64,000 bases of DNA from Rhodospirillales bacterium (lineage in GTDB: Bacteria; Pseudomonadota; Alphaproteobacteria; Rhodospirillales; WMHbin7), in NCBI GenBank assembly GCA_016214125.1, contig JACRPC010000042.1, positions 62,001-126,000 of the forward strand, in the 5' to 3' direction. Positions 1 to 64,000 of the stretch are shown piece by piece (position 1 is the first letter of the stretch; the number at the start of each line of letters is the position of its first letter). A program made the position numbers and the translations under genes. The notes under the pieces were generated by a model. That model searched no databases and was not told where the DNA came from. It saw nothing but the letters and a program-made list of their open reading frames with translations.

Positions 1-29
1 GGCGGACCCTGCTGGGCGGAGGGGCGTGA
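1..29 (+). CDS. 3' end of an upstream gene (partial)
   Basis: The first 29 bases read in frame 3 as RTLLGGGA followed by TGA at 27-29. This stop overlaps the GTG start of the next gene in a GTGA arrangement, the same junction type used throughout the operon, so an upstream gene of the operon very probably ends here. Too little is visible to name a product. Confidence 0.4.
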
Positions 30-1717
30 CAAGCCTGTGGCGCCGCCTGCGCCAACTGGCGGGCGATCCGGTCCTGCGGCGCTGGCTGTTGGAGCGGGCA
101 ATCGGCCGCACGCCCGGGCCACCCAACTTTCGTCCGGGCCATCCGCCTTATCTGGCGAGTCTTGCCTTGGCGGGCGCGCCCCAGGATGCCAAGCCGCGAT
201 CGATCGAGCCGGCGCCGCCCATCGCTCCGATCGAGTTGCCGCTTGCCGGCGAAAGGGTGCGCGTCGAGCCCGTGGCGATCGAGGCCCTGTTCGAGCGGGC
301 CTGGCCCGATATCGAAACGTTTCTGTCGCTGCACCGCTTCGCCTGGCTGCCGATCCTGGGTCGGGCCGCCGACCCGACCTGGGTGGCGGCGCTTCTGCAA
401 ATCTGGCGCGCCCGTTTTGGCACACCCGATAACGCTTGGCCCTGGCATCCCTACACGGCGGCCGAGCGGGCGATCAATCTTCTCGATTTCACCCATCTCA
501 TCGGTTGGCCGGGTACGGCGAAGGATTATGTGGACTTCTTCGCCACCCATGCCCGAATCATCGCCGAAAGGCTTGAATATTTCGGCCCGCACTATACGGG
601 CAATCACCTTTCCAACAATGGGCGCGGCCTGTTTCGCATCGGTCTGGCCCTGGACTGGAAGGACGCCGCCGATCGGGGCGTTCGCATTCTTCTTGAGGAA
701 GGCAAGCGCCTGTTCGGACCGGCCGGCATCTTGAACGAGGGATCGAGCCATTATCACTTGCTGCTGGCGCGCAATTACGTGGACGCCTGGCGGACGGCAA
801 GGGCCGCCGGCCGTCCGGAAACGGCCGAGCTGGAACGCATCGCGGCCGGCGCCTTGGCGGCGATTTCGAATGTCGTGCTCCCGGGCGGACTGGCGTTGGT
901 GGGCGATATCTCGCCCGATTGCCCTCCCGATTTTCTAAGCGGTCTGGCGCCGCATGGGCCGCGTGGTGGCGGTTGGCTCGATCTTCTCGAACCAACCGAG
1001 CGGGACGCGGTGCGCGAGCTGCGCGATACCGCCACGCCGGTCGGTCCGGGCGACGCGCAAGGTTGGCTCAAGGCGGCGTTCGGAAAATGGTCGGGGCTTT
1101 GGCAGGCGTCGCCGGAAGGCTGGGCGCCGATGCCCGGCCATGGCCATCAGGATCTGGGGAGTTTCGAACTGCATTGGCTGGACAAACCGCTCTTTATCGA
1201 TCCGGGTCGTGGCGCCTATGGCGAAACGGGCCCTGCCGCCCATTATCGGTCCGGGGCTGCTCATAACGGTTTGCTGATCGATGATGGCGATCCGATGCCG
1301 CCCAACCGGCCTTATTACCATCCGGAATTCCGGCGCAAGGTCGGCGGCCCGCCGCCCGTTCTGCGTCGCTCTGAGAACGGGGTCGATCTCGAATTTTCCA
1401 GCCAGGGCTCTGCGGTGAGTCGACGCTGGCGCTTTCACGCCCAGGGGCTTTCGATCGTGGACGAGGTTCAAGGAACGGGTCGGCATCGTCTGGCTCGGCG
1501 TCTTCATACCGATTGGTCGGTCGAGCAGGCCGGCGAAGGGGTTCGGCTGACCTCGCCGGTCGGCCGCTTTTTCGTGCGAGCGGAAGGGACGATTCGCATC
1601 GAACCCGTTACGCGCTGGACCGCCTATGGCGTGGGATCGCCGGCAACCGCGCTTGTCATCGAGGATCGGGCGAAGCTTCCTTGGCGGTCACGGATCGAGA
1701 TTACCGTCGATGGCTGA
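26..1717 (+). CDS. Heparinase II/III family protein
   Basis: A 563-residue protein starting at GTG 26 (GTGA overlap with the upstream stop). An alpha-helical N-terminal part (about 90-340, with conserved NYVDAWR-like stretches) is followed by a C-terminal beta-sandwich of the Hepar_II_III type, where GHGHQDLGSFELHW and IDPGRGAYG resemble the family signature around the catalytic His/Tyr. Such proteins sit in many exopolysaccharide clusters, where they may trim or epimerise uronic-acid polymers; the real substrate is unknown. No clear signal peptide is seen, which leaves its compartment open. A second member occurs at 16585-18204. The 8-bp overlap with the next gene points to translational coupling. 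Confidence 0.82.
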   Translation: MTSLWRRLRQLAGDPVLRRWLLERAIGRTPGPPNFRPGHPPYLASLALAGAPQDAKPRSIEPAPPIAPIELPLAGERVRVEPVAIEALFERAWPDIETFLSLHRFAWLPILGRAADPTWVAALLQIWRARFGTPDNAWPWHPYTAAERAINLLDFTHLIGWPGTAKDYVDFFATHARIIAERLEYFGPHYTGNHLSNNGRGLFRIGLALDWKDAADRGVRILLEEGKRLFGPAGILNEGSSHYHLLLARNYVDAWRTARAAGRPETAELERIAAGALAAISNVVLPGGLALVGDISPDCPPDFLSGLAPHGPRGGGWLDLLEPTERDAVRELRDTATPVGPGDAQGWLKAAFGKWSGLWQASPEGWAPMPGHGHQDLGSFELHWLDKPLFIDPGRGAYGETGPAAHYRSGAAHNGLLIDDGDPMPPNRPYYHPEFRRKVGGPPPVLRRSENGVDLEFSSQGSAVSRRWRFHAQGLSIVDEVQGTGRHRLARRLHTDWSVEQAGEGVRLTSPVGRFFVRAEGTIRIEPVTRWTAYGVGSPATALVIEDRAKLPWRSRIEITVDG

Positions 1718-2708
1718 AACCGTAAGCGTGATCATCCCCGCCTGGCGGGCGGCCGGCACCATCGCGCGCGCCTTGGCCTCGGTGGCGGCGCAGACGGTGA
1801 AGCCCCTGGAAGCGATCGTCGTCGATGACGGTTCGGACGACGGCACCGACCAAGTCGCCGAATCCTGTCGGGCGGCAATGAACGGGGTCGCCTTGGTGGT
1901 GATCCGCCAGAACCGCCAAGGTCCGGGAGCAGCCCGCAACGCCGCCATCGCGGCGGCACGGGGCAGCGTGTTGGCCTTTCTCGACGCCGACGACGAATGG
2001 CTACCGACAAAGATCGAGCGCTCGCTGGCTCAGCTTGACGATCATGTGCTGGTCGCCCATGATTACCTGGAGGCCTCGGAGGGGCGGGAAGCGATCAAGG
2101 ATTGCACCCGCCATTTCCGCACCGCCGTCGATCCGCTGCAGGCGTTGTTCGTTCGCAACTATCTGCCTTCGATCACCGTATTGGCCCGCACCGAGGCCGT
2201 TCGCGCCGTTGGCGGCTTTGAAACCAGTCTGCCCGCGGCGCAGGATTACGACCTTTGGCTCAAGCTGCTCACCCAACCGGGGGCTCGCTTCACCGTCTTC
2301 CCCGAGGCGCTGGCGCGCTACCATGTGAGCGAGAGCGGCATCACCAGCCAGGTCGATCGGCGACGGCGCTGCTCGCTGGCGGTGTTGGAGCGTCACGCCC
2401 CATCGCTGCGCCGCCTGGGACGTGCCGCTCTGCGCACCGTGATCGCCCGGGCCCTGATTATTCAATACGAGGCCATGATCGCCCACCGCCGACAACGCGC
2501 GTGGTGGGCAATGGCGGTGGCTCTCTTGAGCAGCCCCGTTGTCGTCCTGCGCGCTTTCTTTACGCCTTATCCGCTCGTGCCCGGCGCCATCGGTTTGGGG
2601 TGGGTGGCGCTTGTTCTCGGTGCCCATCACCTCTACAGCCACGGCTATTACGCCGAAAAGCTGGGCGTATTCGGACGATTCATTCTTTCGCGCCTGGGCC
2701 TGGCATGA
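1710..2708 (+). CDS. Glycosyltransferase family 2
   Basis: A GT-A fold glycosyltransferase of 332 residues. I place the start at ATG 1710 because the conserved N-terminus (VSVIIPAW) begins immediately after it and the overlap with the preceding gene is then only 8 bp. Visible motifs are VVDDGSDDGTD near residue 30 and FLDADDEW near residue 90, which hold the nucleotide-sugar and metal-binding acidic residues. The last 70 or so residues are hydrophobic (two likely membrane segments), so the enzyme is probably anchored at the inner membrane and adds a sugar to a lipid-linked glycan. Donor and acceptor cannot be read from the sequence. Confidence 0.88.
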   Translation: MAETVSVIIPAWRAAGTIARALASVAAQTVKPLEAIVVDDGSDDGTDQVAESCRAAMNGVALVVIRQNRQGPGAARNAAIAAARGSVLAFLDADDEWLPTKIERSLAQLDDHVLVAHDYLEASEGREAIKDCTRHFRTAVDPLQALFVRNYLPSITVLARTEAVRAVGGFETSLPAAQDYDLWLKLLTQPGARFTVFPEALARYHVSESGITSQVDRRRRCSLAVLERHAPSLRRLGRAALRTVIARALIIQYEAMIAHRRQRAWWAMAVALLSSPVVVLRAFFTPYPLVPGAIGLGWVALVLGAHHLYSHGYYAEKLGVFGRFILSRLGLA

Positions 2709-4663
2709 GCCTGGTCGCCCTTGGTTTTGCCCTTGGCCTTGGCTTGGTCCTCGTCGGTCTTGGTTGGCGGATCGTTGTCCCTCTCGATTCGGCAGGAGTG
2801 TTATCGGATTTTGAGCGGGCCTTGTGCGCCTTTCTGATTGGGACCCTAGTGCTTTACTTCGCGGTGATGGCGGTCGGCCATTGGCGCTTTGACCGCGTCA
2901 GCATGGGCGGCATCGGCTTGGTTCTCGTCGCGCTGGCCCTGCCGGGATGGCGGGCCATGCCTTGGCGCCGAATGGGGCTGTCCTTGCGCCGGCTTTTCCT
3001 GGCCGCCGGCGAGGATTGGCGGCTGGCGGGACTTCTTGGTCTCCTCGCGCTGACCCTTGTCGTGTCCTATGTGCAGGGGCTTGCGCCACCCAACGATTAC
3101 GACAGCTTGATGTATCATTTGGCGCTGCCGCGATTCAACCTTGAGCAAGGCAATCTCGATCCGCCCTTTGGTCATCGCTTGCCGAATGTTCTTTTTCCGC
3201 ATTTGGTAACCAACATCTCGCGGTTTGCGCTGGCTTTGATGGGCGAGGGCGCCACCCAACCGAGCGTTGGATTGTTCGGCATCGCGGCCTGTGCCGGCAC
3301 GGCTTTGTTGGCGCGGCGCATGGCGATGAGCGCGGCGATTTCTCTCGCGGCCGCTTTGATCTTTCTTACAACCCGGGTGGTGATCTGGGAAATCGGGACC
3401 GTCGAGGTCGACCTTCCCCTGGCGGCAATGGCAACGGCGGCGCTGATCGTGTTTTTGGCTTGGCGTGGGCGGCCGCATACCGGACTTATTGTTCTGTTCG
3501 GATTGCTGCTCGGGTCCGGGTTTGCCATCAAGTACCAAGGCGGGCTTGTCGGCTTTGCCTTCGCGCCGGCCTTGATATGGGCGTGGTTCGCATACCCGCG
3601 GCAGCGATGGGCGCTTTGTCTTGCCCCCCTCATTTCGGTCCTTACGTTTGTCCCACATATGGCCGAGGATTATCGTTGGACGGGCAATCCGGTGTTTCCG
3701 CTTTACAACGCGCTTTTCGTGAAGGACAGCCCACCGTTCTACACGGACTACAATCTGACCTACGGAACCGGTCGCGGCTGGCTCGATCTGTTGACCGAGC
3801 CTTGGAGTCTTTCCGTGGCACCGATGCAGCATTTCGACGGCATGATTCTGGGCGCGCCGATCCTCTTGGCCCTGGCGCCCTTGGCGTTGCTTGGTATGTC
3901 GGCGATCCGGCATCGGGGTATCGTCTTGACTTGGATTGGCGCCTATTACGTTCTGTGGTTCTTCGTTCAGTCGCAGCAAGTTCGTTTCTTGCTGCCAATC
4001 CTTCCGGCGCTTGCGGTGTTCGCGGCTTTCGGGGCTCGGCGGCTGGCGCTCGTCGGCCAGCCAAGTCAAACGATGCGCGGCGCCTTCCTCGTGCTTCTGG
4101 GGCTGCTGGCGGCCAACCAGGCCCTCTTCGTCGGCGTATACGCCGCCCTGCGGCTTCCTCCGGCCCTTGGTCTGATGTCGCCCGAGGCCTATCATGAACG
4201 CACGCCGACCTTGACCGGCGCCAACTATCGGACCTGCCGTTTCATTTCCGATCATCTGCTCGCCGGTCAGCGCTACCTCTCCTTTCTTGGCCCCCACTCC
4301 TATTATTGCCCGCAGGCCGCGGCGATCATGAGCCTCTTCGAAGACGAAAACCGGACATGGCTGACAACCCGGCCGGCCCCAAAAATCTCCTTCGAAAATT
4401 TCATCGCGCGCCTGGAGCAAGCGAAGATCCGCTTTGTCATCGTGCCCACCGGCGGCGAGAATCGACGCAACGAGACCGGAGTTCCGGTTCCGGTCGCCGT
4501 CAATTTCGATGAGCATCGTTTTGGGCCTTTCGTCGCGCCGATTCTGACCGACCTGACGCCGATTGCCACCGAGCGCTTTTCCGCCGTTTACGATGGCTCT
4601 CAGATTCTCGAGCGCCTGCGGTCCTGGCGCGATTCGGGTCGGAACCTTCCGGAGCCGCGATGA
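2705..4663 (+). CDS. Multi-pass membrane protein, GT-C-like glycosyltransferase
   Basis: A 652-residue protein with roughly a dozen hydrophobic segments and a soluble C-terminal tail. The start is ATG 2705, an ATGA overlap with the glycosyltransferase before it. After the first helices comes NDYDSLMYHLALPRF (N130, D131, D133), the acidic first-loop pattern expected of GT-C enzymes, which use polyprenyl-phosphate sugars on the periplasmic side. The protein at 5853-7802 has the same DxDS-YH motif, a similar length and a similar tail, so the two look like paralogues. The GT-C assignment is inference from topology and motif; the sugar and acceptor are unknown. Confidence 0.72.
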   Translation: MSLVALGFALGLGLVLVGLGWRIVVPLDSAGVLSDFERALCAFLIGTLVLYFAVMAVGHWRFDRVSMGGIGLVLVALALPGWRAMPWRRMGLSLRRLFLAAGEDWRLAGLLGLLALTLVVSYVQGLAPPNDYDSLMYHLALPRFNLEQGNLDPPFGHRLPNVLFPHLVTNISRFALALMGEGATQPSVGLFGIAACAGTALLARRMAMSAAISLAAALIFLTTRVVIWEIGTVEVDLPLAAMATAALIVFLAWRGRPHTGLIVLFGLLLGSGFAIKYQGGLVGFAFAPALIWAWFAYPRQRWALCLAPLISVLTFVPHMAEDYRWTGNPVFPLYNALFVKDSPPFYTDYNLTYGTGRGWLDLLTEPWSLSVAPMQHFDGMILGAPILLALAPLALLGMSAIRHRGIVLTWIGAYYVLWFFVQSQQVRFLLPILPALAVFAAFGARRLALVGQPSQTMRGAFLVLLGLLAANQALFVGVYAALRLPPALGLMSPEAYHERTPTLTGANYRTCRFISDHLLAGQRYLSFLGPHSYYCPQAAAIMSLFEDENRTWLTTRPAPKISFENFIARLEQAKIRFVIVPTGGENRRNETGVPVPVAVNFDEHRFGPFVAPILTDLTPIATERFSAVYDGSQILERLRSWRDSGRNLPEPR

Positions 4664-5856
4664 CCACCGCCCGGCCGGTTCGCGTTCTCATCAATGCGTT
4701 GCACGCCAAGACCGGAGGCGGCCTAACCTATCTTCGTGCCATGCTGCCCCGGCTGGCCGCCCGCGCCGATCTGGAGATTCATCTTCTCGTGCACACGGGC
4801 CAGCGTTCGTTGCTGGGAGTCGCTCACTCCCAGATCATTCGTCACGAGGTCGATTTTCCCGATGGGTTTGTTCGACGCCTTCTTTGGGAACAGATCGTCT
4901 TGCCCCATTACGCCTGGTCGCTGGCCGAGGTCACCTTTTCGCCGGCCAATTTTGGGCCATTGTTGGCGCCGCGACCGGTGATCCTGTTGCGCAACGCCCT
5001 GGCGGTGGGCGCACACGAGACCCGACCCGCCAAGAAACTCTATTGGGCGGCGCTGGGCCTGATGACGCGCTTGTCGGTTTGGCGGGCGCGTTCGGTGCTT
5101 GCCGTGTCACGCTACGCCGCAAGCGCGCTGGGCTTTCGCCGTTCCGGGATTGCGATTGTGCCGCATGGGGTCGACCATCAACGCTTTCATCCGGGTTCCC
5201 AGGCACGGGAGGATTTTCTGCTCGCGGTCGGCGACGTCACGCTGCAAAAGAATTATCACACCTTGATCGACGCCATGGCGGCCATTCCCGGTCGCTCGCT
5301 GCTCATCGCGGGACGGATGGTCGATCCCGACTATGGCGAGCGCCTGAGGAGCCAAGTCGATCGTCTTGGGTTGGGCGATCGAGCTCGCTTCCTGGGCGCG
5401 GTTGAGCCCGACGGCCTGGCCGATCTCTATCGGCGTTGCGCCCTCTTCGTCATGCCCTCGACGGTGGAGACCTTCGGCAATCCCCTGGTCGAGGCCATGG
5501 CTTCCGGCTGCCCGATCGTCTGCGCGTCGGCCACCGCCTTGCCGGAAATCCTAGGCGACGCCGGCCAGTTGTTTGATCCCGGCAACCCGAACGATCTGGC
5601 GCTGAAAATCGGCATCGTCTTGAACGACAAGGCCCGAAGCGCCGAGTTGGCCGAACGCGGCCGCGAAAGGGCCAAGCTTTTCTCCTGGGACAGCACGGCG
5701 GCCCATACCGCCCAAGCCCTAATCGCGGCCGGCAAGACCGAAGTACGCTTGGCAAGGGCCGGTTTGGGATGGGCCTGGGTGGCGGGGCTTCTGATCGCCT
5801 ATTTGGCCCAGTTCACCGAACTCGGGGTGCCGATCCTAACGGCCGTTATCGGATGA
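4660..5856 (+). CDS. Glycosyltransferase family 4 (GT-B)
   Basis: A 398-residue GT-B enzyme. The N-terminal acceptor domain has the glycine-rich KTGGGLTYLRAML stretch. The C-terminal donor domain shows FLLAVGDVTLQKNYHTLI and PSTVETFGNPLVEAMASG, the E-x7-E type signature of GT4 that contacts the nucleotide sugar. A hydrophobic stretch at the extreme C-terminus (about 375-395) could be a membrane anchor, which is not usual for the family. ATG 4660 overlaps the previous stop by 4 bp, and the next gene starts inside its own stop, so it is coupled on both sides. It probably builds the repeat unit in the cytoplasm. Confidence 0.88.
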   Translation: MTTARPVRVLINALHAKTGGGLTYLRAMLPRLAARADLEIHLLVHTGQRSLLGVAHSQIIRHEVDFPDGFVRRLLWEQIVLPHYAWSLAEVTFSPANFGPLLAPRPVILLRNALAVGAHETRPAKKLYWAALGLMTRLSVWRARSVLAVSRYAASALGFRRSGIAIVPHGVDHQRFHPGSQAREDFLLAVGDVTLQKNYHTLIDAMAAIPGRSLLIAGRMVDPDYGERLRSQVDRLGLGDRARFLGAVEPDGLADLYRRCALFVMPSTVETFGNPLVEAMASGCPIVCASATALPEILGDAGQLFDPGNPNDLALKIGIVLNDKARSAELAERGRERAKLFSWDSTAAHTAQALIAAGKTEVRLARAGLGWAWVAGLLIAYLAQFTELGVPILTAVIG

Positions 5857-7802
5857 CGCTCGCCATTTTCACGGCCCTGCTGCTGCTGGCTTCTTGCCTT
5901 GGCCTCGGCGGTCTGGCCCTGAAGATCGCCGGTGCGCTCGCCATGTTCGAGCCGCGTTTGCGCTGGCCTCTCGCTTTCGCCTTCGGCTACGGTTTGCTGG
6001 GAACGCTCGTGTTCCTGCTGGCCTTGGCGGGAAGCGCCACGGGTATGCCGTTGGCGGTCCTTCTCCTCGTTGGTCTTGGCGGTCTGGGCCTTCTCGGAAA
6101 GCCCTGGCCCGTGGGGGGGGCTGCAAGCAATCGGGTGGGCGCCGTTTTGGCCCTTGGCCTGGTGCTCGCGGGTGCGCTGGTTCTCGCGGTTGGGCTTGCG
6201 CCGCCGACCGATGCGGACAGCTTGGCCTATCATTTCACCCGGCCTTTGCGCGTCCTTCAAGAAGGCCGATTGACGTTCGAGATGGTGGCCGTCGAGGGCG
6301 CGATTCCGCTCTTGGTCCAGATGACCTTTTTCCCAGCCCTGGCATGGGGAGGGGAAAAAGGTATGAGCCTTTGGGCCGCCCTTGCTGGAGCGGCACCGGC
6401 CTGGCTGCTGTTCGCTTATGGGCGGCGCTGGCTGTCCGGCACCGGGGCGATGGCGCTCGGCCTGGCCTTGCTGACGACGCCGGCGATGGTTTTCGGCCTG
6501 GGGTCGGGCCAAGTCGAATCCCGCGCTGCGTTGTTCGTTCTGGCGGGTGTGATCATGCTGGGGGAATTGCGAACCCGGCGGAAGATCGGCCTGGCCTTGC
6601 TGGCCGGTCTTGCCTTCGGCTTTTTTGCCGGCGCCAAATATTACGGTCTGTTTGCCGCTGCGCTCGCCTTCCTGCTGCTGCTGGCGATCGATCGCCGACC
6701 CATCGTCCTTTTGGCCTTTTCATTGGCCGGGCTGGCGGCCGGTGTTGCGCCCTATCTCTGGAACTGGGCCGAGACCGGCGATCCGGTTTTTCCGGCGCTT
6801 TGGTTGGCGTTGCGCTTGGCCGACACCGATTTCTGGAACACCGTTCACAACGACTATTTCCTTCGCTACTACTACGGCTCGGAACGCCCGGTCGTCCCCG
6901 GGCTCGGTTGGTTGTTGGCCTATCCCTTCATGGCCACCTTGCATGGCTTGGCGGGTTGGGAATCCGGACGCACCGGTTTGGGTCTGTTGCCGCTTCTCCT
7001 GTTGCCCTTCGCCTTGGCGGGATTCGTGCGGCGCGGACCGGGCTGGACGCGCAGCCCCCTGGCGCTTGCCGGCGCTTTGGCGGCCCTGTTCTACGGAATC
7101 TGGTTTCTGTTCGGCGCTTCGCAGCGCATTCGCCACTTGGTGCCGGTCCTGCCTTTGGCGCTGCTGGCGCTTTGGGTGGCGGCGGAGCGCGGCAGCGCCT
7201 GGCTTGAAGCCTGGCGGGCGCCCCTTGTCGCCGGTTTGGGCGCCGTGCTGATCGTCCAGTTGGGGGGCATGGCGCTCTATGCCCTTAAGCCGATCCGCTA
7301 TCTCGCCGGCGGCATGGATCGCGATGCCTATCTTGCCGCCAATGTCGCCTTCTACGCCCCGATACCCTGGATCAACAACCATCTCGGCCCAACCGACCGT
7401 CTTCTGTTCTTCGAGCGCCAGCTTGCCTATTTTCTGAAGGTGCCCAGCTATTACGGCTCGACCGCCTACCAAGCCCGCCTCGACCTCACGCCCGACGTGC
7501 CCGACAACCATCCCAAGCGCCTCGGCCAACTGCGCGATCTTGGGATCACCCATATCCTAATGGTGCCCAGCCTTCGTGACAGCGGACTTAACGACCCGAG
7601 GCCAAGAATGGCCAAGGCGCTGGTCGAGGACGGTTGCGCGCGTTCGGTTTATCAAACCCCTGCCGTCTGGGCGCGCTCGCGAACGCTGGGCGGCGATCAT
7701 GTCTTCGAGGCCGAGATCCTGGCGCTTGATTGGGCAACCTGCGACACCAGCCGTCTGGGCGGCCGCTTGCCAAAGCCGACCGGCACCGTTACAAACCCGT
7801 GA
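5853..7802 (+). CDS. Multi-pass membrane protein, GT-C-like glycosyltransferase
   Basis: A 649-residue polytopic protein from ATG 5853 (ATGA overlap). It has about twelve hydrophobic segments, the first-loop motif PPTDADSLAYHF with D120 and D122, and a soluble tail rich in aromatic residues. The layout matches the protein at 2705-4663, suggesting an old duplication flanking the GT4 gene. An eight-G run lies inside codons 87-90 (6113-6120) and would shift the frame if it slipped. Function as a GT-C glycosyltransferase acting on a lipid-linked substrate at the outer face of the inner membrane is inferred, not shown. Confidence 0.72.
   Translation: MTLAIFTALLLLASCLGLGGLALKIAGALAMFEPRLRWPLAFAFGYGLLGTLVFLLALAGSATGMPLAVLLLVGLGGLGLLGKPWPVGGAASNRVGAVLALGLVLAGALVLAVGLAPPTDADSLAYHFTRPLRVLQEGRLTFEMVAVEGAIPLLVQMTFFPALAWGGEKGMSLWAALAGAAPAWLLFAYGRRWLSGTGAMALGLALLTTPAMVFGLGSGQVESRAALFVLAGVIMLGELRTRRKIGLALLAGLAFGFFAGAKYYGLFAAALAFLLLLAIDRRPIVLLAFSLAGLAAGVAPYLWNWAETGDPVFPALWLALRLADTDFWNTVHNDYFLRYYYGSERPVVPGLGWLLAYPFMATLHGLAGWESGRTGLGLLPLLLLPFALAGFVRRGPGWTRSPLALAGALAALFYGIWFLFGASQRIRHLVPVLPLALLALWVAAERGSAWLEAWRAPLVAGLGAVLIVQLGGMALYALKPIRYLAGGMDRDAYLAANVAFYAPIPWINNHLGPTDRLLFFERQLAYFLKVPSYYGSTAYQARLDLTPDVPDNHPKRLGQLRDLGITHILMVPSLRDSGLNDPRPRMAKALVEDGCARSVYQTPAVWARSRTLGGDHVFEAEILALDWATCDTSRLGGRLPKPTGTVTNP
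6113..6120 (+). repeat. G8 homopolymer inside a membrane-protein gene
   Basis: Eight consecutive G residues lie in frame near codon 90 of the GT-C-like gene. In the sequence shown the frame is open. Slipped-strand mispairing at such tracts switches surface-glycan genes on and off in some bacteria; whether it does so here is unknown. Confidence 0.5.
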
Positions 7803-7813
7803 TTGAATCGATC

Positions 7814-7820
7814 AAGGTGG
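7814..7820 (+). promoter_or_regulatory. Ribosome binding site choosing the cupin start
   Basis: AAGGTGG stands five bases before ATG 7826. It favours that start over GTG 7799, which would overlap the previous stop as GTGA and add nine residues. Confidence 0.5.
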
Positions 7821-7825
7821 AACCC

Positions 7826-8257
7826 ATGACCGTCAAAATCCGCCCCGTCAGCCCCGAGGAACGCGCCGAATGGCCCAAGGAGGTGATCGTCGCCTTGGAA
7901 AAGCCGTTCGTCGACGAGCGCGGCGCCATCCAGCCTCTGGTTGACGTGGCGATGGAGAGCTGCGTGCTGATTTCCTCGAAGAAAGGCACCGTGCGCGCCA
8001 ACCACTACCACCGCACCGACTGGCATTATTGCTACGTGCTGGACGGCATGATCGACTATTACCATCGCCCGCACGGTAGCACGGTCAAACCGGAAAAGAT
8101 CACCATCCGGGCCGGGCAGATGTTCTTCACGCCGCCCGATGTCGATCATTCGATGGTTTTCGTCGAGGACACCCGCTTCCTCACCTGGGGCCGCAATTCC
8201 CGGGCCCAGGAGGTCTATGAAGCCGACGTGGTGCGCATTCCGCCCATCAATCCGTGA
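7826..8257 (+). CDS. Cupin-fold sugar epimerase-like protein
   Basis: A 143-residue single-domain cupin related to dTDP-4-dehydrorhamnose 3,5-epimerase-like and WxcM-like proteins. It shows RANHYHRTDWHYCYVLDG, the conserved His-rich strand of cupins, and a second strand FTPPDVDHSMVF. It lies between the membrane protein and a C-methyltransferase, and with the SDR at 9501 and the oxidoreductase at 10559 it forms a small sugar-modifying block. A role as 3- or 3,5-epimerase (or 3,4-ketoisomerase) of a 4-keto nucleotide sugar fits, but the catalytic type cannot be fixed by eye. Confidence 0.72.
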   Translation: MTVKIRPVSPEERAEWPKEVIVALEKPFVDERGAIQPLVDVAMESCVLISSKKGTVRANHYHRTDWHYCYVLDGMIDYYHRPHGSTVKPEKITIRAGQMFFTPPDVDHSMVFVEDTRFLTWGRNSRAQEVYEADVVRIPPINP

Positions 8258-9498
8258 CCGCCGCCTGCCATCGCCGATCGACCTGCCGCCTGTGCGGCAG
8301 CCCGCGCCTAAGCCGGGTGCTCGAGCTGACGCCGACGCCGCCGGCCAACGCCTTCGTGCCGGCCGCGGCGGTGGGAAGCGAGCAAGCCCGTTTTCCGCTC
8401 GATCTGTTCTTCTGCGAGACTTGCGCCCATCTGCAATTGCTCGATGTCGTCGATCCCAAGATCCTGTTCGAGCATTACGTCTATGTTTCGGGCACCTCGC
8501 CGGTCTTTGTGCGCCATTTCGAAACCTACGCCGCCGACCTGATCGCCCGAATCGCGCCGCCCGACGGTTCGCTGGCGGTCGATATCGGCTCCAACGACGG
8601 CACCTTGCTGGCCTTTTTCCAGAAGGCCGGGCTGGCGGTTCAAGGCATCGATCCGGCGATCGAAATCGCGGCGCGCGCCACCCGGGCGGGTATTCCTACC
8701 CGCACCGGCTTCTTCACCGGCGAGACCGCCCAGGCGATCAAGGCCGAGCGTGGATCGGCGCGCATCATTACCGCCAACAACGTCTTCGCCCATATCGACG
8801 ATCTGGGGGGCGTCGCCCTGGCGGTGCGCGACCTGTTGGCGCCGGACGGGGTCTTCGCCTTCGAGGTTTCCTATCTGGCTGACGTGGTCGAGAAGACGCT
8901 GTTCGACACCATCTATCACGAACATCTCGATTACCATTCGGTGAAGCCGCTGGTCGGATTCCTGGCCCGCCACGGCCTGGAGTTGATCGAGGCGCTGCGC
9001 ATCGACAGTCATGGCGGATCGTTGCGTGGCGTCGCCCAACGCCAAGGCGGCCCCTGGCCAGTCGGCGCCTCGGTGGCCGAGGCCATCGCGCGCGAGGAAG
9101 AGATGGGGCTCGACCGGGCCGAGACCTTCCGCGCTTTCGGCGCCGACATCGAAAAGCTGAAACTTGGTTTAAGCGAACTCTTGCTTGACCTCAAAGCTCA
9201 GGGCAAGCGGATCGCCGGCTTCGGCGCGCCCGCCAAGGCCACCACGCTTATGTACCATTTTGGCATCGGCCCGGAGATCATCGACTTCATCGTCGACGAC
9301 AGCCCTTTGAAGCAGGGCCTGTTCTCGCCCGGCATGCACATTCCGATCTTGCCCGGTCGGGCGATCGGCGAGCGCAAGCCCGATTATCTGGTGATTTTGG
9401 CCTGGAACTTCGCCAAGCCGATCATCGACAAGAACCTGGCCTTCCGTTCGGCCGGCGGGCGCTTCATCGTACCCCTTCCCCAGATCGAGGTCGTTTGA
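8254..9498 (+). CDS. SAM-dependent sugar C-methyltransferase (TylC3 type)
   Basis: A 414-residue protein with the three-part layout of NDP-hexose C-methyltransferases. First is an N-terminal zinc-binding segment (CRLCGSP and CETCAHLQLLDV), then a central Rossmann SAM domain (VDIGSNDGTLLAFF), then a C-terminal domain with RIAGFGAPAKATTLMYHF. The family methylates a ring carbon of a keto nucleotide sugar and so makes branched-chain sugars. The HEHLDYHS motif in the middle holds residues usually taken as catalytic. GTG 8254 is in GTGA overlap with the cupin gene, consistent with the two acting on the same intermediate. Confidence 0.85.
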   Translation: MTAACHRRSTCRLCGSPRLSRVLELTPTPPANAFVPAAAVGSEQARFPLDLFFCETCAHLQLLDVVDPKILFEHYVYVSGTSPVFVRHFETYAADLIARIAPPDGSLAVDIGSNDGTLLAFFQKAGLAVQGIDPAIEIAARATRAGIPTRTGFFTGETAQAIKAERGSARIITANNVFAHIDDLGGVALAVRDLLAPDGVFAFEVSYLADVVEKTLFDTIYHEHLDYHSVKPLVGFLARHGLELIEALRIDSHGGSLRGVAQRQGGPWPVGASVAEAIAREEEMGLDRAETFRAFGADIEKLKLGLSELLLDLKAQGKRIAGFGAPAKATTLMYHFGIGPEIIDFIVDDSPLKQGLFSPGMHIPILPGRAIGERKPDYLVILAWNFAKPIIDKNLAFRSAGGRFIVPLPQIEVV

Positions 9499-9500
9499 GC

Positions 9501-10562
9501 ATGGTCGAGTTCCTCTTGAAGACCGACATCGCCGAGATCGCCGATCGCCTAACCCCGGCGGCCCAGGATTTCGCCGGCAAGACCGTGCTGCTGACGGGTG
9601 GGCGTGGCTTTCTTGGGCGCTATTTCATGGAAGTCTTCGCCGAATTGAACCGGCGCGTTCTCAAAAAGCCCTGCACCTTGGTGGCGCTCGACAATCTGAT
9701 CACCGCCGGCAAGGAGGGCGCCAAGGTCGAAGCGTACCCGCACACCAAATTCGTCGAGCATGACGTCATCAAGCCCTATGGCTGGAAAGGGGCGCTCCAT
9801 TACGTCATCCACGCCGCCGGCATCGCCAGCCCCTTCTATTACCGCGCCTATCCGTTGGAGACGCTGGAAGTGGCGATCACCGGCACCCGCAACATGCTTG
9901 AGCTGGCGCACAAGCACCAGGCGCGCTTTGCCTTCTTCAGCTCCTCGGAAATCTATGGCGATCCCGACGCCAAGCATGTGCCGACGCCGGAAAGCTATCG
10001 CGGCCATGTCGCCTGCCAGGGGCCGCGCGCCTGCTACGACGAAAGCAAGCGGGTGGGCGAAACGCTCTGCCACATCTTCCATGAAACGCGCGGCACCCAC
10101 ACCAACACCATCCGCCCCTTCAACGTCTTCGGTCCCGGCATGCAGGAGACCGATTACCGCGTCCTGCCCAATTTCGCCAACCGCATCAAGGGCGACCGGC
10201 CCTTGAACGTTTATGGCTCCGGCAACCAGACCCGCACCTTCTGCTACATCACCGACGCCATGGTGGGCTTCCTGCTCACCATCCTGAAGGGCGTGCCCGG
10301 CGAGGCCTACAACATCGGCAACCCGAAACCGGAAATTGCCATGGTCGAGCTGGTGCAGCGCATCGAGCGCGTTCTCGCCCGACCGGTGAAGCACAACATC
10401 GTCGAGTATCCCGACAGCTATCCGGCCGACGAGCCCAACCGCCGTTGCCCCGACATCCGCAAGGCCCGCCTGCAACTGGGCTTCGAACCGGCGGTCGATC
10501 TCGACGAGGGCTTGCGGCGCTTTCTCGTCTGGTCGGACGGCGTCTACACCGGCGAGCCGTGA
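9501..10562 (+). CDS. NAD-dependent epimerase/dehydratase (UXS-like SDR)
   Basis: An extended short-chain dehydrogenase of 353 residues. It has the NAD-binding GGRGFLGRYF, SSSEIYGDP with the catalytic Ser, and YDESKRVGE, the YxxxK active site. The spacing and the FNVFGPGM segment resemble UDP-glucuronate decarboxylase and dTDP-glucose dehydratase relatives. I chose ATG 9501; TTG 9495, in TTGA overlap with the previous stop, is an alternative adding two residues. It probably provides or reshapes the 4-keto sugar used by the neighbouring cupin and C-methyltransferase. The exact substrate is not determinable here. Confidence 0.84.
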   Translation: MVEFLLKTDIAEIADRLTPAAQDFAGKTVLLTGGRGFLGRYFMEVFAELNRRVLKKPCTLVALDNLITAGKEGAKVEAYPHTKFVEHDVIKPYGWKGALHYVIHAAGIASPFYYRAYPLETLEVAITGTRNMLELAHKHQARFAFFSSSEIYGDPDAKHVPTPESYRGHVACQGPRACYDESKRVGETLCHIFHETRGTHTNTIRPFNVFGPGMQETDYRVLPNFANRIKGDRPLNVYGSGNQTRTFCYITDAMVGFLLTILKGVPGEAYNIGNPKPEIAMVELVQRIERVLARPVKHNIVEYPDSYPADEPNRRCPDIRKARLQLGFEPAVDLDEGLRRFLVWSDGVYTGEP

Positions 10563-11488
10563 TCCGCCTGGGACTGATCGGCGCCGGTCGCTGGGGCCGG
10601 GTCTATATCGAGAGCATCAAGCGCCTACCCGAGCTGCGCTTGGCGCGCGTCGCCAGCCGCAATCCGGAAACCGCGGCGCGCGTCGGCCCGGACACCACGG
10701 TCGAGCCCGATTGGCGGGCGGTGGCCCAGGCACCCGATCTTAAGGGCGTGATCATCGCCACGCCGCCCGCCACCCACGCCGAGATTGCCTTGGCGGCCAT
10801 CGAAGTGGGCATGCCGGTGCTGGTGGAAAAGCCGTTGGCGCTGGATGTGGAAAGCGCGGCGACGATCCGGCAAGCGGCCGTGGCACACAAGAGTTTCGTC
10901 ATGGTCGAGCACACCCATCTGTTCCATCCGGCTTTCCGGGCCTTGAAGGAGTTGGGCGCGCCGCTGGGCCGCTTGCGGCGGATCGACAGCGAGGCCGGCA
11001 ATCACGGCCCCTTTCGCCCCGACACGCCGGTTCTGTGGGATTGGGGCGCGCACGACGTGGCGATGGCGCTCGATCTGGTTGGGCGGATGCCGGTTGAGCT
11101 TTCGGCCAAGCGGACCCAAAGCGAAAGCCGGGCCGAGGGGCAGGGCGAGAATCTGGAAATCGAGCTGGTTTTTCCCGAAGGGATCGAGGCCCGCATTTGC
11201 CTGGGCAACCTGTTTGCAACCAAGCGCCGCACCCTGGCCGCCCAATTCGAGCGCGCCACCCTGGTCTATGACGATCTGGCGCCCGCCAAGCTCACCCTGC
11301 ATCCGCCCGGTTCGGATGGGCGCCAGGAGCCGGGCGAGCCGCTTGCCATCGCCGACACCCGGCCGCTCGACGTGGCGTTGCGCGAATTCGCCGAGGCCAT
11401 CCTGGCCGAGCGCGACGACACCCATTCGCTCGATCTCGGCGTCGCCGTGGTGAGCGTTCTGGCCGCCCTGGAGGAGAAGCTGTCGTGA
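10559..11488 (+). CDS. Gfo/Idh/MocA family oxidoreductase
   Basis: A 309-residue NAD(P)-dependent sugar oxidoreductase. The N-terminal Rossmann domain carries LGLIGAGRWGRVYIESI and VLVEKPLAL, where the EKP lysine is the conserved catalytic residue. The C-terminal alpha/beta domain contains WDWGAHDVAMALDL, with the usual His/Asp pair. GTG 10559 overlaps the previous stop as GTGA, and the next gene begins in the same way. In nucleotide-sugar pathways these enzymes oxidise C3 or reduce a keto group; here it probably acts with the SDR, cupin and C-methyltransferase just upstream. Confidence 0.85.
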   Translation: MIRLGLIGAGRWGRVYIESIKRLPELRLARVASRNPETAARVGPDTTVEPDWRAVAQAPDLKGVIIATPPATHAEIALAAIEVGMPVLVEKPLALDVESAATIRQAAVAHKSFVMVEHTHLFHPAFRALKELGAPLGRLRRIDSEAGNHGPFRPDTPVLWDWGAHDVAMALDLVGRMPVELSAKRTQSESRAEGQGENLEIELVFPEGIEARICLGNLFATKRRTLAAQFERATLVYDDLAPAKLTLHPPGSDGRQEPGEPLAIADTRPLDVALREFAEAILAERDDTHSLDLGVAVVSVLAALEEKLS

Positions 11489-12198
11489 CCTTTGCCACTT
11501 TGTCGATTGTCGTCCCCTGCTACAACGAGGCCGCCACGTTGGAAACCCTGGTTGGCCGGGTCATGGCGGCCGAGATCGGCGGCCTGGCGCGCGAGGTTCT
11601 TATCGTCGATGACGGCTCCAAGGACGATTCGGTAGCCATCGCCCGACGCCTGGCCGAGCGCCATCCGGAAATCCGCTCGATCGTGCATTCGCACAATCAG
11701 GGCAAGGGGGCGGCGCTGCGCACCGGCTTCGCCCAGGCCAGCGGCGACATCGTGCTCGTCCAGGATGCCGATCTCGAATACAACCCGGCGGAATATCCAC
11801 GTCTTTTGAAACCGATCCTGGATGGACGGGCCGATGTCGTGTTCGGCTCGCGCTTCCGGTCGGCCGATGAAATGCGCATTCTTTATTTTTGGCACAGCAT
11901 GGGCAACAAGGTGCTGACGCTGGCCTCCAACATGCTGACCGACATGAACCTTACCGACATGGAGACCTGCTACAAGGTCTTCACCCGCGACGTCATCAAG
12001 CGGGTGACCATTGTCGAGAACCGCTTCGGTTTCGAGCCCGAGATTACCGCCAAAATCGCCAAGCTCGATCCCCGGCCGCGTTTGTACGAGGTGGGCATCA
12101 GCTACTCCGGCCGCACCTACAAGGAAGGGAAGAAGATCGGCTGGAAAGATGGCGTGCGCGCCCTGTGGTGCATCCTGCGCTACAATCTGGGTCCATAG
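11485..12198 (+). CDS. Glycosyltransferase family 2 (DPM1-like)
   Basis: A 237-residue soluble GT-A enzyme close to dolichyl/polyprenyl-phosphate mannosyl- or glucosyltransferases. It opens with LSIVVPCYNEAATLE, then IVDDGSKDDS and VQDADLEYNP (DxD). The end lacks the two membrane helices of DpgS/GtrB types, as in bacterial DPM1-like single-domain forms. A product such as polyprenyl-phosphate sugar would feed GT-C enzymes like those at 2705 and 5853, which supports the pairing but does not prove it. GTG 11485 is in GTGA overlap. Confidence 0.86.
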   Translation: MTFATLSIVVPCYNEAATLETLVGRVMAAEIGGLAREVLIVDDGSKDDSVAIARRLAERHPEIRSIVHSHNQGKGAALRTGFAQASGDIVLVQDADLEYNPAEYPRLLKPILDGRADVVFGSRFRSADEMRILYFWHSMGNKVLTLASNMLTDMNLTDMETCYKVFTRDVIKRVTIVENRFGFEPEITAKIAKLDPRPRLYEVGISYSGRTYKEGKKIGWKDGVRALWCILRYNLGP

Positions 12199-12215
12199 AG
12201 GTTCTGAGATTCCAA

Positions 12216-13367
12216 GTGAACGTTTGTGGATACGATTGGGCGGCGAAAGGGCCGGCTGGGACGCTCGACCGAATCCTGCTAATTGGATTTGGTCTATTTT
12301 CCTGTTTGCGAGCCCTTGGGGTCGGCACCATCGAATTCTTGCCGGTCATGGATATGGGGTCGTACCGACAACTTGCCGTCGACCCCCTATCTTATTTCGG
12401 AGCCGTACCGGCCCATCATGCTCAGCGGCTGTTACCTTCTCTGGTGGTTTGGGTCGTGCATCAGGGTTTGGGAATCTCGGTCGATACCGGCTTTCGTCTG
12501 TTGTCGGGATTGGGATATCTGGTCGCCAATCTCAGCTTTTTTTCCGTTCTGCGACGCTGGGAGGCGAGCCCGCTTATAGCCCTGGGAATCTCGCTGCTCG
12601 CCACGACGGCCGCCTGGCCCACGGTTTATCATCTGCGCAATATCTGGCAGGCTAGCGATTCCTGGACCTATGCCCTCATTGGGCTGATGGCGCTTTGTAC
12701 CATTCGCGGATCGGTCGGAGCTCTCTTTGCCCTCGCATTGGCATCGGTGTTCGTTCGTCAGAACCTGCCGATCTTGGGTGGCGCCGCTCTCTTGCATTTG
12801 GCCATGATGCGGCGTTCCCTTTGGCCGATAGCGGGAATTTTCCTGGTTGCCACCGCCTTCGCGCTCAACACCATCATGGCCGGGGGTGGAGCGAGTTCAG
12901 TCTTGGTGGCGCATGTGGCCGGCGATCTCGTTAGCCTTCAGGGCGCCGTCGACGCCCTTTTCGACGCCAACCTGATTTTCCTATTCTTGCCGCTCCTGCC
13001 GCTTCTGGTGTTGCCAGAGACCCTGCGGGCAGCCCGCCGACACTGGTGGCTGGTCGTCTTCGCCGGCGCGACGCTCTTACAATCTCTGCTGGTCGCCCAG
13101 GCGGGTGGGCCATACAACACCGCCCGGATCGCCATGCCTGGATTCTGGGCACTCTTTCTGTTGGTTGGGCTGGGCGCGCAACAGCGAATGGTCACCGTGT
13201 GGCACCAGATGGCCCTCGTCCTTATTCCGAGTTCCCTGATCATCAGCCGGATTCTTCTTGTCGGAACGGACTATCAGGTTTGGCATGATCGGCGCCTGTT
13301 GCCCTTTGTCCTTCTGGGCCTCTTAGTCGTCGTCGCGCGGCGCCGCGATAATTGGGCGCGTCGCTGA
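12216..13367 (+). CDS. Polytopic membrane protein of unknown function
   Basis: A 383-residue very hydrophobic protein with about nine or ten membrane segments and no family motif that I recognise. It may be another GT-C-like or polymerase-like protein: an FLPVMDMGSYRQLAVDP loop with D and R follows the first helix, a place where GT-C enzymes carry acidic residues. I take GTG 12216 as start because the first hydrophobic helix follows it and the previous gene stops at 12198. TTG or GTG codons slightly downstream are possible. The next gene starts directly at 13368. Confidence 0.6.
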   Translation: MNVCGYDWAAKGPAGTLDRILLIGFGLFSCLRALGVGTIEFLPVMDMGSYRQLAVDPLSYFGAVPAHHAQRLLPSLVVWVVHQGLGISVDTGFRLLSGLGYLVANLSFFSVLRRWEASPLIALGISLLATTAAWPTVYHLRNIWQASDSWTYALIGLMALCTIRGSVGALFALALASVFVRQNLPILGGAALLHLAMMRRSLWPIAGIFLVATAFALNTIMAGGGASSVLVAHVAGDLVSLQGAVDALFDANLIFLFLPLLPLLVLPETLRAARRHWWLVVFAGATLLQSLLVAQAGGPYNTARIAMPGFWALFLLVGLGAQQRMVTVWHQMALVLIPSSLIISRILLVGTDYQVWHDRRLLPFVLLGLLVVVARRRDNWARR

Positions 13368-14746
13368 ATGGGTTTCGCGACCTTGGTGTTGGCGATCCGC
13401 GTCACGGGAGGTCTGCTCGGCTTGTGTGTCGCGGTCGCGGCGCTCGATGCCTTGGCTCACGACGCACGCAGCAATGTCGGACGGTTGGCGTTCCTGGTTC
13501 AATTGGCGACCGCCGGTGTTTTGGTCCTCGCGGCGATCCGTTCTGGACGGCGCTGGAATCTGGTCGGTGTGACAATCGGTACGATCTTGTTGCCGGCGTT
13601 GGCGTTTGAGTTTCTTACCCTCATCGGCGACGACGCCTTCGTTTCGCACCCAACGATGGACCGGCGCAGCAAATACGCGGTGATCCGCGACTTTCAGGCG
13701 CGCGGCGAAATGGCCGTTCCCGCCATATTTCCCAGCCTGTTCTACGAACAGCCTTTGGTCGTTGACCAGCGAGCGCTCTTGCCACTTGGCGGCTTGGCCA
13801 ACGCCCGAAGCGTGCTTTGTCGAGAGGCTGGCGGTTGGGCGAGTTATGTGAGCGACCGCTATGGCTTTCATAACCCGGATTTCGTTTGGGATCAGAGCAC
13901 GCACATGGTGATCGTCGGCGACTCTTTCGTTCATGGGGCTTGTCTGGAGGACGAACATCTATTTCCGACCATGTTGCGGCAACGGATGCCGGGCCACTTA
14001 TTGAGCTGGCATTGTTGGCCGAATTTTTACCTGGGCTGAAGCCGGAACTCGTGATTTGGACCTATTATGAAGGTAACGACGTGTGGATGCGATCGGGGCG
14101 GGGCCGGCGTGGTGATCTCGAGCGGGAAGGAAACGTTACGACTCTGTTGGCGTATCTTGAGCCCGATTATTCCCAGGATCTGATCGGCCGCATGCCGGCC
14201 GTACAGGCGGCCCTGCGGGAATGGTTGGCGCGGCAAGCGCCTTCGTCGCCGGCGGACGAGGATCTGGGCCTTGAGCAAAAGACGGCTCGGAGCAAGGTTC
14301 GAGGCGCAGTGACCCTCCAGCACACACTCGCGCTTCTGAAGGGCACTTGGGACGGCTCGACGGGTAGCGAAGCCGGATCGCGACGCGAGCGGGAACGATA
14401 CGCCCGACATAGAGAGGCGGTTGACGGTGACCTTCAATTGTTCGAGCGCTCTCTCAGGAAGGCCCATACCTTGATCCGGCAGCGCTCGGCACGTCCGGTG
14501 TTTCTCTATCTTCCCTCGATAGAATCGTTTTTGCGCTCTCGTGGCGAACATCCTTTGCGCAACTCCGTTCTTGGCATGGCGCAGACGATCGGGTTTGAGG
14601 TTATCGACATGAGGGACATTTTTTTGCGCACCGGCCAGCCCTTTGACAATTACGCCTTTGGCCGGCACGGTGGCCATTTTTCGCCTCTCGGACATGCCCG
14701 CGTAGCCCAGACGATCGAGCAAGTCTTGGTGAGCCCGGCAAACTAG
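13368..14746 (+). pseudogene. SGNH hydrolase-like gene broken by a frameshifting deletion
   Basis: The frame from ATG 13368 gives membrane helices, then VIVGDSFVHG with the nucleophile Ser186, and stops at 14039. The frame ending at 14746 continues the same fold with PLIELALLAEF, ELVIWTYYEGND and a C-terminal HFSPLGHARVA block. The two halves join around 13983-13996, where both frames read plausible protein (QRMPG and DAGPL). From GDS to GND there are about 55 residues against 66 in the intact SGNH gene at 22670-23983, so about eleven residues (3n+1 bases) seem lost, including the expected block II N-x-G segment. Either a real pseudogene or an assembly/sequencing error. Confidence 0.7.
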
Positions 14747-14749
14747 CCA

Positions 14750-16588
14750 ATGTGCGGCATCGCCGGCAGCACCGCGGCCGATCCGACGATCCTGGCCGCC
14801 ATGGCCGAACGCCTCGCCCATCGCGGACCGGACGGGCGGGGCCAGTGGATGGCGCCGGAGGCGTCGGTCGGTCTGGCGCATACAAGGTTGGCGATCATCG
14901 ATCTTACCGCCGAGGGCGCCCAGCCGATGGTGGCCGCGTCGGGGCGCCAGGCGCTCACCTACAACGGCGAGATCTACAATTACCGGGCCTTGCGGGCCGA
15001 ATTGGAGCGGCAGGGAGAGCGCTTCCGCTCGAACAGCGACACCGAAGTGTTGCTGGCGCTGCTCAGGCGCGAAGGCGTGGCGGCACTCGACAAGTTGGTC
15101 GGCATGTTCGCCTTTGCTTATTGGGATGGCGAACGGAGCGAATTGTTGCTGGCCCGCGACCGGCTGGGCATCAAGCCGCTCGTCTACGCCCCGCTCGCCA
15201 AGGGCGGGCTGGCGTTCGCCTCGGAAATCGAGGCTTTGCGCGCCCATCCCGGCGTTGATGGCGGGCCCGATCGCCAGGCGCTGTCCGATTACCTGGCTTG
15301 CCTTTATGTGCCGGCGCCGCAAACGCTCTACGCCGGCATCCGCAAAGTGCCGCCCGGCCATTGGCTGCGTTGGCGGAAAGGCGCCATTGAAATTCAGCCT
15401 TGGTGGAAGCCGCGCTTCGAGCGGGCCGAAGCCGCGTCGCCAGAGACGGTTCTGGATGATCTGCGCCAGGCGGTGCGCGATTGTCTGGTGGCCGATGTCG
15501 AGGTGGGCTGCTTTCTTTCCGGCGGTCTCGATAGCGGCGTCATCGCCGCCTTGATGGCCGAGGCGGCGCGTGAGGCCGGGCGACCGCCGCCGCGCACCTT
15601 CACCATGACCTTCGCGTCCGAGGCCTATGATGAACGCGCGGCCGCCGCGGCAACGGCCCACCATCTTGGTTGCCGGCATCAGGAACTGCCGGCCGAGCCC
15701 GTCCTTGCCCAGGCCCTGCCGGAGATGATCGCCGCCTTCGGCGAGCCTTTCGGCAATCCGACGGCCCTGTTGGTGAAGGCCCTGTCGCGGGCTGCCCGCG
15801 ATCACGTCAAGGTGGCGCTGGTGGGCGATGGCGGCGACGAGGTGTTTGCCGGCTATCCGCGCTATCAGGGCGGACTGTGGGCCGAGCGCTATGCGGCCTG
15901 GGTGCCTGGGCCGCTGAGGCGTGGCTTGATCGCCCCGCTGGCCCACGCGCTGCCGGAAAGCCAAACGGGTCGGCATGGCTGGCGGCGGTTGCGCGAATTC
16001 TTGACCGCGCCCGATCCGGCGCCCGAACGCTACGCCTCCTGGGTCGAATATTTCAGCCCTTCCGAGCGCCGCGACCTTATGGGCGAGACGGCGCTGCCGC
16101 CAAGCCCGATCGCCGAAGCTTACCGGGAAAGCCACGCAACATCGCCGCTCGACGCCATGCAAGATACCGATCTTCGAACCTTTCTGCCCGGCAATTTGCT
16201 TGCCTATGGCGACGCGATGAGCATGGCGCACGCGCTGGAACTGCGCCTGCCGCTGCTCGACCATCGTCTGTTGGGGCGCGTCGCCGGCATGGCGCCCGAG
16301 CGTCGATTGGCCGAGGGTAAAAAGACGCTACTCAAGCAGGCGGCAGGCCCCCTGTTGCCGACATCGATTCTCAATCGGCCGAAGATCGGTTTCAATCCGC
16401 CCATGGGGGCGTGGCTGGCCGGCGAACTAAGGCCCTTGGTTGCTCAATATCTATCACCCGCCCGGGTGGCGAAGCTGGGTCTTGCCTGGAAGCCGGTGGC
16501 AAGGCTCTTGGCCGAGAGGCGGCGCGACAACGCGCTCAAAATCTGGTCCCTGCTGGTGCTGGTCGCCTGGAACGAAGGCCGGGCGTGA
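14750..16588 (+). CDS. asnB: Asparagine synthase (glutamine-hydrolysing)-like amidotransferase
   Basis: A 612-residue class II glutamine amidotransferase. MCGIAGS puts the nucleophilic Cys at residue 2, and RHRGPDGRG-like and YNGEIYN motifs follow in the glutaminase domain. The synthetase domain has the PP-loop SGGLDS at 257-262 and GDGGDEVFAGYPRY. Copies within polysaccharide clusters (exosortase-linked or WbpS-like) usually amidate a sugar carboxylate or an amino-acid substituent instead of making asparagine for metabolism, so amidation of a uronic acid is a fair guess. A second copy of similar length lies at 49005-50825. Confidence 0.85.
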   Translation: MCGIAGSTAADPTILAAMAERLAHRGPDGRGQWMAPEASVGLAHTRLAIIDLTAEGAQPMVAASGRQALTYNGEIYNYRALRAELERQGERFRSNSDTEVLLALLRREGVAALDKLVGMFAFAYWDGERSELLLARDRLGIKPLVYAPLAKGGLAFASEIEALRAHPGVDGGPDRQALSDYLACLYVPAPQTLYAGIRKVPPGHWLRWRKGAIEIQPWWKPRFERAEAASPETVLDDLRQAVRDCLVADVEVGCFLSGGLDSGVIAALMAEAAREAGRPPPRTFTMTFASEAYDERAAAAATAHHLGCRHQELPAEPVLAQALPEMIAAFGEPFGNPTALLVKALSRAARDHVKVALVGDGGDEVFAGYPRYQGGLWAERYAAWVPGPLRRGLIAPLAHALPESQTGRHGWRRLREFLTAPDPAPERYASWVEYFSPSERRDLMGETALPPSPIAEAYRESHATSPLDAMQDTDLRTFLPGNLLAYGDAMSMAHALELRLPLLDHRLLGRVAGMAPERRLAEGKKTLLKQAAGPLLPTSILNRPKIGFNPPMGAWLAGELRPLVAQYLSPARVAKLGLAWKPVARLLAERRRDNALKIWSLLVLVAWNEGRA

Positions 16589-18204
16589 CGCTCGCGGCGA
16601 CGCTACGCTGGCTTTGCCATCTGCAACCCCAGCAGATCGGCTGGCGCCTGGCCGATCGGGCGCGCCGGCCATTCCTGGTCGCGTCCGAAGGACAGCCGAT
16701 CGAGCCCACGTGCTTTCCGACCGATCCCTGGCCGGGCGAGGCGGAAAATGGGCGGCGGATCGCCGTGGGCACGATCCGCCTGCTTGACCGAGACCAGCCC
16801 TTCACACCGCCCATCGATTGGGCGCCGGCGGCGCGAAGCCCGCTTGAACGCTTCACACTTAACTATTTCGAATGGCTGGCCGATCTCAAGGCCGCCGATG
16901 AGGCCGCGCAGGCGCGCCAACGGGTCGCCGACTGGATTGCCGCCGAGCGCGACCCGGGCCGCGAAAGCTGGCATCCCTATCCGCTGTCGCTTCGCCTGTT
17001 TTCCTGGCTGCGTTTTGCGCCCTTCTTGCTGGGCGGGGCCGATGCGGCGTTTCGCGCCCTTTTTCTATCGGCCCTTGATCGCCAGGCACGTTTGCTTCCA
17101 AACCGGATCGAGCGCGATGTCGGCGGCAACCACATGATCAAGAATCTGAAAACGTTGCTGGCTTTGGCGCTGTGCTTTGCCGATCGTCGGGGCGAGGTGG
17201 ATCGCTGGCTCGCTGCCCTTGGCCGGCAGGTCGCCCTGCAGATCCTGCCCGATGGCTTTCATTATGAGCGTTCGCCCGATTACCATCTCCAGGTTCTGAT
17301 CGATTTGATCGATTGCGCCGACCTTTTAGCCCAACAGGGCCGACACGTGGCCTGGCTGGAGGACGCGATCGCCCGCATGATCCTGGCGCTGGCTGGGCTG
17401 CGGCATGGCGATGGCGGTCTGGCGCTGTTCAACGATGGCACCGTGGGAGATTCCAAACGGCTTGAGGCGCTCGATCGGCGCTTCGGGCGGGTCAAAGCCC
17501 CGGCGATGCTGCCCGATGCGGGCTATGCACGGCTGGAAAGCGGTGACCGGCTGGTGATCTTCGATGCCGGCCGCCTGTGCCCCGATTCGCTTACCGCCCA
17601 CGCCCATGCCGACACGCTGTCCTTCGAGATGTCGGTTGGCCGTGAGCGCCTGATCGTCAATTCCGGCACGTATGCTTATCAAGAACCGCTTTGGCGCAGC
17701 CGGTTGCGCGGCACGGCGGCGCACAGCACCGCCACGGTCGGGGGAAGAAATTCGGCCGAAGTCTTCGGCGCCTTTCGCTTGGGACGGCGACCTCGCCAGG
17801 TCACGCTGGGCCGCGAGGCGGATTGGGCCATCGGACGTCATGATGGCTATCGCCATCTTGGCGTGACCCACGAGCGCCGCCTGCGCCTGACCCAGGATGG
17901 TCTTGAGGGATGCGATTGTTTCACGGGAAACGGCCCGGCGGCCGTCTTGCGCTTTCATCTTCACCCCTCGGTTGCCGCCTGGCCGGCGCGCGATCGCCAT
18001 TCGGTCTCGCTGGTCGGGCCGGCCGGAGTCTGGTGTTTCGAAGCGCCACAGCACAAGGTGGCGATTGCGCCCGGCGTCTACAGCCCGCGCTTTCATGTCT
18101 TGCAGGAAACGTTGACGCTGGAGATCAAAACCACCCTTGACGCGGAAGCCCTGGTGCCCTGGCGAATCGTCCAGGGCGGCACGGCCGCGGGAGCGAAGGG
18201 TTAA
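16585..18204 (+). CDS. Heparinase II/III family protein
   Basis: A 539-residue paralogue, in function class, of the protein at 26-1717. The N-terminal alpha-barrel part contains GGNHMIKNLKTLLALAL and SPDYHLQVLIDLID. The C-terminal sandwich holds the signature HAHADTLSFEMSVG and NSGTYAYQ, which match the Hepar_II_III pattern better than those of the first copy. GTG 16585 overlaps the AsnB stop as GTGA. Linked AsnB, heparinase-like and WecB genes suggest that the polymer contains amidated uronic acids or amino sugars; this is inference from neighbours. Confidence 0.85.
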   Translation: MTLAATLRWLCHLQPQQIGWRLADRARRPFLVASEGQPIEPTCFPTDPWPGEAENGRRIAVGTIRLLDRDQPFTPPIDWAPAARSPLERFTLNYFEWLADLKAADEAAQARQRVADWIAAERDPGRESWHPYPLSLRLFSWLRFAPFLLGGADAAFRALFLSALDRQARLLPNRIERDVGGNHMIKNLKTLLALALCFADRRGEVDRWLAALGRQVALQILPDGFHYERSPDYHLQVLIDLIDCADLLAQQGRHVAWLEDAIARMILALAGLRHGDGGLALFNDGTVGDSKRLEALDRRFGRVKAPAMLPDAGYARLESGDRLVIFDAGRLCPDSLTAHAHADTLSFEMSVGRERLIVNSGTYAYQEPLWRSRLRGTAAHSTATVGGRNSAEVFGAFRLGRRPRQVTLGREADWAIGRHDGYRHLGVTHERRLRLTQDGLEGCDCFTGNGPAAVLRFHLHPSVAAWPARDRHSVSLVGPAGVWCFEAPQHKVAIAPGVYSPRFHVLQETLTLEIKTTLDAEALVPWRIVQGGTAAGAKG

Positions 18205-18208
18205 CGGC

Positions 18209-19309
18209 ATGGCACGATCCGTTCTTTGCATTGTCGGCGCGCGTCCCAATTTCATGAAGATCGCACCCATCATGGCGGCGCTTAAGGAATCGCCTTTGCG
18301 CGGCCGCTTGCTGCACACCGGGCAGCATTACGATTCCGAGATGAATGAGCGTTTCTTCGAGGAGCTGGGCATACCGGCGCCCGAGGTCAATCTTGGTGTC
18401 GGCTCGGGCAGCCATGCCCAGCAGACCGCCCAAGTGATGATGCGCTTCGAGCCCGAGCTGGATCGGCTGGCGCCCGATCTGGTGCTGGTGGTGGGCGACG
18501 TCAATTCGACCTTGGCCTGCACCCTGGTGGCGGCCAAGAAGAATGTGGCGGTGGCGCATGTTGAGGCTGGCTTGCGCAGCTTCGACCGCAGCATGCCCGA
18601 AGAAATCAATCGGGTGCTCACCGACCAGCTTTCCGATCTGCTATTCGTGACCGAGGCCAGCGGGCGGGCCAATTTGCTGCGCGAGGGCATCGATGCGACG
18701 CGCATCCATATGGTCGGCAATGTGATGATCGACACTCTGCACCGACAGCTTGCCCAGGCGATTCCGGCCCGCCAGACTTTGGGTTCCTTCGCCGCCGAGG
18801 GCGCCTATGGCGTGGTGACCTTGCATCGCCCCTCGAATGTCGATGATCCGAAAGTGCTGGCCGCTCTACTCGACACACTGGCCGAACTGGCCAGGCGTCT
18901 GCCGCTGGTGTTCGCCCTTCACCCGCGGACCCAAGCCAACCTGGAGCGCCATGGCTTGGCGGCTCGCTTGGAAGGGGCGCCGATCAAGAGAATGCCACCG
19001 CTCGGCTACCAGACAATGCTGGGATTGATCCGCGAGGCGCGGCTGGTGCTGACCGATTCCGGCGGCCTGCAAGAGGAGACGACGGCGCTGGGCGTGCCGT
19101 GCCTGACGCTGCGCGACAACACTGAACGGCCGATTACCCTGGAGGAAGGCACCAATCAATTGGTCGGCAACGACCCGGCACGCATTCGCGCCGGCTTCGA
19201 GCGCGCCATGGGCGGAGCCCGACGCGGCCGCATCCCGGCGCTTTGGGACGGCAAGGCGGCGGAGCGCATCGTGGCCATTCTTGCGACATGGCTGGAGAGC
19301 CGCGTGTGA
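18209..19309 (+). CDS. wecB: UDP-N-acetylglucosamine 2-epimerase (non-hydrolysing)
   Basis: A 366-residue WecB/MnaA homologue that interconverts UDP-GlcNAc and UDP-ManNAc. Visible are the N-terminal GARPNFMKIAPIM, HTGQHYDSEM, VVGDVNSTLA, HVEAGLRSFD and the C-terminal LTDSGGLQEE, all typical of the GT-B-fold epimerase. ATG 18209 follows the heparinase stop by four bases, with a GAAGGG box in front. UDP-ManNAc made here could enter the amino-sugar part of the repeat unit. A second, more distant member lies at 23980-25113 on the other strand. Confidence 0.92.
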   Translation: MARSVLCIVGARPNFMKIAPIMAALKESPLRGRLLHTGQHYDSEMNERFFEELGIPAPEVNLGVGSGSHAQQTAQVMMRFEPELDRLAPDLVLVVGDVNSTLACTLVAAKKNVAVAHVEAGLRSFDRSMPEEINRVLTDQLSDLLFVTEASGRANLLREGIDATRIHMVGNVMIDTLHRQLAQAIPARQTLGSFAAEGAYGVVTLHRPSNVDDPKVLAALLDTLAELARRLPLVFALHPRTQANLERHGLAARLEGAPIKRMPPLGYQTMLGLIREARLVLTDSGGLQEETTALGVPCLTLRDNTERPITLEEGTNQLVGNDPARIRAGFERAMGGARRGRIPALWDGKAAERIVAILATWLESRV

Positions 19310-21072
19310 TAAGGCCTGGTGCCCAAACGCTGGCGATCTTTCCCGGCTTGATCCTGCCGGTGGCGGTGTTCGTGCCCAAGGGTCTGGCCAGTCTGTTCGC
19401 CTTGGCGGCCCTGGCGGCGGTTGGTTTCCATCTGTGGCCGGTCCGGCGCAAGCCCGTTTTGCCGCACGGTCCCGCCTTGGCCTTGCTTGGCCTCGGAACC
19501 TTTGCACTGCTTTCCGCCCTTTGGGCTTTCGATCCGCCGACGAATGCCCTTGGCGCCCTCAAAATGAGCCTGGGCATGGCGGGTGGTCTGGCTTTCCTCT
19601 CGGCCATGAAGCAATTCGACCGCGTCACGACCATTGCCTTCGTTCGCCTGTTGCAGAAATTCGTGCTGGCCGGCTTGGCGATCCTCTGGTTTGAAATCGT
19701 CACCGGACTTCTTGTCACCCGCCTGATTCTGGAGCTGCGCGGGCAGCCGGTTCAGCCCGGTTACAACATCTACTTCTTTCTCGACATGGCTTCGAATCTG
19801 GCGCCGATCTTGGCATGGCCTTTTGCCTTGCTCTGGTGGCAGACCGGCCAAAGAAGAATGGCCCTGCTGGTCTTGGCCGCCTGCTTGGGCGCTGGCTTTT
19901 TCGCTCATACCAGCGCCGGCATCTTGATTGCGGCGGTTGGGATTCTTGTTTTCGCCGCCGCCTGGTTTGCTCCGCGTCTGACCCTGGCCGCTTTTCTGGT
20001 CGGCTTGGCAATTGCCTTCGCGCTGCCCCCTTTCCTGCATGGGCGGATGCCCTCGCCCCACGAGCTGGCCCGCGCCTATCCGGGCATATCCAATTCGGCG
20101 CTGCATCGCTACATGATTTGGGATTATGCGGCGATGCGCATCCAGGAGCGGCCGCTTCTGGGCTTCGGCTTCGATGCGGCGCGCGAATTCGGCGGCCGCG
20201 AACCCAAGCGGCACACCGATTTCACCGACATTCCCGACCGGCCGCCCTACCGCCCCTGGTTCGAGCCGATCCCGCTGCATACCCATAACGGCATCATCCA
20301 GCTTTGGCTGGAGATGGGGTTGGGCGGCGCGGCAATCGGATTGGCCTTTCTGGCGACAATCCTGTTGCGAATTCGGACCATCGCCGATCGGCTGGGGCGC
20401 GCCACCGCCTTCAGCCTCGTCTCGGCGGCTTTGGTGCCCGGCTTCTTGAGTTACGGGCTTTTCCAAAGCTGGTGGAATGGGTCGCTGTGGTTGGCGGCCT
20501 CGGTTCTGGCGGTGGGCCTGGTCAGCCCGCCCAGGCGAGCGGTCTTTCTCGATCGCGATGGCGTCATCAATCGCGCCGTGGTTCGCCAGGGCAAGCCCTA
20601 TCCGCCGGACCGCCTGGACGATCTCGCCATTCTGCCCGGTGTGCCCGAGGCGCTTGACCGGCTAAGGGCGGGCGGCTTTCTAAACATCGTCGTCACCAAC
20701 CAGCCCGACCTCGCCACCGGCAAGCAAGGCCGCGACATCGTCGACGCGATGCATCGCCGGCTTGCGGCAAGCCTGGTGATCGACGACATCCGGCTTTGTC
20801 CCCATACCGACGAGCATGGCTGCGCTTGTCGCAAGCCCAAGCCCGGCATGCTGCAAGATGCGGCGCGGCAATGGAACATCGACCTTGCGGGAAGCTTCAT
20901 GGTTGGCGATCGCTGGCGCGACATCGCCGCCGGACAGGCAGCCGGCTGCGCCTGCTTCTTCATCGATTTCGGCTATGACGAAAAGCGGCCGGAGCCGCCG
21001 TATCGGACGGTGGCGGGTCTCAAGGAAGCATCGTCGCTCATACTTAACGGCACGATGGCCGGTCCGGCATGA
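19306..21072 (+). CDS. O-antigen ligase/polymerase fused to a GmhB-type HAD phosphatase
   Basis: A single 588-residue frame from GTG 19306 (GTGA overlap). Residues 1 to about 400 form a polytopic Wzy_C/WaaL-like domain, with HTHNGIIQLWLEMGLGG in the large periplasmic loop. Directly after the last helix, at residues 410-580, comes a HAD-IIIA phosphatase like GmhB or HisB-N. It has FLDRDGVIN (D416, D418), VVTNQPDLA, the zinc-type CPHTDEHGCACRKPKPG and MVGDRWRDI. The family dephosphorylates heptose bisphosphate or histidinol phosphate. A fusion to a ligase is unusual, and the orientation should leave the phosphatase in the cytoplasm if the last helix ends inside. Confidence 0.82.
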   Translation: MIRPGAQTLAIFPGLILPVAVFVPKGLASLFALAALAAVGFHLWPVRRKPVLPHGPALALLGLGTFALLSALWAFDPPTNALGALKMSLGMAGGLAFLSAMKQFDRVTTIAFVRLLQKFVLAGLAILWFEIVTGLLVTRLILELRGQPVQPGYNIYFFLDMASNLAPILAWPFALLWWQTGQRRMALLVLAACLGAGFFAHTSAGILIAAVGILVFAAAWFAPRLTLAAFLVGLAIAFALPPFLHGRMPSPHELARAYPGISNSALHRYMIWDYAAMRIQERPLLGFGFDAAREFGGREPKRHTDFTDIPDRPPYRPWFEPIPLHTHNGIIQLWLEMGLGGAAIGLAFLATILLRIRTIADRLGRATAFSLVSAALVPGFLSYGLFQSWWNGSLWLAASVLAVGLVSPPRRAVFLDRDGVINRAVVRQGKPYPPDRLDDLAILPGVPEALDRLRAGGFLNIVVTNQPDLATGKQGRDIVDAMHRRLAASLVIDDIRLCPHTDEHGCACRKPKPGMLQDAARQWNIDLAGSFMVGDRWRDIAAGQAAGCACFFIDFGYDEKRPEPPYRTVAGLKEASSLILNGTMAGPA

Positions 21073-21842
21073 AGCGCGCATTTCTTTATCTGCTTGGGCG
21101 GCTGGGCTATGATCTCGTAAAATGCCCAGGGCGGATCAGTCTCAACGGCGTGCTCGCCAACGCGAAGCGCAATGGACTAACGCCCAAATCGATTCTCGAC
21201 ATTGGGGCCGGGCGGGGTGAATTCACGCGTCAGGCGCTAAATCATTTTCCCGATGCCGGCATTCTTATGGTCGAGCCCCTGGTCGAATTCGCCCCGGCGC
21301 TGAGCGCACTCGCCACCGGCCGGCCAAAGGTTCGCCTGGCCAATCTTGTTGCAAGCGATCGCGCTGGCACAGTTCGATTGAATGTGCATCCGGACCTTTT
21401 TGGGTCGTCGATTCTTCTGGAACGGGAGGAGACCGACGTCAACGGCGTGCCGCGCGCCGTCGAGGCAGAGACTTTGGATACTCTTGTCCACCGTCATGCG
21501 ATGGCGCCGCCCTACCTGCTCAAGATCGACGTTCAGGGGGCTGAAGGTAAGGTTCTGGCGGGAGCCCAGCGGGTGCTTGCCGAGACCGAACTGGTCATAC
21601 TTGAAGCCTCGTTGCTCCACTTTTTCGCCGACGGCCCCTTGATCGGTGCGATATTGGCTCAAATGGAAATGGCCGGCTTCGCGCTCTACGATCTGTTTGG
21701 TTTGACCCATCGGCCGCTGGATGGGGCGTTGGCTCAGGCGGATCTGGTGTTCGCCCGGACCAAGGGAATATTGCGTCGGCGCCATACCTACGCCACACCG
21801 GAACAGCGTCAGGCCTTAACCCGGCGCTTACGACGCACATGA
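21069..21842 (+). CDS. FkbM family methyltransferase
   Basis: A 257-residue SAM-dependent O-methyltransferase of the FkbM type. It has the SAM-binding loop ILDIGAGRGEFTRQA, ESLV-like ETLDTLVHRH, and PPYLLKIDVQGAEGKVLAGA, which is the family signature. FkbM enzymes methylate hydroxyls of sugars in surface polysaccharides and antibiotics. ATG 21069 is in ATGA overlap with the ligase-HAD fusion, and the next gene starts in its stop, so it is coupled with both. The methylated sugar is unknown. Confidence 0.87.
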   Translation: MKRAFLYLLGRLGYDLVKCPGRISLNGVLANAKRNGLTPKSILDIGAGRGEFTRQALNHFPDAGILMVEPLVEFAPALSALATGRPKVRLANLVASDRAGTVRLNVHPDLFGSSILLEREETDVNGVPRAVEAETLDTLVHRHAMAPPYLLKIDVQGAEGKVLAGAQRVLAETELVILEASLLHFFADGPLIGAILAQMEMAGFALYDLFGLTHRPLDGALAQADLVFARTKGILRRRHTYATPEQRQALTRRLRRT

Positions 21843-22666
21843 GAATCGCCCTGGTCACGCCGTGTCGAAACAAGGCGCCTTATGTCGAGGCGGCGCTGCG
21901 TTCCGTGCTCGACCAGAATTACCCGGATCTTGACTATGGCGTGATCGATGGCGCCTCCACCGACGGGTCGCTGGCGGTTCTCGAGCGGTATCGGAGTCGG
22001 CTGTCATTCTTGGTATCCGAGCCGGACAACGGCATGTACGACGCACTCGCCAAGGGCTTTGCGCGAGCCGAGGGCGAGATCATGGGCTATTTGGGAGCCG
22101 ACGACCTGCTGATGCCTTGGGCGCTGTCGGTTGTCAGTGAGATCTTTTCTGAATTTCCTGAAGTCGAATGGCTAACGTCGGCCTATCCGCTGACGGCGGA
22201 CGCCGAGGGCCGGATCATTCGGGCCAGGCAGTTGCCCCCTCCTAGATCACGAGATTTCTTCCGTGGCGCCAATTTGCCGGGACAGGCCTGGAGATCCGCC
22301 GGGTGGATTCAGCAAGAATCCACCTTCTGGCGGCGCTCCCTGTGGGAGCGCGCCGGCGGCTTGGACCCTGAATTGAATTTTGCCGGCGATTTTGATTTAT
22401 GGTGTCGCTTCTTCAAGCTGGCTGAGCCGCTTTCCATCGCCACCCCGCTGGCCGCTTTTCGCAGGCACGGCGCGCAGATATCCAGCACGCAGGCCAGCGC
22501 CTACGCGGCTGAAGCCCTGGCCGCTTTGAAGAAACATGGCGGCAAGCCCGATGGCTGGATCATGTCGCGCGTGCGCGACGTGTTCCGCCGCCTTGGAATT
22601 AGCCGGAGCGGCCGTTCCTGCGCCTATGATTCCGCGCAAGGAAGATGGCGCCATGCAGGTTCTTAA
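21839..22666 (+). CDS. Glycosyltransferase family 2
   Basis: A 275-residue GT-A enzyme of the colanic-acid/WcaA-like type. RIALVTPCRNKAPYVEAAL begins the fold, then GVIDGASTDGSLAVL, SEPDNGMYDALAKG and MGYLGADDLL with the DD metal site. FWRRSLWERAGG is the acceptor-side motif common to this subgroup. ATG 21839 makes an ATGA overlap with the FkbM gene. It presumably adds one residue of the repeat unit on the cytoplasmic side. Confidence 0.88.
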   Translation: MRIALVTPCRNKAPYVEAALRSVLDQNYPDLDYGVIDGASTDGSLAVLERYRSRLSFLVSEPDNGMYDALAKGFARAEGEIMGYLGADDLLMPWALSVVSEIFSEFPEVEWLTSAYPLTADAEGRIIRARQLPPPRSRDFFRGANLPGQAWRSAGWIQQESTFWRRSLWERAGGLDPELNFAGDFDLWCRFFKLAEPLSIATPLAAFRRHGAQISSTQASAYAAEALAALKKHGGKPDGWIMSRVRDVFRRLGISRSGRSCAYDSAQGRWRHAGS

Positions 22667-22669
22667 ATC

Positions 22670-23983
22670 TTGAGGCTTAGGCCCGTCCTGATCAACGTCT
22701 GCGTGCTCGCCTCGACGCTGCTGTTATGTCTTCTCGCCATTGAGGCTTGGCTTCGCGTCTCCGACAGTTCCTGGGAGCGGCAACGCAGGCTCTACGCCGA
22801 GGGCCGCGCCTCGCTTCACTACCTTCATGCCGCCGCCGGTTACGACTACCTTGCTCCGCAGCAGGTTGGCCGCCACCGGACCGCCTGCACCGACACGCGT
22901 CCGGTCAGCGTCGATCATGAGGGCTTTCGAGGGGCTTCCCGGCGCGCGGATTCCGCCATTGTTATCTTGGGGGACTCCTTCGCCGAGGGGCTGCACGTTC
23001 CCGATGGATTAACCCTGGCGGATCGGCTCGAAGCAGTTCTTGGAGAGCCCGTGCTGAACGCGGGCGTCAGCGGCTATGCGACCAGCCATGCGCTTATTGC
23101 TTGGCGAGAAAGGTTGCGGCCAAAGCAGCCCCGGCTGGTGATTCTTGCCCTATATCTTGGCAACGACATCAGCGGCAACTCGTGCAAGCTGAGCCGGACG
23201 GACCCGCCCTGCGGTGAAATCAAACAGGGCAAGGCGTCTTTGTCGATGGAGCGCCTGCCTCCTCCTGGTGCTGCCGCGATGGCGCGGCAGGACGCTTCCG
23301 CCACGCCTAGATCAGGTCCTTCGATTCTCCCGCAGCTGCGTCATCTTTTTCGCAAGCATCTGGCGCTTTATGCGCTCGGCCATGACGTTCGCCTCATCCT
23401 TCAGGGCTTGACGACGTCCAGCATGGATCCGCGCTGGGGGATGTACCGCCGCACGGTTGACGCGGATTGGGCCGAGGCCTGGGCTGTTACCGAATACCTG
23501 CTTGCACGCCTCAAGGAGGAAACCAGAGCCGCCGGAGCGACGCTTGTGCTGCTCTCAATCCCTGAATTTCTTGCCTTGGCGCCCGATCCCTCCCGCCTCG
23601 TCCGGTTCGGGAGCGGCAGCCGCTTCCCCGAGGATTTCGAAGCCGCCCTTCCCTCGCAAAGGCTTATGAATATCGCTGCAAATCTGGATATTCCGGCGCT
23701 TGATCTCCTGCCCGTTTTCACCGGCTACCGGGACCGGCACAGACTGCCGCCGCCCTATTTCTCGTTTTCCTGCGACGGCCACTGGAATCCCCTTGGCCAT
23801 GCCATCGCCGCCGAGGCCCTGGCGAATTTTGTCGTTCGCCATGGGCTTGTCGATGCGCCCTCTCCTGCCAGCTCCAATCTGATGGACGTGGCGCCCCGTT
23901 CCCTGCTGGGCGAGGTTGCCTATGCACAAATCTACTCCAGCGGAATATACCGGCCCGAAACAAATTCGACTGGGAATCGTTAG
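22670..23983 (+). CDS. Membrane-anchored SGNH/GDSL hydrolase family protein
   Basis: A 437-residue protein with one N-terminal membrane helix (about 5-25) and an SGNH domain outside. VILGDSFAEG (Ser103), LNAGVSGYATSH, LYLGND and FSCDGHWNPLGH (D369, H371) give blocks I, II, III and V of the fold. Such proteins in glycan loci act as O-acyl esterases or acyltransferases on sugars. I used TTG 22670, three bases after the previous stop, because the helix begins at once; a downstream GTG near 22700 is possible. It is the intact counterpart of the broken gene at 13368. Its TAG overlaps the stop of the convergent gene (TTAG at 23980-23983). Confidence 0.78.
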   Translation: MRLRPVLINVCVLASTLLLCLLAIEAWLRVSDSSWERQRRLYAEGRASLHYLHAAAGYDYLAPQQVGRHRTACTDTRPVSVDHEGFRGASRRADSAIVILGDSFAEGLHVPDGLTLADRLEAVLGEPVLNAGVSGYATSHALIAWRERLRPKQPRLVILALYLGNDISGNSCKLSRTDPPCGEIKQGKASLSMERLPPPGAAAMARQDASATPRSGPSILPQLRHLFRKHLALYALGHDVRLILQGLTTSSMDPRWGMYRRTVDADWAEAWAVTEYLLARLKEETRAAGATLVLLSIPEFLALAPDPSRLVRFGSGSRFPEDFEAALPSQRLMNIAANLDIPALDLLPVFTGYRDRHRLPPPYFSFSCDGHWNPLGHAIAAEALANFVVRHGLVDAPSPASSNLMDVAPRSLLGEVAYAQIYSSGIYRPETNSTGNR

Positions 23984-25113
23984 GCCAGCTTAGGCAAAGA
24001 TCTTTCGACCAGGGCATCGACGATCCTTCGCGCCGCCAGCCCATCGCCAAAGGGATTCGCCACCGCCTGCATCAAGGCATAGGCCTGGGGATCATCAAGC
24101 AGCCGCGTGGCTTCGCTCAGAATGCGCTGCACATCCGTGCCGACCAGACGGGCGGTTCCCGCCTGCACGGCTTCGGGTCTTTCCGTCACGCTGCGCATCA
24201 CCAAGACGGGCTTTCCCAGCGAGGGCGCTTCTTCTTGAATGCCCCCCGAATCGCAAAGTATGAAGTGGCAGCGCGCCATTGCGGCGACGAAGCTGGGGTA
24301 GCCAAGCGGCGCGGTTAGATGAATGTTCGCCTGGCCGCTCAGCCTAGCCCGCACCAGAGATTCGACCAGAGGATTCGGGTGGACGGGAAGCAGGATTTCA
24401 ACATCCGGCCTGCGGGCGAGTTCCGCCAGCGCTTCACAGGCCGCCGCCAAGCCGCCATCAAAGCTTTCACGCCGGTGCATTGTCACCAGAATCAGGCGCC
24501 GCCCAGGATCAACAGCCGGCAGATCCTTCAAGGCCGCGCCCCGCAGAATCGCGTCCGTCTTCATGCGGCCTTGGGTTTCCAGCAGAGCGTCGATCACCGT
24601 GTTGCCGGTGACGAGGATGGAAGAAGGGTCATGCCCCTCGGCCAGCAGATTTTCCCGTGCCGCCTTCGTGGGGGCGAAATGCAGGCTTGCAATCTGCGAC
24701 AGCAGACGCCGGTTGCCCTCCTCCGGCCATGGCGCGCTCAAATCGCCCGTTCGCAGCCCGGCCTCGACATGGGCGACCGGGACTTTCGCGTGGAACGCCG
24801 CCAGGGCGCAGGCAAAGGCGGTTGTGGTGTCGCCTTGCACGATGACCCAATCGGGCTTCTGCGAGCCGAGAAGCGGCGCTACTCCCGTCAAGATGCGCGC
24901 CGCCAGCGAGGAGAGGTCTTGACCGGGTTTCATCAAATCGAGATCGATATCGGGCCGGATGCGGAGATTTTCCAGCATCTGATCCAGCATGCCGCGATGC
25001 TGGGCCGTGACCAGGAGGCGGCTTTCTATGCCGGGGCGCGCCATCAGCTCCCAGACCACGGGGGCCAGTTTGACGGCTTCGGGCCTTGTGCCAAGTACCG
25101 TGAGAACGTTCAC
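23980..25113 (-). CDS. wecB: UDP-N-acetylglucosamine 2-epimerase (non-hydrolysing)
   Basis: A 377-residue WecB homologue read from GTG 25113 on the minus strand. It shows LTVLGTRPEAVKLAPVV, VTAQHRGMLDQML, VQGDTTTAFA, HVEAGLRTGD and CDSGGIQEEAPSLG, all hallmarks of the non-hydrolysing enzyme making UDP-ManNAc. It differs clearly from the copy at 18209, so it is probably not a recent duplicate. Its start overlaps the stop of the upstream minus-strand GT-2 gene as GTGA, so the two form a small operon transcribed toward region 1. Confidence 0.93.
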   Translation of the reverse strand: MNVLTVLGTRPEAVKLAPVVWELMARPGIESRLLVTAQHRGMLDQMLENLRIRPDIDLDLMKPGQDLSSLAARILTGVAPLLGSQKPDWVIVQGDTTTAFACALAAFHAKVPVAHVEAGLRTGDLSAPWPEEGNRRLLSQIASLHFAPTKAARENLLAEGHDPSSILVTGNTVIDALLETQGRMKTDAILRGAALKDLPAVDPGRRLILVTMHRRESFDGGLAAACEALAELARRPDVEILLPVHPNPLVESLVRARLSGQANIHLTAPLGYPSFVAAMARCHFILCDSGGIQEEAPSLGKPVLVMRSVTERPEAVQAGTARLVGTDVQRILSEATRLLDDPQAYALMQAVANPFGDGLAARRIVDALVERSLPKLA

Positions 25114-25844
25114 CTGCGAGCCAGCATTTTGAGGGTGTTGAAAGCCGTTTTCAGCACGTTCATGTTCGACGCGCCGACCTTGCGATCATAGCGCAAGATC
25201 AGCGGCACCTCGACGATCACATCGGATTCGCTGGCCGCCTTGCAGAGCAACTCCCCAGCGCAAGCGAAACCTTGTTCGGTCAAGCAGTTCGCGGGCTTGT
25301 AGCGACCAAGCATGCGGGCGATAACGCTTTGCCGGTAGGCCCGGAACAGGCAGGTATAGTCGCGAACGCCATGGAGCCGCCAGCGCAGCCCATAGAGAAA
25401 GCGGGCGCCATGGCTGAGAAGCACGCGGCCAAGAGCAAGGCCCGCCGTGCGGGATTGCTCGCAGTAGCGGGAGGCGATGACGATATCGGCGCCTTCCTCG
25501 ATCTTGCTCACCATCGCCGGGATCAGCATGGGATTGTGCGTGTTGTCGCCATCCATGGTCACGACGACGTCATCTGGGCTCATGGGTCCTAGAAGCCCAA
25601 GCCCGGTGTTCAAGGCTCCCGTTAAACCCCGGTTTTCCGGATGCGCCTCATAGACGAGGTCAAGCTGGGGGAAGTCGGCCTTCGCCTTCAGAATCCAGCT
25701 TTCCGAATCGTCGCGGCTGGTGTCGTTGATCACCAGAAGGCGGATGGCGTAGGGGCTGCGCTGGGCCAGCTTCGCATAGGCCGCGATCAGATCGTAGGCG
25801 CTTTTGCTTTCATTGTAGACCGGTAGGATCGCGTGTACCTTCAT
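25110..25844 (-). CDS. Glycosyltransferase family 2 (polyprenyl-phosphate glycosyltransferase-like)
   Basis: A 244-residue GT-A enzyme. VHAILPVYNESKSAYDLI, LLVINDTSRDDSESWI and VVVTMDGDNTHNPMLI (DGD) match the DPM1/GtrB-like branch, and the late LRYDRKVGASNMNVLKTA stretch is a common end of that group. It lacks a membrane tail. It is the first gene of the two-gene minus-strand operon with WecB. A 195-bp gap separates it from the divergent methyltransferase at 26040, where its promoter should be. The sugar transferred is not known. Confidence 0.86.
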   Translation of the reverse strand: MKVHAILPVYNESKSAYDLIAAYAKLAQRSPYAIRLLVINDTSRDDSESWILKAKADFPQLDLVYEAHPENRGLTGALNTGLGLLGPMSPDDVVVTMDGDNTHNPMLIPAMVSKIEEGADIVIASRYCEQSRTAGLALGRVLLSHGARFLYGLRWRLHGVRDYTCLFRAYRQSVIARMLGRYKPANCLTEQGFACAGELLCKAASESDVIVEVPLILRYDRKVGASNMNVLKTAFNTLKMLARR

Positions 25845-26039
25845 GCCTCACTTCTACCCTGCCCGGATTTGAATTTCATTGCCTTTCATCATCTTCGCCG
25901 GAGGCCAGCCGGACTCGTGGGAGCGATGATTGAGCGCAGGCATAAGCAAACGACACTCTCTCAAGGCGTTTGTCAATTTCCGTGAGCCTGCGGAATTGGC
26001 TGTAGCAGATGCTGGGTAGTTAGCGGGACGTTACTCAAT
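25845..26039. promoter_or_regulatory. Divergent intergenic region with two dyads
   Basis: This gap separates the minus-strand pair from the long + strand region 2 and must hold promoters for at least one of them. I see two small dyads: CAAACG at 25947-25952 against CGTTTG at 25967-25972, and TTCCG at 25978-25982 against CGGAA at 25991-25995. No convincing -35/-10 pair stands out by eye. The dyads could be operators, but the arms are only five or six bases. Confidence 0.3.
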
Positions 26040-26687
26040 ATGGTCTGTAATAATGACTACTATAATCAAGCATATAAGGATTATGCTCGCCAGAATCCGA
26101 GTATAAAGCTTAATTATTATTCTAAGCTACTGAAACATGCTGCCGGTTATGTTCCGTCGCCCAGAGTTTTTGACTATGGCTGCGCGTTCGGCACTCTCCT
26201 GGCCCACCTTGGCCCCCAATGGGTGCGTTACGGGGCCGATGTGAACCGTGAGGCGATTGACCAAGCCCGCCAGAACCTTCCGGATGTCACCTTTGCCACG
26301 CTCGATCCGCACAGTCAGGAATTGCCCTTTCCTGGCCCCTTCGACGCGATTGCCTGTTGCGACGTGGCCGAGCATGTTCCAGACCCGCCCGCTCTTCTTG
26401 CCAAACTCGCTAGCCAGATCAAGCCGGGAGGCGGGCTGCTGCTCGTCGTTCCCGTCTATGACGGGCCGACAGGCCCGGTGATCCGCCATCTCGACCGCGA
26501 TCCAACGCACTTGCACAAGCTGGGCCGCGACGCCTGGCTGAACATGATTGGCAGACCTTTGCGCATCGAAAGATGGGACGGAATCATGCGGTATCTGACG
26601 CCCTTTGGATATCTGCACGTCCCGACGAAATTCTGGCGCCGCTGTACCCCGGCCATCGCCATCCTGGCCCGGCGATCGGCTGATTAG
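26040..26687 (+). CDS. Class I SAM-dependent methyltransferase
   Basis: A 215-residue Methyltransf_11/23-like protein. VFDYGCAFGTLLAHL is the SAM-binding loop, DPHSQELPF and IACCDVAEHVPDPPALL follow as motifs II and III, and the end HVPTKFWRRCTPAIAILAR is basic. It is the first gene of region 2. The first 30 codons are strikingly AT-rich (29 of 90 bases at 26041-26130 are G or C) and encode a Tyr/Asn/Lys-rich stretch, unlike the rest of the gene. Substrate unknown; a sugar or glycan methyltransferase fits the context. Confidence 0.78.
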   Translation: MVCNNDYYNQAYKDYARQNPSIKLNYYSKLLKHAAGYVPSPRVFDYGCAFGTLLAHLGPQWVRYGADVNREAIDQARQNLPDVTFATLDPHSQELPFPGPFDAIACCDVAEHVPDPPALLAKLASQIKPGGGLLLVVPVYDGPTGPVIRHLDRDPTHLHKLGRDAWLNMIGRPLRIERWDGIMRYLTPFGYLHVPTKFWRRCTPAIAILARRSAD

Positions 26688-26738
26688 TCTGCCAACCCTT
26701 TCCGAACCACCAAGGCTTGGGGCATCCCGACTATTGAA

Positions 26739-26777
26739 TTCACCGCATGAATGAGTTAGCGTTCACGCCATGAATGA
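26739..26777 (+). repeat. 16-bp imperfect direct repeat around a start codon
   Basis: TTCACCGCATGAATGA at 26739-26754 recurs as TTCACGCCATGAATGA at 26762-26777, a 23-bp period with only a CG/GC swap between copies. The second copy contains the ATG of the winged-helix regulator. A duplicated operator for autoregulation, or a duplicated start region, would both fit. Confidence 0.45.
26747..26773 (+). other. Possible eight-codon leader ORF before the regulator
   Basis: ATG 26747 opens a frame reading MNELAFTP with TGA at 26771-26773, so its stop overlaps the ATG at 26770 in an ATGA junction. It could couple translation of the regulator to a leader, or be a by-product of the direct repeat. No strong ribosome binding site is seen for it. 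Confidence 0.25.
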
Positions 26778-27429
26778 TCCGCTTTCCCAGGAACTTCTAG
26801 GCCCGGCCGCCACGTCCTCTGGCCTGTCCACCAAGGAAGAGAGGTTGACCACTTTCTTTTTGTTCAATGAAATTGAGCGTGAAGGGGTGGTGTCGCAGGA
26901 ATCGCTGGCGACGCGCCTTGGCGTCGCCGTCGGGCTGACCAATGCCTACATCAAGCGCTGCGTTCGTAAGGGCTTGATAAAAATGCAGAAAGTACCGGCG
27001 CGGCGGTATGCCTATTTTCTCACGCCCACCGGGTTCGCGGAAAAAGGCCGCCTGACCGCCGAGTATTTGTCGCATTCGTTCGATTTTTTCCGCCGCGCCC
27101 GCAGCCAATCCTACGAGCTGCTCCACGCCGCCCATATGCGCGGCCTGCGACGGATCGTGCTCATTGGAGCGGACGAACTCGCGGAAGTCGCCGTCCTATC
27201 GGCGCTGGAGATATCAGGCCTCAAGCTGGTTGGCGTCGTTTCTCCGGGTCGCAACGCCACCCACTTTGCCGGCCTGCCGGTATTCAACGACCTCCAGGCC
27301 GCCGGTGATTTCGACGCCGTCATGGTGACCGATACCTCGACCCCCAGGCAAACGTACGAAGAACTCCGCCAGCGCTTTGAGGAGGATCGAATCCTCCTCG
27401 CGCCGCTGCTTCATATCGTGCGTCGCTAG
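26770..27429 (+). CDS. Winged-helix regulator with C-terminal Rossmann-like domain
   Basis: A 219-residue protein. Residues about 25-95 form a MarR/winged-helix DNA-binding domain (LATRLGVAVGLTNAYIKRC as recognition region, then KVPARRYAYFLTPTGF as the wing). Residues about 125-215 look like a CoA-binding or NAD-binding-type Rossmann fold (RIVLIGADELAEVAVLSAL, LVGVVSPG, LPVFNDLQ), similar to the small sensor domain found in front of nucleotide-sugar enzymes. It is the only regulator in the window, stands at the head of region 2, and may sense a nucleotide sugar or cofactor. That role is inference. Confidence 0.72.
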   Translation: MNDPLSQELLGPAATSSGLSTKEERLTTFFLFNEIEREGVVSQESLATRLGVAVGLTNAYIKRCVRKGLIKMQKVPARRYAYFLTPTGFAEKGRLTAEYLSHSFDFFRRARSQSYELLHAAHMRGLRRIVLIGADELAEVAVLSALEISGLKLVGVVSPGRNATHFAGLPVFNDLQAAGDFDAVMVTDTSTPRQTYEELRQRFEEDRILLAPLLHIVRR

Positions 27430-27440
27430 GGATTTTGAAC

Positions 27441-27490
27441 CGCCCAGTTGGGCGCTCGTTTCGGCCTTGCGCTCGGGGTGATTTCACCCG
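27441..27490 (+). other. Two small hairpins between regulator and next gene
   Basis: CGCCC/GGGCG (27441-27454, loop AGTT) and GGGTG/CACCC (27476-27489, loop ATTT) lie in the 145-bp gap after the regulator. Neither is followed by a T-run, so they are weak terminator candidates. They might slow transcription or form a leader structure. The rest of the gap shows nothing recognisable. Confidence 0.25.
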
Positions 27491-27574
27491 GAGTGCGGTA
27501 GCGTGCGCAGGGCTAGGCCTCCCCGGCGTCCCCTCACTCTTCCTTTTCCTAGCATTGGCAAGGCGCCGTTTCCC

Positions 27575-28951
27575 ATGAGCAAGATCAAGGTTCTTGTTGT
27601 CATCGATCATGACATCATGATCCGCCATTTCCTCCATAGCGGCGTCTTTCGGACCCTGGCAATAACGCATGATGTGACGTTTGTCTTCCCGGACCCCGCC
27701 ACCAGCCGCCGCGTGACCCTGGATGTCAAACAGCTCAACCTGCCGGGCGACATTCTGCATCTTCCCATCGACACGCAGCGGTCGGCTATCTGGAACAAGC
27801 TGAATGCCGTTTCGCGGTTTCGCTGGCGTCCCGGCGCGCATCACGCCGCCATGCGGAAAATCGTCTTGGATGGAATCGGCCCCAAACTCGCCCGACAATA
27901 TGCTTGGCTTGGGCTGCCGGGAATTTTCACCCTCTTCCGCCACCGTGCGCGGTCGCGCCTGAAGCCGCCGAACCGCCCGATGGCCGCGCTGCTCGACCGC
28001 GTCAGGCCGGACGTGGTGATCCATCCGACCGTTCTCTACGGGCCCTATGTTCAAGATTTGCTGCTGGAATGCAAACGGCGAGGCATCCCCCTGGTCTACG
28101 TCATGAATTCCTGGGACAACATCGTCACGAAATCCCTCATGGATATGAATCTCGATTGGCTTCTCGTCTGGGGCGAGCAGACCCGACAGCACGCCCTCCG
28201 CTATATGAAGGCCAATCCCAAGAAGGTCGTGTCCTTCGGCGCCGCGCAGTTCGACGTCTATCGCGATCCGCCCGCCGTGCAGAGGCGGGATTTTTTCGCC
28301 GAGCATGGCATCGACCCTTCCCTCCGACTGGTTCTTTATGCTGGGTCGAACATCATCGCTGACGAGCACAAGCACCTCGTCATGCTGGACGCGGCCATTC
28401 ACGACGGAAGACTGGCCAACTGCGCGATCCTCTATCGGCCGCATCCCTGGGGGATCACGGCGGACATGGCCAAGCGCATTCTGGCGCACCCCTGGCGCTC
28501 CGTTTTTCTCGACAATTCGTTGCGCCCACACATGGAGCGGGTCGCCGGAAACCCCGATGTCGTGGCCTATCCCGACTACCGGACGACGCGCGATGTGCTG
28601 AACAGTGTCGATGCCGTGATTTCACCGCTCTCGACAATTATCTTAGAGGCGATGATTTGCGGCAAACCACCAATCTGCTTCCATCCGGTCAACGATGACG
28701 CGCCCTACTACGATCAACTGGCACCCCTCGCCCATTTCAAGGAAATTTACGACTTGCCGGAAGTGCTAAAGGCCTACGGCGACAACGAGTTGATTCCCCG
28801 CGCGGCGGATCTGCTGACTTCGCTTGAGAGGCCGGGAATTGCCGAAGAGCAGCGCCAGGCCAGCAAGTTCTTCGTCGATCTGCATGACGCGCCCTATGGC
28901 GAGAGGCTGGTTCTGTTCGTCGAAGGCTTGGTCGGCTACGCTCCCTTATGA
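27575..28951 (+). CDS. GT-B-like glycosyl/glycerophosphotransferase family protein
   Basis: A 458-residue protein from ATG 27575. It has a GT-B fold look: an N-terminal Rossmann-like half beginning IKVLVVIDHDIMIRHFL, and a C-terminal half with LVLYAGSN, ILYRPHPWG and SPLSTIILEAMICGKPPI. The last motif resembles the CDP-glycerol glycerophosphotransferase and capsule synthase group. It is followed in ATGA overlap by the NeuB gene, so it may transfer the nonulosonic acid or another residue made downstream. The family assignment is by motif only. Confidence 0.6.
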   Translation: MSKIKVLVVIDHDIMIRHFLHSGVFRTLAITHDVTFVFPDPATSRRVTLDVKQLNLPGDILHLPIDTQRSAIWNKLNAVSRFRWRPGAHHAAMRKIVLDGIGPKLARQYAWLGLPGIFTLFRHRARSRLKPPNRPMAALLDRVRPDVVIHPTVLYGPYVQDLLLECKRRGIPLVYVMNSWDNIVTKSLMDMNLDWLLVWGEQTRQHALRYMKANPKKVVSFGAAQFDVYRDPPAVQRRDFFAEHGIDPSLRLVLYAGSNIIADEHKHLVMLDAAIHDGRLANCAILYRPHPWGITADMAKRILAHPWRSVFLDNSLRPHMERVAGNPDVVAYPDYRTTRDVLNSVDAVISPLSTIILEAMICGKPPICFHPVNDDAPYYDQLAPLAHFKEIYDLPEVLKAYGDNELIPRAADLLTSLERPGIAEEQRQASKFFVDLHDAPYGERLVLFVEGLVGYAPL

Positions 28952-29976
28952 GTCAAGACTTTCCCAGCGTGATCGAAATCGCCGGGCGCGCCATCGGCCC
29001 CGGAGCCCCCGTCTTCATCATCGCGGAGGCGGGCGTTGCCCATTTCGGCGATCCGGCAAAGGCCGATGCGTTGGTCGATCTCGCCGCCGAGGGCGGAGCC
29101 GACGCCTTCAAAACGCAGGCCTTTGCCACGGATCGCCTGATTGCGTCGTCCTCCCCCGAGTGGCGCGACCGCTTGCGGTCCAAGGAGGTCGGCTTTTCCT
29201 TTCTTGAGCGAATGCATGAGCGCTGCAAGATACGGGGCCTCACATTCCTCTGCACGGCCCACGATGAGACGGCGCTCGACTGGGTGGCGCGCCTCAATCC
29301 TCCCGCTTGCAAGATCGGCTCCGGCGAACGCGGCAACTTGCCGTTTCTTAAGAAAATTGCCGCCTTGGGCAAGCCGGTCCTCCTCTCGACGGGCATGCAT
29401 GAACGCGCCCATGTTGAGCAGTCCCTTGACGCCTTGCGCAGCGCGGGCTGCCGCGAACTCGCTCTGCTCCACTGCGTCACCAGCTATCCCACGCCCAACG
29501 AGCAGGTGGGCTTGCGGGCGATGAGCGCCTTGTCTCGCCTGTTTCCCGGCCCGGTCGGCTATTCCGACCACACAGCAGGTCACCAGGCGGTCCTCTGCGC
29601 CGTGGCGATGGGGGCCAGCTTGATCGAAAAACACATCACCTTGGACTTCAACGTCCCGAACGCCCAGGACTGGAAGGTCTCTTGCGGACCTCGCGACTTC
29701 CCGCAATTTGTAAAATCGATCCGCGAGGTGGAGGCCAGCCTGGGCCGCGCCGAGCTGATCATTCAACCCTGCGAGAGGCCAGCGTTGGATTGGGCGCTGA
29801 AGTCGCTTGTCGCCGCGAGAGATTTGGCTGCGGGAACGGTTCTCAGCCGCGACATGCTGGAAGCCAAGCGCCCAGGGCGCGGCATCGCGCCGGCCGAGCT
29901 GGATCAGGTGATTGGCAGACATCTGCTCACCCCCCTGATGGCGGACGGCGCCTTGACATGGGACATCCTGGCGTGA
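28948..29976 (+). CDS. neuB: N-acetylneuraminate/legionaminate synthase-like (NeuB family)
   Basis: A 342-residue NeuB homologue that condenses PEP with a six-carbon HexNAc to make a nonulosonic acid. The TIM barrel has FIIAEAGVAHFGD, DAFKTQAF, KIGSGERGNLPFL, and the two metal-binding histidines H208 (GYSDHT) and H229 (IEKHITLD), with the same 21-residue spacing as H215/H236 of the meningococcal enzyme. A SAF-type antifreeze-like domain (LVAARDLAAGTVLSRDML) ends the protein. NeuC and NeuA homologues follow at once. Whether the product is sialic, legionaminic or pseudaminic acid cannot be decided by eye. Confidence 0.88.
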   Translation: MSQDFPSVIEIAGRAIGPGAPVFIIAEAGVAHFGDPAKADALVDLAAEGGADAFKTQAFATDRLIASSSPEWRDRLRSKEVGFSFLERMHERCKIRGLTFLCTAHDETALDWVARLNPPACKIGSGERGNLPFLKKIAALGKPVLLSTGMHERAHVEQSLDALRSAGCRELALLHCVTSYPTPNEQVGLRAMSALSRLFPGPVGYSDHTAGHQAVLCAVAMGASLIEKHITLDFNVPNAQDWKVSCGPRDFPQFVKSIREVEASLGRAELIIQPCERPALDWALKSLVAARDLAAGTVLSRDMLEAKRPGRGIAPAELDQVIGRHLLTPLMADGALTWDILA

Positions 29977-31145
29977 CCGCCCGGCGCATCGCCGTGCTGA
30001 CCGGCAAGCGCGGCGGCTTTGGCGCCATGAAGCCCATGCTGCGCGCTATCGACGCCGATCCTGGCCTGGAGCTGCAGCTGATCGTCACCGATCAGCATGT
30101 AAGCCAAGCCTTCGGCAACACGATCGACGAGGTGAAGCGTGACTTCAAGGTTGCCGCCGCCATCGACATGGCGCAAAGCGGAGGCGGGCCTGCGCAACGC
30201 GCCCAGGCCCTTGGCACATGCCTCCATCGCATGTCCGGCGCTCTCTTGGATCTTAGCCCCGACTTGCTCGTCCTCTATGGCGACCGCGGCGAGGTTCTGG
30301 CGACCGCCATTGCGGCGATTCATCTGGGTATCCCGATTGCCCATCTGCAAGGCGGGGATGTTTCGGGCAATGTCGATGAATCGATGCGCCACGCCATTAC
30401 CAAACTGGCGCATCTTCACTTCCCCTCGACGGCGGCAAGCGCCCAGCGCATCCGCGCCATGGGCGAGGAGGCTTGGCGAATCCAGGCCGTAGGCGACAAT
30501 CATATCGATCTGATTGTCGCCGGCGAATTCACGCCTCCTGAAATGGTGCGGCAGAAATTCGGGCTTTCCCCTGACGTGGCGCCCATCGTCGTTCTGCAGC
30601 ATTCGGAAACCGTGCGCCTGCGCGACAACTACGCCGACATGCAGGCCACGCTGAGGGCCGTTCTCGCAACCGGAAGGCCCACGATCGCCGTCTATCCCTG
30701 TTCGGACCACGGCTATGAGGATGTCGTCAGGGCGATCGAAGAACAGCGCGGCCATCCCCGGCTTTCGATCTTCCGCAATATCGACGCCCCCGATTTTTGG
30801 GGTCTTTTGTCGATATCGGCCCTCATGGTTGGCAACTCGTCGGCGGGGTTGATCGAAACGCCCTCCTTTCGCATTCCCTCGCTGTGCCTGGGAGAGCGCC
30901 AGAAGGGCCGGGGGCGGGCCGAGAATGTCCTTGCGTGCGACTATGAGCCGGACCGGATCGCCCTGGCGCTCGACAAAGCGTTGAACGACAAGGCGTTTCG
31001 CCAGCGGGTCGCCACCTGTTCGCAGCCCTTTGGCGACGGCTTGGCCTGGAAGAGAATCGTCGACCGGCTGAAGAGTGTTGAGCTTGATGCCAAGCTTCTG
31101 GAAAAGCGCCTTGACCTTGAAAGCCTCGACGGAGGGCCGTCCTGA
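29973..31145 (+). CDS. neuC: UDP-N-acetylglucosamine 2-epimerase (hydrolysing), NeuC/LegG-like
   Basis: A 390-residue hydrolysing epimerase releasing ManNAc (or a diacetamido analogue) and UDP. RIAVLTGKRGGFGAMKPML, LQLIVTDQHVSQAFG, LYGDRGEVLA, HLQGGDVSGNVDESMRHA and VGNSSAGLIETPSF are typical of NeuC, including the GGD that sets it apart from WecB. I start at GTG 29973 (GTGA overlap with neuB); ATG 29958 five codons upstream is an alternative. It supplies the substrate of the NeuB protein before it, and its stop shares one base with the start of the cytidylyltransferase. Confidence 0.88.
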   Translation: MTARRIAVLTGKRGGFGAMKPMLRAIDADPGLELQLIVTDQHVSQAFGNTIDEVKRDFKVAAAIDMAQSGGGPAQRAQALGTCLHRMSGALLDLSPDLLVLYGDRGEVLATAIAAIHLGIPIAHLQGGDVSGNVDESMRHAITKLAHLHFPSTAASAQRIRAMGEEAWRIQAVGDNHIDLIVAGEFTPPEMVRQKFGLSPDVAPIVVLQHSETVRLRDNYADMQATLRAVLATGRPTIAVYPCSDHGYEDVVRAIEEQRGHPRLSIFRNIDAPDFWGLLSISALMVGNSSAGLIETPSFRIPSLCLGERQKGRGRAENVLACDYEPDRIALALDKALNDKAFRQRVATCSQPFGDGLAWKRIVDRLKSVELDAKLLEKRLDLESLDGGPS

Positions 31146-31858
31146 TGGCGGCCCGAGACGTGCTGGCCTTGATCCCGGCGCGCGGCGGCTCTAAGGGCAT
31201 TCCACGCAAGAACCTGCAGATTCTTGGCGGCGCTTCCTTGACCGGCCTTGCCCTTCAATGCGCCCTCAAGGCTAAATCCATCACGCGCGTCGCCCTGTCT
31301 ACGGACGACCCTGAAATCGCCGCCGCCGGCAGGGCCTTGGGCGCCGATATCATCCACCGGCCACAGGAACTGGCGGACGACCAGGCTCAAACCCTGCCCG
31401 TTCTGCGTCACGCCCTTGAGGCCTGCGCGGATCGCGGCCTTCATTTCGAAGCCCTAGTGCTTCTTGAGCCCACCAGCCCCTTCCGGACGCCCGGTCTGAT
31501 TGATGACTGTCTTGAATTGCTGTTTAGCGAGCCTTCCGGCAGCGTCGTCACCGTCACCCAACTGGAGAGAAATCCTTTCAATATCTTCAAGGTTGAGGGA
31601 CACCGCGCCCAGCGTTTCGTGCGCGACCCTTTGCCAATTACTTGGCGGCGCCAGGATTTCGACATGCTAAAGCGCATCAATGGCTGCGTTTATGCCGCAA
31701 GGGTGGCCGATATCAAAGAGGGGCATTTGGTGACGGAACCCATCCGGGTCCTCGAAATGCCAGCAGAATGCTCGATCAACATCGACACCCCGCTCGATCT
31801 GGAGATCGCCCGGATGATCGCCGGCCGCATGCCGGAACTGCTGCGCCCGTTAATCTGA
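31145..31858 (+). CDS. neuA: CMP-nonulosonate cytidylyltransferase (NeuA/LegF-like)
   Basis: A 237-residue nucleotidyltransferase with the CMP-sialate synthetase signature LIPARGGSKGIPRKNL, then ALSTDDPEIAAAG, VLLEPTSPFRTPG and INIDTPLDLEIA. It activates the sugar acid made by NeuB to its CMP form. ATG 31145 overlaps the neuC stop by one base. The trio NeuB-NeuC-NeuA is thus complete and contiguous. It is different from the SpsF-like cytidylyltransferase at 57379, which suggests that two separate CMP-sugars are made. Confidence 0.88.
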   Translation: MAARDVLALIPARGGSKGIPRKNLQILGGASLTGLALQCALKAKSITRVALSTDDPEIAAAGRALGADIIHRPQELADDQAQTLPVLRHALEACADRGLHFEALVLLEPTSPFRTPGLIDDCLELLFSEPSGSVVTVTQLERNPFNIFKVEGHRAQRFVRDPLPITWRRQDFDMLKRINGCVYAARVADIKEGHLVTEPIRVLEMPAECSINIDTPLDLEIARMIAGRMPELLRPLI

Positions 31859-31864
31859 AGCGGC

Positions 31865-33910
31865 ATGTCCCATCCCGTCTTCCTGGCTGACCTGACCTAC
31901 ACGCAGCATTCCTTGCAGTCGGAAATCATTCCGCACGCCATCGGCTGCGTGGGCGCGGTCGCCCAGAGCCGCCTGGGCGGCGCCGTTTCCATCTCGCTTT
32001 TCAAGCGTCCCGAAAAGCTGGCCGCCGCACTTGAACATCAGCAGCCCAAAATTGTGGCGTTTTCCTCCTATGCCTGGAATTTCCGCCTCTCTTACCGTTT
32101 TGCCGCCGCGATCAAGCAGAGCCGTCCCGGAACCGTGACGATCTTTGGCGGTCCCAACTATCCAGGCGAAGCCGAACGCCAAGCTGAGTTCCTTCGTGCG
32201 CACCCGGCGATTGATTTTTTCGTCGTCAAGGAAGGAGAACTGCCTTTCGCCAATCTGGCGGCGGCCCTCGTCGCAAATGACTTCCGTCTCGACCAAGAGT
32301 ACGACATCCCTTCCGTTCACTATTTCGATAAGAGCGCCATGTCCGTGCGCTTGCCCGCCCTTGAGACGCGCCTGCCTGATCTTGCCGCCATCCCTTCGCC
32401 CTACTTATCGGGCCAGCTGGATGAATTTATCGACGATGGCTTCCAACCGATCATCCAGACCAATCGAGGCTGCCCATTTTCCTGTACCTTCTGCGTCGAA
32501 GGCGAGGGCTATTACAGCCGGGTGGTCAAAAAGCCGAGATCAAGGATCGAAGACGAGCTCCATTATATTGGTCAGCGCATGGCGCCCCGGGTCGCCCAGG
32601 GCAAGCGTGCGGATTTGTTCATCGCCGATTCCAATTTCGGCATGTTCGCCGAGGATATCGAGACCTGCCACGCGCTTCGCGACTGTCAAGACAAGTACGA
32701 CTGGCCGCAATTCATCAGCGTCGCCACCGGCAAGAATCAGAAGGAGCGGGTGATCGAGGCGGCCCGCCTTGTTCGTGGCGCCTTGCGGCTTTCCGGCTCG
32801 GTCCAGTCCTTGGATGAGGAGGTGCTGGACAAGATCAAGCGGCGCAATGTCGCCGCCAGCCAGTTGCTGGAGATTGCCCAGATGGGCGGCGAGCTTGGCG
32901 CCAACACCTATTCCGAACTTATCCTCGCCCTGCCCGGTCAGACCGTTGCTAGTTACGAGGAAACCGTGGCGCAGCTCCTGGAAATGGGATTCAACAACGT
33001 TGAAACCTATACTTTGATGCTCCTTTATGGAACGGAAATGGAGAGTGCCGAACAGCGGACGCTTTTTGGTCTAAGAACCAAATTCCGCGTCATTCCAAGG
33101 TGCTTTGGGTATTATGACGTTCTGGGCCAGCCGGTTTGCGTAGGGGAAATCGAGGAAGTCGTCATCGCCACCCGGGACATGTCTTACGACGAGTACATCT
33201 CGTGCCGCAAGTTCGCTCTGCTCGTCACCCTGTTTCACAATGATGGTTATTTTGATCTTGGCCTGCGCCTCCTAAAACAATCCGGAACTCCCGTCTTTGA
33301 CGCCATCAAGGCCGTTTCCAGGTCCATAGAAGCATCCGTTCTCATTTCGTATTTTAGCCGTTTTGCCCAGGATACCCAGGATGAATTATGGGATCAGGCA
33401 ACCGGACTTGAAGCCTCTTTGAGGGACCCAGAGACCATCCAGCGCTATATTTCTGGAGAACTGGGCAACAATATTCTTTACCGCTACAAGTCGCTCGCCA
33501 TGGTCGAGGCGCCCCAGGCTCTGAGCCAGACCTTCGAGGCCGCCATCGTCTCGTCATGGGAAGCGCGTCACGGAGCGATGAATGCCGATCAAAGGGGGTT
33601 CGTCGCCGAGCTGATGGCGTACTCCACCTGCCGGATGCAAAATCTGTTTCATGACCGCGAGGCGGAGCCGCAGCTCGTGACGGGTTGGAATTTCGAAGAA
33701 ATCCTTGATCAAGGGTTGTTTTTGCACATCGGCACAAGCGTTTGGCCCGGACCCGTAAAGCGGTTGGCCTTCGTCCACGATCACGAGCAGAAGCGCGTCA
33801 TCCATTGGCTGCTGGACACCTATGGCTCTGACGAGCGCGGCCTTACACGACTGGTCACGCGATGCAATCTGAAACAGCTTCTTCGTAAACCCGCCTTCGC
33901 GGCCGCCTAG
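31865..33910 (+). CDS. B12-binding-domain radical SAM protein
   Basis: A 681-residue protein with a B12-type Rossmann domain (about 1-170; KIVAFSSYAWNFRLSYRFA, TIFGGPNYPG) before a radical SAM barrel. The iron-sulfur cysteines are C203, C207 and C210 (RGCPFSCTFC). The long C-terminal part (about 400-681) matches nothing I know. The classic DxHxxG cobalamin-binding motif is not visible, so actual B12 binding is doubtful. It lies between the NeuBCA trio and UDP-sulfoquinovose synthase, which points to a sugar or glycan modification such as C-methylation or a radical rearrangement. Reaction unknown. Confidence 0.8.
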   Translation: MSHPVFLADLTYTQHSLQSEIIPHAIGCVGAVAQSRLGGAVSISLFKRPEKLAAALEHQQPKIVAFSSYAWNFRLSYRFAAAIKQSRPGTVTIFGGPNYPGEAERQAEFLRAHPAIDFFVVKEGELPFANLAAALVANDFRLDQEYDIPSVHYFDKSAMSVRLPALETRLPDLAAIPSPYLSGQLDEFIDDGFQPIIQTNRGCPFSCTFCVEGEGYYSRVVKKPRSRIEDELHYIGQRMAPRVAQGKRADLFIADSNFGMFAEDIETCHALRDCQDKYDWPQFISVATGKNQKERVIEAARLVRGALRLSGSVQSLDEEVLDKIKRRNVAASQLLEIAQMGGELGANTYSELILALPGQTVASYEETVAQLLEMGFNNVETYTLMLLYGTEMESAEQRTLFGLRTKFRVIPRCFGYYDVLGQPVCVGEIEEVVIATRDMSYDEYISCRKFALLVTLFHNDGYFDLGLRLLKQSGTPVFDAIKAVSRSIEASVLISYFSRFAQDTQDELWDQATGLEASLRDPETIQRYISGELGNNILYRYKSLAMVEAPQALSQTFEAAIVSSWEARHGAMNADQRGFVAELMAYSTCRMQNLFHDREAEPQLVTGWNFEEILDQGLFLHIGTSVWPGPVKRLAFVHDHEQKRVIHWLLDTYGSDERGLTRLVTRCNLKQLLRKPAFAAA

Positions 33911-33976
33911 ATGTTGTTCTTTGCTGCTGCAATTGCTAGATCAGCTTCCTGAAATCCCTAATTTGGTTGAGATGTC

Positions 33977-35131
33977 ATGAAAATTCTCGTTCTGGGCGGC
34001 GACGGTTATCTCGGATGGCCGACGGCAATGTATTTTTCGCGGCTGGGCCATGATGTCATGGCCGTCGACAACTTCGTCAAGAGGCGCATTGAGATCGAAG
34101 AGGGAATCGAGCCGCTGGAGCCCCTGCTCACGCTCCATCGCCGCATTGCGCTCTGGGAGGCGACGACCGGCCACAAGATCAGGCTGGCGGTGGGCGATCT
34201 CTTGAATCATCGCATGGTGTATGACCTGCTTGAGCATTTCACGCCGGACGCCATCATTCATTATGCCGAGCAGCCCTCTGCGCCCTATTCGATGGAAAGC
34301 CGCGACAAGGCGGTGTTCACGCAGCACAACAATGTGATCGGTACGCTCAATCTTCTGTTCGCCATGAAGCGCCACTGCCCCGAGGCGCATCTGATCAAGT
34401 TGGGCACGATGGGAGAATACGGCACACCCAACATCGATATCGAAGAGGGCTACATTACCATCACCCACAATGGGCGCGTCGATACGCTGCCCTTCCCCAA
34501 ACAGCCGGGCAGTTTTTACCATCTCTCGAAGGTTCACGATTCCGCCAATATCCTTTTCGCGTGCCGCACTTGGGGCCTTCGGGCGACCGATCTCAACCAG
34601 GGCGTGGTTTACGGCATCGAGACGGATGAGACGAAGCTTAAACCTGGTCTGCACACCGCCTTCCATTACGATGCGGTTTTTGGAACGGTGCTGAACCGCT
34701 TTTGCGTTCAGGCCGTGGCGGGGGCGCCGCTGACCGTCTACGGATCGGGCGGACAGACTCGCGGCTTCTTGAATATTCGCGACACCATTCAGTGCGTCGA
34801 TCTGGCGACGCAAAACCCGGCCGATATCGGGGAATGCCGCGTCTATAACCAGCTAACCGAGGTCTTCTCGGTCTTGGAACTCACCAAGCTTGTCGAGGTG
34901 GCGGGCAAGAAGCTGGGCATTGAGGTAAGAATCGATCATATTGCCAATCCGCGCGTCGAGAAAGAAGAGCACTATTACAATCCCAAACACACCAAGTTGA
35001 TCGACCTGGGGCTGAAGCCGCACCTTCTCTCCGACGTTCTCGTTGAGCAGATGATCGGGCATATCCAGACGGTGCGCGATCAGATCAACCTTTCGACCTT
35101 CAAGCCCACCATCAAGTGGCGCGAGAAATAG
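33977..35131 (+). CDS. sqdB: UDP-sulfoquinovose synthase (SQD1/SqdB family)
   Basis: A 384-residue SDR that looks strongly like plant SQD1, which makes UDP-sulfoquinovose from UDP-glucose and sulfite. Stretches such as LGTMGEYGTPNIDIEEGYI, FYHLSKVHDSANI, ATDLNQGVVYG and EEHYYNPKHTKL recall the SQD1 family. The catalytic residues T144, Y181 and K185 keep the spacing of T145/Y182/K186 in Arabidopsis SQD1, and GGDGYLG binds NAD. No sulfolipid glycosyltransferase (SqdX/SqdD type) is recognisable next to it; it sits among surface-glycan genes. A sulfoquinovose residue in the glycan is therefore plausible, as is a stray sulfolipid gene. Confidence 0.87.
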   Translation: MKILVLGGDGYLGWPTAMYFSRLGHDVMAVDNFVKRRIEIEEGIEPLEPLLTLHRRIALWEATTGHKIRLAVGDLLNHRMVYDLLEHFTPDAIIHYAEQPSAPYSMESRDKAVFTQHNNVIGTLNLLFAMKRHCPEAHLIKLGTMGEYGTPNIDIEEGYITITHNGRVDTLPFPKQPGSFYHLSKVHDSANILFACRTWGLRATDLNQGVVYGIETDETKLKPGLHTAFHYDAVFGTVLNRFCVQAVAGAPLTVYGSGGQTRGFLNIRDTIQCVDLATQNPADIGECRVYNQLTEVFSVLELTKLVEVAGKKLGIEVRIDHIANPRVEKEEHYYNPKHTKLIDLGLKPHLLSDVLVEQMIGHIQTVRDQINLSTFKPTIKWREK

Positions 35132-35142
35132 GGATTTCCGGG

Positions 35143-36360
35143 TTGAGCGCACATCCTGGCGAGAATCAAGGAACCCTGTTCGGGCTGCCCGCCGAGGTTC
35201 GCTTCTGCAAGCGGTGCGTGATCTCGAATCAGCGCCCTTCGGCTGCGGTCGAGTTCCGCAATCGCAACGCCAAAGATGTGATCGCCTTCGATGAGGAAGG
35301 CGTTTGCTCCGCTTGCCGCTTCCACGAATTGAAATATGGCGGCATCGATTGGGACGAGCGCCAACGGATGCTGCTCGATCTGCTGGACCGTCACCGCAGC
35401 CGCGATGGCGGCTACGACATCATCGTTCCCGGCTCGGGCGGCAAGGACAGCGTTTACGTCGCCCATGTGCTGAAACACAAATACGGCATGCACCCGCTGA
35501 CGGTGACGTGGCCGCCGCATCTTTATACGGACATTGGGCGGCGCAATTTCGACGCCTGGCTGGATACGGGCTTCGACAATGTGACGTTCCACCCCAACGG
35601 CAAGGTGCACCGCGAGCTGACCCGCTTCGCCTTTCTTAACCTCCTGCATCCCTTCCAGCCCTTCATCCTGGGCCAAAAGCAGATCGGCCCTAAGATGGCG
35701 CTGAAATACGGCGTGAAACTTGTGATGTATGGAGAGAGTCAGGCCGAAGGTGGCACCAATATGCAAGAAGGCCTGCGGCCTGCGATGAATCCGAAATATT
35801 ATTCGATTCCGAAGGCCGAGCGTTCAAGCCTGCGCGTCGGCGGCTTGGGATTGGACGAGCTGTTGGCGCGGGGCCTAACTTCCTCGGACCTCCTGCCCTA
35901 TGTCCCCGCCGCCTTGGAGGATGTTCTGGAGGCCGCAGTCGAGGTCCACCATATGGGTTTCTATGAGCGCTGGGTTCCCCAGGAGAAGTATTACTACGCC
36001 GCCGAGCATTGCGGGTTTAAGCCGAACCCGGAGCGCAGCGAGGGTACCTATTCGAAATATTCCAGCCTAGACGACAAGATCGACGGCTTTCACTATTACA
36101 CAACCTACATCAAATTCGGCATTGGCCGGGCGACCTACGACGCGGCCCAGGAAATCCGCAATGGCCACCTGACGCGCGACGAGGGAATAGCCCTGGTCAA
36201 TCGCTATGACGGCGAGTTTCCGAAAAAGTATTTTCCAGAATTCCTCGACTACATCGGCATCGACGAGGATACGTTCTGGAAAAGCATCGACGCCTGCCGC
36301 TCCCCCCACTTATGGTGTAAAGAGGGGAATGACTGGGTGCTGCGTCACAAGGTCGCGTGA
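35143..36360 (+). CDS. N-acetyl sugar amidotransferase 1 (WbpG/PseA family)
   Basis: About 405 residues. A PP-loop ATPase that turns a sugar acetamido group into an acetamidino group using ammonia from HisH/HisF partners. Two CxxC pairs (CKRC, CSAC) form a zinc knuckle at the N-terminus, SGGKDS at 98-103 is the PP-loop, and YSKYSSLDDKIDGFHYY is a late family motif. I prefer TTG 35143 because it avoids a 16-bp overlap; GTG 35116 is the alternative and adds nine residues. The HisF-like gene follows in GTGA overlap, so the partners are coupled. The sequence between motifs is longer than in the other two copies. Confidence 0.85.
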   Translation: MSAHPGENQGTLFGLPAEVRFCKRCVISNQRPSAAVEFRNRNAKDVIAFDEEGVCSACRFHELKYGGIDWDERQRMLLDLLDRHRSRDGGYDIIVPGSGGKDSVYVAHVLKHKYGMHPLTVTWPPHLYTDIGRRNFDAWLDTGFDNVTFHPNGKVHRELTRFAFLNLLHPFQPFILGQKQIGPKMALKYGVKLVMYGESQAEGGTNMQEGLRPAMNPKYYSIPKAERSSLRVGGLGLDELLARGLTSSDLLPYVPAALEDVLEAAVEVHHMGFYERWVPQEKYYYAAEHCGFKPNPERSEGTYSKYSSLDDKIDGFHYYTTYIKFGIGRATYDAAQEIRNGHLTRDEGIALVNRYDGEFPKKYFPEFLDYIGIDEDTFWKSIDACRSPHLWCKEGNDWVLRHKVA

Positions 36361-37145
36361 GCCCGATTCCCATTATTCGCCCATCGCCTCTCCTTCGTAT
36401 CGCAGCCCGGCTGGACGTGAAGGGCCCTAACGTCGTCAAGGGCATTCACTTTGAAGGGTTGCGCGTTGTCGGCAAGCCCGGCGAGCTTTCGGCGAAATAT
36501 CAGGAGCAGGGGATCGATGAAATCATCTTCATCGATACCGTCGCCTCGCTCTATGGCCGCAACACCATCCTCGACGCCGTGCGCGAGGCGGCGCACGGTG
36601 TTTTCGTGCCGATGACGGTGGGCGGCGGCATTCGCACGCTAGACGACATCAAGAGCGTCTTGCGCGCCGGGGCGGATAAGGTGGCCATCAATACGGCCGC
36701 CACCAGCCGCCCCGCCTTCCTCTCGGAAGCCGCTCGGGCCTTTGGCAGCCAATGCGTCGTGCTTTCCGTCGAGGCGAAGCGCCAGGGCGGCGCCGGCTGG
36801 GAGGCCTATTCCGACAATGGCCGCGAGCCCACGGGCCGCAATGTTCTCGACTGGGTCACCGAAGCGGAAGCACTCGGCGTTGGGGAGATTCTGCTTACCT
36901 CCATCGACCGGGATGGGACCCGGTCAGGTTTCGACATCGAGCTTCTCGAGGCGGTGCGCGCCCGCACGACGGTGCCGCTCGTCGCCTGCGGAGGGGCGGG
37001 AGCGGCTGGGCATGCGCTTCGGCTGCTGGAGCGCGTCAGCGTCGAATCGCTCGCCTGCGCCTCGTTATTCCACTACGGCCTGTGCCGCGTCGAAGACGTT
37101 AAGATCCAGCTTGGCAAGGCCGGCTACCGCACGCGGCCGGTTTAG
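36357..37145 (+). CDS. HisF-like barrel 1 (glycosyl-amidation associated)
   Basis: A 262-residue TIM barrel of the HisF family. In imidazole-glycerol-phosphate synthase, D11 and D130 (Thermotoga numbering) are catalytic. Here the first is kept (D20 in RLDVKG) but the second is Glu (E139 in LSVEAKR). The ammonia-gate residues R5, E46, K99 and E167 are all present by alignment (GIDEIIF, GADKVAIN, GVGEILL). With an amidotransferase just before it, it most likely channels ammonia for sugar amidation, as proposed for HisF2 next to WbpG in Pseudomonas. GTG 36357 is in GTGA overlap. Confidence 0.82.
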   Translation: MSPIPIIRPSPLLRIAARLDVKGPNVVKGIHFEGLRVVGKPGELSAKYQEQGIDEIIFIDTVASLYGRNTILDAVREAAHGVFVPMTVGGGIRTLDDIKSVLRAGADKVAINTAATSRPAFLSEAARAFGSQCVVLSVEAKRQGGAGWEAYSDNGREPTGRNVLDWVTEAEALGVGEILLTSIDRDGTRSGFDIELLEAVRARTTVPLVACGGAGAAGHALRLLERVSVESLACASLFHYGLCRVEDVKIQLGKAGYRTRPV

Positions 37146-37147
37146 GC

Positions 37148-38257
37148 ATGGCCTCTTCCGGCTCCCGGCGCTTCCTCTACCTGTTCAAGGCGGGCCGGCG
37201 CGAACGCCTTTCCGGCCCGGACGAGTTCCCGAGCGATTTCTTTTACGGCTATATCGAGCTTCGGGCGGGCGGGTACCCAGTCGACTATCTAGACGAGCGC
37301 GATCTGGCGCCGGAAGGCCAGACACCGCATTTCAGCCGGCTGGTGGCAAGGCTTGCCGCGCGCTTCGCACCATGGCTGCCCTTCGCCCTGGGCTATTGCT
37401 TTGTGCTGGGCCGTTTTCAAGCAAGGCGGCGGCTTAACCAGAGCCGCGCGCTGATCGCCACCACGAACACCTTCGGCTATTGCCTGGCCATCTTGCGGCG
37501 GCTGGGACTGATCCGGGTGCCCGTGTACTTCATCGCAATGGGCGCCATTCCGCTTGAGCTGTCCGGGTGGCAAAGGCGGATTCTCAGGTGGCTGCTTGGC
37601 GCGACCCGGCTGGTGGTCATCTCGGAAGGCGAGCGCGGCGAGCTGTCGCGGGAATTGCCGGGACAGACCATTCACCTTCTGCCCTTCGGTGTCGATGAGA
37701 CATTCTGGGCGCCTGGCCCTTGCGAGCCATCCTCCCCTTTCGCCCTGGCGATTGGCAACGACGGCCATCGCGACTGGGCGGCGCTGGTCGCCGCGTGGCG
37801 CCCTGAGTTTCCGCTGCTGAAAATCCTTACCTCGCTTCCGGTGCCCGGCTCTGCGCCGAATATCGAGGTGGTGCGCGCAGATTGGCGGCACCAGCACCTG
37901 TCCGACGCGCAGATTCGCAACCTCGTGCGCCAGGCTCTTTTTGTCGTCCTGCCGCTCCGCCAAACGGTTCAGCCTTCCGGTCAAAGCGTCTGTCTTCAAG
38001 CGATGTCCTGCGCCAAGGCAGTGATTTTAAGCAGCATTCTTGGGCTCTGGGATCGCCAGGCCTTGCGCCACGAGGAAACCTGCTTGCTCGTTCCCCCTGC
38101 CGATGCCGGCGCCTTGACCCTGGCTGTGCGGCGGTTGCTCGGCGATGAATCACTGCGCCGCAAAATTGGCGAAGCCGCGCGCCAGGAAATCGTTTCCCGC
38201 CTGAATGCCCTGGGAATGTCCCAGCAGATGCGGCGCATATTGGAGGACGATCCATGA
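37148..38257 (+). CDS. Glycosyltransferase (GT-B, family 4-like)
   Basis: A 369-residue GT-B protein placed between the HisF-like and HisH-like genes. The N-terminal half is hydrophobic and basic (FQARRRLNQSRALIATTN), and the C-terminal half shows LLPFGVDETFW, FALAIGNDGHRDW, PSGQSVCLQAMSCAKAVI and EETCLLVPPADAGAL, corresponding to donor-binding and E-x7-E-like regions of GT4. The first glutamate of the pair is replaced (Q in CLQAMS), so it may be a divergent member. ATGA overlap with the HisH-like gene couples it to sugar amidation, and it may transfer the amidated residue. Confidence 0.72.
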   Translation: MASSGSRRFLYLFKAGRRERLSGPDEFPSDFFYGYIELRAGGYPVDYLDERDLAPEGQTPHFSRLVARLAARFAPWLPFALGYCFVLGRFQARRRLNQSRALIATTNTFGYCLAILRRLGLIRVPVYFIAMGAIPLELSGWQRRILRWLLGATRLVVISEGERGELSRELPGQTIHLLPFGVDETFWAPGPCEPSSPFALAIGNDGHRDWAALVAAWRPEFPLLKILTSLPVPGSAPNIEVVRADWRHQHLSDAQIRNLVRQALFVVLPLRQTVQPSGQSVCLQAMSCAKAVILSSILGLWDRQALRHEETCLLVPPADAGALTLAVRRLLGDESLRRKIGEAARQEIVSRLNALGMSQQMRRILEDDP

Positions 38258-38871
38258 TCATCGGCATCGTGGATTACGGCATGGGCAATCTGGCCTCGGT
38301 TGCAGGGGCCATCGAACGGCTTGGCCATACGCCCCTGGTCACGACGCTGCGAGATGAGCTGGACAAAGCGGATCGCCTTATCCTGCCCGGTGTCGGAGCT
38401 TTCGCCGACGCTATGGATGAGCTGCGCCGGCGCAATCTTGTCGAAACGCTTCACGATCTTGTCTTTGAGCGCCAAAGGCCTCTTCTTGGCATCTGTCTCG
38501 GCGCCCAGCTTCTTACCCTCGAAAGCGACGAGTTCGGCCACAACAGGGGCCTGGGCTGGCTTAAGGCGCGCACGCTGCGCCTTGCGCCTTCCGATCCCGC
38601 CCTGCGCGTGCCGCATGTCGGCTGGAACGATCTGTTTCCCCTGCAAGACAGCCCCTTGTTGAGGGATGTGCCGCCGGGTAGCCTGTTCTACTACGTCCAC
38701 AGCTATTGCATCAGGGCGGACGAACCGGGGATCGTTGTCGGCGAGTGCGATTACGGCGGACGCTTTGCCGCGGTCCTTCAGTCGGGCAACATTTGCGCCA
38801 CGCAGTTCCATCCGGAAAAGAGCCAGAAGCCGGGATTGCAGATTCTGCGCAACTTCATCGAGCGGACCTGA
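38254..38871 (+). CDS. hisH: HisH-like glutamine amidotransferase 1
   Basis: A 205-residue class I glutaminase. LPGVGAF forms the oxyanion strand, GICLGAQ carries the nucleophile C81, and QFHPEKSQ carries H186 and E188, so the triad is intact. It should hydrolyse glutamine and pass ammonia through a HisF partner. It is separated from the HisF-like gene at 38878 by only six bases. Because no other histidine gene is nearby, a role in sugar amidation, as for HisH2 of the Pseudomonas O5 cluster, is much more likely than histidine synthesis. Confidence 0.87.
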   Translation: MIIGIVDYGMGNLASVAGAIERLGHTPLVTTLRDELDKADRLILPGVGAFADAMDELRRRNLVETLHDLVFERQRPLLGICLGAQLLTLESDEFGHNRGLGWLKARTLRLAPSDPALRVPHVGWNDLFPLQDSPLLRDVPPGSLFYYVHSYCIRADEPGIVVGECDYGGRFAAVLQSGNICATQFHPEKSQKPGLQILRNFIERT

Positions 38872-38877
38872 CGGCGC

Positions 38878-39636
38878 ATGGTCCGTAAACGTCTGGTGAC
38901 CGTGCTGACGTTCCAAGACGGGGTGTTGTTTCGCACCAAGATGTTTCAGCCGGACTACCGCTACACGCAGAATTTTGTCGATGCCTCCCTGATCGACGAG
39001 ATCGTGGCGCTCGATATTTCCCGGAGCGTGCCAGGGAGGCCGGCCGGCCGGCGAGACGAATTTGCCGCCGTCATTGACCGGTTGGCGCGTAGGTGTTTCG
39101 TGCCGCTTGCCACAGGGGGCGGGATTAGAACAATTGAGGATGTCGTCTGGCATATGAAGCGCGGCGCGGACAAGGTTATCGTCAATTCGGGGGCGATCGA
39201 CGACCCTTCTCTGATTGGAAGGATCGCGCAGCAATATGGCTCTCAATGCGTCGTCGTCTCCATCGACGCCAAGTCGCGCCCGGCTGGTGGCTGGGAAGTG
39301 TTCGCCGATTGTGGCCAAAGGGCTACGGGGCTTGACGTCACCTCCTGGGCGAAGCGCGCCCAGGAGGAAGGGGCGGGCGAGGTTTTTCTTACGTCTATTG
39401 ACCGTGACGGCTCGCTGGAGGGCTATGACCTTGACCTCTCGCGCCGTGTCGCGGATTCCTTGACCATACCGGTTCTGATTTGCGGCGGCGCGGGCAACTG
39501 GCAGCATTTCGTTGATGGCGTCCTGATCGGCGGCGCCTCGGCGGTGTGCACGGCCAACATCTACCACTTCACCGAAGCCAGCGTGCAGAGCGCCAAGAAA
39601 TTCATGAGCAGCGCCGGGATACCGGTGCGAATCTGA
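38878..39636 (+). CDS. HisF-like barrel 2 (glycosyl-amidation associated, WbuZ-like)
   Basis: A 252-residue barrel. The position of catalytic D11 is Thr here (T11 in VLTFQDG), while D130 is kept at residue 130 (VSIDAKS). The gate residues R5, E46-equivalent (LIDEIVALD), K99-equivalent (GADKVIVN) and E167-equivalent (GAGEVFL) are retained. So cyclase chemistry is unlikely, but ammonia passage from HisH remains possible. It pairs naturally with the HisH-like gene directly upstream. A 59-bp gap separates it from the following methyltransferase. Confidence 0.82.
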   Translation: MVRKRLVTVLTFQDGVLFRTKMFQPDYRYTQNFVDASLIDEIVALDISRSVPGRPAGRRDEFAAVIDRLARRCFVPLATGGGIRTIEDVVWHMKRGADKVIVNSGAIDDPSLIGRIAQQYGSQCVVVSIDAKSRPAGGWEVFADCGQRATGLDVTSWAKRAQEEGAGEVFLTSIDRDGSLEGYDLDLSRRVADSLTIPVLICGGAGNWQHFVDGVLIGGASAVCTANIYHFTEASVQSAKKFMSSAGIPVRI

Positions 39637-39695
39637 CGGCCTTCATCCTCACGGATACCCTTCCAGTCCCCAATTCGCAGCAAGCGGAGTAGGCC

Positions 39696-40613
39696 ATGCC
39701 GGTTACGGAGCAATTTTCAAATTTTCCCTGCGATGTTTGTGGCTCCGACGACGCCGCGGAAATCGATGTTGCGCGGGGCTATACAAACAACCAGCCGCTG
39801 CATGTTTGCAAAGCTTGCGGCTTCGTCTATGTTCGCTCTCGCCGGTCGGCGGAGCGCATCGCCCAGGCCTGGAGCAAGGAAATCTATCAGCACGCCTACA
39901 CGGCTCATGTCCCCGCGGTGAAGGCGCGCCAGACATTCGTCGCCGATTTTTTGGACTCAGCGACAGGTCTCAAGGGCAAGAGTCTCTGCGACATCGGAGG
40001 CGGCGAGGGGCAGTTCCTCGGCATCGCTCGCGACCAGTACGGTGCCAACGTGTTTTGCATTGAGCCTTCGCCGGTCAATGGCAAGGCGCTCGCGGCACAG
40101 GGTATCGACCATTTTGTGGGCACGATTGAAGATTATGCCGCCGCCAACCGGCCGCGGAAGTTCGACGTGGTTACCATCATGTGGACGCTGGAGAATTGCC
40201 AGTCCTGCAGGGCGATGCTGGTGGCGGCGTACCACATCGTCAAGGAGGGCGGATTGATTTGCGTCGCCACCGGCAGCCGCATACTCGTGCCGTTCAAGAA
40301 GCCCCTGAATTACTATCTAAGCGACAACGCTGCCGACACGCACGCCTTTCGGTTCTCGGCCAATTCCCTGCGGAATCTGCTTGCGGCTGTGGGCTTTTCC
40401 TTTCACGGCGTCAACCGCTATATCGACAACGACATTTTGTGCATGGTGGCAAAGAAGAACCCGCAGGCCTCCCAGGAAGACCTGCACCGCGACGATTGGC
40501 GCGAGATCGCTGATTTCTTCCGCCGCTGGGACAAAGAAACCCGGGATCATTACTGGAATGGCGAGGCGGTCGATACGCGGGTCGTGCCCGAGGCTGGGCA
40601 GAAGGCTAGGTGA
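39696..40613 (+). CDS. Zinc-ribbon class I SAM methyltransferase
   Basis: A 305-residue protein. The N-terminal CDVCGSDD and CKACGFVYV pairs form a zinc-binding ribbon, followed by SLCDIGGGEGQFLGIA as the SAM loop, FDVVTIMWTLENC and KEGGLICVATGS. This layout is shared with many sugar methyltransferases in O-antigen clusters, including those at 43299 and 58089. The C-terminal tail (about 250-305) is charged and specific. It lies between two amidation modules, so an N- or O-methylation of the amidino sugar would fit; this is only a guess. Confidence 0.8.
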   Translation: MPVTEQFSNFPCDVCGSDDAAEIDVARGYTNNQPLHVCKACGFVYVRSRRSAERIAQAWSKEIYQHAYTAHVPAVKARQTFVADFLDSATGLKGKSLCDIGGGEGQFLGIARDQYGANVFCIEPSPVNGKALAAQGIDHFVGTIEDYAAANRPRKFDVVTIMWTLENCQSCRAMLVAAYHIVKEGGLICVATGSRILVPFKKPLNYYLSDNAADTHAFRFSANSLRNLLAAVGFSFHGVNRYIDNDILCMVAKKNPQASQEDLHRDDWREIADFFRRWDKETRDHYWNGEAVDTRVVPEAGQKAR

Positions 40614-40649
40614 GGTGGTTCACGCCGTGCGGACTTCACGAGGCGCAGT

Positions 40650-41279
40650 TTGATCGCCATCATCGACTACACCGTCGGCAATCTTCGCTCGGTTGCCAAT
40701 GCCTTTGAGCATCTTGGCGTTCAGGCCTTCATTGCGAACAGGCCGGATGAGCTTCGAGAGGCGAGCGCCATCGTACTGCCTGGTGTTGGGGCGTTTGCCA
40801 GCGGCATGTCTCACTTGAAGCGTCTTGGTTTTGATGAGGCGCTTGAGCGGGAGGTGAGGGACGGCGGCAAGCCCTTCCTTGGCATTTGCCTGGGTATGCA
40901 GCTCCTGGCCACGCGGGGCATGGAACATGGCGCGCATGCCGGGCTGAATTGGGTTTCGGGAACGGTGGAACTTCTTCGTGTGCCCGAGAACAGCCCGCAA
41001 TTGCGCATCCCCCACATTGGCTGGAACGACGTGCAAATGGTGAGCGAGGGTGGTCTTTTTCGAGGTTTCACAGCGTCTGAGGATTTTTATTTCGTCCACT
41101 CCTATGTTCTCAAACCGAACGATCCGGCGGTCGTCGCAGGCACATGTTTGCACAGCGAGCCTTTCGCGGCGGCAATTGAGACCGCAAATATCTGTGCCGT
41201 TCAATTTCATCCGGAAAAAAGCCATCGTGCGGGGCTCCAGCTCTTGCGCAACTGGGCGGAAATGACCGGGCAATGCTGA
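40650..41279 (+). CDS. hisH: HisH-like glutamine amidotransferase 2
   Basis: A 209-residue class I glutaminase with an intact triad: C80 in GICLGMQ, H187 and E189 in QFHPEKSH, and LPGVGAFASG for the oxyanion site. The start is TTG 40650 with a GAGG box about six bases ahead. The HisF-like gene at 41273 starts seven bases before its stop, a tight coupling. It resembles the copy at 38254 but differs throughout, so the two are old paralogues and probably serve different barrels. Confidence 0.86.
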   Translation: MIAIIDYTVGNLRSVANAFEHLGVQAFIANRPDELREASAIVLPGVGAFASGMSHLKRLGFDEALEREVRDGGKPFLGICLGMQLLATRGMEHGAHAGLNWVSGTVELLRVPENSPQLRIPHIGWNDVQMVSEGGLFRGFTASEDFYFVHSYVLKPNDPAVVAGTCLHSEPFAAAIETANICAVQFHPEKSHRAGLQLLRNWAEMTGQC

Positions 41280-42082
41280 AACACCGCTTGATTCCCGTAT
41301 TACTGCTCAAGAACGGCGCCCTGGTGCGCAGCAGCCGCTTTTCCTTTCATCAGGTGATTGGCGATCCCGTCAACAAGGTCGAGCGCTTCAACGAGTGGAG
41401 CGTGGACGAGCTAATCTACTTGGACATCAGCCGCGAGGCGGTTTACAACCGCAGCCGGTCCGACATTCGTGTCGAGCAGCTTTCGGACCCGCTCGCCATC
41501 TTGCGGCGCGTCAGCAAGACCTGCTTCATGCCTCTGACCTGGGGCGGCAGATTGCGGACGGTCGATGACATGCGGGCTTGCTTCCTGCATGGCGCCGATA
41601 AGGTAACCTTGAACTCTCAAGCCGTGCGCACGCCCGATCTCATTGTGCAGGGCGCTAAGGCCTTTGGCAGCCAGGCCGTTCTCGTCAGCATTGATGTAAA
41701 ACGTATCGACGGCGCCTATCGGGTCTTCGTCGATTGCGGAGGCGCCGACAGCGGCCGGGAGGCCCTGGAATGGGCGCGTGAGGCGGAATCTCGCGGCGCG
41801 GGCGAGATCTTGTTGCAGGAAATCGATCGCGACGGCATGGCCACGGGCTATGGCTTGGATTTAATTCATGACATCTCACGCGCCGTCTCCATTCCGGTTA
41901 TCGCCTGCAGTGGTGTCGGTAAGTACGAAGATTTCGCGAAGGGCATTGAGGCGGGCGCTTCCGCCGTGGCCGCCGCCAACATCTTTCACTTCAAGGAACT
42001 CTCGGACAGGAACGCCAAGCGCGCCATGGCTAAGGCCCGATGCAATGTCCGCCTCAGCAACATACCGGGGAAACCGTTGTGA
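41273..42082 (+). CDS. HisF-like barrel 3 (glycosyl-amidation associated, WbuZ-like)
   Basis: A 269-residue barrel with a short insertion near residues 55-70. D11 is replaced by Leu (L11 in VLLLKNG), and D130 is kept as D141 (VSIDVKR). The gate residues are all present (R5; SVDELIYLD; GADKVTLN; GAGEILL). It keeps what is needed to receive ammonia from the HisH partner upstream and to hand it on, here to the amidotransferase that begins in GTGA overlap with its stop. The HisH-HisF-amidotransferase order makes this the most complete of the amidation modules. Confidence 0.83.
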   Translation: MLKHRLIPVLLLKNGALVRSSRFSFHQVIGDPVNKVERFNEWSVDELIYLDISREAVYNRSRSDIRVEQLSDPLAILRRVSKTCFMPLTWGGRLRTVDDMRACFLHGADKVTLNSQAVRTPDLIVQGAKAFGSQAVLVSIDVKRIDGAYRVFVDCGGADSGREALEWAREAESRGAGEILLQEIDRDGMATGYGLDLIHDISRAVSIPVIACSGVGKYEDFAKGIEAGASAVAAANIFHFKELSDRNAKRAMAKARCNVRLSNIPGKPL

Positions 42083-43299
42083 AGGTTCAGTACTGCCAGA
42101 GATGCGTCTACCCCTCCAGTTCCGCCGTCCGGCTTGAGATCGACGCCAATGGTGTCTGCACGGGCTGTCGCGTGGCGGAAGACCGACCCGTCATCGACTG
42201 GGAAAGCCGGTGGCAGATGTTCAAGGATCTGACTAAGGAATACAGCTCACAAGGCAATTATGATCTGATCATCCCCGTTTCCGGCGGCAAGGACAGCTAC
42301 TACCAAACCCATCTGGCCGTGAAGGAACTTGGGCTTAAGCCCTTGCTCGTCACCTATCACGGCAACAACTATCTGCCGGAGGGCGAGTACAATCTGCACC
42401 GCATGCGTGATGTCTTCGATTGCGATCACATCATCTTTCGCCCCTCCGTCGATAGCCTGATCAAGATGAACCGGCTGGGCTTCCGCGTTCAAGGCGACAT
42501 GAACTGGCACGCCCATTGCGGCATCGCCACTGTCCCCTTCCAGGTGGCCGTCCGCTACAAGGTGCCGCTTGTCATGTGGGGAGAAATTGGCTGGATCGAT
42601 CTGGGCGGCATGTTCACGCTGCACGATTTTCCCGAGTTCACTTTCAAGAACCGGGTCGAGCACGACCTTCGCGGCTTTGATTGGCATGACTTCACCGATG
42701 AGGGGCTGGAGAAAATGGGCCGCCCCGAATGGAAGGAAGGGCTGACGGCGAAGGATTTGATGTGGGGCCGGTATCCCAGCGATGATGAGGTGGATGCGGT
42801 AGGGCTGCGCGGCATCTATATGGATTGCTACGTGCCCTGGGACGGCAACCACAATGCCGAAATTGCGCGCAAGCACTATGGCTGGAAGGGCTCGGATCAA
42901 GAGTTCGAGCGCACCTATCGCCGCTTCTCCAACCTGGACGACATGCATGAAAACGGCATCCATGACTATCTGAAGTTCATCAAGTTCGGCTATGGCCGCT
43001 GCTCGGACCACGCTACCAAGGATATCCGCACGGGCCGTATCACGCGTGATCAGGGCATTGAACTGGTCGCGCGCTATGATCATGTGAAGCCGCGCAAGGA
43101 TCTTGAGCGCTGGCTTGACTATGTCGGCATGACGGAGCGGGAGTTCGACATAACGTGCGACAGCTTCCGCGATCCCAGGGTCTGGTGGATCGAAGATGGC
43201 CAGTGGTGGAAGGACAATATCTGGGGCCAGCCCTCTTCCTACGGTTCCGTGCACTTGCCGCGCGAAAAATGGGCCGCCTATAGCCGTAAGAGCGCCTGA
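42079..43299 (+). CDS. N-acetyl sugar amidotransferase 2 (WbpG/PseA family)
   Basis: A 406-residue PP-loop protein from GTG 42079 (GTGA overlap). It has CQRC and CTGC zinc pairs, SGGKDS at 68-73, LVTYHGNNY and RFSNLDDMHENGIHDY. The last motif and the FIKFGYGR segment are shared with the other two copies. The middle part (about 170-260; HAHCGIATVPFQVAVRYK, WGEIGW) differs most, which suggests another sugar substrate. It forms a unit with the HisH-like and HisF-like genes at 40650 and 41273. The expected product is an acetamidino (amidino) sugar. Confidence 0.87.
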   Translation: MKVQYCQRCVYPSSSAVRLEIDANGVCTGCRVAEDRPVIDWESRWQMFKDLTKEYSSQGNYDLIIPVSGGKDSYYQTHLAVKELGLKPLLVTYHGNNYLPEGEYNLHRMRDVFDCDHIIFRPSVDSLIKMNRLGFRVQGDMNWHAHCGIATVPFQVAVRYKVPLVMWGEIGWIDLGGMFTLHDFPEFTFKNRVEHDLRGFDWHDFTDEGLEKMGRPEWKEGLTAKDLMWGRYPSDDEVDAVGLRGIYMDCYVPWDGNHNAEIARKHYGWKGSDQEFERTYRRFSNLDDMHENGIHDYLKFIKFGYGRCSDHATKDIRTGRITRDQGIELVARYDHVKPRKDLERWLDYVGMTEREFDITCDSFRDPRVWWIEDGQWWKDNIWGQPSSYGSVHLPREKWAAYSRKSA

Positions 43300-44315
43300 T
43301 GGATGAACCCGCAAACTCGCTCAAGGCCGAAGACGTCTGGCCGGCCGACCTTCTGGCGGCCCAGGACGACGCGCTTCTGGCGGATGTCCGCTGGATGGCG
43401 GACCGCAAAGACCAATTTGTCGAGGTCGCCTGTCCCGCCTGCGACGGCACATCCGGACACGAGCCCTTCACAAAGTACGGCATGCGCTATGTTGCCTGCG
43501 ATAGTTGCGCCACGATCTATATTTCACCCAGGCCACCCGCCCAGCTTCTCGTGGAATTCTATCGGCAATCCAGGAACTACCAGTTCTACAACGACCATAT
43601 TTTTCCTGCCACCGAGGCCGCGCGCCGCGCCAAGATTTTCCGGCCGCGCGTGCAACGGCTTCTCGACCTCTGCGAGCGCCACGCGGTCAAGGGAAGAACC
43701 TTGCTGGAAGTTGGCGCGGGATATGGCACCTTCTGCGAAGAATTGCGCCAGCACGGGCGCTTTGACCGCATCCTAGGCGTTGAGTTGACGCCCGATCTGG
43801 CGCAAACCTGCCGTCGCCGGGGCATCGACGTGATTGAGAAGCCTATCGAAGAGATCGATCCGGACTCGGTCAAGATTGATGTCCTGGCCAGCTTCGAGGT
43901 GATCGAGCATTTGTTCTCACCAGCCGGTTTCCTGAAGGCCTGCGCCAAGCTTCTTAATCCCCAGGGCTTGCTGGTTCTTACCTGTCCCAATGGTCTGGGC
44001 TTTGACGTAACGATGCTGGGCGCGGGTTCGATGGTGATCGACCATGAGCATTTGAACTACTTCAACCCCCAGTCGCTCGCGCTTCTGGCCACCAATTGCG
44101 GCTTTGAGGTGCTTGAGGTTTCCACGCCGGGCGAGTTGGATGCCGAGCTTGTCCATGCCGAGGCGCTTGCTGGCCGCCTTGATCTTTCAGCGCAGCCCTT
44201 TCTCAACACTGTCCTCGTGGAGCGCTGGGAGGAACTGGGCGGCGCCTTCCAGGCTTTCTTGAAGGCTGCCAAGCTGTCTAGCCACATGTGGCTTGTTGCT
44301 AGGAGAAAACCGTGA
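43299..44315 (+). CDS. Zinc-ribbon class I SAM methyltransferase
   Basis: A 338-residue protein with N-terminal CPACDG and CDSCATIYISP zinc ligands, SAM loop LLEVGAGYGTFCEEL, then DVLASFEVIEHLFSPAGFL and GLLVLTCPNGLGFD. The later DHEHLNYFNPQSLALLA motif is typical of Methyltransf_23 sugar enzymes. Its ATG shares one base with the stop of the amidotransferase before it. A methylated derivative of the amidated sugar is a plausible product. It resembles the protein at 39696 in layout but the two are clearly distinct. Confidence 0.83.
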   Translation: MDEPANSLKAEDVWPADLLAAQDDALLADVRWMADRKDQFVEVACPACDGTSGHEPFTKYGMRYVACDSCATIYISPRPPAQLLVEFYRQSRNYQFYNDHIFPATEAARRAKIFRPRVQRLLDLCERHAVKGRTLLEVGAGYGTFCEELRQHGRFDRILGVELTPDLAQTCRRRGIDVIEKPIEEIDPDSVKIDVLASFEVIEHLFSPAGFLKACAKLLNPQGLLVLTCPNGLGFDVTMLGAGSMVIDHEHLNYFNPQSLALLATNCGFEVLEVSTPGELDAELVHAEALAGRLDLSAQPFLNTVLVERWEELGGAFQAFLKAAKLSSHMWLVARRKP

Positions 44316-44343
44316 TCTGCGCGGCGCCTGTTTTTGGCGCGAA

Positions 44344-45459
44344 ATGGCATTCTGGCCGTGGCCAAGATTCGGCAAAGCCCGGCGCGCTCTTCCGCCTGTT
44401 ACTGAGGATATAGAATTGAGCGAAGAGAGAGACGACACAGATTTCATCGCCAACGTCAGTTTTACGGACTTCCTTGGAACGCTGAGGTCCGTGCATGGCG
44501 AGAGGTTCTCCGCCTATCGCGAGGAGTTTCATAAGACCCTCAATTACGAGACGAACGGCTTCATTCCGCCCCATCCCGTCACGGTCAGCATCGAGCTTGT
44601 AAACCGCTGCAATCTGAAATGCGTCATGTGCTTTACCGATCATCATGGCAACGCCAAGGCGACTCTTGACCTTGAGACGGCCACCCGCATTTTCACCCAA
44701 TGCCGCGATCTTGAGGTTCCCGCCCTGGTGATCGGGATGGGGTCTGAGCCCCTGCTCTACAAGAATATCCGGGAAGTCCTGTCTGGCGCCAAGGCTTCCG
44801 GCGCCATCGACATTTTTCTTGGCACGAACGGCGTGCTCCTTGATGAGGAGATGTGTGAGTTCCTTGTCCAGAGCGGCATTGACCGCGTTGAGATTTCCGT
44901 TGATGCGGCGTCCGCCGGCACCTATCTCAAGGTCCGCCAGAAGGATGAGTTCGAACGCGTGACGGCAAACATTCGACGGCTGATTGAGACCCGCAAGCGC
45001 CTGGGATCAAAGCTTCCTATCATCCGCTTATGCTTCTGCACGCTTGAGGTCAACCGGCATGAGCGTCAGGCCTTTCTTGATGAGTGGCGCGATAAGGTTG
45101 ATTACATCGACTTCCAGCTGGCGGTTGATCACACCGGGCTGAAGGAAATGCTGGCGGGCAAAGAACTGGCGGGCCTCCACGCGCTTCCCCTGCCCTCCAC
45201 CTACTGTTCTTACCCTTTCAGCAGCCTCCATGTGTATGCCGATGGCGAGATCGCGCCCTGTTGCTCGTTTCACGGCAAGAATGCCGAAATGAGTCTGGGC
45301 AACATCCGCGATACCACCTTGCCTGCAGCCTGGAGCGGCGCCCCTCTGCAGGAGATCCGCCGGCAGCTTCTGAGCGGCGCGGTGAATGATTATTGCCGGG
45401 CCTGCCTGGCAAAGCGCGATCAGAACTCCTTTTCTGGTTTCGCTCCCGAGAAGGATTAA
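44344..45459 (+). CDS. Radical SAM/SPASM protein
   Basis: About 371 residues. The radical SAM cysteines are C89, C93 and C96 (RCNLKCVMC), followed by GSEPLLYKN and LGTNGVLLDEE. A SPASM region binds further iron-sulfur clusters (CSYPFSSLHVYADGEIAPCC and CRACLAKR). I chose ATG 44344; TTG 44293, which overlaps the previous gene, and TTG 44416, which has a GAGGA box in front, are alternatives. SPASM enzymes modify peptides, but members in glycan loci act on sugars or sugar-linked amines (dehydrogenation, epimerisation). No peptide precursor gene is seen. The target is unknown. Confidence 0.78.
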   Translation: MAFWPWPRFGKARRALPPVTEDIELSEERDDTDFIANVSFTDFLGTLRSVHGERFSAYREEFHKTLNYETNGFIPPHPVTVSIELVNRCNLKCVMCFTDHHGNAKATLDLETATRIFTQCRDLEVPALVIGMGSEPLLYKNIREVLSGAKASGAIDIFLGTNGVLLDEEMCEFLVQSGIDRVEISVDAASAGTYLKVRQKDEFERVTANIRRLIETRKRLGSKLPIIRLCFCTLEVNRHERQAFLDEWRDKVDYIDFQLAVDHTGLKEMLAGKELAGLHALPLPSTYCSYPFSSLHVYADGEIAPCCSFHGKNAEMSLGNIRDTTLPAAWSGAPLQEIRRQLLSGAVNDYCRACLAKRDQNSFSGFAPEKD

Positions 45460-45472
45460 GGGCAAGCGGCGC

Positions 45473-47131
45473 ATGACGGCAGTATCCTCTCCTCCCCTCT
45501 GGACAAAAGAGGGGCTTGCCTCTTGGAGGCGGCCTGTTCAGAACTTTCTGTCTGGCCTGCCGGGGCAGCCCGCGCCCCGCTTTGCAGAGTCGCTTGCCCG
45601 GGCGCGTACGGACGCCATTTTCAACCGCCTTTCGGCCGGCAGACCGTCTTGCGTCTCTGGTCCCGTGCTGATTGATGGCATGTGGGATAATCCTCACTTC
45701 TGGCTACGCTACAGCCTTTTGCGGGCGGCGCTGGGATTGGCGAACGGCCATGAAATTGGGCTTCTCGGAGCGTTCCGCCGCAAGGAGGTCGCGGGCTCTT
45801 TCCGCCGGTTCGGCGTTCGCGACATCCGCAAGTTCCACGACTGTCTTCGCATCACGGACGAAGTAAGGGACCGGGCTGGAAAGATGGTTGCCGGGCTGAA
45901 GGAGGGAAGGGATATCTTCAATCTAGATTTTCCATTCGGTTTTCCCGCAGGTTACGTCTTCGACGCGATCCACAAACGCCAACGCACGCCTTTCGTCGAT
46001 ATTCGGCACGCCAAACTGACCGACCACTTCGTTGAATGCTTGGCGACGCTCGAAGCTGCGGACCGACTTCTTGAAGACACCAATCCCTCGCTCCTGGTGA
46101 TGAGTCATTCCGTCAATTTCCATTTTGGCGGCCTCGTCTGGTGCGCCATGCGGCGCAACATCCCCGTCGTCATCGTGCATGGCGATTTTGGCTTGTGCCG
46201 GTTCGTAAAGAAAGTCCCGGGGTCCCCGCTTGACATGCTGGAGGACCGGCCATATGCGCACGACCTTGCGGACGTGCCGGAAGCCAAGAGGCAGGTGCTG
46301 AGGGACTTTGGCAAAGCCTACATGGAGGCGCGCCTTCAAGGCACCGCTACAGACATTGGCGCCATCTATTCCTACCAGAAACGGCCATCGCAAATTGACC
46401 GCAGGCAAATTGGCGATCGCTTCGGCTGGAACCCTGAAGCCCCCCTCGTCGCCGTCTATCATTCCGTATGGTTCGATTGGCCGCATATGAGCGGCATGAA
46501 GCATTTCACGGAATTTCACGATTGGATCACCTGCGTGGCTGCGCGGGCACGCTCAACGCCCGAGGTCAACTGGCTGTTCAAGGATCACCCTCTCAACAGC
46601 TGGTACCAGGGGGAGACCCTTGCGCAACTTGGCATCCTTGAAGGAGCGTCCAACCTACGCATTGTTCCAGAAGATTGGAACAATACGGCAATCCTGCGCA
46701 GCATCGACGGCGTCGTGACCTATTTCGGCACGGTTGGCATTGAGGCCAGCGCCATGGGCGTTCCCGTCCTCACCGCCGACAGGGGCTGGTACGACGAGTT
46801 CGGCTTTTGCATTTGCCCCTCTTCCCGCCACGAGTTCCTCGATAGGCTCGCAACCGAATGGTGGCTGGAGCAAGATCGACGGCAGATCATGGAAAAGGCC
46901 CATCTTTTCGCAGGGCTGTTTTTCTGCTGTCCAGATTGGCAGGGAAATTTTCTCTTGCCATCGGATGATCACCAGTTCGCGCTCTACCGGACAATTCCCG
47001 ATCTTCTCTATGCGAGTGCGGAGCCTATTGAACGGGAAATCGAGGAAATCCGGGCGTGGTATGCCTCGCCGTCCCGTTATTACCATAACTTCAAAATGTC
47101 GCGATCTGATCGCTTTATGCTAGGAAACTAA
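45473..47131 (+). CDS. Capsule polysaccharide biosynthesis-like GT-B protein (KpsS-like)
   Basis: A 552-residue soluble protein. The C-terminal half contains VAVYHSVWFDWPHMSGM, WLFKDHPLNSW and VTYFGTVGIEASAMGVPVL, the order (H.., K-HP, T-x-G-E-A-x-x-G-P) seen in KpsC/KpsS and related transferases that use CMP-Kdo or other CMP-sugars. The N-terminal half is unassigned. Since CMP-nonulosonate synthesis is encoded upstream, a CMP-sugar transferase role is attractive but unproven. It lies directly before the ABC exporter. Confidence 0.68.
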   Translation: MTAVSSPPLWTKEGLASWRRPVQNFLSGLPGQPAPRFAESLARARTDAIFNRLSAGRPSCVSGPVLIDGMWDNPHFWLRYSLLRAALGLANGHEIGLLGAFRRKEVAGSFRRFGVRDIRKFHDCLRITDEVRDRAGKMVAGLKEGRDIFNLDFPFGFPAGYVFDAIHKRQRTPFVDIRHAKLTDHFVECLATLEAADRLLEDTNPSLLVMSHSVNFHFGGLVWCAMRRNIPVVIVHGDFGLCRFVKKVPGSPLDMLEDRPYAHDLADVPEAKRQVLRDFGKAYMEARLQGTATDIGAIYSYQKRPSQIDRRQIGDRFGWNPEAPLVAVYHSVWFDWPHMSGMKHFTEFHDWITCVAARARSTPEVNWLFKDHPLNSWYQGETLAQLGILEGASNLRIVPEDWNNTAILRSIDGVVTYFGTVGIEASAMGVPVLTADRGWYDEFGFCICPSSRHEFLDRLATEWWLEQDRRQIMEKAHLFAGLFFCCPDWQGNFLLPSDDHQFALYRTIPDLLYASAEPIEREIEEIRAWYASPSRYYHNFKMSRSDRFMLGN

Positions 47132-47142
47132 CGCCTTTCATC

Positions 47143-49008
47143 ATGAAAAATCTCTTTACTATTTTTTGCCGCTACATCCTACCGCATTGGCCGGTGATGC
47201 TTGTGACAGTGGCTTTCGCCATCGTCGTCATGGCGCTCAACATCGTCATGCTTGGCCTCTTTTCCGGCATTCCCCAGCTCATCCTTCGACAAGGTGATCC
47301 GTCCAGCCTGCTGCCTGGCGCTGCGGCCATGGGCTCCGGTTCGGGGCTTTCGCTTCAGGAAATTCTGAACGTCGTGTCAAATCTGACGGAAGGAATCCGC
47401 CTGGAACATGGGATTGTCGCAGCGATCTTGACGATCTCCTCGTTGTATCTCCTAACCGTCGCCATCCTGCGCGTTGTTCAATTTCTCTCAGATTATGTTC
47501 TCTTGCGTGCCAATTCGAAAAGCGTACGCCGCGCCACGACGGACATGTTCAAATTCGTCGTCTTGCTGTCGCTTGATTTTTTCCATGGCCAGCGCATCGG
47601 TGATTTGTGTTCGCGGATCATCTTTGACACTCATGCTGTCGTGCGGACAATGTTCACCGCCGTCATGGCGCTGCTCGTCACCTTGCCTCTGCTGGTGTTC
47701 TACTGGTATCTGCTGGTGACCACCAGCATGCGGCTTACCTTCGTGGTGATTGTCGTCTTCATCATCAAGACGGCGCTCTCGCAATCCCTGGCGCAGTATA
47801 TGCGCAAGCTCCTGATCTCAGCCGGACAGCTCAAAGGGGAGACGGCGGCGCGGGTCACCGAGACCCTGTACAACATCACCGTCGTCAAGGCTTTCGGCAA
47901 GGAAACCCAGGAGCAGGAGCAGTTCTCCAATCTGATCGAATCCCAAGTCGAGACCGACAAGCGGCGCCAGCTGCTCACGCAGCTGAATTCGTCCCTGCAA
48001 ACGCTGCTCAACAGCGTGGCCGTGGTCTCCGTCGCCACCTATGGCACCATGCTGTTGATCGACGGCCAAATCCCGCTGGTCACTTTGATGGTCTATTTCT
48101 TCGCCGCCAACCGGGCCCAGGAGCCGACGCGCCAGCTGACCAGCTTTGCCCTCGAGCTTAGCAACGCGCTCGGCTATTCCGTGCGCGTCTTTGAGTTGCT
48201 GGGCTACAAATCCACCGTCAAGGACGGGCCAGACGAGCTTCCGGGCTATGCGGGCGACATTGAATTTCGCAATGTGTCCTTTTGCTACAGCAACCAGCAA
48301 AGCATTCTGGATGGCGTGTCCTTCACCTTGAAGAAGGGCGACGTGCTGGCGATCGTTGGCCCAAGCGGCGCAGGGAAATCCACCCTCCTTCACCTCCTCA
48401 TGCGGTTCTACGATCCGACCGCAGGCGCGATCTTGATCGATGGCAAGGACATCCGCAGCTTCACCCAGGATTCCTATCGCAGCCTGTTTGGCATCGTCAC
48501 CCAGGACCCGCTGCTCTTCGACGCCAGCATCCGCGACAACATCGCCTATGCGGCAAACCGCGACGATGTGAGTGAGGAGGAAATTCTGCGCGCCGCCCAT
48601 ATCGCCAGGGTGGATGAATTCGCCTATCAGCTGGAAGAAGGCCTGAATGCGCAGATCGGTGATCGGGGCCTTAGGTTGTCGGGCGGACAGAAGCAGCGCA
48701 TCGCCCTGGCGCGCGCCATTCTGAGAGACCCGCCGGTCCTCGTGCTTGACGAGGCGACAAGCTCGCTGGACAGCCATTCCGAGCGGCTGATCCAGCGTTC
48801 CATCAACACGTTCCTGCATGGACGAACCGCCGTGGTCGTCGCCCACCGCCTGTCAACCGTGCGCCGCGCCACGAAAATCGCTGTGCTTGAGCATGGCCGC
48901 ATCGTCGAGTTGGGCGGACATGACGAATTGCTGGCCCGCCAAGGAGCGTTCTACAGGCTCTATCAAGCGCAATTTGCCCATGGAGAGCCGGCGGTCGAGC
49001 CGACCTAG
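47143..49008 (+). CDS. ABC exporter, fused permease and ATPase (MsbA/lipid-glycan type)
   Basis: A 621-residue half transporter. Six membrane helices (about 15-320) precede the nucleotide-binding domain with Walker A GPSGAGKST (406-414), the signature LSGGQKQR (512-519) and Walker B VLVLDE (532-537). Such homodimers flip lipid A or lipid-linked oligosaccharides (MsbA, PglK). No Wzx flippase is recognisable in the window, so this is the best candidate for moving the region 2 glycan across the inner membrane. Its TAG overlaps the stop of the convergent AsnB gene in the sequence CTAG at 49005-49008. Confidence 0.9.
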   Translation: MKNLFTIFCRYILPHWPVMLVTVAFAIVVMALNIVMLGLFSGIPQLILRQGDPSSLLPGAAAMGSGSGLSLQEILNVVSNLTEGIRLEHGIVAAILTISSLYLLTVAILRVVQFLSDYVLLRANSKSVRRATTDMFKFVVLLSLDFFHGQRIGDLCSRIIFDTHAVVRTMFTAVMALLVTLPLLVFYWYLLVTTSMRLTFVVIVVFIIKTALSQSLAQYMRKLLISAGQLKGETAARVTETLYNITVVKAFGKETQEQEQFSNLIESQVETDKRRQLLTQLNSSLQTLLNSVAVVSVATYGTMLLIDGQIPLVTLMVYFFAANRAQEPTRQLTSFALELSNALGYSVRVFELLGYKSTVKDGPDELPGYAGDIEFRNVSFCYSNQQSILDGVSFTLKKGDVLAIVGPSGAGKSTLLHLLMRFYDPTAGAILIDGKDIRSFTQDSYRSLFGIVTQDPLLFDASIRDNIAYAANRDDVSEEEILRAAHIARVDEFAYQLEEGLNAQIGDRGLRLSGGQKQRIALARAILRDPPVLVLDEATSSLDSHSERLIQRSINTFLHGRTAVVVAHRLSTVRRATKIAVLEHGRIVELGGHDELLARQGAFYRLYQAQFAHGEPAVEPT

Positions 49009-50825
49009 ACCGCCTGATCGAGGAAGAATTTCGCCGAAACGAAGGAGAACATGAACTTACTGAGTTCGTTCGCCTCAAGGTCGCGCCGAAGGTAGTCCTC
49101 GATCGCTTGGCGGCGGACCAGATCGAAGATCGGACCTGGGGCCAGCAGGCGTTCCACCACATCCGGATCTTTGCGGTCGAGAAGCGAATCGATCGAGGCG
49201 TTGAAGCCGCGCTTGCGGCGGTCAAGGCGCACAGCGTCCGGCAACAGGTCTTTGACGGATTCGCGCAACAGCCATTTGGTGTAGCCGTCGCGCATGAGAT
49301 GCGCATTCGGCACGCTGAAGAGGAACTCGACCAGTCGCCGGTCCAGAAAGGGCGAGCGATTCTCGATCGAGTGCATCATCGAATTCAAATCGTCTTCGGC
49401 CAGGATGACGGGCACGACCTCGCAGAGCAATTCGTTCATCATCCGGTTGCGCAGCAGTTCCGGGCAATAGGATTCCTCGGCGAAGGCTTCGCCAAAGGGC
49501 GCGGTCATATAGGAGGCGAATTCCGCCGCGCCCAGTGTCAGGTGGGACCTCATGCCGGGGTCCCTGATGAAGGCCTGAGGGTCTTGAAGCATAGGGTTTC
49601 GCACATGGGCCCCGTAGCCGTTGCGCCAGGACTCGACCAGGCTGGCGAAGTCTTCGCGCCCCTGCATGGCTGCCAGCCACATGAGCGAGTGATCGTAATA
49701 GCCAAGAAAGATCTCGTCTGCGCCGGTGCCCGATACGGCGACCTTGAAACCCGCTTCGTGAATCGCCTCCGACAGGAAGCTGTGCATGTAGTAGGAAATG
49801 GTCGCTACTGGCGCGTCGTGCTGCCTCACCAGGTTGGCCATCCGGTCAAGAAAGCCCGTCTTCCTGGTGGGAATGCGATGGTTCTTGCAGCCCAGCGCCT
49901 GGCTGGTGATGGCGATGTTCTCGCTCTCGTCGTAGCGGGGATCGCTGTCGATGATGGAGAAGGTCTCGATCTCGGTGCCCAGACTTAAGGCGGCGATCGC
50001 CGCCAGAGCGCCGGAATCCACGCCCCCGCTTAAGCAGAAGGATAACGGCACGTCGGCCCGCAGGCGCAGACGGACCGACTCGAACAGGCGGGCACGGGCC
50101 CCGTCGATGGCGTCAGCGGATGACATTAGCTGCGGGCGGTATTCGAGCCGCCAATAGCCGCTGGTGTCTTCCTTCCCCTGGACGTCGATCTCCATCAGGC
50201 TGGCGGCCGGGAATTCGGCAACGTTGCCAAAGAAGCTTCTCGGCTTCTTATGCAAGACCCGGTAGCCTTGAACCAGATAACGCCGGACCTGATCCAAATC
50301 CGGCTTGGGAGCCGCTCCGCTCAAGGCCCAGAGCGTCTTGACCTCGGAGGCGAAGAAGAGGCCGTCCTCCGTCCGCAAGAGGTGAAGCGGCTTTTCTCCG
50401 AAACGGTCGCGCGACATGATCACCTGCTGGCTGCGGGAATCGTGCAGGGCCAGCGCCCACATGCCCTCGAAGCGGTCGAAGCATCGGCGACCCCACTCGC
50501 GCCAAGCGTCGATGATCACTTCCGTGTCCGATCCCGTGCGGAAGCTGTGGCCGAGATGCTCCAGCTCCCGGCGAATCTCGATGTGGTTGTAGATCTCGCC
50601 GTTAAAAATCAGCGCGCAATCATCCTTCTCAAACGGCTGATTGGAACGCGGGTCGAGATCGAGAATGGCCAAACGGGAATGAAGAAGAACGGCGCGCTGT
50701 GGGCCCAGGTGGCGTTCGCAAACGCCCGCGGCATCCGGGCCGCGGTGACGCATCGTCTCCAGCGCCCGCCTAAGCTGCCGGCGGTCTGGGCCAACCTTGC
50801 CGATGAAGCCTGCGATGCCGCACAT
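49005..50825 (-). CDS. asnB: Asparagine synthase (glutamine-hydrolysing)-like amidotransferase
   Basis: A 606-residue protein on the minus strand, the only one in regions 2 and 3. MCGIAGFIG gives nucleophile Cys2, RHRGPDAAG and FNGEIYNHIE complete the glutaminase domain, and the synthetase half has SGGVDS at 266-271 and SGTGADEIFLGYYDHS. I start at ATG 50825 because the catalytic Cys must be residue 2 after Met removal; AAGGAG lies six bases before it. It reads away from the third sugar amidotransferase at 50978. Amidation of a carboxyl group on the glycan, or of an amino-acid side group, is more likely than general asparagine supply. Confidence 0.88.
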   Translation of the reverse strand: MCGIAGFIGKVGPDRRQLRRALETMRHRGPDAAGVCERHLGPQRAVLLHSRLAILDLDPRSNQPFEKDDCALIFNGEIYNHIEIRRELEHLGHSFRTGSDTEVIIDAWREWGRRCFDRFEGMWALALHDSRSQQVIMSRDRFGEKPLHLLRTEDGLFFASEVKTLWALSGAAPKPDLDQVRRYLVQGYRVLHKKPRSFFGNVAEFPAASLMEIDVQGKEDTSGYWRLEYRPQLMSSADAIDGARARLFESVRLRLRADVPLSFCLSGGVDSGALAAIAALSLGTEIETFSIIDSDPRYDESENIAITSQALGCKNHRIPTRKTGFLDRMANLVRQHDAPVATISYYMHSFLSEAIHEAGFKVAVSGTGADEIFLGYYDHSLMWLAAMQGREDFASLVESWRNGYGAHVRNPMLQDPQAFIRDPGMRSHLTLGAAEFASYMTAPFGEAFAEESYCPELLRNRMMNELLCEVVPVILAEDDLNSMMHSIENRSPFLDRRLVEFLFSVPNAHLMRDGYTKWLLRESVKDLLPDAVRLDRRKRGFNASIDSLLDRKDPDVVERLLAPGPIFDLVRRQAIEDYLRRDLEANELSKFMFSFVSAKFFLDQAV

Positions 50826-50977
50826 TCGACGCTCCTTGCTTCTTGCAGTTCTGCCTCTGCCACAATGCGGCGTCAAGTTGCCACTTAGCTTGACCCATAC
50901 ATTGGTTGATGGCCGGCCTGTATGGCATCACAATGCTTGGCCTGCAGCCCATCCCATCCAATAGGCGCCAAAACGAT
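50826..50977. promoter_or_regulatory. Divergent intergenic region (AsnB / amidotransferase 3)
   Basis: This 152-bp gap lies between divergently read genes, so it should carry promoters for both. A TTGACC at 50890-50895 resembles a -35 box, but I find no matching -10 at a usual spacing. The extreme left edge holds the AsnB ribosome binding site. Confidence 0.3.
50832..50837 (-). promoter_or_regulatory. Ribosome binding site of the minus-strand asnB
   Basis: On the minus strand AAGGAG stands six bases before ATG 50825. This fixes the start that gives the conserved MCGIAG end and rules out longer upstream starts. Confidence 0.6.
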
Positions 50978-52087
50978 ATGATTCGCTATTGCAAGACTTG
51001 CCTTATGCCCAATACGCGCCCGCGCATCGTTTTCTGCGAGGCGGGGATCTGCAACGCTTGCCGGAACGCCGAGGCGCGCCAGAAAATCGACTGGGCTGCC
51101 CGGCGGCAGGAGTTTCTTGAACTCGTCGCAGAGCACCGCAAGCCGGGGGCGCTCTATGACTGCGTCATTCCCTGGAGCGGCGGGAAGGATTCGTCCTACA
51201 TCGCCCACCGGATCAAGTTCGAGTTCGGCCTTAACCCGCTTCTCGTTACCTTCGCTCCTCTCATGCCGACCGACATTGGCATGAACAATCGCCGGGCGCT
51301 GCTGGAGCTTGGCTTTGACCATGTCTATGTCACGCCGAGTCCGAAGATCGGCCGCCATCTTGCCCAGCGCTTTTTCATCGAGCGCGGCAATCCGAAAGTG
51401 GGCTGGGATGCTGGCATCAACGCGGTCCCCGTGCAAGTGGCGGCGAATTACGATATACCGCTGATCTTCTACGCCGAACATGGCGAGTCGGAGTATGGCG
51501 GGCGCGTGCTCAAGCCGGATATGCTGAAATTCCGCGACTTCACTGAGGTCTTGGAACATCAAATCGGCGACGATCCCCGCAACTGGCTGGACGAGACGGT
51601 CACCGAGCGCGATCTGGCACCCTATCTCTATCCGCCGGCGGAGAAGCTTGAACGGGCGGACGTGAAGGCGCTTTATTTCGCTTACTTCTTCCCCTGGGAC
51701 GTCACTGAAAACTACCACTATATCAAGCAGAAGATCCCGTTCCAGCTGGCGCCCAATGGCCGCTCGGACGGCACCTTCACAGGGTATGACAGCTTGGACG
51801 ATAAGATCGACAATGTTTACTACTACCTTCAGTTCATCAAATTCGGCTTTGGGCGCGCCCTTCGCGACGCCTGCCGCCAGATCTATCGCGGCCGCCTGTC
51901 GCGTGAGGATGCCCTCAAGCACGTCCACAATTATGACGATGAGTTTCCGCACACCTACTTTAACGACGTTATCGACTATCTCGGCATGAACCGGGAGAAG
52001 TTCGACGCCGTCATTGACATGCACCGCAACGAAGAGATTTGGGGAAAATCGGGAAATGGCTGGGTCCTCCGTCATCCACCCGTTTAG
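50978..52087 (+). CDS. N-acetyl sugar amidotransferase 3 (WbpG/PseA family)
   Basis: A 369-residue PP-loop protein. ATG 50978 places the zinc pair YCKTC at residue 4, as in PseA and WbpG, and CNAC follows. SGGKDS is at 67-72, then FAPLMPTDIGMNNRRAL, FYAEHGESEYGG and YDSLDDKIDNVYYY. Of the three copies its motifs agree best with what I recall of WbpG/PseA. It has no HisH or HisF gene beside it; the divergent neighbour is AsnB, and the next + strand gene is a formyltransferase. It may borrow ammonia from the modules 10 kb upstream, or act on the sugar made by the genes that follow. Confidence 0.86.
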   Translation: MIRYCKTCLMPNTRPRIVFCEAGICNACRNAEARQKIDWAARRQEFLELVAEHRKPGALYDCVIPWSGGKDSSYIAHRIKFEFGLNPLLVTFAPLMPTDIGMNNRRALLELGFDHVYVTPSPKIGRHLAQRFFIERGNPKVGWDAGINAVPVQVAANYDIPLIFYAEHGESEYGGRVLKPDMLKFRDFTEVLEHQIGDDPRNWLDETVTERDLAPYLYPPAEKLERADVKALYFAYFFPWDVTENYHYIKQKIPFQLAPNGRSDGTFTGYDSLDDKIDNVYYYLQFIKFGFGRALRDACRQIYRGRLSREDALKHVHNYDDEFPHTYFNDVIDYLGMNREKFDAVIDMHRNEEIWGKSGNGWVLRHPPV

Positions 52088-52127
52088 GCCGCATGCGCGA
52101 GATGATGTTCTTCCGTCATTCAGGACC

Positions 52128-52135
52128 AAGGTGAG
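52128..52135 (+). promoter_or_regulatory. Ribosome binding site choosing the formyltransferase start
   Basis: AAGGTGAG stands nine bases before ATG 52145 and directly abuts TTG 52136, which is therefore too close to be used. It supports the ATG. Confidence 0.5.
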
Positions 52136-52144
52136 TTGCCCTCC

Positions 52145-53080
52145 ATGCGCATAATTTTCTTCGGCAAGGCGGATCGCGGGGCTTCTTGTCTAAGGGCCTT
52201 CATGGGATCAGGCATTGCGGTCGATGCGGTTGCGGTACAGGGCGGAGCCGACCCCTGCGCCGCCATCGCCCGCCAGCACGGCATCGACCTGCTTGAAATC
52301 GACGACCCGAACGCCCCGGCTACGCTTGAAGCGTTAAGGGCACGCAAGCCAGACCTCTTCGTTCTGGCCGGTTACGGCAAAATCCTGAAGCCTGAGATTA
52401 TTGCCGTTCCCAGCCGGATGACGATCAACCTGCATGCGGGTAAACTTCCCGAGTGCCGCGGCTCGTCTCCCCTTAACTGGGCTTTGATCCATGGCTGGCC
52501 TGAATTCTCTCTATCGGTTATTGCCGTCGATGCGGGTGTCGACAGCGGCGATATCCTGCTCTCGCGCAGCTTTCCTATTGCCCCCCGAGCCACGATCTGC
52601 GACCTTCACGCCACCGCGAACCAGCAATTTCCCGAGATGCTGGTCGAGGTCGTTAGGAGACTCATGGGTGGTTCGCTTGTCCGCACGCCTCAGGACAAGG
52701 CCAGGTCCGCCTATTACCCCCTCCGGTTTTCTGAGGACGGCGCCATACTCTGGGACATGCTGACCGCCGAGCAGATCGACCGCCGCGTCCGCGCCCTCAC
52801 GGCTCCCTACCCATGCGCCTTCACCCTTTTCAAGGGCCGCCGGGTGAAGCTGCTGGCGGCAGAACCCTCGGAGAGGCCGTTTTACGGCGAGCCTGGACGC
52901 ATCTACCGGATCGCACCGCAGGGTCTGCTCGTCTGCGCCTCCGACAAATCCCTTTGGATCACCGAGGCGGTTTTCGAGGATGATGGAACTCCGTTGAGGG
53001 GGACTGTGAAGAGATATGAGTGTCTTGCCACGGTGCGTGAGGCGGCTCTTCGCTTGTTGCAAGGTTCGGCCGCACCATGA
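52145..53080 (+). CDS. Sugar N-formyltransferase-like (methionyl-tRNA formyltransferase fold)
   Basis: A 311-residue protein using N10-formyl-tetrahydrofolate. The catalytic triad is visible as N95, H97 (TINLHAGKLPECRG) and D133 (VDAGVDSGDIL), with the spacing of N102/H104/D140 in ArnA. The C-terminal part (about 205-311) is the OB-like region of FMT proteins. In glycan clusters such enzymes formylate an amino group on a nucleotide sugar. The nearby DegT aminotransferase (55121) could produce that amine. Its stop overlaps the NeuB-like start as ATGA. A true Met-tRNA role is unlikely in this setting. Confidence 0.82.
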   Translation: MRIIFFGKADRGASCLRAFMGSGIAVDAVAVQGGADPCAAIARQHGIDLLEIDDPNAPATLEALRARKPDLFVLAGYGKILKPEIIAVPSRMTINLHAGKLPECRGSSPLNWALIHGWPEFSLSVIAVDAGVDSGDILLSRSFPIAPRATICDLHATANQQFPEMLVEVVRRLMGGSLVRTPQDKARSAYYPLRFSEDGAILWDMLTAEQIDRRVRALTAPYPCAFTLFKGRRVKLLAAEPSERPFYGEPGRIYRIAPQGLLVCASDKSLWITEAVFEDDGTPLRGTVKRYECLATVREAALRLLQGSAAP

Positions 53081-54093
53081 AGATCGCAAATTTTGACGTC
53101 TCCCGCCGCGTCCTGATCATTGCCGAGATCGGCAATAATCATGAGGGCGACTTCGCCCTGGCCCTGAACATGATCGACCGCGCCGTGGAAGCAGGGGCCG
53201 ACGCCGTCAAGTTTCAGATGATCCGCCCCGAGCAGCTGGTTCGAAGGTCGGATGGCGAAAGATTGGCGCGACTGCGCTCATTCGCCTTTTCCCAGGAACA
53301 GTTCGCGTGCTTGGCCCAGCACACCCTGTCGCGGGGCGCGATATTTCTGTGTACGCCTTTCGATATTGGGGCCGTCGAATTTCTTGCGCCGCTCGTTCCC
53401 GCGATCAAGATCGCCTCGGGCGATAACACGCACCTTCCTCTTCTTGCGGCGGCTGCCCGCACCGGCAAGCCGCTTCTGATCTCCACCGGAACGGCCAGTC
53501 ATGACGAAGTTTGGCTGGCCGTGAGCCATGTCCGAGAGATTTGGAACGGCCGTGGCGAGGCCTCTCCGGGATTGGCGCTGTTGCATTGCGTGTCCAGCTA
53601 CCCCACCCCGCCTGAACAGGCTGGGCTGGCCACCATCCGCCGCCTTGCCGCCTTGCCGGACGTCGTCGCGGGCTATTCCGATCACACGCTGGGCATTGAA
53701 GCTGCCGTTCTTGCCGTCGCCGCCGGGGCGCGCATCATCGAAAAGCACGTCACGTTGGACAAAAGCCAATCGGATTTTCGCGATCACCAGCTCTCCGCCG
53801 ACCCGGCGGAGATGGCCGAAATGGTCCGCCGCATACGGGCTTGCGAAGCGATGCTGGGCGCTGAGGATCAGGAGCTTCAAGCTTGCGAAGAGGCCAATAT
53901 TGCCGCTTTGCGCCGCTCGGTTGCCGTGGCCGCCGATCTTCCATCTGGCTCCATTCTTTCCCTGGAGTCCCTCTCCTGGGTCCGGCCGGCTGGCGGGATC
54001 GCGCCGGGAAGCGAACATCTGGTGATCGGCAAGAGGTTGCGGCGCGCCTATACGGCCGGCGAGCAGATCGACCCTGCCGATCTTATTTCGTGA
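53077..54093 (+). CDS. NeuB/SpsE-type nonulosonate synthase, second copy
   Basis: A 338-residue PEP-condensing synthase. VLIIAEIGNNHEGDF, DAVKFQMIRPEQL, KIASGDNTHLPLL, LLHCVSSYPTP, and the metal histidines H203 (GYSDHT) and H224 (IEKHVTLDK) are kept, and a SAF domain (AVAADLPSGSIL) closes it. It is only moderately like the NeuB at 28948, so it should make a different sugar acid. With the SpsF-like enzyme at 57379 it recalls the SpsE/SpsF pair of Bacillus. GTGA overlap joins it to the oxidoreductase. Confidence 0.85.
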   Translation: MKIANFDVSRRVLIIAEIGNNHEGDFALALNMIDRAVEAGADAVKFQMIRPEQLVRRSDGERLARLRSFAFSQEQFACLAQHTLSRGAIFLCTPFDIGAVEFLAPLVPAIKIASGDNTHLPLLAAAARTGKPLLISTGTASHDEVWLAVSHVREIWNGRGEASPGLALLHCVSSYPTPPEQAGLATIRRLAALPDVVAGYSDHTLGIEAAVLAVAAGARIIEKHVTLDKSQSDFRDHQLSADPAEMAEMVRRIRACEAMLGAEDQELQACEEANIAALRRSVAVAADLPSGSILSLESLSWVRPAGGIAPGSEHLVIGKRLRRAYTAGEQIDPADLIS

Positions 54094-55103
54094 GCCAGGA
54101 CGTGAAGCGGATTCGGGCGGGAATCATCGGGCTGGGAGTCGGCGAGCGGCACCTTGTCGGCTACGCCCAGACGCCTGGAGTCGAAGTGCGCGCGATATGC
54201 GATATCGACCCGGTTCGTCTGGCTGAAGTCGGCGACCGTCATGGCATCGCCGAGCGGTACCAGGATTTCCGTGCCGTCACCGAGCACCCGGAGATCGACG
54301 CCGTGTCGATCTGCAGCCACGACGACGCTCATGCGGAGCAGTGCATCTCCGCCTTCCGCCATGGCAAGCATGTGATGGTCGAGAAGCCTGTCGTCCTTCA
54401 TCGGCACGAAGGCGAGGCTGTCTTGCGCGCCCAGCAGGAGAGCGGGCGCCTGATCACATCCAATCTAATCCTCCGCCGCAGTCCTCGCTTCGAGGAGCTG
54501 AAGAGGCGGATCGACTCCAACGAATTCGGCGATATCTTCTGCATCGAAGGCGATTACGTTCATGATATCCTTTGGAAGCTAACCGAAGGCTGGCGCGGCA
54601 AGATGGCCCACTATTGCGTCGTCTATGGCGGCGGTATCCATCTGATTGACCTGATGCGCTGGCTGAAGGGGCGTGAAATCACGCAGGTTAGCGCCATGGG
54701 GGCCAATATGAGAAGCCGGGGAAGCGCCTTCCGGTTCGACGATACGGTTCTGTCTCTTATGAAGTTCGACGACGGAGCGATCGGAAAGTGCCTGACTACC
54801 TTTGGACCCAGGCGGACGAAATTTCATGCGCTTAACGTCTATGGAACGCGCAAGACCTTTGTCAACGATCTGCCGCACGCCAAACTGTTCAACGGCGACG
54901 AATCAAATGACGAATCGCTCATCACCACGCCCTATCCTGGCATGGAGAAGGGCGATCTCATCCCAGACTTCATCCAGGCAATTCGCGATGGCCGGGAGGC
55001 CCGCGTGAGTTCTCGCGACGTGTTTCGCGTCATGGATGTCTGTTTGGCCATCCAAGATGCCCTCGCCAAGGGCTCGACCGTCGACGTTACCTATTCCATT
55101 TAA
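54090..55103 (+). CDS. Gfo/Idh/MocA family oxidoreductase
   Basis: A 337-residue NAD(P)-dependent enzyme from GTG 54090. RAGIIGLGVGERHLVGYA binds the cofactor, HVMVEKPVVL holds the catalytic Lys, and YGGGIHLIDLMRWLKG is the substrate-domain His/Asp motif. It lies between the second NeuB-type synthase and an aminotransferase. Oxidation of a hydroxyl to a ketone followed by transamination by the DegT protein would place a new amine on the sugar, which the formyltransferase could then cap. That order is inference from the gene set. Confidence 0.86.
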   Translation: MSQDVKRIRAGIIGLGVGERHLVGYAQTPGVEVRAICDIDPVRLAEVGDRHGIAERYQDFRAVTEHPEIDAVSICSHDDAHAEQCISAFRHGKHVMVEKPVVLHRHEGEAVLRAQQESGRLITSNLILRRSPRFEELKRRIDSNEFGDIFCIEGDYVHDILWKLTEGWRGKMAHYCVVYGGGIHLIDLMRWLKGREITQVSAMGANMRSRGSAFRFDDTVLSLMKFDDGAIGKCLTTFGPRRTKFHALNVYGTRKTFVNDLPHAKLFNGDESNDESLITTPYPGMEKGDLIPDFIQAIRDGREARVSSRDVFRVMDVCLAIQDALAKGSTVDVTYSI

Positions 55104-55120
55104 TCAGCAAGTGGTAAGGC

Positions 55121-56278
55121 ATGTCCGATAACGCGATCCCTTTCGGCAAGCCCATGCTCGACCAGAGCGAGATCGATGCGGTCGTTCAGGTGCTGTCGGG
55201 AACAACCCTGGTTCATGGGCCGGTAACGCACGATTTCGAGAAGGCCTTTGCGGAGCGCATTGGCTGCCGCCACGCAATTGCCGTCTCCTCCTGCACGGCC
55301 GGCTTGCATTTGTCGCTGTTCGTCAAGGGCATCGGGCCGGGCGACGAAGTGATTGTACCGGCGATGACACACACCGCAACGGCGCACGCCGTCGAATATT
55401 GTGGCGCCAAGCCCGTCTTTGTCGATGTCTCCGCGGAGACAGGGAATATCGACATTGCCGCAATGACGTCCGCGCTGGGCGACAAGACAGCCGCTCTGAT
55501 GGCGGTTCATTATCTTGGCCTTCCCTGCGACATGAGCGCCATCGCCGCCGCTCTCAAGCCAACGCGGGCTTTTTTGGTCGAAGATTGCGCGCTGTCGATC
55601 GACGCCACTTTCGGTGGCGCCAAAACCGGCACCTTCGGCCTGAGCGGCTGCTTCTCGTTTTATCCCGTCAAGCACATGACCACCATCGAGGGCGGCATGG
55701 TGACCACCAATGACGACGATCTGGCGGCGATGATCGCGCAGCGCAAGGCCTTCGGCTATGACCGCATGGTTGGCGAGAGAAAGCGGCCCGGGATTTATGA
55801 CGTTGTGGCTCTTGGCTATAACTATCGCATGAACGAAGTCGAGGCGGCGGTAGGCCTGACCCAGCTCAGAAAGTTGGACGAGTTTCAGGCCGCTCGCGCC
55901 CGCAACGATGCGGCGCTTCGCCAAGAACTGGCCGGCATCGAGGAAATCACCATCTTCCCCGCCCACTTGGGTAGGGCACGCTCCTCCCATTACTGCCTCA
56001 ACGCCGTCCTGCCCAAGGATGGCAGCATTTTCCGGGACACCGTGATGCAACACCTGTCCCGGCAGGGCATCGGCTCCAGCGTTCATTATCCTGGACCGTT
56101 GCCCTTGATGTCCTATTATCGGGACAGGTATGGTTACCGCGCCGGTCAGTTTCCGGTGGCCGAGTGGCTAGCTGAGCAGACGATCTCGCTGCCGGTCGGC
56201 CCGCACCTGACGGAACAAGACGCACGACGCGTCGGCAGGGCTTTCAAGGAAGCTATCCACATGGCGAGCCGCGAATAA
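55121..56278 (+). CDS. DegT/DnrJ/EryC1 family PLP aminotransferase
   Basis: A 385-residue sugar aminotransferase. The PLP lysine is K184 (FSFYPVKHMTTIEGGM), VEDCALSID holds the PLP-ring Asp, and GYNYRMNEVEAAVGL is the late family motif. It transfers an amino group, usually from glutamate, to a keto sugar. The neighbours (oxidoreductase before, SDR after) can each make the keto substrate, so whether it works on the nucleotide sugar or on a free sugar acid is open. It begins 17 bp after the oxidoreductase stop. Confidence 0.9.
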   Translation: MSDNAIPFGKPMLDQSEIDAVVQVLSGTTLVHGPVTHDFEKAFAERIGCRHAIAVSSCTAGLHLSLFVKGIGPGDEVIVPAMTHTATAHAVEYCGAKPVFVDVSAETGNIDIAAMTSALGDKTAALMAVHYLGLPCDMSAIAAALKPTRAFLVEDCALSIDATFGGAKTGTFGLSGCFSFYPVKHMTTIEGGMVTTNDDDLAAMIAQRKAFGYDRMVGERKRPGIYDVVALGYNYRMNEVEAAVGLTQLRKLDEFQAARARNDAALRQELAGIEEITIFPAHLGRARSSHYCLNAVLPKDGSIFRDTVMQHLSRQGIGSSVHYPGPLPLMSYYRDRYGYRAGQFPVAEWLAEQTISLPVGPHLTEQDARRVGRAFKEAIHMASRE

Positions 56279-56288
56279 GGGAGACGGC

Positions 56289-57371
56289 ATGAGCATGACA
56301 CCCATGTCGCAGATCAAGACCCTGCTCCAGGGCGAGCGCATTCTTCTTGTCGGCGGCGCCGGCTTTATCGGGCATAATCTGGCCCTGGATCTCCGCACAC
56401 TTGGCGTCGAGGTCATGGTTGCCGACAACTTGATGATCAATAGCCTGATCGATGTGCTCTACAGCACCAAGATCTCGCCGGTTCAGCGGGCGCTCTATCT
56501 GAACTTCCTGATTGATCGCTTCGATCTGATGCGCGAGGCGAATGTTGAATTCCGCAACGTCGACGCCCGGTCGATGGTGGACCTCGGCCGCGCGTTCGAC
56601 GAATTCCAGCCGACCAAGGTTGTGCATCTCTCGGCTATCGCCAGCGCCGTCGATGCCGGCAAGGACCCTGGCCTGTGTTTCGATCTTCAGCTGAACACTT
56701 TACGCAACATTCTCGAGCTTTGCCGCCCAGCCGCCAGCAAGGTCAATCAAGTGATGGAGCTAAGCTCCAGCACGGTCTATGGCGATTTCGAAGGCGACAG
56801 CGTCGATGAGAACACGCGCCCCCGGCCGCACGGCATCTATTCCAACACCAAATACATGGGCGAGCGGCTGATCCGGACCTACGCCCATCAACACAATCTG
56901 GGCATCACGATCATCCGCCCCTCGGCTCTCTATGGCGAGCGTTGCGTAAGCCGCCGTGTCAGCCAAGTGTTCATCGAGAATGCGCTTTCGGGCAAGCCGC
57001 TTCTGCTTGAGGGCGGGGGCGACGGCAAACTGGATTTCACCTACATCAAGGACCTGATCAACGGCATGATCCGCACGCTGGCCTATTACAAAGAACGCGG
57101 CTCGACGCAAACCTTCAACATCACCTTCGGCAATGCGCGCTCCATCGCGGAACTGGCGGGGGTCATTCGCCAGGTCGTGCCTGACGCCATCCTTGAGGAG
57201 AGGCCGCGCGCCCTCGACAAGCCCATACGGGGAACCTTGTCGATCGAGCGGGCCAGCCGGGAAATCGGCTTCAAGCCCGAATGGCCGCTGGAGACCGGCT
57301 ACCTGCAATATTGCCAGTGGTACAAGCGGGAATGGGAGCGCGCCGAGCGCATGGCCGCCCGAGGCCTTTAG
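56289..57371 (+). CDS. NAD-dependent epimerase/dehydratase (extended SDR)
   Basis: A 360-residue SDR. ILLVGGAGFIGHNLALDL binds NAD, LSSSTVYGDFEGD has the catalytic Ser, YSNTKYMGERLI the YxxxK, and RPSALYGERCV the family RP-x-YG segment. It is in the GalE/dehydratase superfamily, with an unusual helical stretch (about 55-85, TKISPVQRALYLNFLIDRFD) after the first strands. It may make the keto or epimerised sugar used by the aminotransferase. The specific reaction cannot be assigned. Confidence 0.84.
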   Translation: MSMTPMSQIKTLLQGERILLVGGAGFIGHNLALDLRTLGVEVMVADNLMINSLIDVLYSTKISPVQRALYLNFLIDRFDLMREANVEFRNVDARSMVDLGRAFDEFQPTKVVHLSAIASAVDAGKDPGLCFDLQLNTLRNILELCRPAASKVNQVMELSSSTVYGDFEGDSVDENTRPRPHGIYSNTKYMGERLIRTYAHQHNLGITIIRPSALYGERCVSRRVSQVFIENALSGKPLLLEGGGDGKLDFTYIKDLINGMIRTLAYYKERGSTQTFNITFGNARSIAELAGVIRQVVPDAILEERPRALDKPIRGTLSIERASREIGFKPEWPLETGYLQYCQWYKREWERAERMAARGL

Positions 57372-57378
57372 CCCGAGA

Positions 57379-58092
57379 ATGACCCTCGCCCCCAGGACTG
57401 GCGCGGTCATTTTCGCACGGCTGGATTCGCGCCGCTTGCCTGAGAAGGCGCTGCGGGAGGTGGCGGGAAGGCCTCTGCTTGGGCGCGTCATCGACCGCGT
57501 TCGTCAGATTCGCAACATCGGGCGTGTCATTCTTGCGACCTCAGATAGAGCGGTCGACGATCGGCTTCAGTCTTTCGCTAGCAAGGAGGGTGTTGAGGTC
57601 TTTCGCGGCGACGCCGACAGCACCTTGAACCGCGCGGTGGCTTGTGCGAGACGCTTTTCTTTGGACGTCATTCTGCGCGTTTGCGGCGATAGCCCGTTCT
57701 TGCTGCCGGAGGTCGCCGAGGAGCTGATCCGGGTGGTGGAAGAGAAGAACTTCGATCTGGCGACGAATGTTTCGCCAAGAACCTTTCCCGTTGGGATGAG
57801 CGCCGAAGCGATCCGCACGCAAGCGCTGGAAATTGCGCAGGAGAGCGCCGACAGCGCCGAGTGTCATGAGCATTGCACGCGCTACTTCTATCTGCACCCC
57901 GGCCGCTTCAACATCTACTCCCTAACCCGCGGAACGAACCTGTCGTCCATGAACTTCGCCGTTGACACGCCGGCAGACCTAGAGCGCGCATCGCAACTTT
58001 GCCAGCTTCTGGGCAACCGGGTGGACGTGGCCGGATTGCCGGAAATTCTTGCGACGGCCGCGAGGCTCGACGGCGCGAAAGCGGATTCATGA
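57379..58092 (+). CDS. SpsF-like cytidylyltransferase
   Basis: A 237-residue nucleotidyltransferase of the SpsF/KdsB group. VIFARLDSRRLPEKALREV matches the SpsF N-terminus, ILATSDRAVDDRL and RVCGDSPFL hold the metal and nucleotide contacts, and MNFAVDTPADLE closes the domain. It should make a CMP-sugar from the product of the NeuB/SpsE-type synthase at 53077. The start ATG 57379 follows the SDR stop by seven bases. It is unrelated in detail to the NeuA at 31145. Confidence 0.82.
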   Translation: MTLAPRTGAVIFARLDSRRLPEKALREVAGRPLLGRVIDRVRQIRNIGRVILATSDRAVDDRLQSFASKEGVEVFRGDADSTLNRAVACARRFSLDVILRVCGDSPFLLPEVAEELIRVVEEKNFDLATNVSPRTFPVGMSAEAIRTQALEIAQESADSAECHEHCTRYFYLHPGRFNIYSLTRGTNLSSMNFAVDTPADLERASQLCQLLGNRVDVAGLPEILATAARLDGAKADS

Positions 58093-59066
58093 GCTGGGTT
58101 ACGTGGCCGTGCCCGCTTTGTGGCACGAAGGAGTATGGCATTGCGCCGTTCTCCGAGAGGCGTGACGAGGGTGGGAGAGGCGCCATCGCCATTTGCAGGA
58201 CGTGCGGCATGACGCCCTATGTTGGCGAAACCCCGCCGCGTTTCGAACCTTTGATGCGCCATGAGTATTACGAGAAGCAACTCTGCTCGTTCGATTGGAC
58301 GCACAAGAAAAAGATATCAACCGTCGAGATGTGTTTTGACGACCTTGAACGCATCCGCCCTCTCGCAGGGGTCCGGCTGCTCGACGTCGGATGCGGGCAG
58401 GGCGTTCTGCTGGAGATCGCCAAGCGCCGGGGCGCCATTGTTCATGGCGTCGAGCCTTCGATTAGCGAATCGCAGAAGAGAAGGGACTCCGGCCTGCCTT
58501 GCTTTACCGGTTTCGTCCACGAGTTCTTTCCCGCAGAGGGAGAAACTTGGGACGTCATAATGATGAGCTGGACCTTGGATTCCATGATGGACCCGGTTGA
58601 GGGGTTGAAGGCCTGCCGCCGCTTGGTTGCGCCAGAAGGGCTGCTTGTCCTCATTATGGGGACGCTGTTCGGCACGCCGCTCTTCAAATCCGTGCCTGGA
58701 GGAACGCCCCATCCCAGCTTGGGGCCGATGGACCACTATATGGGGGCGTCGCTCTGGCCTTCGGCAAAGCCCTACACCTTTACGCCGGTATCGCTCGAGG
58801 CCTGCTTGCGCGTTGCCGGATTTGACCTGTGCTGGTCGACCATGGAAGGCAGGCATTGTTTCATCGCCCGTCCCGCTCAACCATGTGCTTTGGCGGACGT
58901 CCGGCGTGAAGAGTTTACGAGGGTTAGAAACTGGTTCGTTTTCTGGCATTTGACCGACGTGCTTCTTCGTCCGCTGGCCTTGGCGCTTTATGCGCCTCGG
59001 ATTCTGCGCTGGCGCAAGCGCCTGTGCTCCCTTGGGTCCCGCGCCAAGCGTATGTGGCAAGCTTGA
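58089..59066 (+). CDS. Zinc-ribbon class I SAM methyltransferase
   Basis: A 325-residue protein with an N-terminal ribbon (CPLCGTKEYG and CRTCGMTPYVG), SAM loop LLDVGCGQGVLLEIA, MMSWTLDSMMDPVEG and GLLVLIMGTLFG. The last 45 residues are hydrophobic and then very basic (RNWFVFWHLTDVLLRPLAL, followed by an R/K-rich tail), which suggests membrane association. The start ATG 58089 makes an ATGA overlap with the cytidylyltransferase. It may methylate the CMP-sugar or the glycan; the target is unknown. Confidence 0.8.
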   Translation: MSWVTWPCPLCGTKEYGIAPFSERRDEGGRGAIAICRTCGMTPYVGETPPRFEPLMRHEYYEKQLCSFDWTHKKKISTVEMCFDDLERIRPLAGVRLLDVGCGQGVLLEIAKRRGAIVHGVEPSISESQKRRDSGLPCFTGFVHEFFPAEGETWDVIMMSWTLDSMMDPVEGLKACRRLVAPEGLLVLIMGTLFGTPLFKSVPGGTPHPSLGPMDHYMGASLWPSAKPYTFTPVSLEACLRVAGFDLCWSTMEGRHCFIARPAQPCALADVRREEFTRVRNWFVFWHLTDVLLRPLALALYAPRILRWRKRLCSLGSRAKRMWQA

Positions 59067-59103
59067 CGCATGTCCTTACGCCAGCTTTGGCAAAATTGGC
59101 ACC

Positions 59104-60225
59104 GTGACAGGTAACGCTCACGCCAACCGACGGGTCCTCCGCCTGCTTCGCTGGGTGGAGAAGGCGGTGCGCCGACTGCCACTCACGGCGCGCCAACGCG
59201 AAGCCATTTTGACCAACGTCTATGAAATGCGCTCTCTTTACGAAGAGGGCGGCATGTGGTTTGGCTTTGTTTCCTGTCTCTCTCCGGGACATTTCGCCAA
59301 GGATGCGCCCTTGAGCAGGTCCGCCCGTGAGGCGCTGTTCAAGGCATCCGTGCGCATGGTCGAGATCGAACCCCATTCCTACTGCAATCGGGTATGCCCG
59401 TTCTGCCCGAACGCCATGTTCGACCGGCACAGCGAGAAATTGGCGCTTGATTTGAGGCAGCTTGAACCCATCCTGTCGTCTCTCGCCGGTATCGGTTATC
59501 GCCAGGGCGTACGCTTCGCGCTTTACAGCGAACCTCTGTCCGATCCGCAGATTGTCGAGAAGGTCGCGCTAACGCGCAAATGGTTGCCCAGCGCCACGAT
59601 CGACATCGTGAGCAACGGCGACTATCTGACGGCCAGCTTGCTTGAAGCGCTGACGGTGGCCGGCCTCAATTTCCTGCGGTTGAGCATCTACACCTCCGAC
59701 TATACGTGGTCACACACCAAGGCGGAGGCGCAGGTTGAAAAGATCAGTCGCAAGATCGGCATCGCACCGGTTTTGCGCACACGGACAGACGATCTACTGG
59801 CCTGGGACCTTCCCCATCCCCGCCTTCGCATCGATGCCCATGCGAAGAATCTCGGCCAAACCGGATTTGATCGCGGCGCGACGCTTGAGGGGCTGATCGA
59901 CCCATCCTTTACCCGGATGGATCCTTGCCCATTCGTCTTTGATCACGTCACCATCTACCATGATGGCGTCGTGATGCCTTGCTGCAATCTGCGGTCAGAT
60001 GTGCCTGCGCATGATAGTTTCGCCGTCGGCCGGCTGGGTGGCGACGACGATGTGATCGATCTTTATGCCTCGCCCGCCTTCGCGGGGTGGCGCGAATCCC
60101 TGGCGCGCGTCGGCGACAAGACAGCTCCTTGCGCCACATGCAAGCAAAACGTCTTGAAGACGGGACTTACCCGGTTTTTCCTTGCCCGGCGCGTCAATTC
60201 ACGGGTGCGGGGCCTGGGCAAGTGA
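59104..60225 (+). CDS. Radical SAM/SPASM protein, second copy
   Basis: About 373 residues. Cysteines C94, C98 and C101 (YCNRVCPFC) bind the radical SAM cluster; later FALYSEPLSDP, VSNGDYLTASLLEAL, CPFVFDHVTIYHDGVVMPCC and CATCK form the barrel and the SPASM-like end. The start GTG 59104 is a choice by position, 37 bp after the preceding stop, with no good ribosome binding site, so the true start may lie elsewhere. It shares layout with the protein at 44344 but little detail. A glycan-modifying role is inferred from context only. Confidence 0.74.
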   Translation: MTGNAHANRRVLRLLRWVEKAVRRLPLTARQREAILTNVYEMRSLYEEGGMWFGFVSCLSPGHFAKDAPLSRSAREALFKASVRMVEIEPHSYCNRVCPFCPNAMFDRHSEKLALDLRQLEPILSSLAGIGYRQGVRFALYSEPLSDPQIVEKVALTRKWLPSATIDIVSNGDYLTASLLEALTVAGLNFLRLSIYTSDYTWSHTKAEAQVEKISRKIGIAPVLRTRTDDLLAWDLPHPRLRIDAHAKNLGQTGFDRGATLEGLIDPSFTRMDPCPFVFDHVTIYHDGVVMPCCNLRSDVPAHDSFAVGRLGGDDDVIDLYASPAFAGWRESLARVGDKTAPCATCKQNVLKTGLTRFFLARRVNSRVRGLGK

Positions 60226-60286
60226 GGCCATCCTCGACCGCGTTCAAGAGTCCGGCGCCACGGGTCCGCGGCATCCTTGGCTAGCT

Positions 60287-61828
60287 GTGTATTATCTCGT
60301 CAACATCGCCTCGACCCTGCTCATTCTCGCTTCGGCCTTCGTCCTCTACAGACAGGGTCTGGCCCAGAAAATGCGCGATGGCGCGACGCTTTTTTTCCAC
60401 CGCCATGGTCGGCTGTGTCGCGGGGCTGTTTTGGTGGCAAGCGGCCTTTTCGTAGCCTTGGCGGTCTTGGCCACCCCCCTCTCTGCGGGGGGCGATACAA
60501 GCGGATATCTCCGTGGGGCTGTCGGCCTGGCCCGGGGACAAGGCTTCGACAGCGTACCGTCGTCCCGCGGTCCAGGCATGGCGATTCTTCTTGGTTCGAT
60601 CTTTTACGCCTTTGGAGCCAACTCGGCAGGCGCCGTGCAGACGCTCCTTGCGGCGATGGCCGGGGCGTCGGCTTGGATGGTCTATCCGGTTTCGCGCCGG
60701 CTGGGCCTTCCGCTAGGCCTGTCGCTGGCGGGCGTAGCGCTGACCGCGGGCTCGCTATCCTATATCGCCCGGGCAAGCATCATCATGACGGAAGTGCCGA
60801 CGGCCTTCTTTTGCATGATGGCCCTGTATGCGCTCCTTTCCTTCATCAAGGACCGCAGGCCAGGAAGCCTTCTTGCTTTGGGCGCCGCTCTTCTCTGGGT
60901 CATCCTGATCCGCCCAGAGAACACGGCCCTCGCCCTGTTCTGCCTGGCGTTGGTTTTCGTGAGGATTTGGAGCGGCGGCGGCAGGGGCGGCCTGCGACAT
61001 TCCACAATTGCGTTAGCATCAACCCTTCTTATGGTGGTTCTCCCCCTGCTCTTTCTCGCCCAGCAGCGCGAGAGGCAGTTTGGAGCTTTCGACATCAGCA
61101 ACTCCTCGGGCATCGTCTTCTTTAGCGGCATCATCATCTATGGTGTCACGCACGGCCACGACTTCACCGGCAGAGGCAATTTGCCACTCGACACCATCAT
61201 CGAGACCCTTTCCCATATCGAGGGCATGCCAAGCGATCCGAAGGAACTCCTTACGCTTGGCACGAAGGAGTTGACCTACGGCTACCAAGCCGCTTCCCGC
61301 CTAGGATATAACGAGACGGACGCGCTGTTTGGCCAAGCCGCCTTTGAGGCCGTGAGGCTTCAGCCCTGGGACATGGCGTCGATGCTGCTGCATAAAGTCT
61401 ACATCTACATCTTTCATGATGTGACCGTGCGTTATGCGCCGGGCGTTGCGCCCAAGCGGCCCTCCTTCCCGGGAGACGAGGCTGGCTATCTTGCCGCACC
61501 GGCGCCCCCTCTGGTCGCCGCCATTCCGGTGATGAAGGTCCTGCTTGCCGTCTTCCAGAAGGCTGCGGCCTATGCGGGACTGTTCTGGAATCACATAGCC
61601 TTGTTGGGCTTGCTGGGTAGTGCCTGGAAAGCTAGGCGCTCTCTCCCCCACCTTGCCTTGGTGGGGTTCGTCGCGCTGAAAGTGCTGGTCCCCATTATGT
61701 TTGGCTTAGGCGACCAAAGGTTTTATCTTCCTGGCTACCCCTTCTTGGTGATCGCTCTGCTGTGGGGATTTGTGATGCTGGATCATTTCGGCGAGCGCTT
61801 GGTGGCGCGCCCATCCACACATGCGTGA
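60287..61828 (+). CDS. Polytopic membrane protein, GT-C-like
   Basis: About 513 residues with some ten hydrophobic segments. After the second helix comes GGDTSGYLRGAVGLARGQGF and SSRGPGMAILLGSIFYAFG, the acidic loop and Arg-Gly-Pro pattern seen in PMT/ArnT-like glycosyltransferases. I chose GTG 60287 because the first helix starts there; an earlier start would overlap the radical SAM gene and add a poor 35-residue lead. A polyprenyl-phosphate sugar donor is expected if the GT-C call is right. It has no close twin in the window. Confidence 0.65.
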   Translation: MYYLVNIASTLLILASAFVLYRQGLAQKMRDGATLFFHRHGRLCRGAVLVASGLFVALAVLATPLSAGGDTSGYLRGAVGLARGQGFDSVPSSRGPGMAILLGSIFYAFGANSAGAVQTLLAAMAGASAWMVYPVSRRLGLPLGLSLAGVALTAGSLSYIARASIIMTEVPTAFFCMMALYALLSFIKDRRPGSLLALGAALLWVILIRPENTALALFCLALVFVRIWSGGGRGGLRHSTIALASTLLMVVLPLLFLAQQRERQFGAFDISNSSGIVFFSGIIIYGVTHGHDFTGRGNLPLDTIIETLSHIEGMPSDPKELLTLGTKELTYGYQAASRLGYNETDALFGQAAFEAVRLQPWDMASMLLHKVYIYIFHDVTVRYAPGVAPKRPSFPGDEAGYLAAPAPPLVAAIPVMKVLLAVFQKAAAYAGLFWNHIALLGLLGSAWKARRSLPHLALVGFVALKVLVPIMFGLGDQRFYLPGYPFLVIALLWGFVMLDHFGERLVARPSTHA

Positions 61829-61912
61829 TCGACACGGAAGCAAGAACAACGGCTGCGCCGTGACGTCGACGGTGCCTTCGATCATTCATATCCGCCTTCT
61901 CCCCGAAAGCCC

Positions 61913-63934
61913 ATGATCAAGCTGCACGTGACCCAAGGCGACGGCATTGGCTGGGCCATTGATGAGGATGCGCGGCTGATGCGCCAGGCCCTGGAGGGTT
62001 TGGTGCGCTTCGTGCCCGGAGAAGAGGCGGATACGATTCTTTCCACTTGGTTCGTGCGCCTCACCGGCGGGCCGGGCCAGAAGCCCATGCCCGGCGATCT
62101 GCTTTCCGGCAGGCGCATTCTGTGCTGGTCGCCGAACCGCCCCTTTCACGACGCCTCCCTGCCCGGTTTTGGCGAAGCGGGAAAACTCGTCGGGCGCTGG
62201 CTGGTCGGATCGCGGCAGGCCAAGGCCGAGATGAGCCAGCTGGGCCTGCCCGCCTCACGAATTCCCTATCTCGTCGATACCTCGATTTTCCATCCTTTGC
62301 CGGCCCAGGACCCCAAGCTGATCCAGCTTCGCGAAACCTGGGGTATTCCGGCGGACCGTTATCTGATCGGAAATTTCTTCCGGGACACAGAGGGCGGCGG
62401 AACGTCCCGGCCCAAGCTTCAAAAGGGACCCGACGTGTTTCTGGAGATCGTCCGCCAGTTGGGAAAGCGCGGCGCCCCGATTCACATTCTCTTGGCCGGA
62501 CCAAGGCGCGGCTGGCTCTATGACCGTCTGGCCGAGCTAAAGGCGTCTGTTACCTTTGTCGGGCAGCAGCCCAGGGCGGGAGTGGACGACCTCGCCCTCA
62601 ACACACTGCCCCGCGCCGAACTGAACCAGCTCTACAATTTGCTCGATCTCTGCCTGATCCCAAGCCGCTGGGAAGGCGGACCACACGCCATTCTCGAGGC
62701 GACCGCAGCCGGGAAGCGCGTGCTGAGCACGCGCGTTGGGATTGCCGAAGACGTTCTTGAGCCGGCAAGCCTGTTCGATCATCCCGACGAGGCGGCGGCC
62801 ATCATCGAGCGCGATATTTCCGACGGCATCCTCGTCCCAACACTTGCGCCACAGCGGGATCGGCTGCACACCAGCCATGTGCCTGCGGCGGCGCGCGCCT
62901 TGTGGGAGGAGGTGCTGGGGGAACTGCCGGTCATCCCCGCCCATCCCATTCTTGAACGGCCCTCGACATCATCGCGGCCCCTTGTCACGAGACTGCGAAG
63001 TGCCGTCCGGCGAAGATTGAAACCGACTTTGCCCTCGATCAGCTTGTGGCATGAATTCGTCAAGCCGCCCTATGGCGGCGGCAATCAATTTATGATGGCC
63101 TTAAGGGGTGAGCTCGCCCGGCGTGGCGTCAGAGTGATGGTGAACGCGCCCAGGGCCGATGTGCATATCGTCAACTCCGTGCATTTCGACGTGGCCGCGT
63201 TTCGGCGGCTCTGCGCCCGGCGTGGTAAGGCAAAGGTCATTCATCGTATCGATGGACCGATTCAGCTATACCGAGGCACAAGCCAGGAGCTTGACGAGCT
63301 GTGTTTCGAACTGAATGCGGAATTCGCCTACGCGACCGTCATTCAGTCGAGCTGGACCTTTGCGCGGATCGTTGAATTGGACTACCAGCCCGTCAGGCCG
63401 GTGATCGTCCGCAACACGGTCGATCCCGCCATCTTCCACGCCAGAGATCGCCAGCCGCTCGGAGCGGCCAAGGTCCGTCTGATTTCGACCAGTTGGTCGG
63501 GCAATCCCCGCAAGGGCGGCGACGTTTACAAATGGCTGGACGAGAACCTGGATTGGAGCCGCTTCGACTACACCTTCCTGGGCAACCTTTCCGAACACCT
63601 GACGCACATACATCGATTGCCGCCAGCACCCTCCGAGACCGTGGCCCGACTGCTGCGCTCGCATGACATCTACATCACTGCTAGCCGCAACGATCCCTGC
63701 TCGAACGCCCTGATCGAGGCCTTGGCCTGCGGCCTTCCCGCCCTGTATCTGAACAGCGGCGGCCATCCCGAGATCGTTGGCTTGGGCGGGCTTGGTTTTG
63801 AGGAGCCGGGGGAAATCCCAGCCCTTCTTGACAAAATCGTCGCGCACCATGAGAGCTTTCAGAACCTTATTGTGACACCAAGGCTGTCCGATGTCGCCGA
63901 CATCTATCTTCAATTGGCGATCGAGGCCGCTTGA
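61913..63934 (+). CDS. Tandem two-domain glycosyltransferase (double GT-B)
   Basis: A 673-residue protein with two GT4-like units. The first (about 1-340) has ILCWSPNRPFHDASL, YLVDTSIFHPL and PSRWEGGPHAILEATAAG. The second (about 375-673) begins SLWHEFVKPPYGGGNQFMMAL, has VIRNTVDPAIFHA-like VRNTVDPAIF, SWSGNPRKGGDVYKWL and ASRNDPCSNALIEALACGLP. Each unit keeps its own donor signature, so both may be active and add two residues in turn. An 84-bp gap before it holds nothing recognisable. The next gene seems to overlap its stop. Confidence 0.82.
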   Translation: MIKLHVTQGDGIGWAIDEDARLMRQALEGLVRFVPGEEADTILSTWFVRLTGGPGQKPMPGDLLSGRRILCWSPNRPFHDASLPGFGEAGKLVGRWLVGSRQAKAEMSQLGLPASRIPYLVDTSIFHPLPAQDPKLIQLRETWGIPADRYLIGNFFRDTEGGGTSRPKLQKGPDVFLEIVRQLGKRGAPIHILLAGPRRGWLYDRLAELKASVTFVGQQPRAGVDDLALNTLPRAELNQLYNLLDLCLIPSRWEGGPHAILEATAAGKRVLSTRVGIAEDVLEPASLFDHPDEAAAIIERDISDGILVPTLAPQRDRLHTSHVPAAARALWEEVLGELPVIPAHPILERPSTSSRPLVTRLRSAVRRRLKPTLPSISLWHEFVKPPYGGGNQFMMALRGELARRGVRVMVNAPRADVHIVNSVHFDVAAFRRLCARRGKAKVIHRIDGPIQLYRGTSQELDELCFELNAEFAYATVIQSSWTFARIVELDYQPVRPVIVRNTVDPAIFHARDRQPLGAAKVRLISTSWSGNPRKGGDVYKWLDENLDWSRFDYTFLGNLSEHLTHIHRLPPAPSETVARLLRSHDIYITASRNDPCSNALIEALACGLPALYLNSGGHPEIVGLGGLGFEEPGEIPALLDKIVAHHESFQNLIVTPRLSDVADIYLQLAIEAA

Positions 63935-64000
63935 GCCTTCCCTCGCCCAAGCGCGCCCTTCTGTCCACAACGCATCTGGTTCTGGTTCTGGATGCGGGCA
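63931..64000 (+). CDS. 5' end of a downstream gene (partial)
   Basis: TTG 63931 forms a TTGA overlap with the previous stop and opens a frame that stays open to the window end (reading SLPSPKRALLSTTHLV and on). The junction type fits the operon pattern, but only 23 codons are visible and the start codon is weak, so neither frame nor product is sure. Confidence 0.3.
   Translation, partial: MSLPSPKRALLSTTHLVLVLDAG

Follow-up and report, generated by a model that had tools for sequence, protein, structure and literature searches.

Three genes for HisF-like barrels (F1, F2 and F3) lie within the window, the whole stretch of 64,000 nucleotides from a Rhodospirillales bacterium (contig JACRPC010000042.1) that was analysed here, and an intact canonical hisH–hisA–hisF set, whose own HisF carries C9, D11 and D130, is present elsewhere in the genome on contig C28. 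What do the additional barrels do? A sequence-only reading of the window had proposed that they preserved the ammonia delivery of HisF and released its cyclase chemistry. The barrels belong to a wider cluster on contig C39 that comprises four WbuX-type amidotransferases, four HisF paralogues and three HisH proteins, surrounded by nonulosonate genes that include three NeuB homologues, one NeuC and one PseF-like gene (Table 1). All four amidotransferases (at positions 28794, 97200, 104088 and 112984 in contig numbering) exceeded the curated cut-off, WbuX proteins scoring 343, 303 and 334 bits against the TIGR03573 threshold of 203.2, and their SGGKDS PP-loop and the cysteine pairs of the tetracysteine motif are invariant. 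The most likely start of WbuX2 is the GTG at 42079, which overlaps the F3 stop codon; the longest open reading frame begins at 42040.

Table 1. Features of the cluster. Positions are those of the window unless a locus is named; HisF residues follow Thermotoga maritima HisF (TmHisF) numbering.
Feature	Assignment	Position	Strand	Remarks
F1	HisF-like barrel, clade A	36357..37145	+	R9, D11, E130; intact gate R5/E46/K99/E167
F2	HisF-like barrel, clade B, T11 subclade	38878..39636	+	V9, T11, D130; intact gate
F3	HisF-like barrel, clade B, L11	41273..42082	+	V9, L11, D130; intact gate
F4	HisF paralogue, clade A	L009:14119-14880 (contig C39, 22 kb upstream of window)		D11 and D130 both kept
H1	HisH-type glutaminase	38254..38871	+	Cys-His-Glu triad intact; clade-B type; F2 cognate
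H2	HisH-type glutaminase	40650..41279	+	triad intact; clade-B type; F3 cognate
WbuX1	N-acetyl sugar amidotransferase, clade A	35116..36360	+	PP-loop SGGKDS, CxxC...CxxC; 4-nt overlap with F1
WbuX2	N-acetyl sugar amidotransferase, clade B	42079..43299	+	orthologues fused to F3 orthologue in five genomes
WbuX4	N-acetyl sugar amidotransferase, clade B	50906..52087	+	phylogenetic partner of F2 and H1, 11 kb away

The three NeuB-like nonulosonate synthases of the cluster (window 28948-29976, window 53077-54093 and L009:50-985) suggest that more than one nonulosonic acid may be made. Two further genes were recorded: window 31865-33910, amid the nonulosonate genes, encodes a B12-dependent radical SAM protein that resembles KedN5-type C-methyltransferases at a score far below the cut-off, and window 33977-35131 encodes an NAD-dependent epimerase nearest to UDP-sulfoquinovose synthase (455 bits against a curated cut-off of 575).

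To read the active sites of the barrels, we aligned F1–F3 with TmHisF and with the genome's own HisF. The three proteins are 39–44% identical to TmHisF, and the predicted models of F1 (mean pLDDT 94.7) and F3 (mean pLDDT 82.7) are (beta/alpha)8 barrels whose top PDB matches are HisF structures; the alignment is therefore sound and the residues are not misplaced. R5, E46, K99 and E167, which by analogy with T. maritima HisF we take to be the ammonia gate, are present in all three barrels, together with D11 and E130 in F1, T11 and D130 in F2, and L11 and D130 in F3, exactly as the sequence-only reading had assigned them (its D20, E139 and D141 fit the offsets). In TmHisF, D11 serves as the general acid and D130 as the general base (PMC11350729). 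Each window copy thus departs from the D11–D130 pair of a HisF cyclase (D130E in F1, D11T in F2, D11L in F3) and keeps its gate, and all three score below the TIGR00735 cut-off for the cyclase (264, 209 and 204 against 294.55 bits).

We then placed these states in a family survey. From 80 loci with WbuX relatives in species genomes, and from more loci of the same class and phylum, 191 HisF-like sequences were extracted: 47 true HisF, 101 members of a clade A that includes F1 and F4, and 43 members of a clade B that includes F2 and F3. Searches with WbuX1, WbuX2, F3 and F1 as seeds supplied part of the clades, and the percentages given here hold for this sample. C9, D11 and D130 occur in 47 of 47 true HisF. 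Every clade-A sequence that covers position 9 has arginine (97) or lysine (3) there; position 11 is Asp (97) or Glu (3), and position 130 is Glu in 81, Asp in 8, Gln in 6 and Ala, His or Val in 2 each, so that D130 is lost in 92% of the clade. Clade B has lost D11 in 100% of its members (Leu in 31, Thr in 6, Val and Ile in 2 each, Tyr and Phe in 1 each) and has D130 in 43 of 43. The gate is kept throughout both clades, with R5, E46 and E167 at 100% and K99 at 98–99%, the remainder being Arg. When 247 columns are ranked by conservation among the 144 paralogues, the four gate positions come 1st, 3rd, 14th and 8th, and D11 and D130 come 85th and 87th.

The claim that all three copies lose a catalytic Asp describes the window correctly but does not extend to the cluster, where F4 carries both aspartates along with R9, S20, L23 and E176. 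Because F4 nevertheless groups with clade A, the Asp pair alone cannot identify the family, and Asp loss was rejected as its definition: both residues are present in F4, in its relatives and in a small number of clade-A members. The change at the catalytic pair is one of several, since residues 9, 20, 23 and 176 have also changed. Loop-1 residues are altered relative to true HisF. Clade A has L23 in 82%, E176 in 82% and K19 in 100% of its members; clade B keeps F23 but has G20 in just 23%. In TmHisF, F23A lowers kcat about 400-fold and G20A about 100-fold (PMC11350729), and K19 forms a bridge between D176 and the phosphate of the substrate (PMC8115485). Nearly every paralogue of the two clades has Ala, Ser or Cys in place of Leu222, which true HisF has without exception, and the phosphate-site glycines G81, G177 and G203 vary little or not at all. 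Position 9 lies in strand 1, where HisF has Cys and clade A has Arg or Lys, and its side chain probably faces into the barrel.

HisA, a barrel homologous to HisF but without ammonia chemistry, provides a control. Among 39 HisA sequences of the surveyed genomes, D11 and D130 are invariant and D176 is kept, as are G81, G177 and G203, and the gate is replaced, R5 by Ile or Asn, E46 by Trp, K99 by Arg and E167 by Ala. The paralogues and HisA are mirror images: HisA has the pair without the gate, the paralogues have the gate without the full pair, and HisF has both. The gate is thus not simply a fold requirement, because the HisA barrel does without all four residues. Preservation of ammonia delivery alongside loss of the cyclase therefore finds support in the kept gate and changed pair of 144 paralogues and in the opposite pattern of HisA, but "released" is not the right word for the chemistry: each clade strongly conserves its remaining Asp (D11 in 97% of clade A, D130 in 100% of clade B), which is therefore kept for something.

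To count the losses, we used a tree of 96 rows from which positions 9, 11, 130 and 222 had been left out. Each clade is set apart by a single branch, clade A with SH-aLRT 99 and clade B with weak support (SH-aLRT 24; FastTree 0.83), and the tree requires a minimum of 2 changes at D11 and 3 at D130. F2 and F3 belong to one D11-loss lineage, and the Thr of F2 is common to five other genomes. Independent loss in each copy is ruled out by this tree; where the sequence-only reading saw a different route in each copy, there are two clade-wide states, which the window copies inherited. Clades A and B may or may not share a non-cyclase ancestor: a tree that groups them is not rejected (AU p 0.79), and Leu222 is lost in both.

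The partners follow the same division. WbuX lies beside HisF or HisH in most of the 80 loci, across many phyla, and the WbuX tree separates A-linked from B-linked rows, misplacing none of the 124 that are labelled (support 0.969); one row is misplaced when HisH is split in the same way. Within clade B, F2, H1 and WbuX4 each cluster with loci L178, L217, L229 and L235 (support 0.995, 0.998 and 1.0), and L218 also falls into the F2 clade of the HisF tree and the WbuX4 clade of the WbuX tree. By these placements F2, H1 and WbuX4 are a cognate trio, although WbuX4 is encoded 11 kb downstream of the other two. F3, H2 and WbuX2 make up the other clade-B set. Clade A includes F4, WbuX3 and H3, and also F1 and WbuX1. 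The only clade-A HisH, H3, is about 56 kb upstream of F1 and none is nearby, so that F1 would share H3 or run on free ammonium. H1 was considered as a clade-A glutaminase for F1 and rejected, as it groups with the clade-B HisH of the T11 subclade. The HisH partners keep Cys84-His178-Glu180, and H141 and the hinge residues Y138 and K/R181 are kept in both clades with rare exceptions.

Natural fusions join the same proteins. In-frame HisF–WbuX fusions were found in five genomes, G008, G297, G384, G470 and G606 (loci L132, L134, L225, L214 and L254); all are orthologous to F3 plus WbuX2, their linker is partly conserved, and one of these genomes (G470, in which the L214 fusion is 693 aa long) comes from the organism family to which the window genome belongs. 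Two further candidates, G552 and G526, were rejected as separate genes. HisF–HisH fusions occur in two clade-A loci, L049:8512-9990 and L084:5665-7218, with HisF first, the opposite of the order in yeast His7. Since proteins encoded as fusions usually touch, the order glutaminase–barrel–amidotransferase is likely, and the HisF–WbuX fusions support a direct hand-over of ammonia, which would pass from the barrel to WbuX.

On the basis of the residue states, the retained gate, the congruent HisF, HisH and WbuX trees, the cognate trios and the HisF–WbuX fusions, we propose, with a probability of roughly 0.85, that F1, F2 and F3 are non-cyclising ammonia conduits between a HisH-type glutaminase and a WbuX (NASAT) amidotransferase, WbuX being the evident candidate acceptor. 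The glutaminase would bind the barrel at its gate face, with WbuX docked on the former catalytic face. Glutamine would be hydrolysed by HisH, the ammonia would pass the R5/E46/K99/E167 gate and then the barrel, and WbuX would convert the acetamido group of a sugar, probably one destined for the cell surface, to an acetamidino group in an ATP-dependent reaction. In place of PrFAR, docking of WbuX or a WbuX-bound substrate might switch on HisH. Clade A would have given up cyclisation via the general base D130, usually also via the loop-1 residue Phe23, and placed Arg or Lys at position 9, and clade B would have given it up via the general acid D11. A more specific form of the proposal is tentative and rather doubtful: that the barrels are pure conduits with two states of the catalytic pair (base lost and a buried Arg/Lys9 in A, acid lost in B), each clade dedicated to its own WbuX clade, and that the glutaminase, at a distance of 25 angstroms, is now activated by docked WbuX and not by PrFAR. 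Arg9 could serve as a second gate. Several points count against a role as conduits, namely the missing clade-A HisH near F1, the Arg9 conserved inside the clade-A barrel and the kept phosphate-site glycines, with which the barrels may still bind a phosphorylated ligand.

In another explanation the paralogues are enzymes of a new chemistry whose retained Asp and phosphate-binding glycines act on a phosphorylated or nucleotide-sugar substrate, the ammonia being used inside the barrel. Conservation of the remaining Asp at 97–100% in each clade would fit such enzymes, as would the nearly invariant G81, G177 and G203 and, in clade A, the universal K19. The glycines may serve the fold, however, since HisA has them too; an ATP-dependent amidotransferase active site is already supplied by WbuX, to which HisF is tied by fusions and phylogeny, and we regard a new chemistry as unlikely.

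It is very improbable that the gate is kept for folding or barrel stability alone and that the paralogues are duplicates with a passive role or in decay: clusters of salt bridges can stabilise barrels, but the homologous HisA lacks all four residues, and the many strongly conserved columns, the overlapping partner genes and the intact HisH triads do not fit decay. That at least one copy backs up histidine biosynthesis is hardly credible. F4 would be the candidate with its D11 and D130, or F1 with D11, F23 and D176, but the genome holds the complete canonical his set on C28, and F4 has R9, S20, L23 and E176, where Ala at position 20 or 23 cuts the kcat of TmHisF about 100-fold or more (PMC11350729).

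Allostery and ammonia tunnelling are both studied on HisF–HisH as a model. In the paralogues the two jobs of this barrel come apart, and together with HisA they are natural controls that distinguish residues for tunnelling from residues for chemistry. For annotation, a HisF match in a glycan locus is not equivalent to a histidine gene; such barrels can be recognised by a residue rule, with position 9 occupied by Arg or Lys, or position 11 by a residue that is not acidic, and the clades predict which HisF, HisH and WbuX pair up in multi-copy clusters.

The kind of system is already known, as WbuXYZ and HisH2/HisF2. F1–F3 fit it in the broad sense: they are present in addition to the true hisF, and their saccharide locus links them to a HisH-like protein and to an amidotransferase of the WbuX type. 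The ammonia-supplier reading is not new because the NCBIfam names (WbuZ, AglZ/HisF2) already speak of glycosyl amidation and acetamidino modification. A literature search that covered few subscription papers turned up no earlier description of the two-clade residue rule, of Arg9 as a signature, of HisA as the mirror image or of HisF–WbuX fusions. WbuX–WbuY–WbuZ of E. coli O145 (TIGR03573, TIGR03572) likewise combines a PP-loop N-acetyl sugar amidotransferase with neighbouring HisH-like and HisF-like proteins in a surface-glycan locus, but F1–F3 score below the WbuZ cut-off (256, 226 and 252 against 299.7 bits for TIGR03572) and the cluster here has four copies of WbuX, four of HisF and three of HisH. 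P. aeruginosa HisF2 presumably has Leu at position 11. The P. aeruginosa WbpG/HisH2/HisF2 system and the AglZ/HisF2 family (NF038364) have the same proposed job, ammonia for acetamidino formation; F1–F3 fall below the family's cut-off (186, 176 and 225 against 310 bits). Roles of WbpG and WbuX have been published (PMC10607449). The closest solved relative of WbuX1 is LpNASAT of Legionella pneumophila (PDB 8WEX, 484 bits), which shares the tetracysteine zinc motif and the PP-loop; the paper on LpNASAT leaves HisH and HisF unmentioned, and no HisF2-type barrel structure is among the PDB matches. T. maritima HisF–HisH resembles the proteins described here in fold, in gate residues and in a glutaminase partner with an intact triad and hinge residues, whereas the paralogues differ from it in one replaced catalytic Asp, a changed position 9, the exchange of Leu222 for Ala, Ser or Cys and an altered loop 1.
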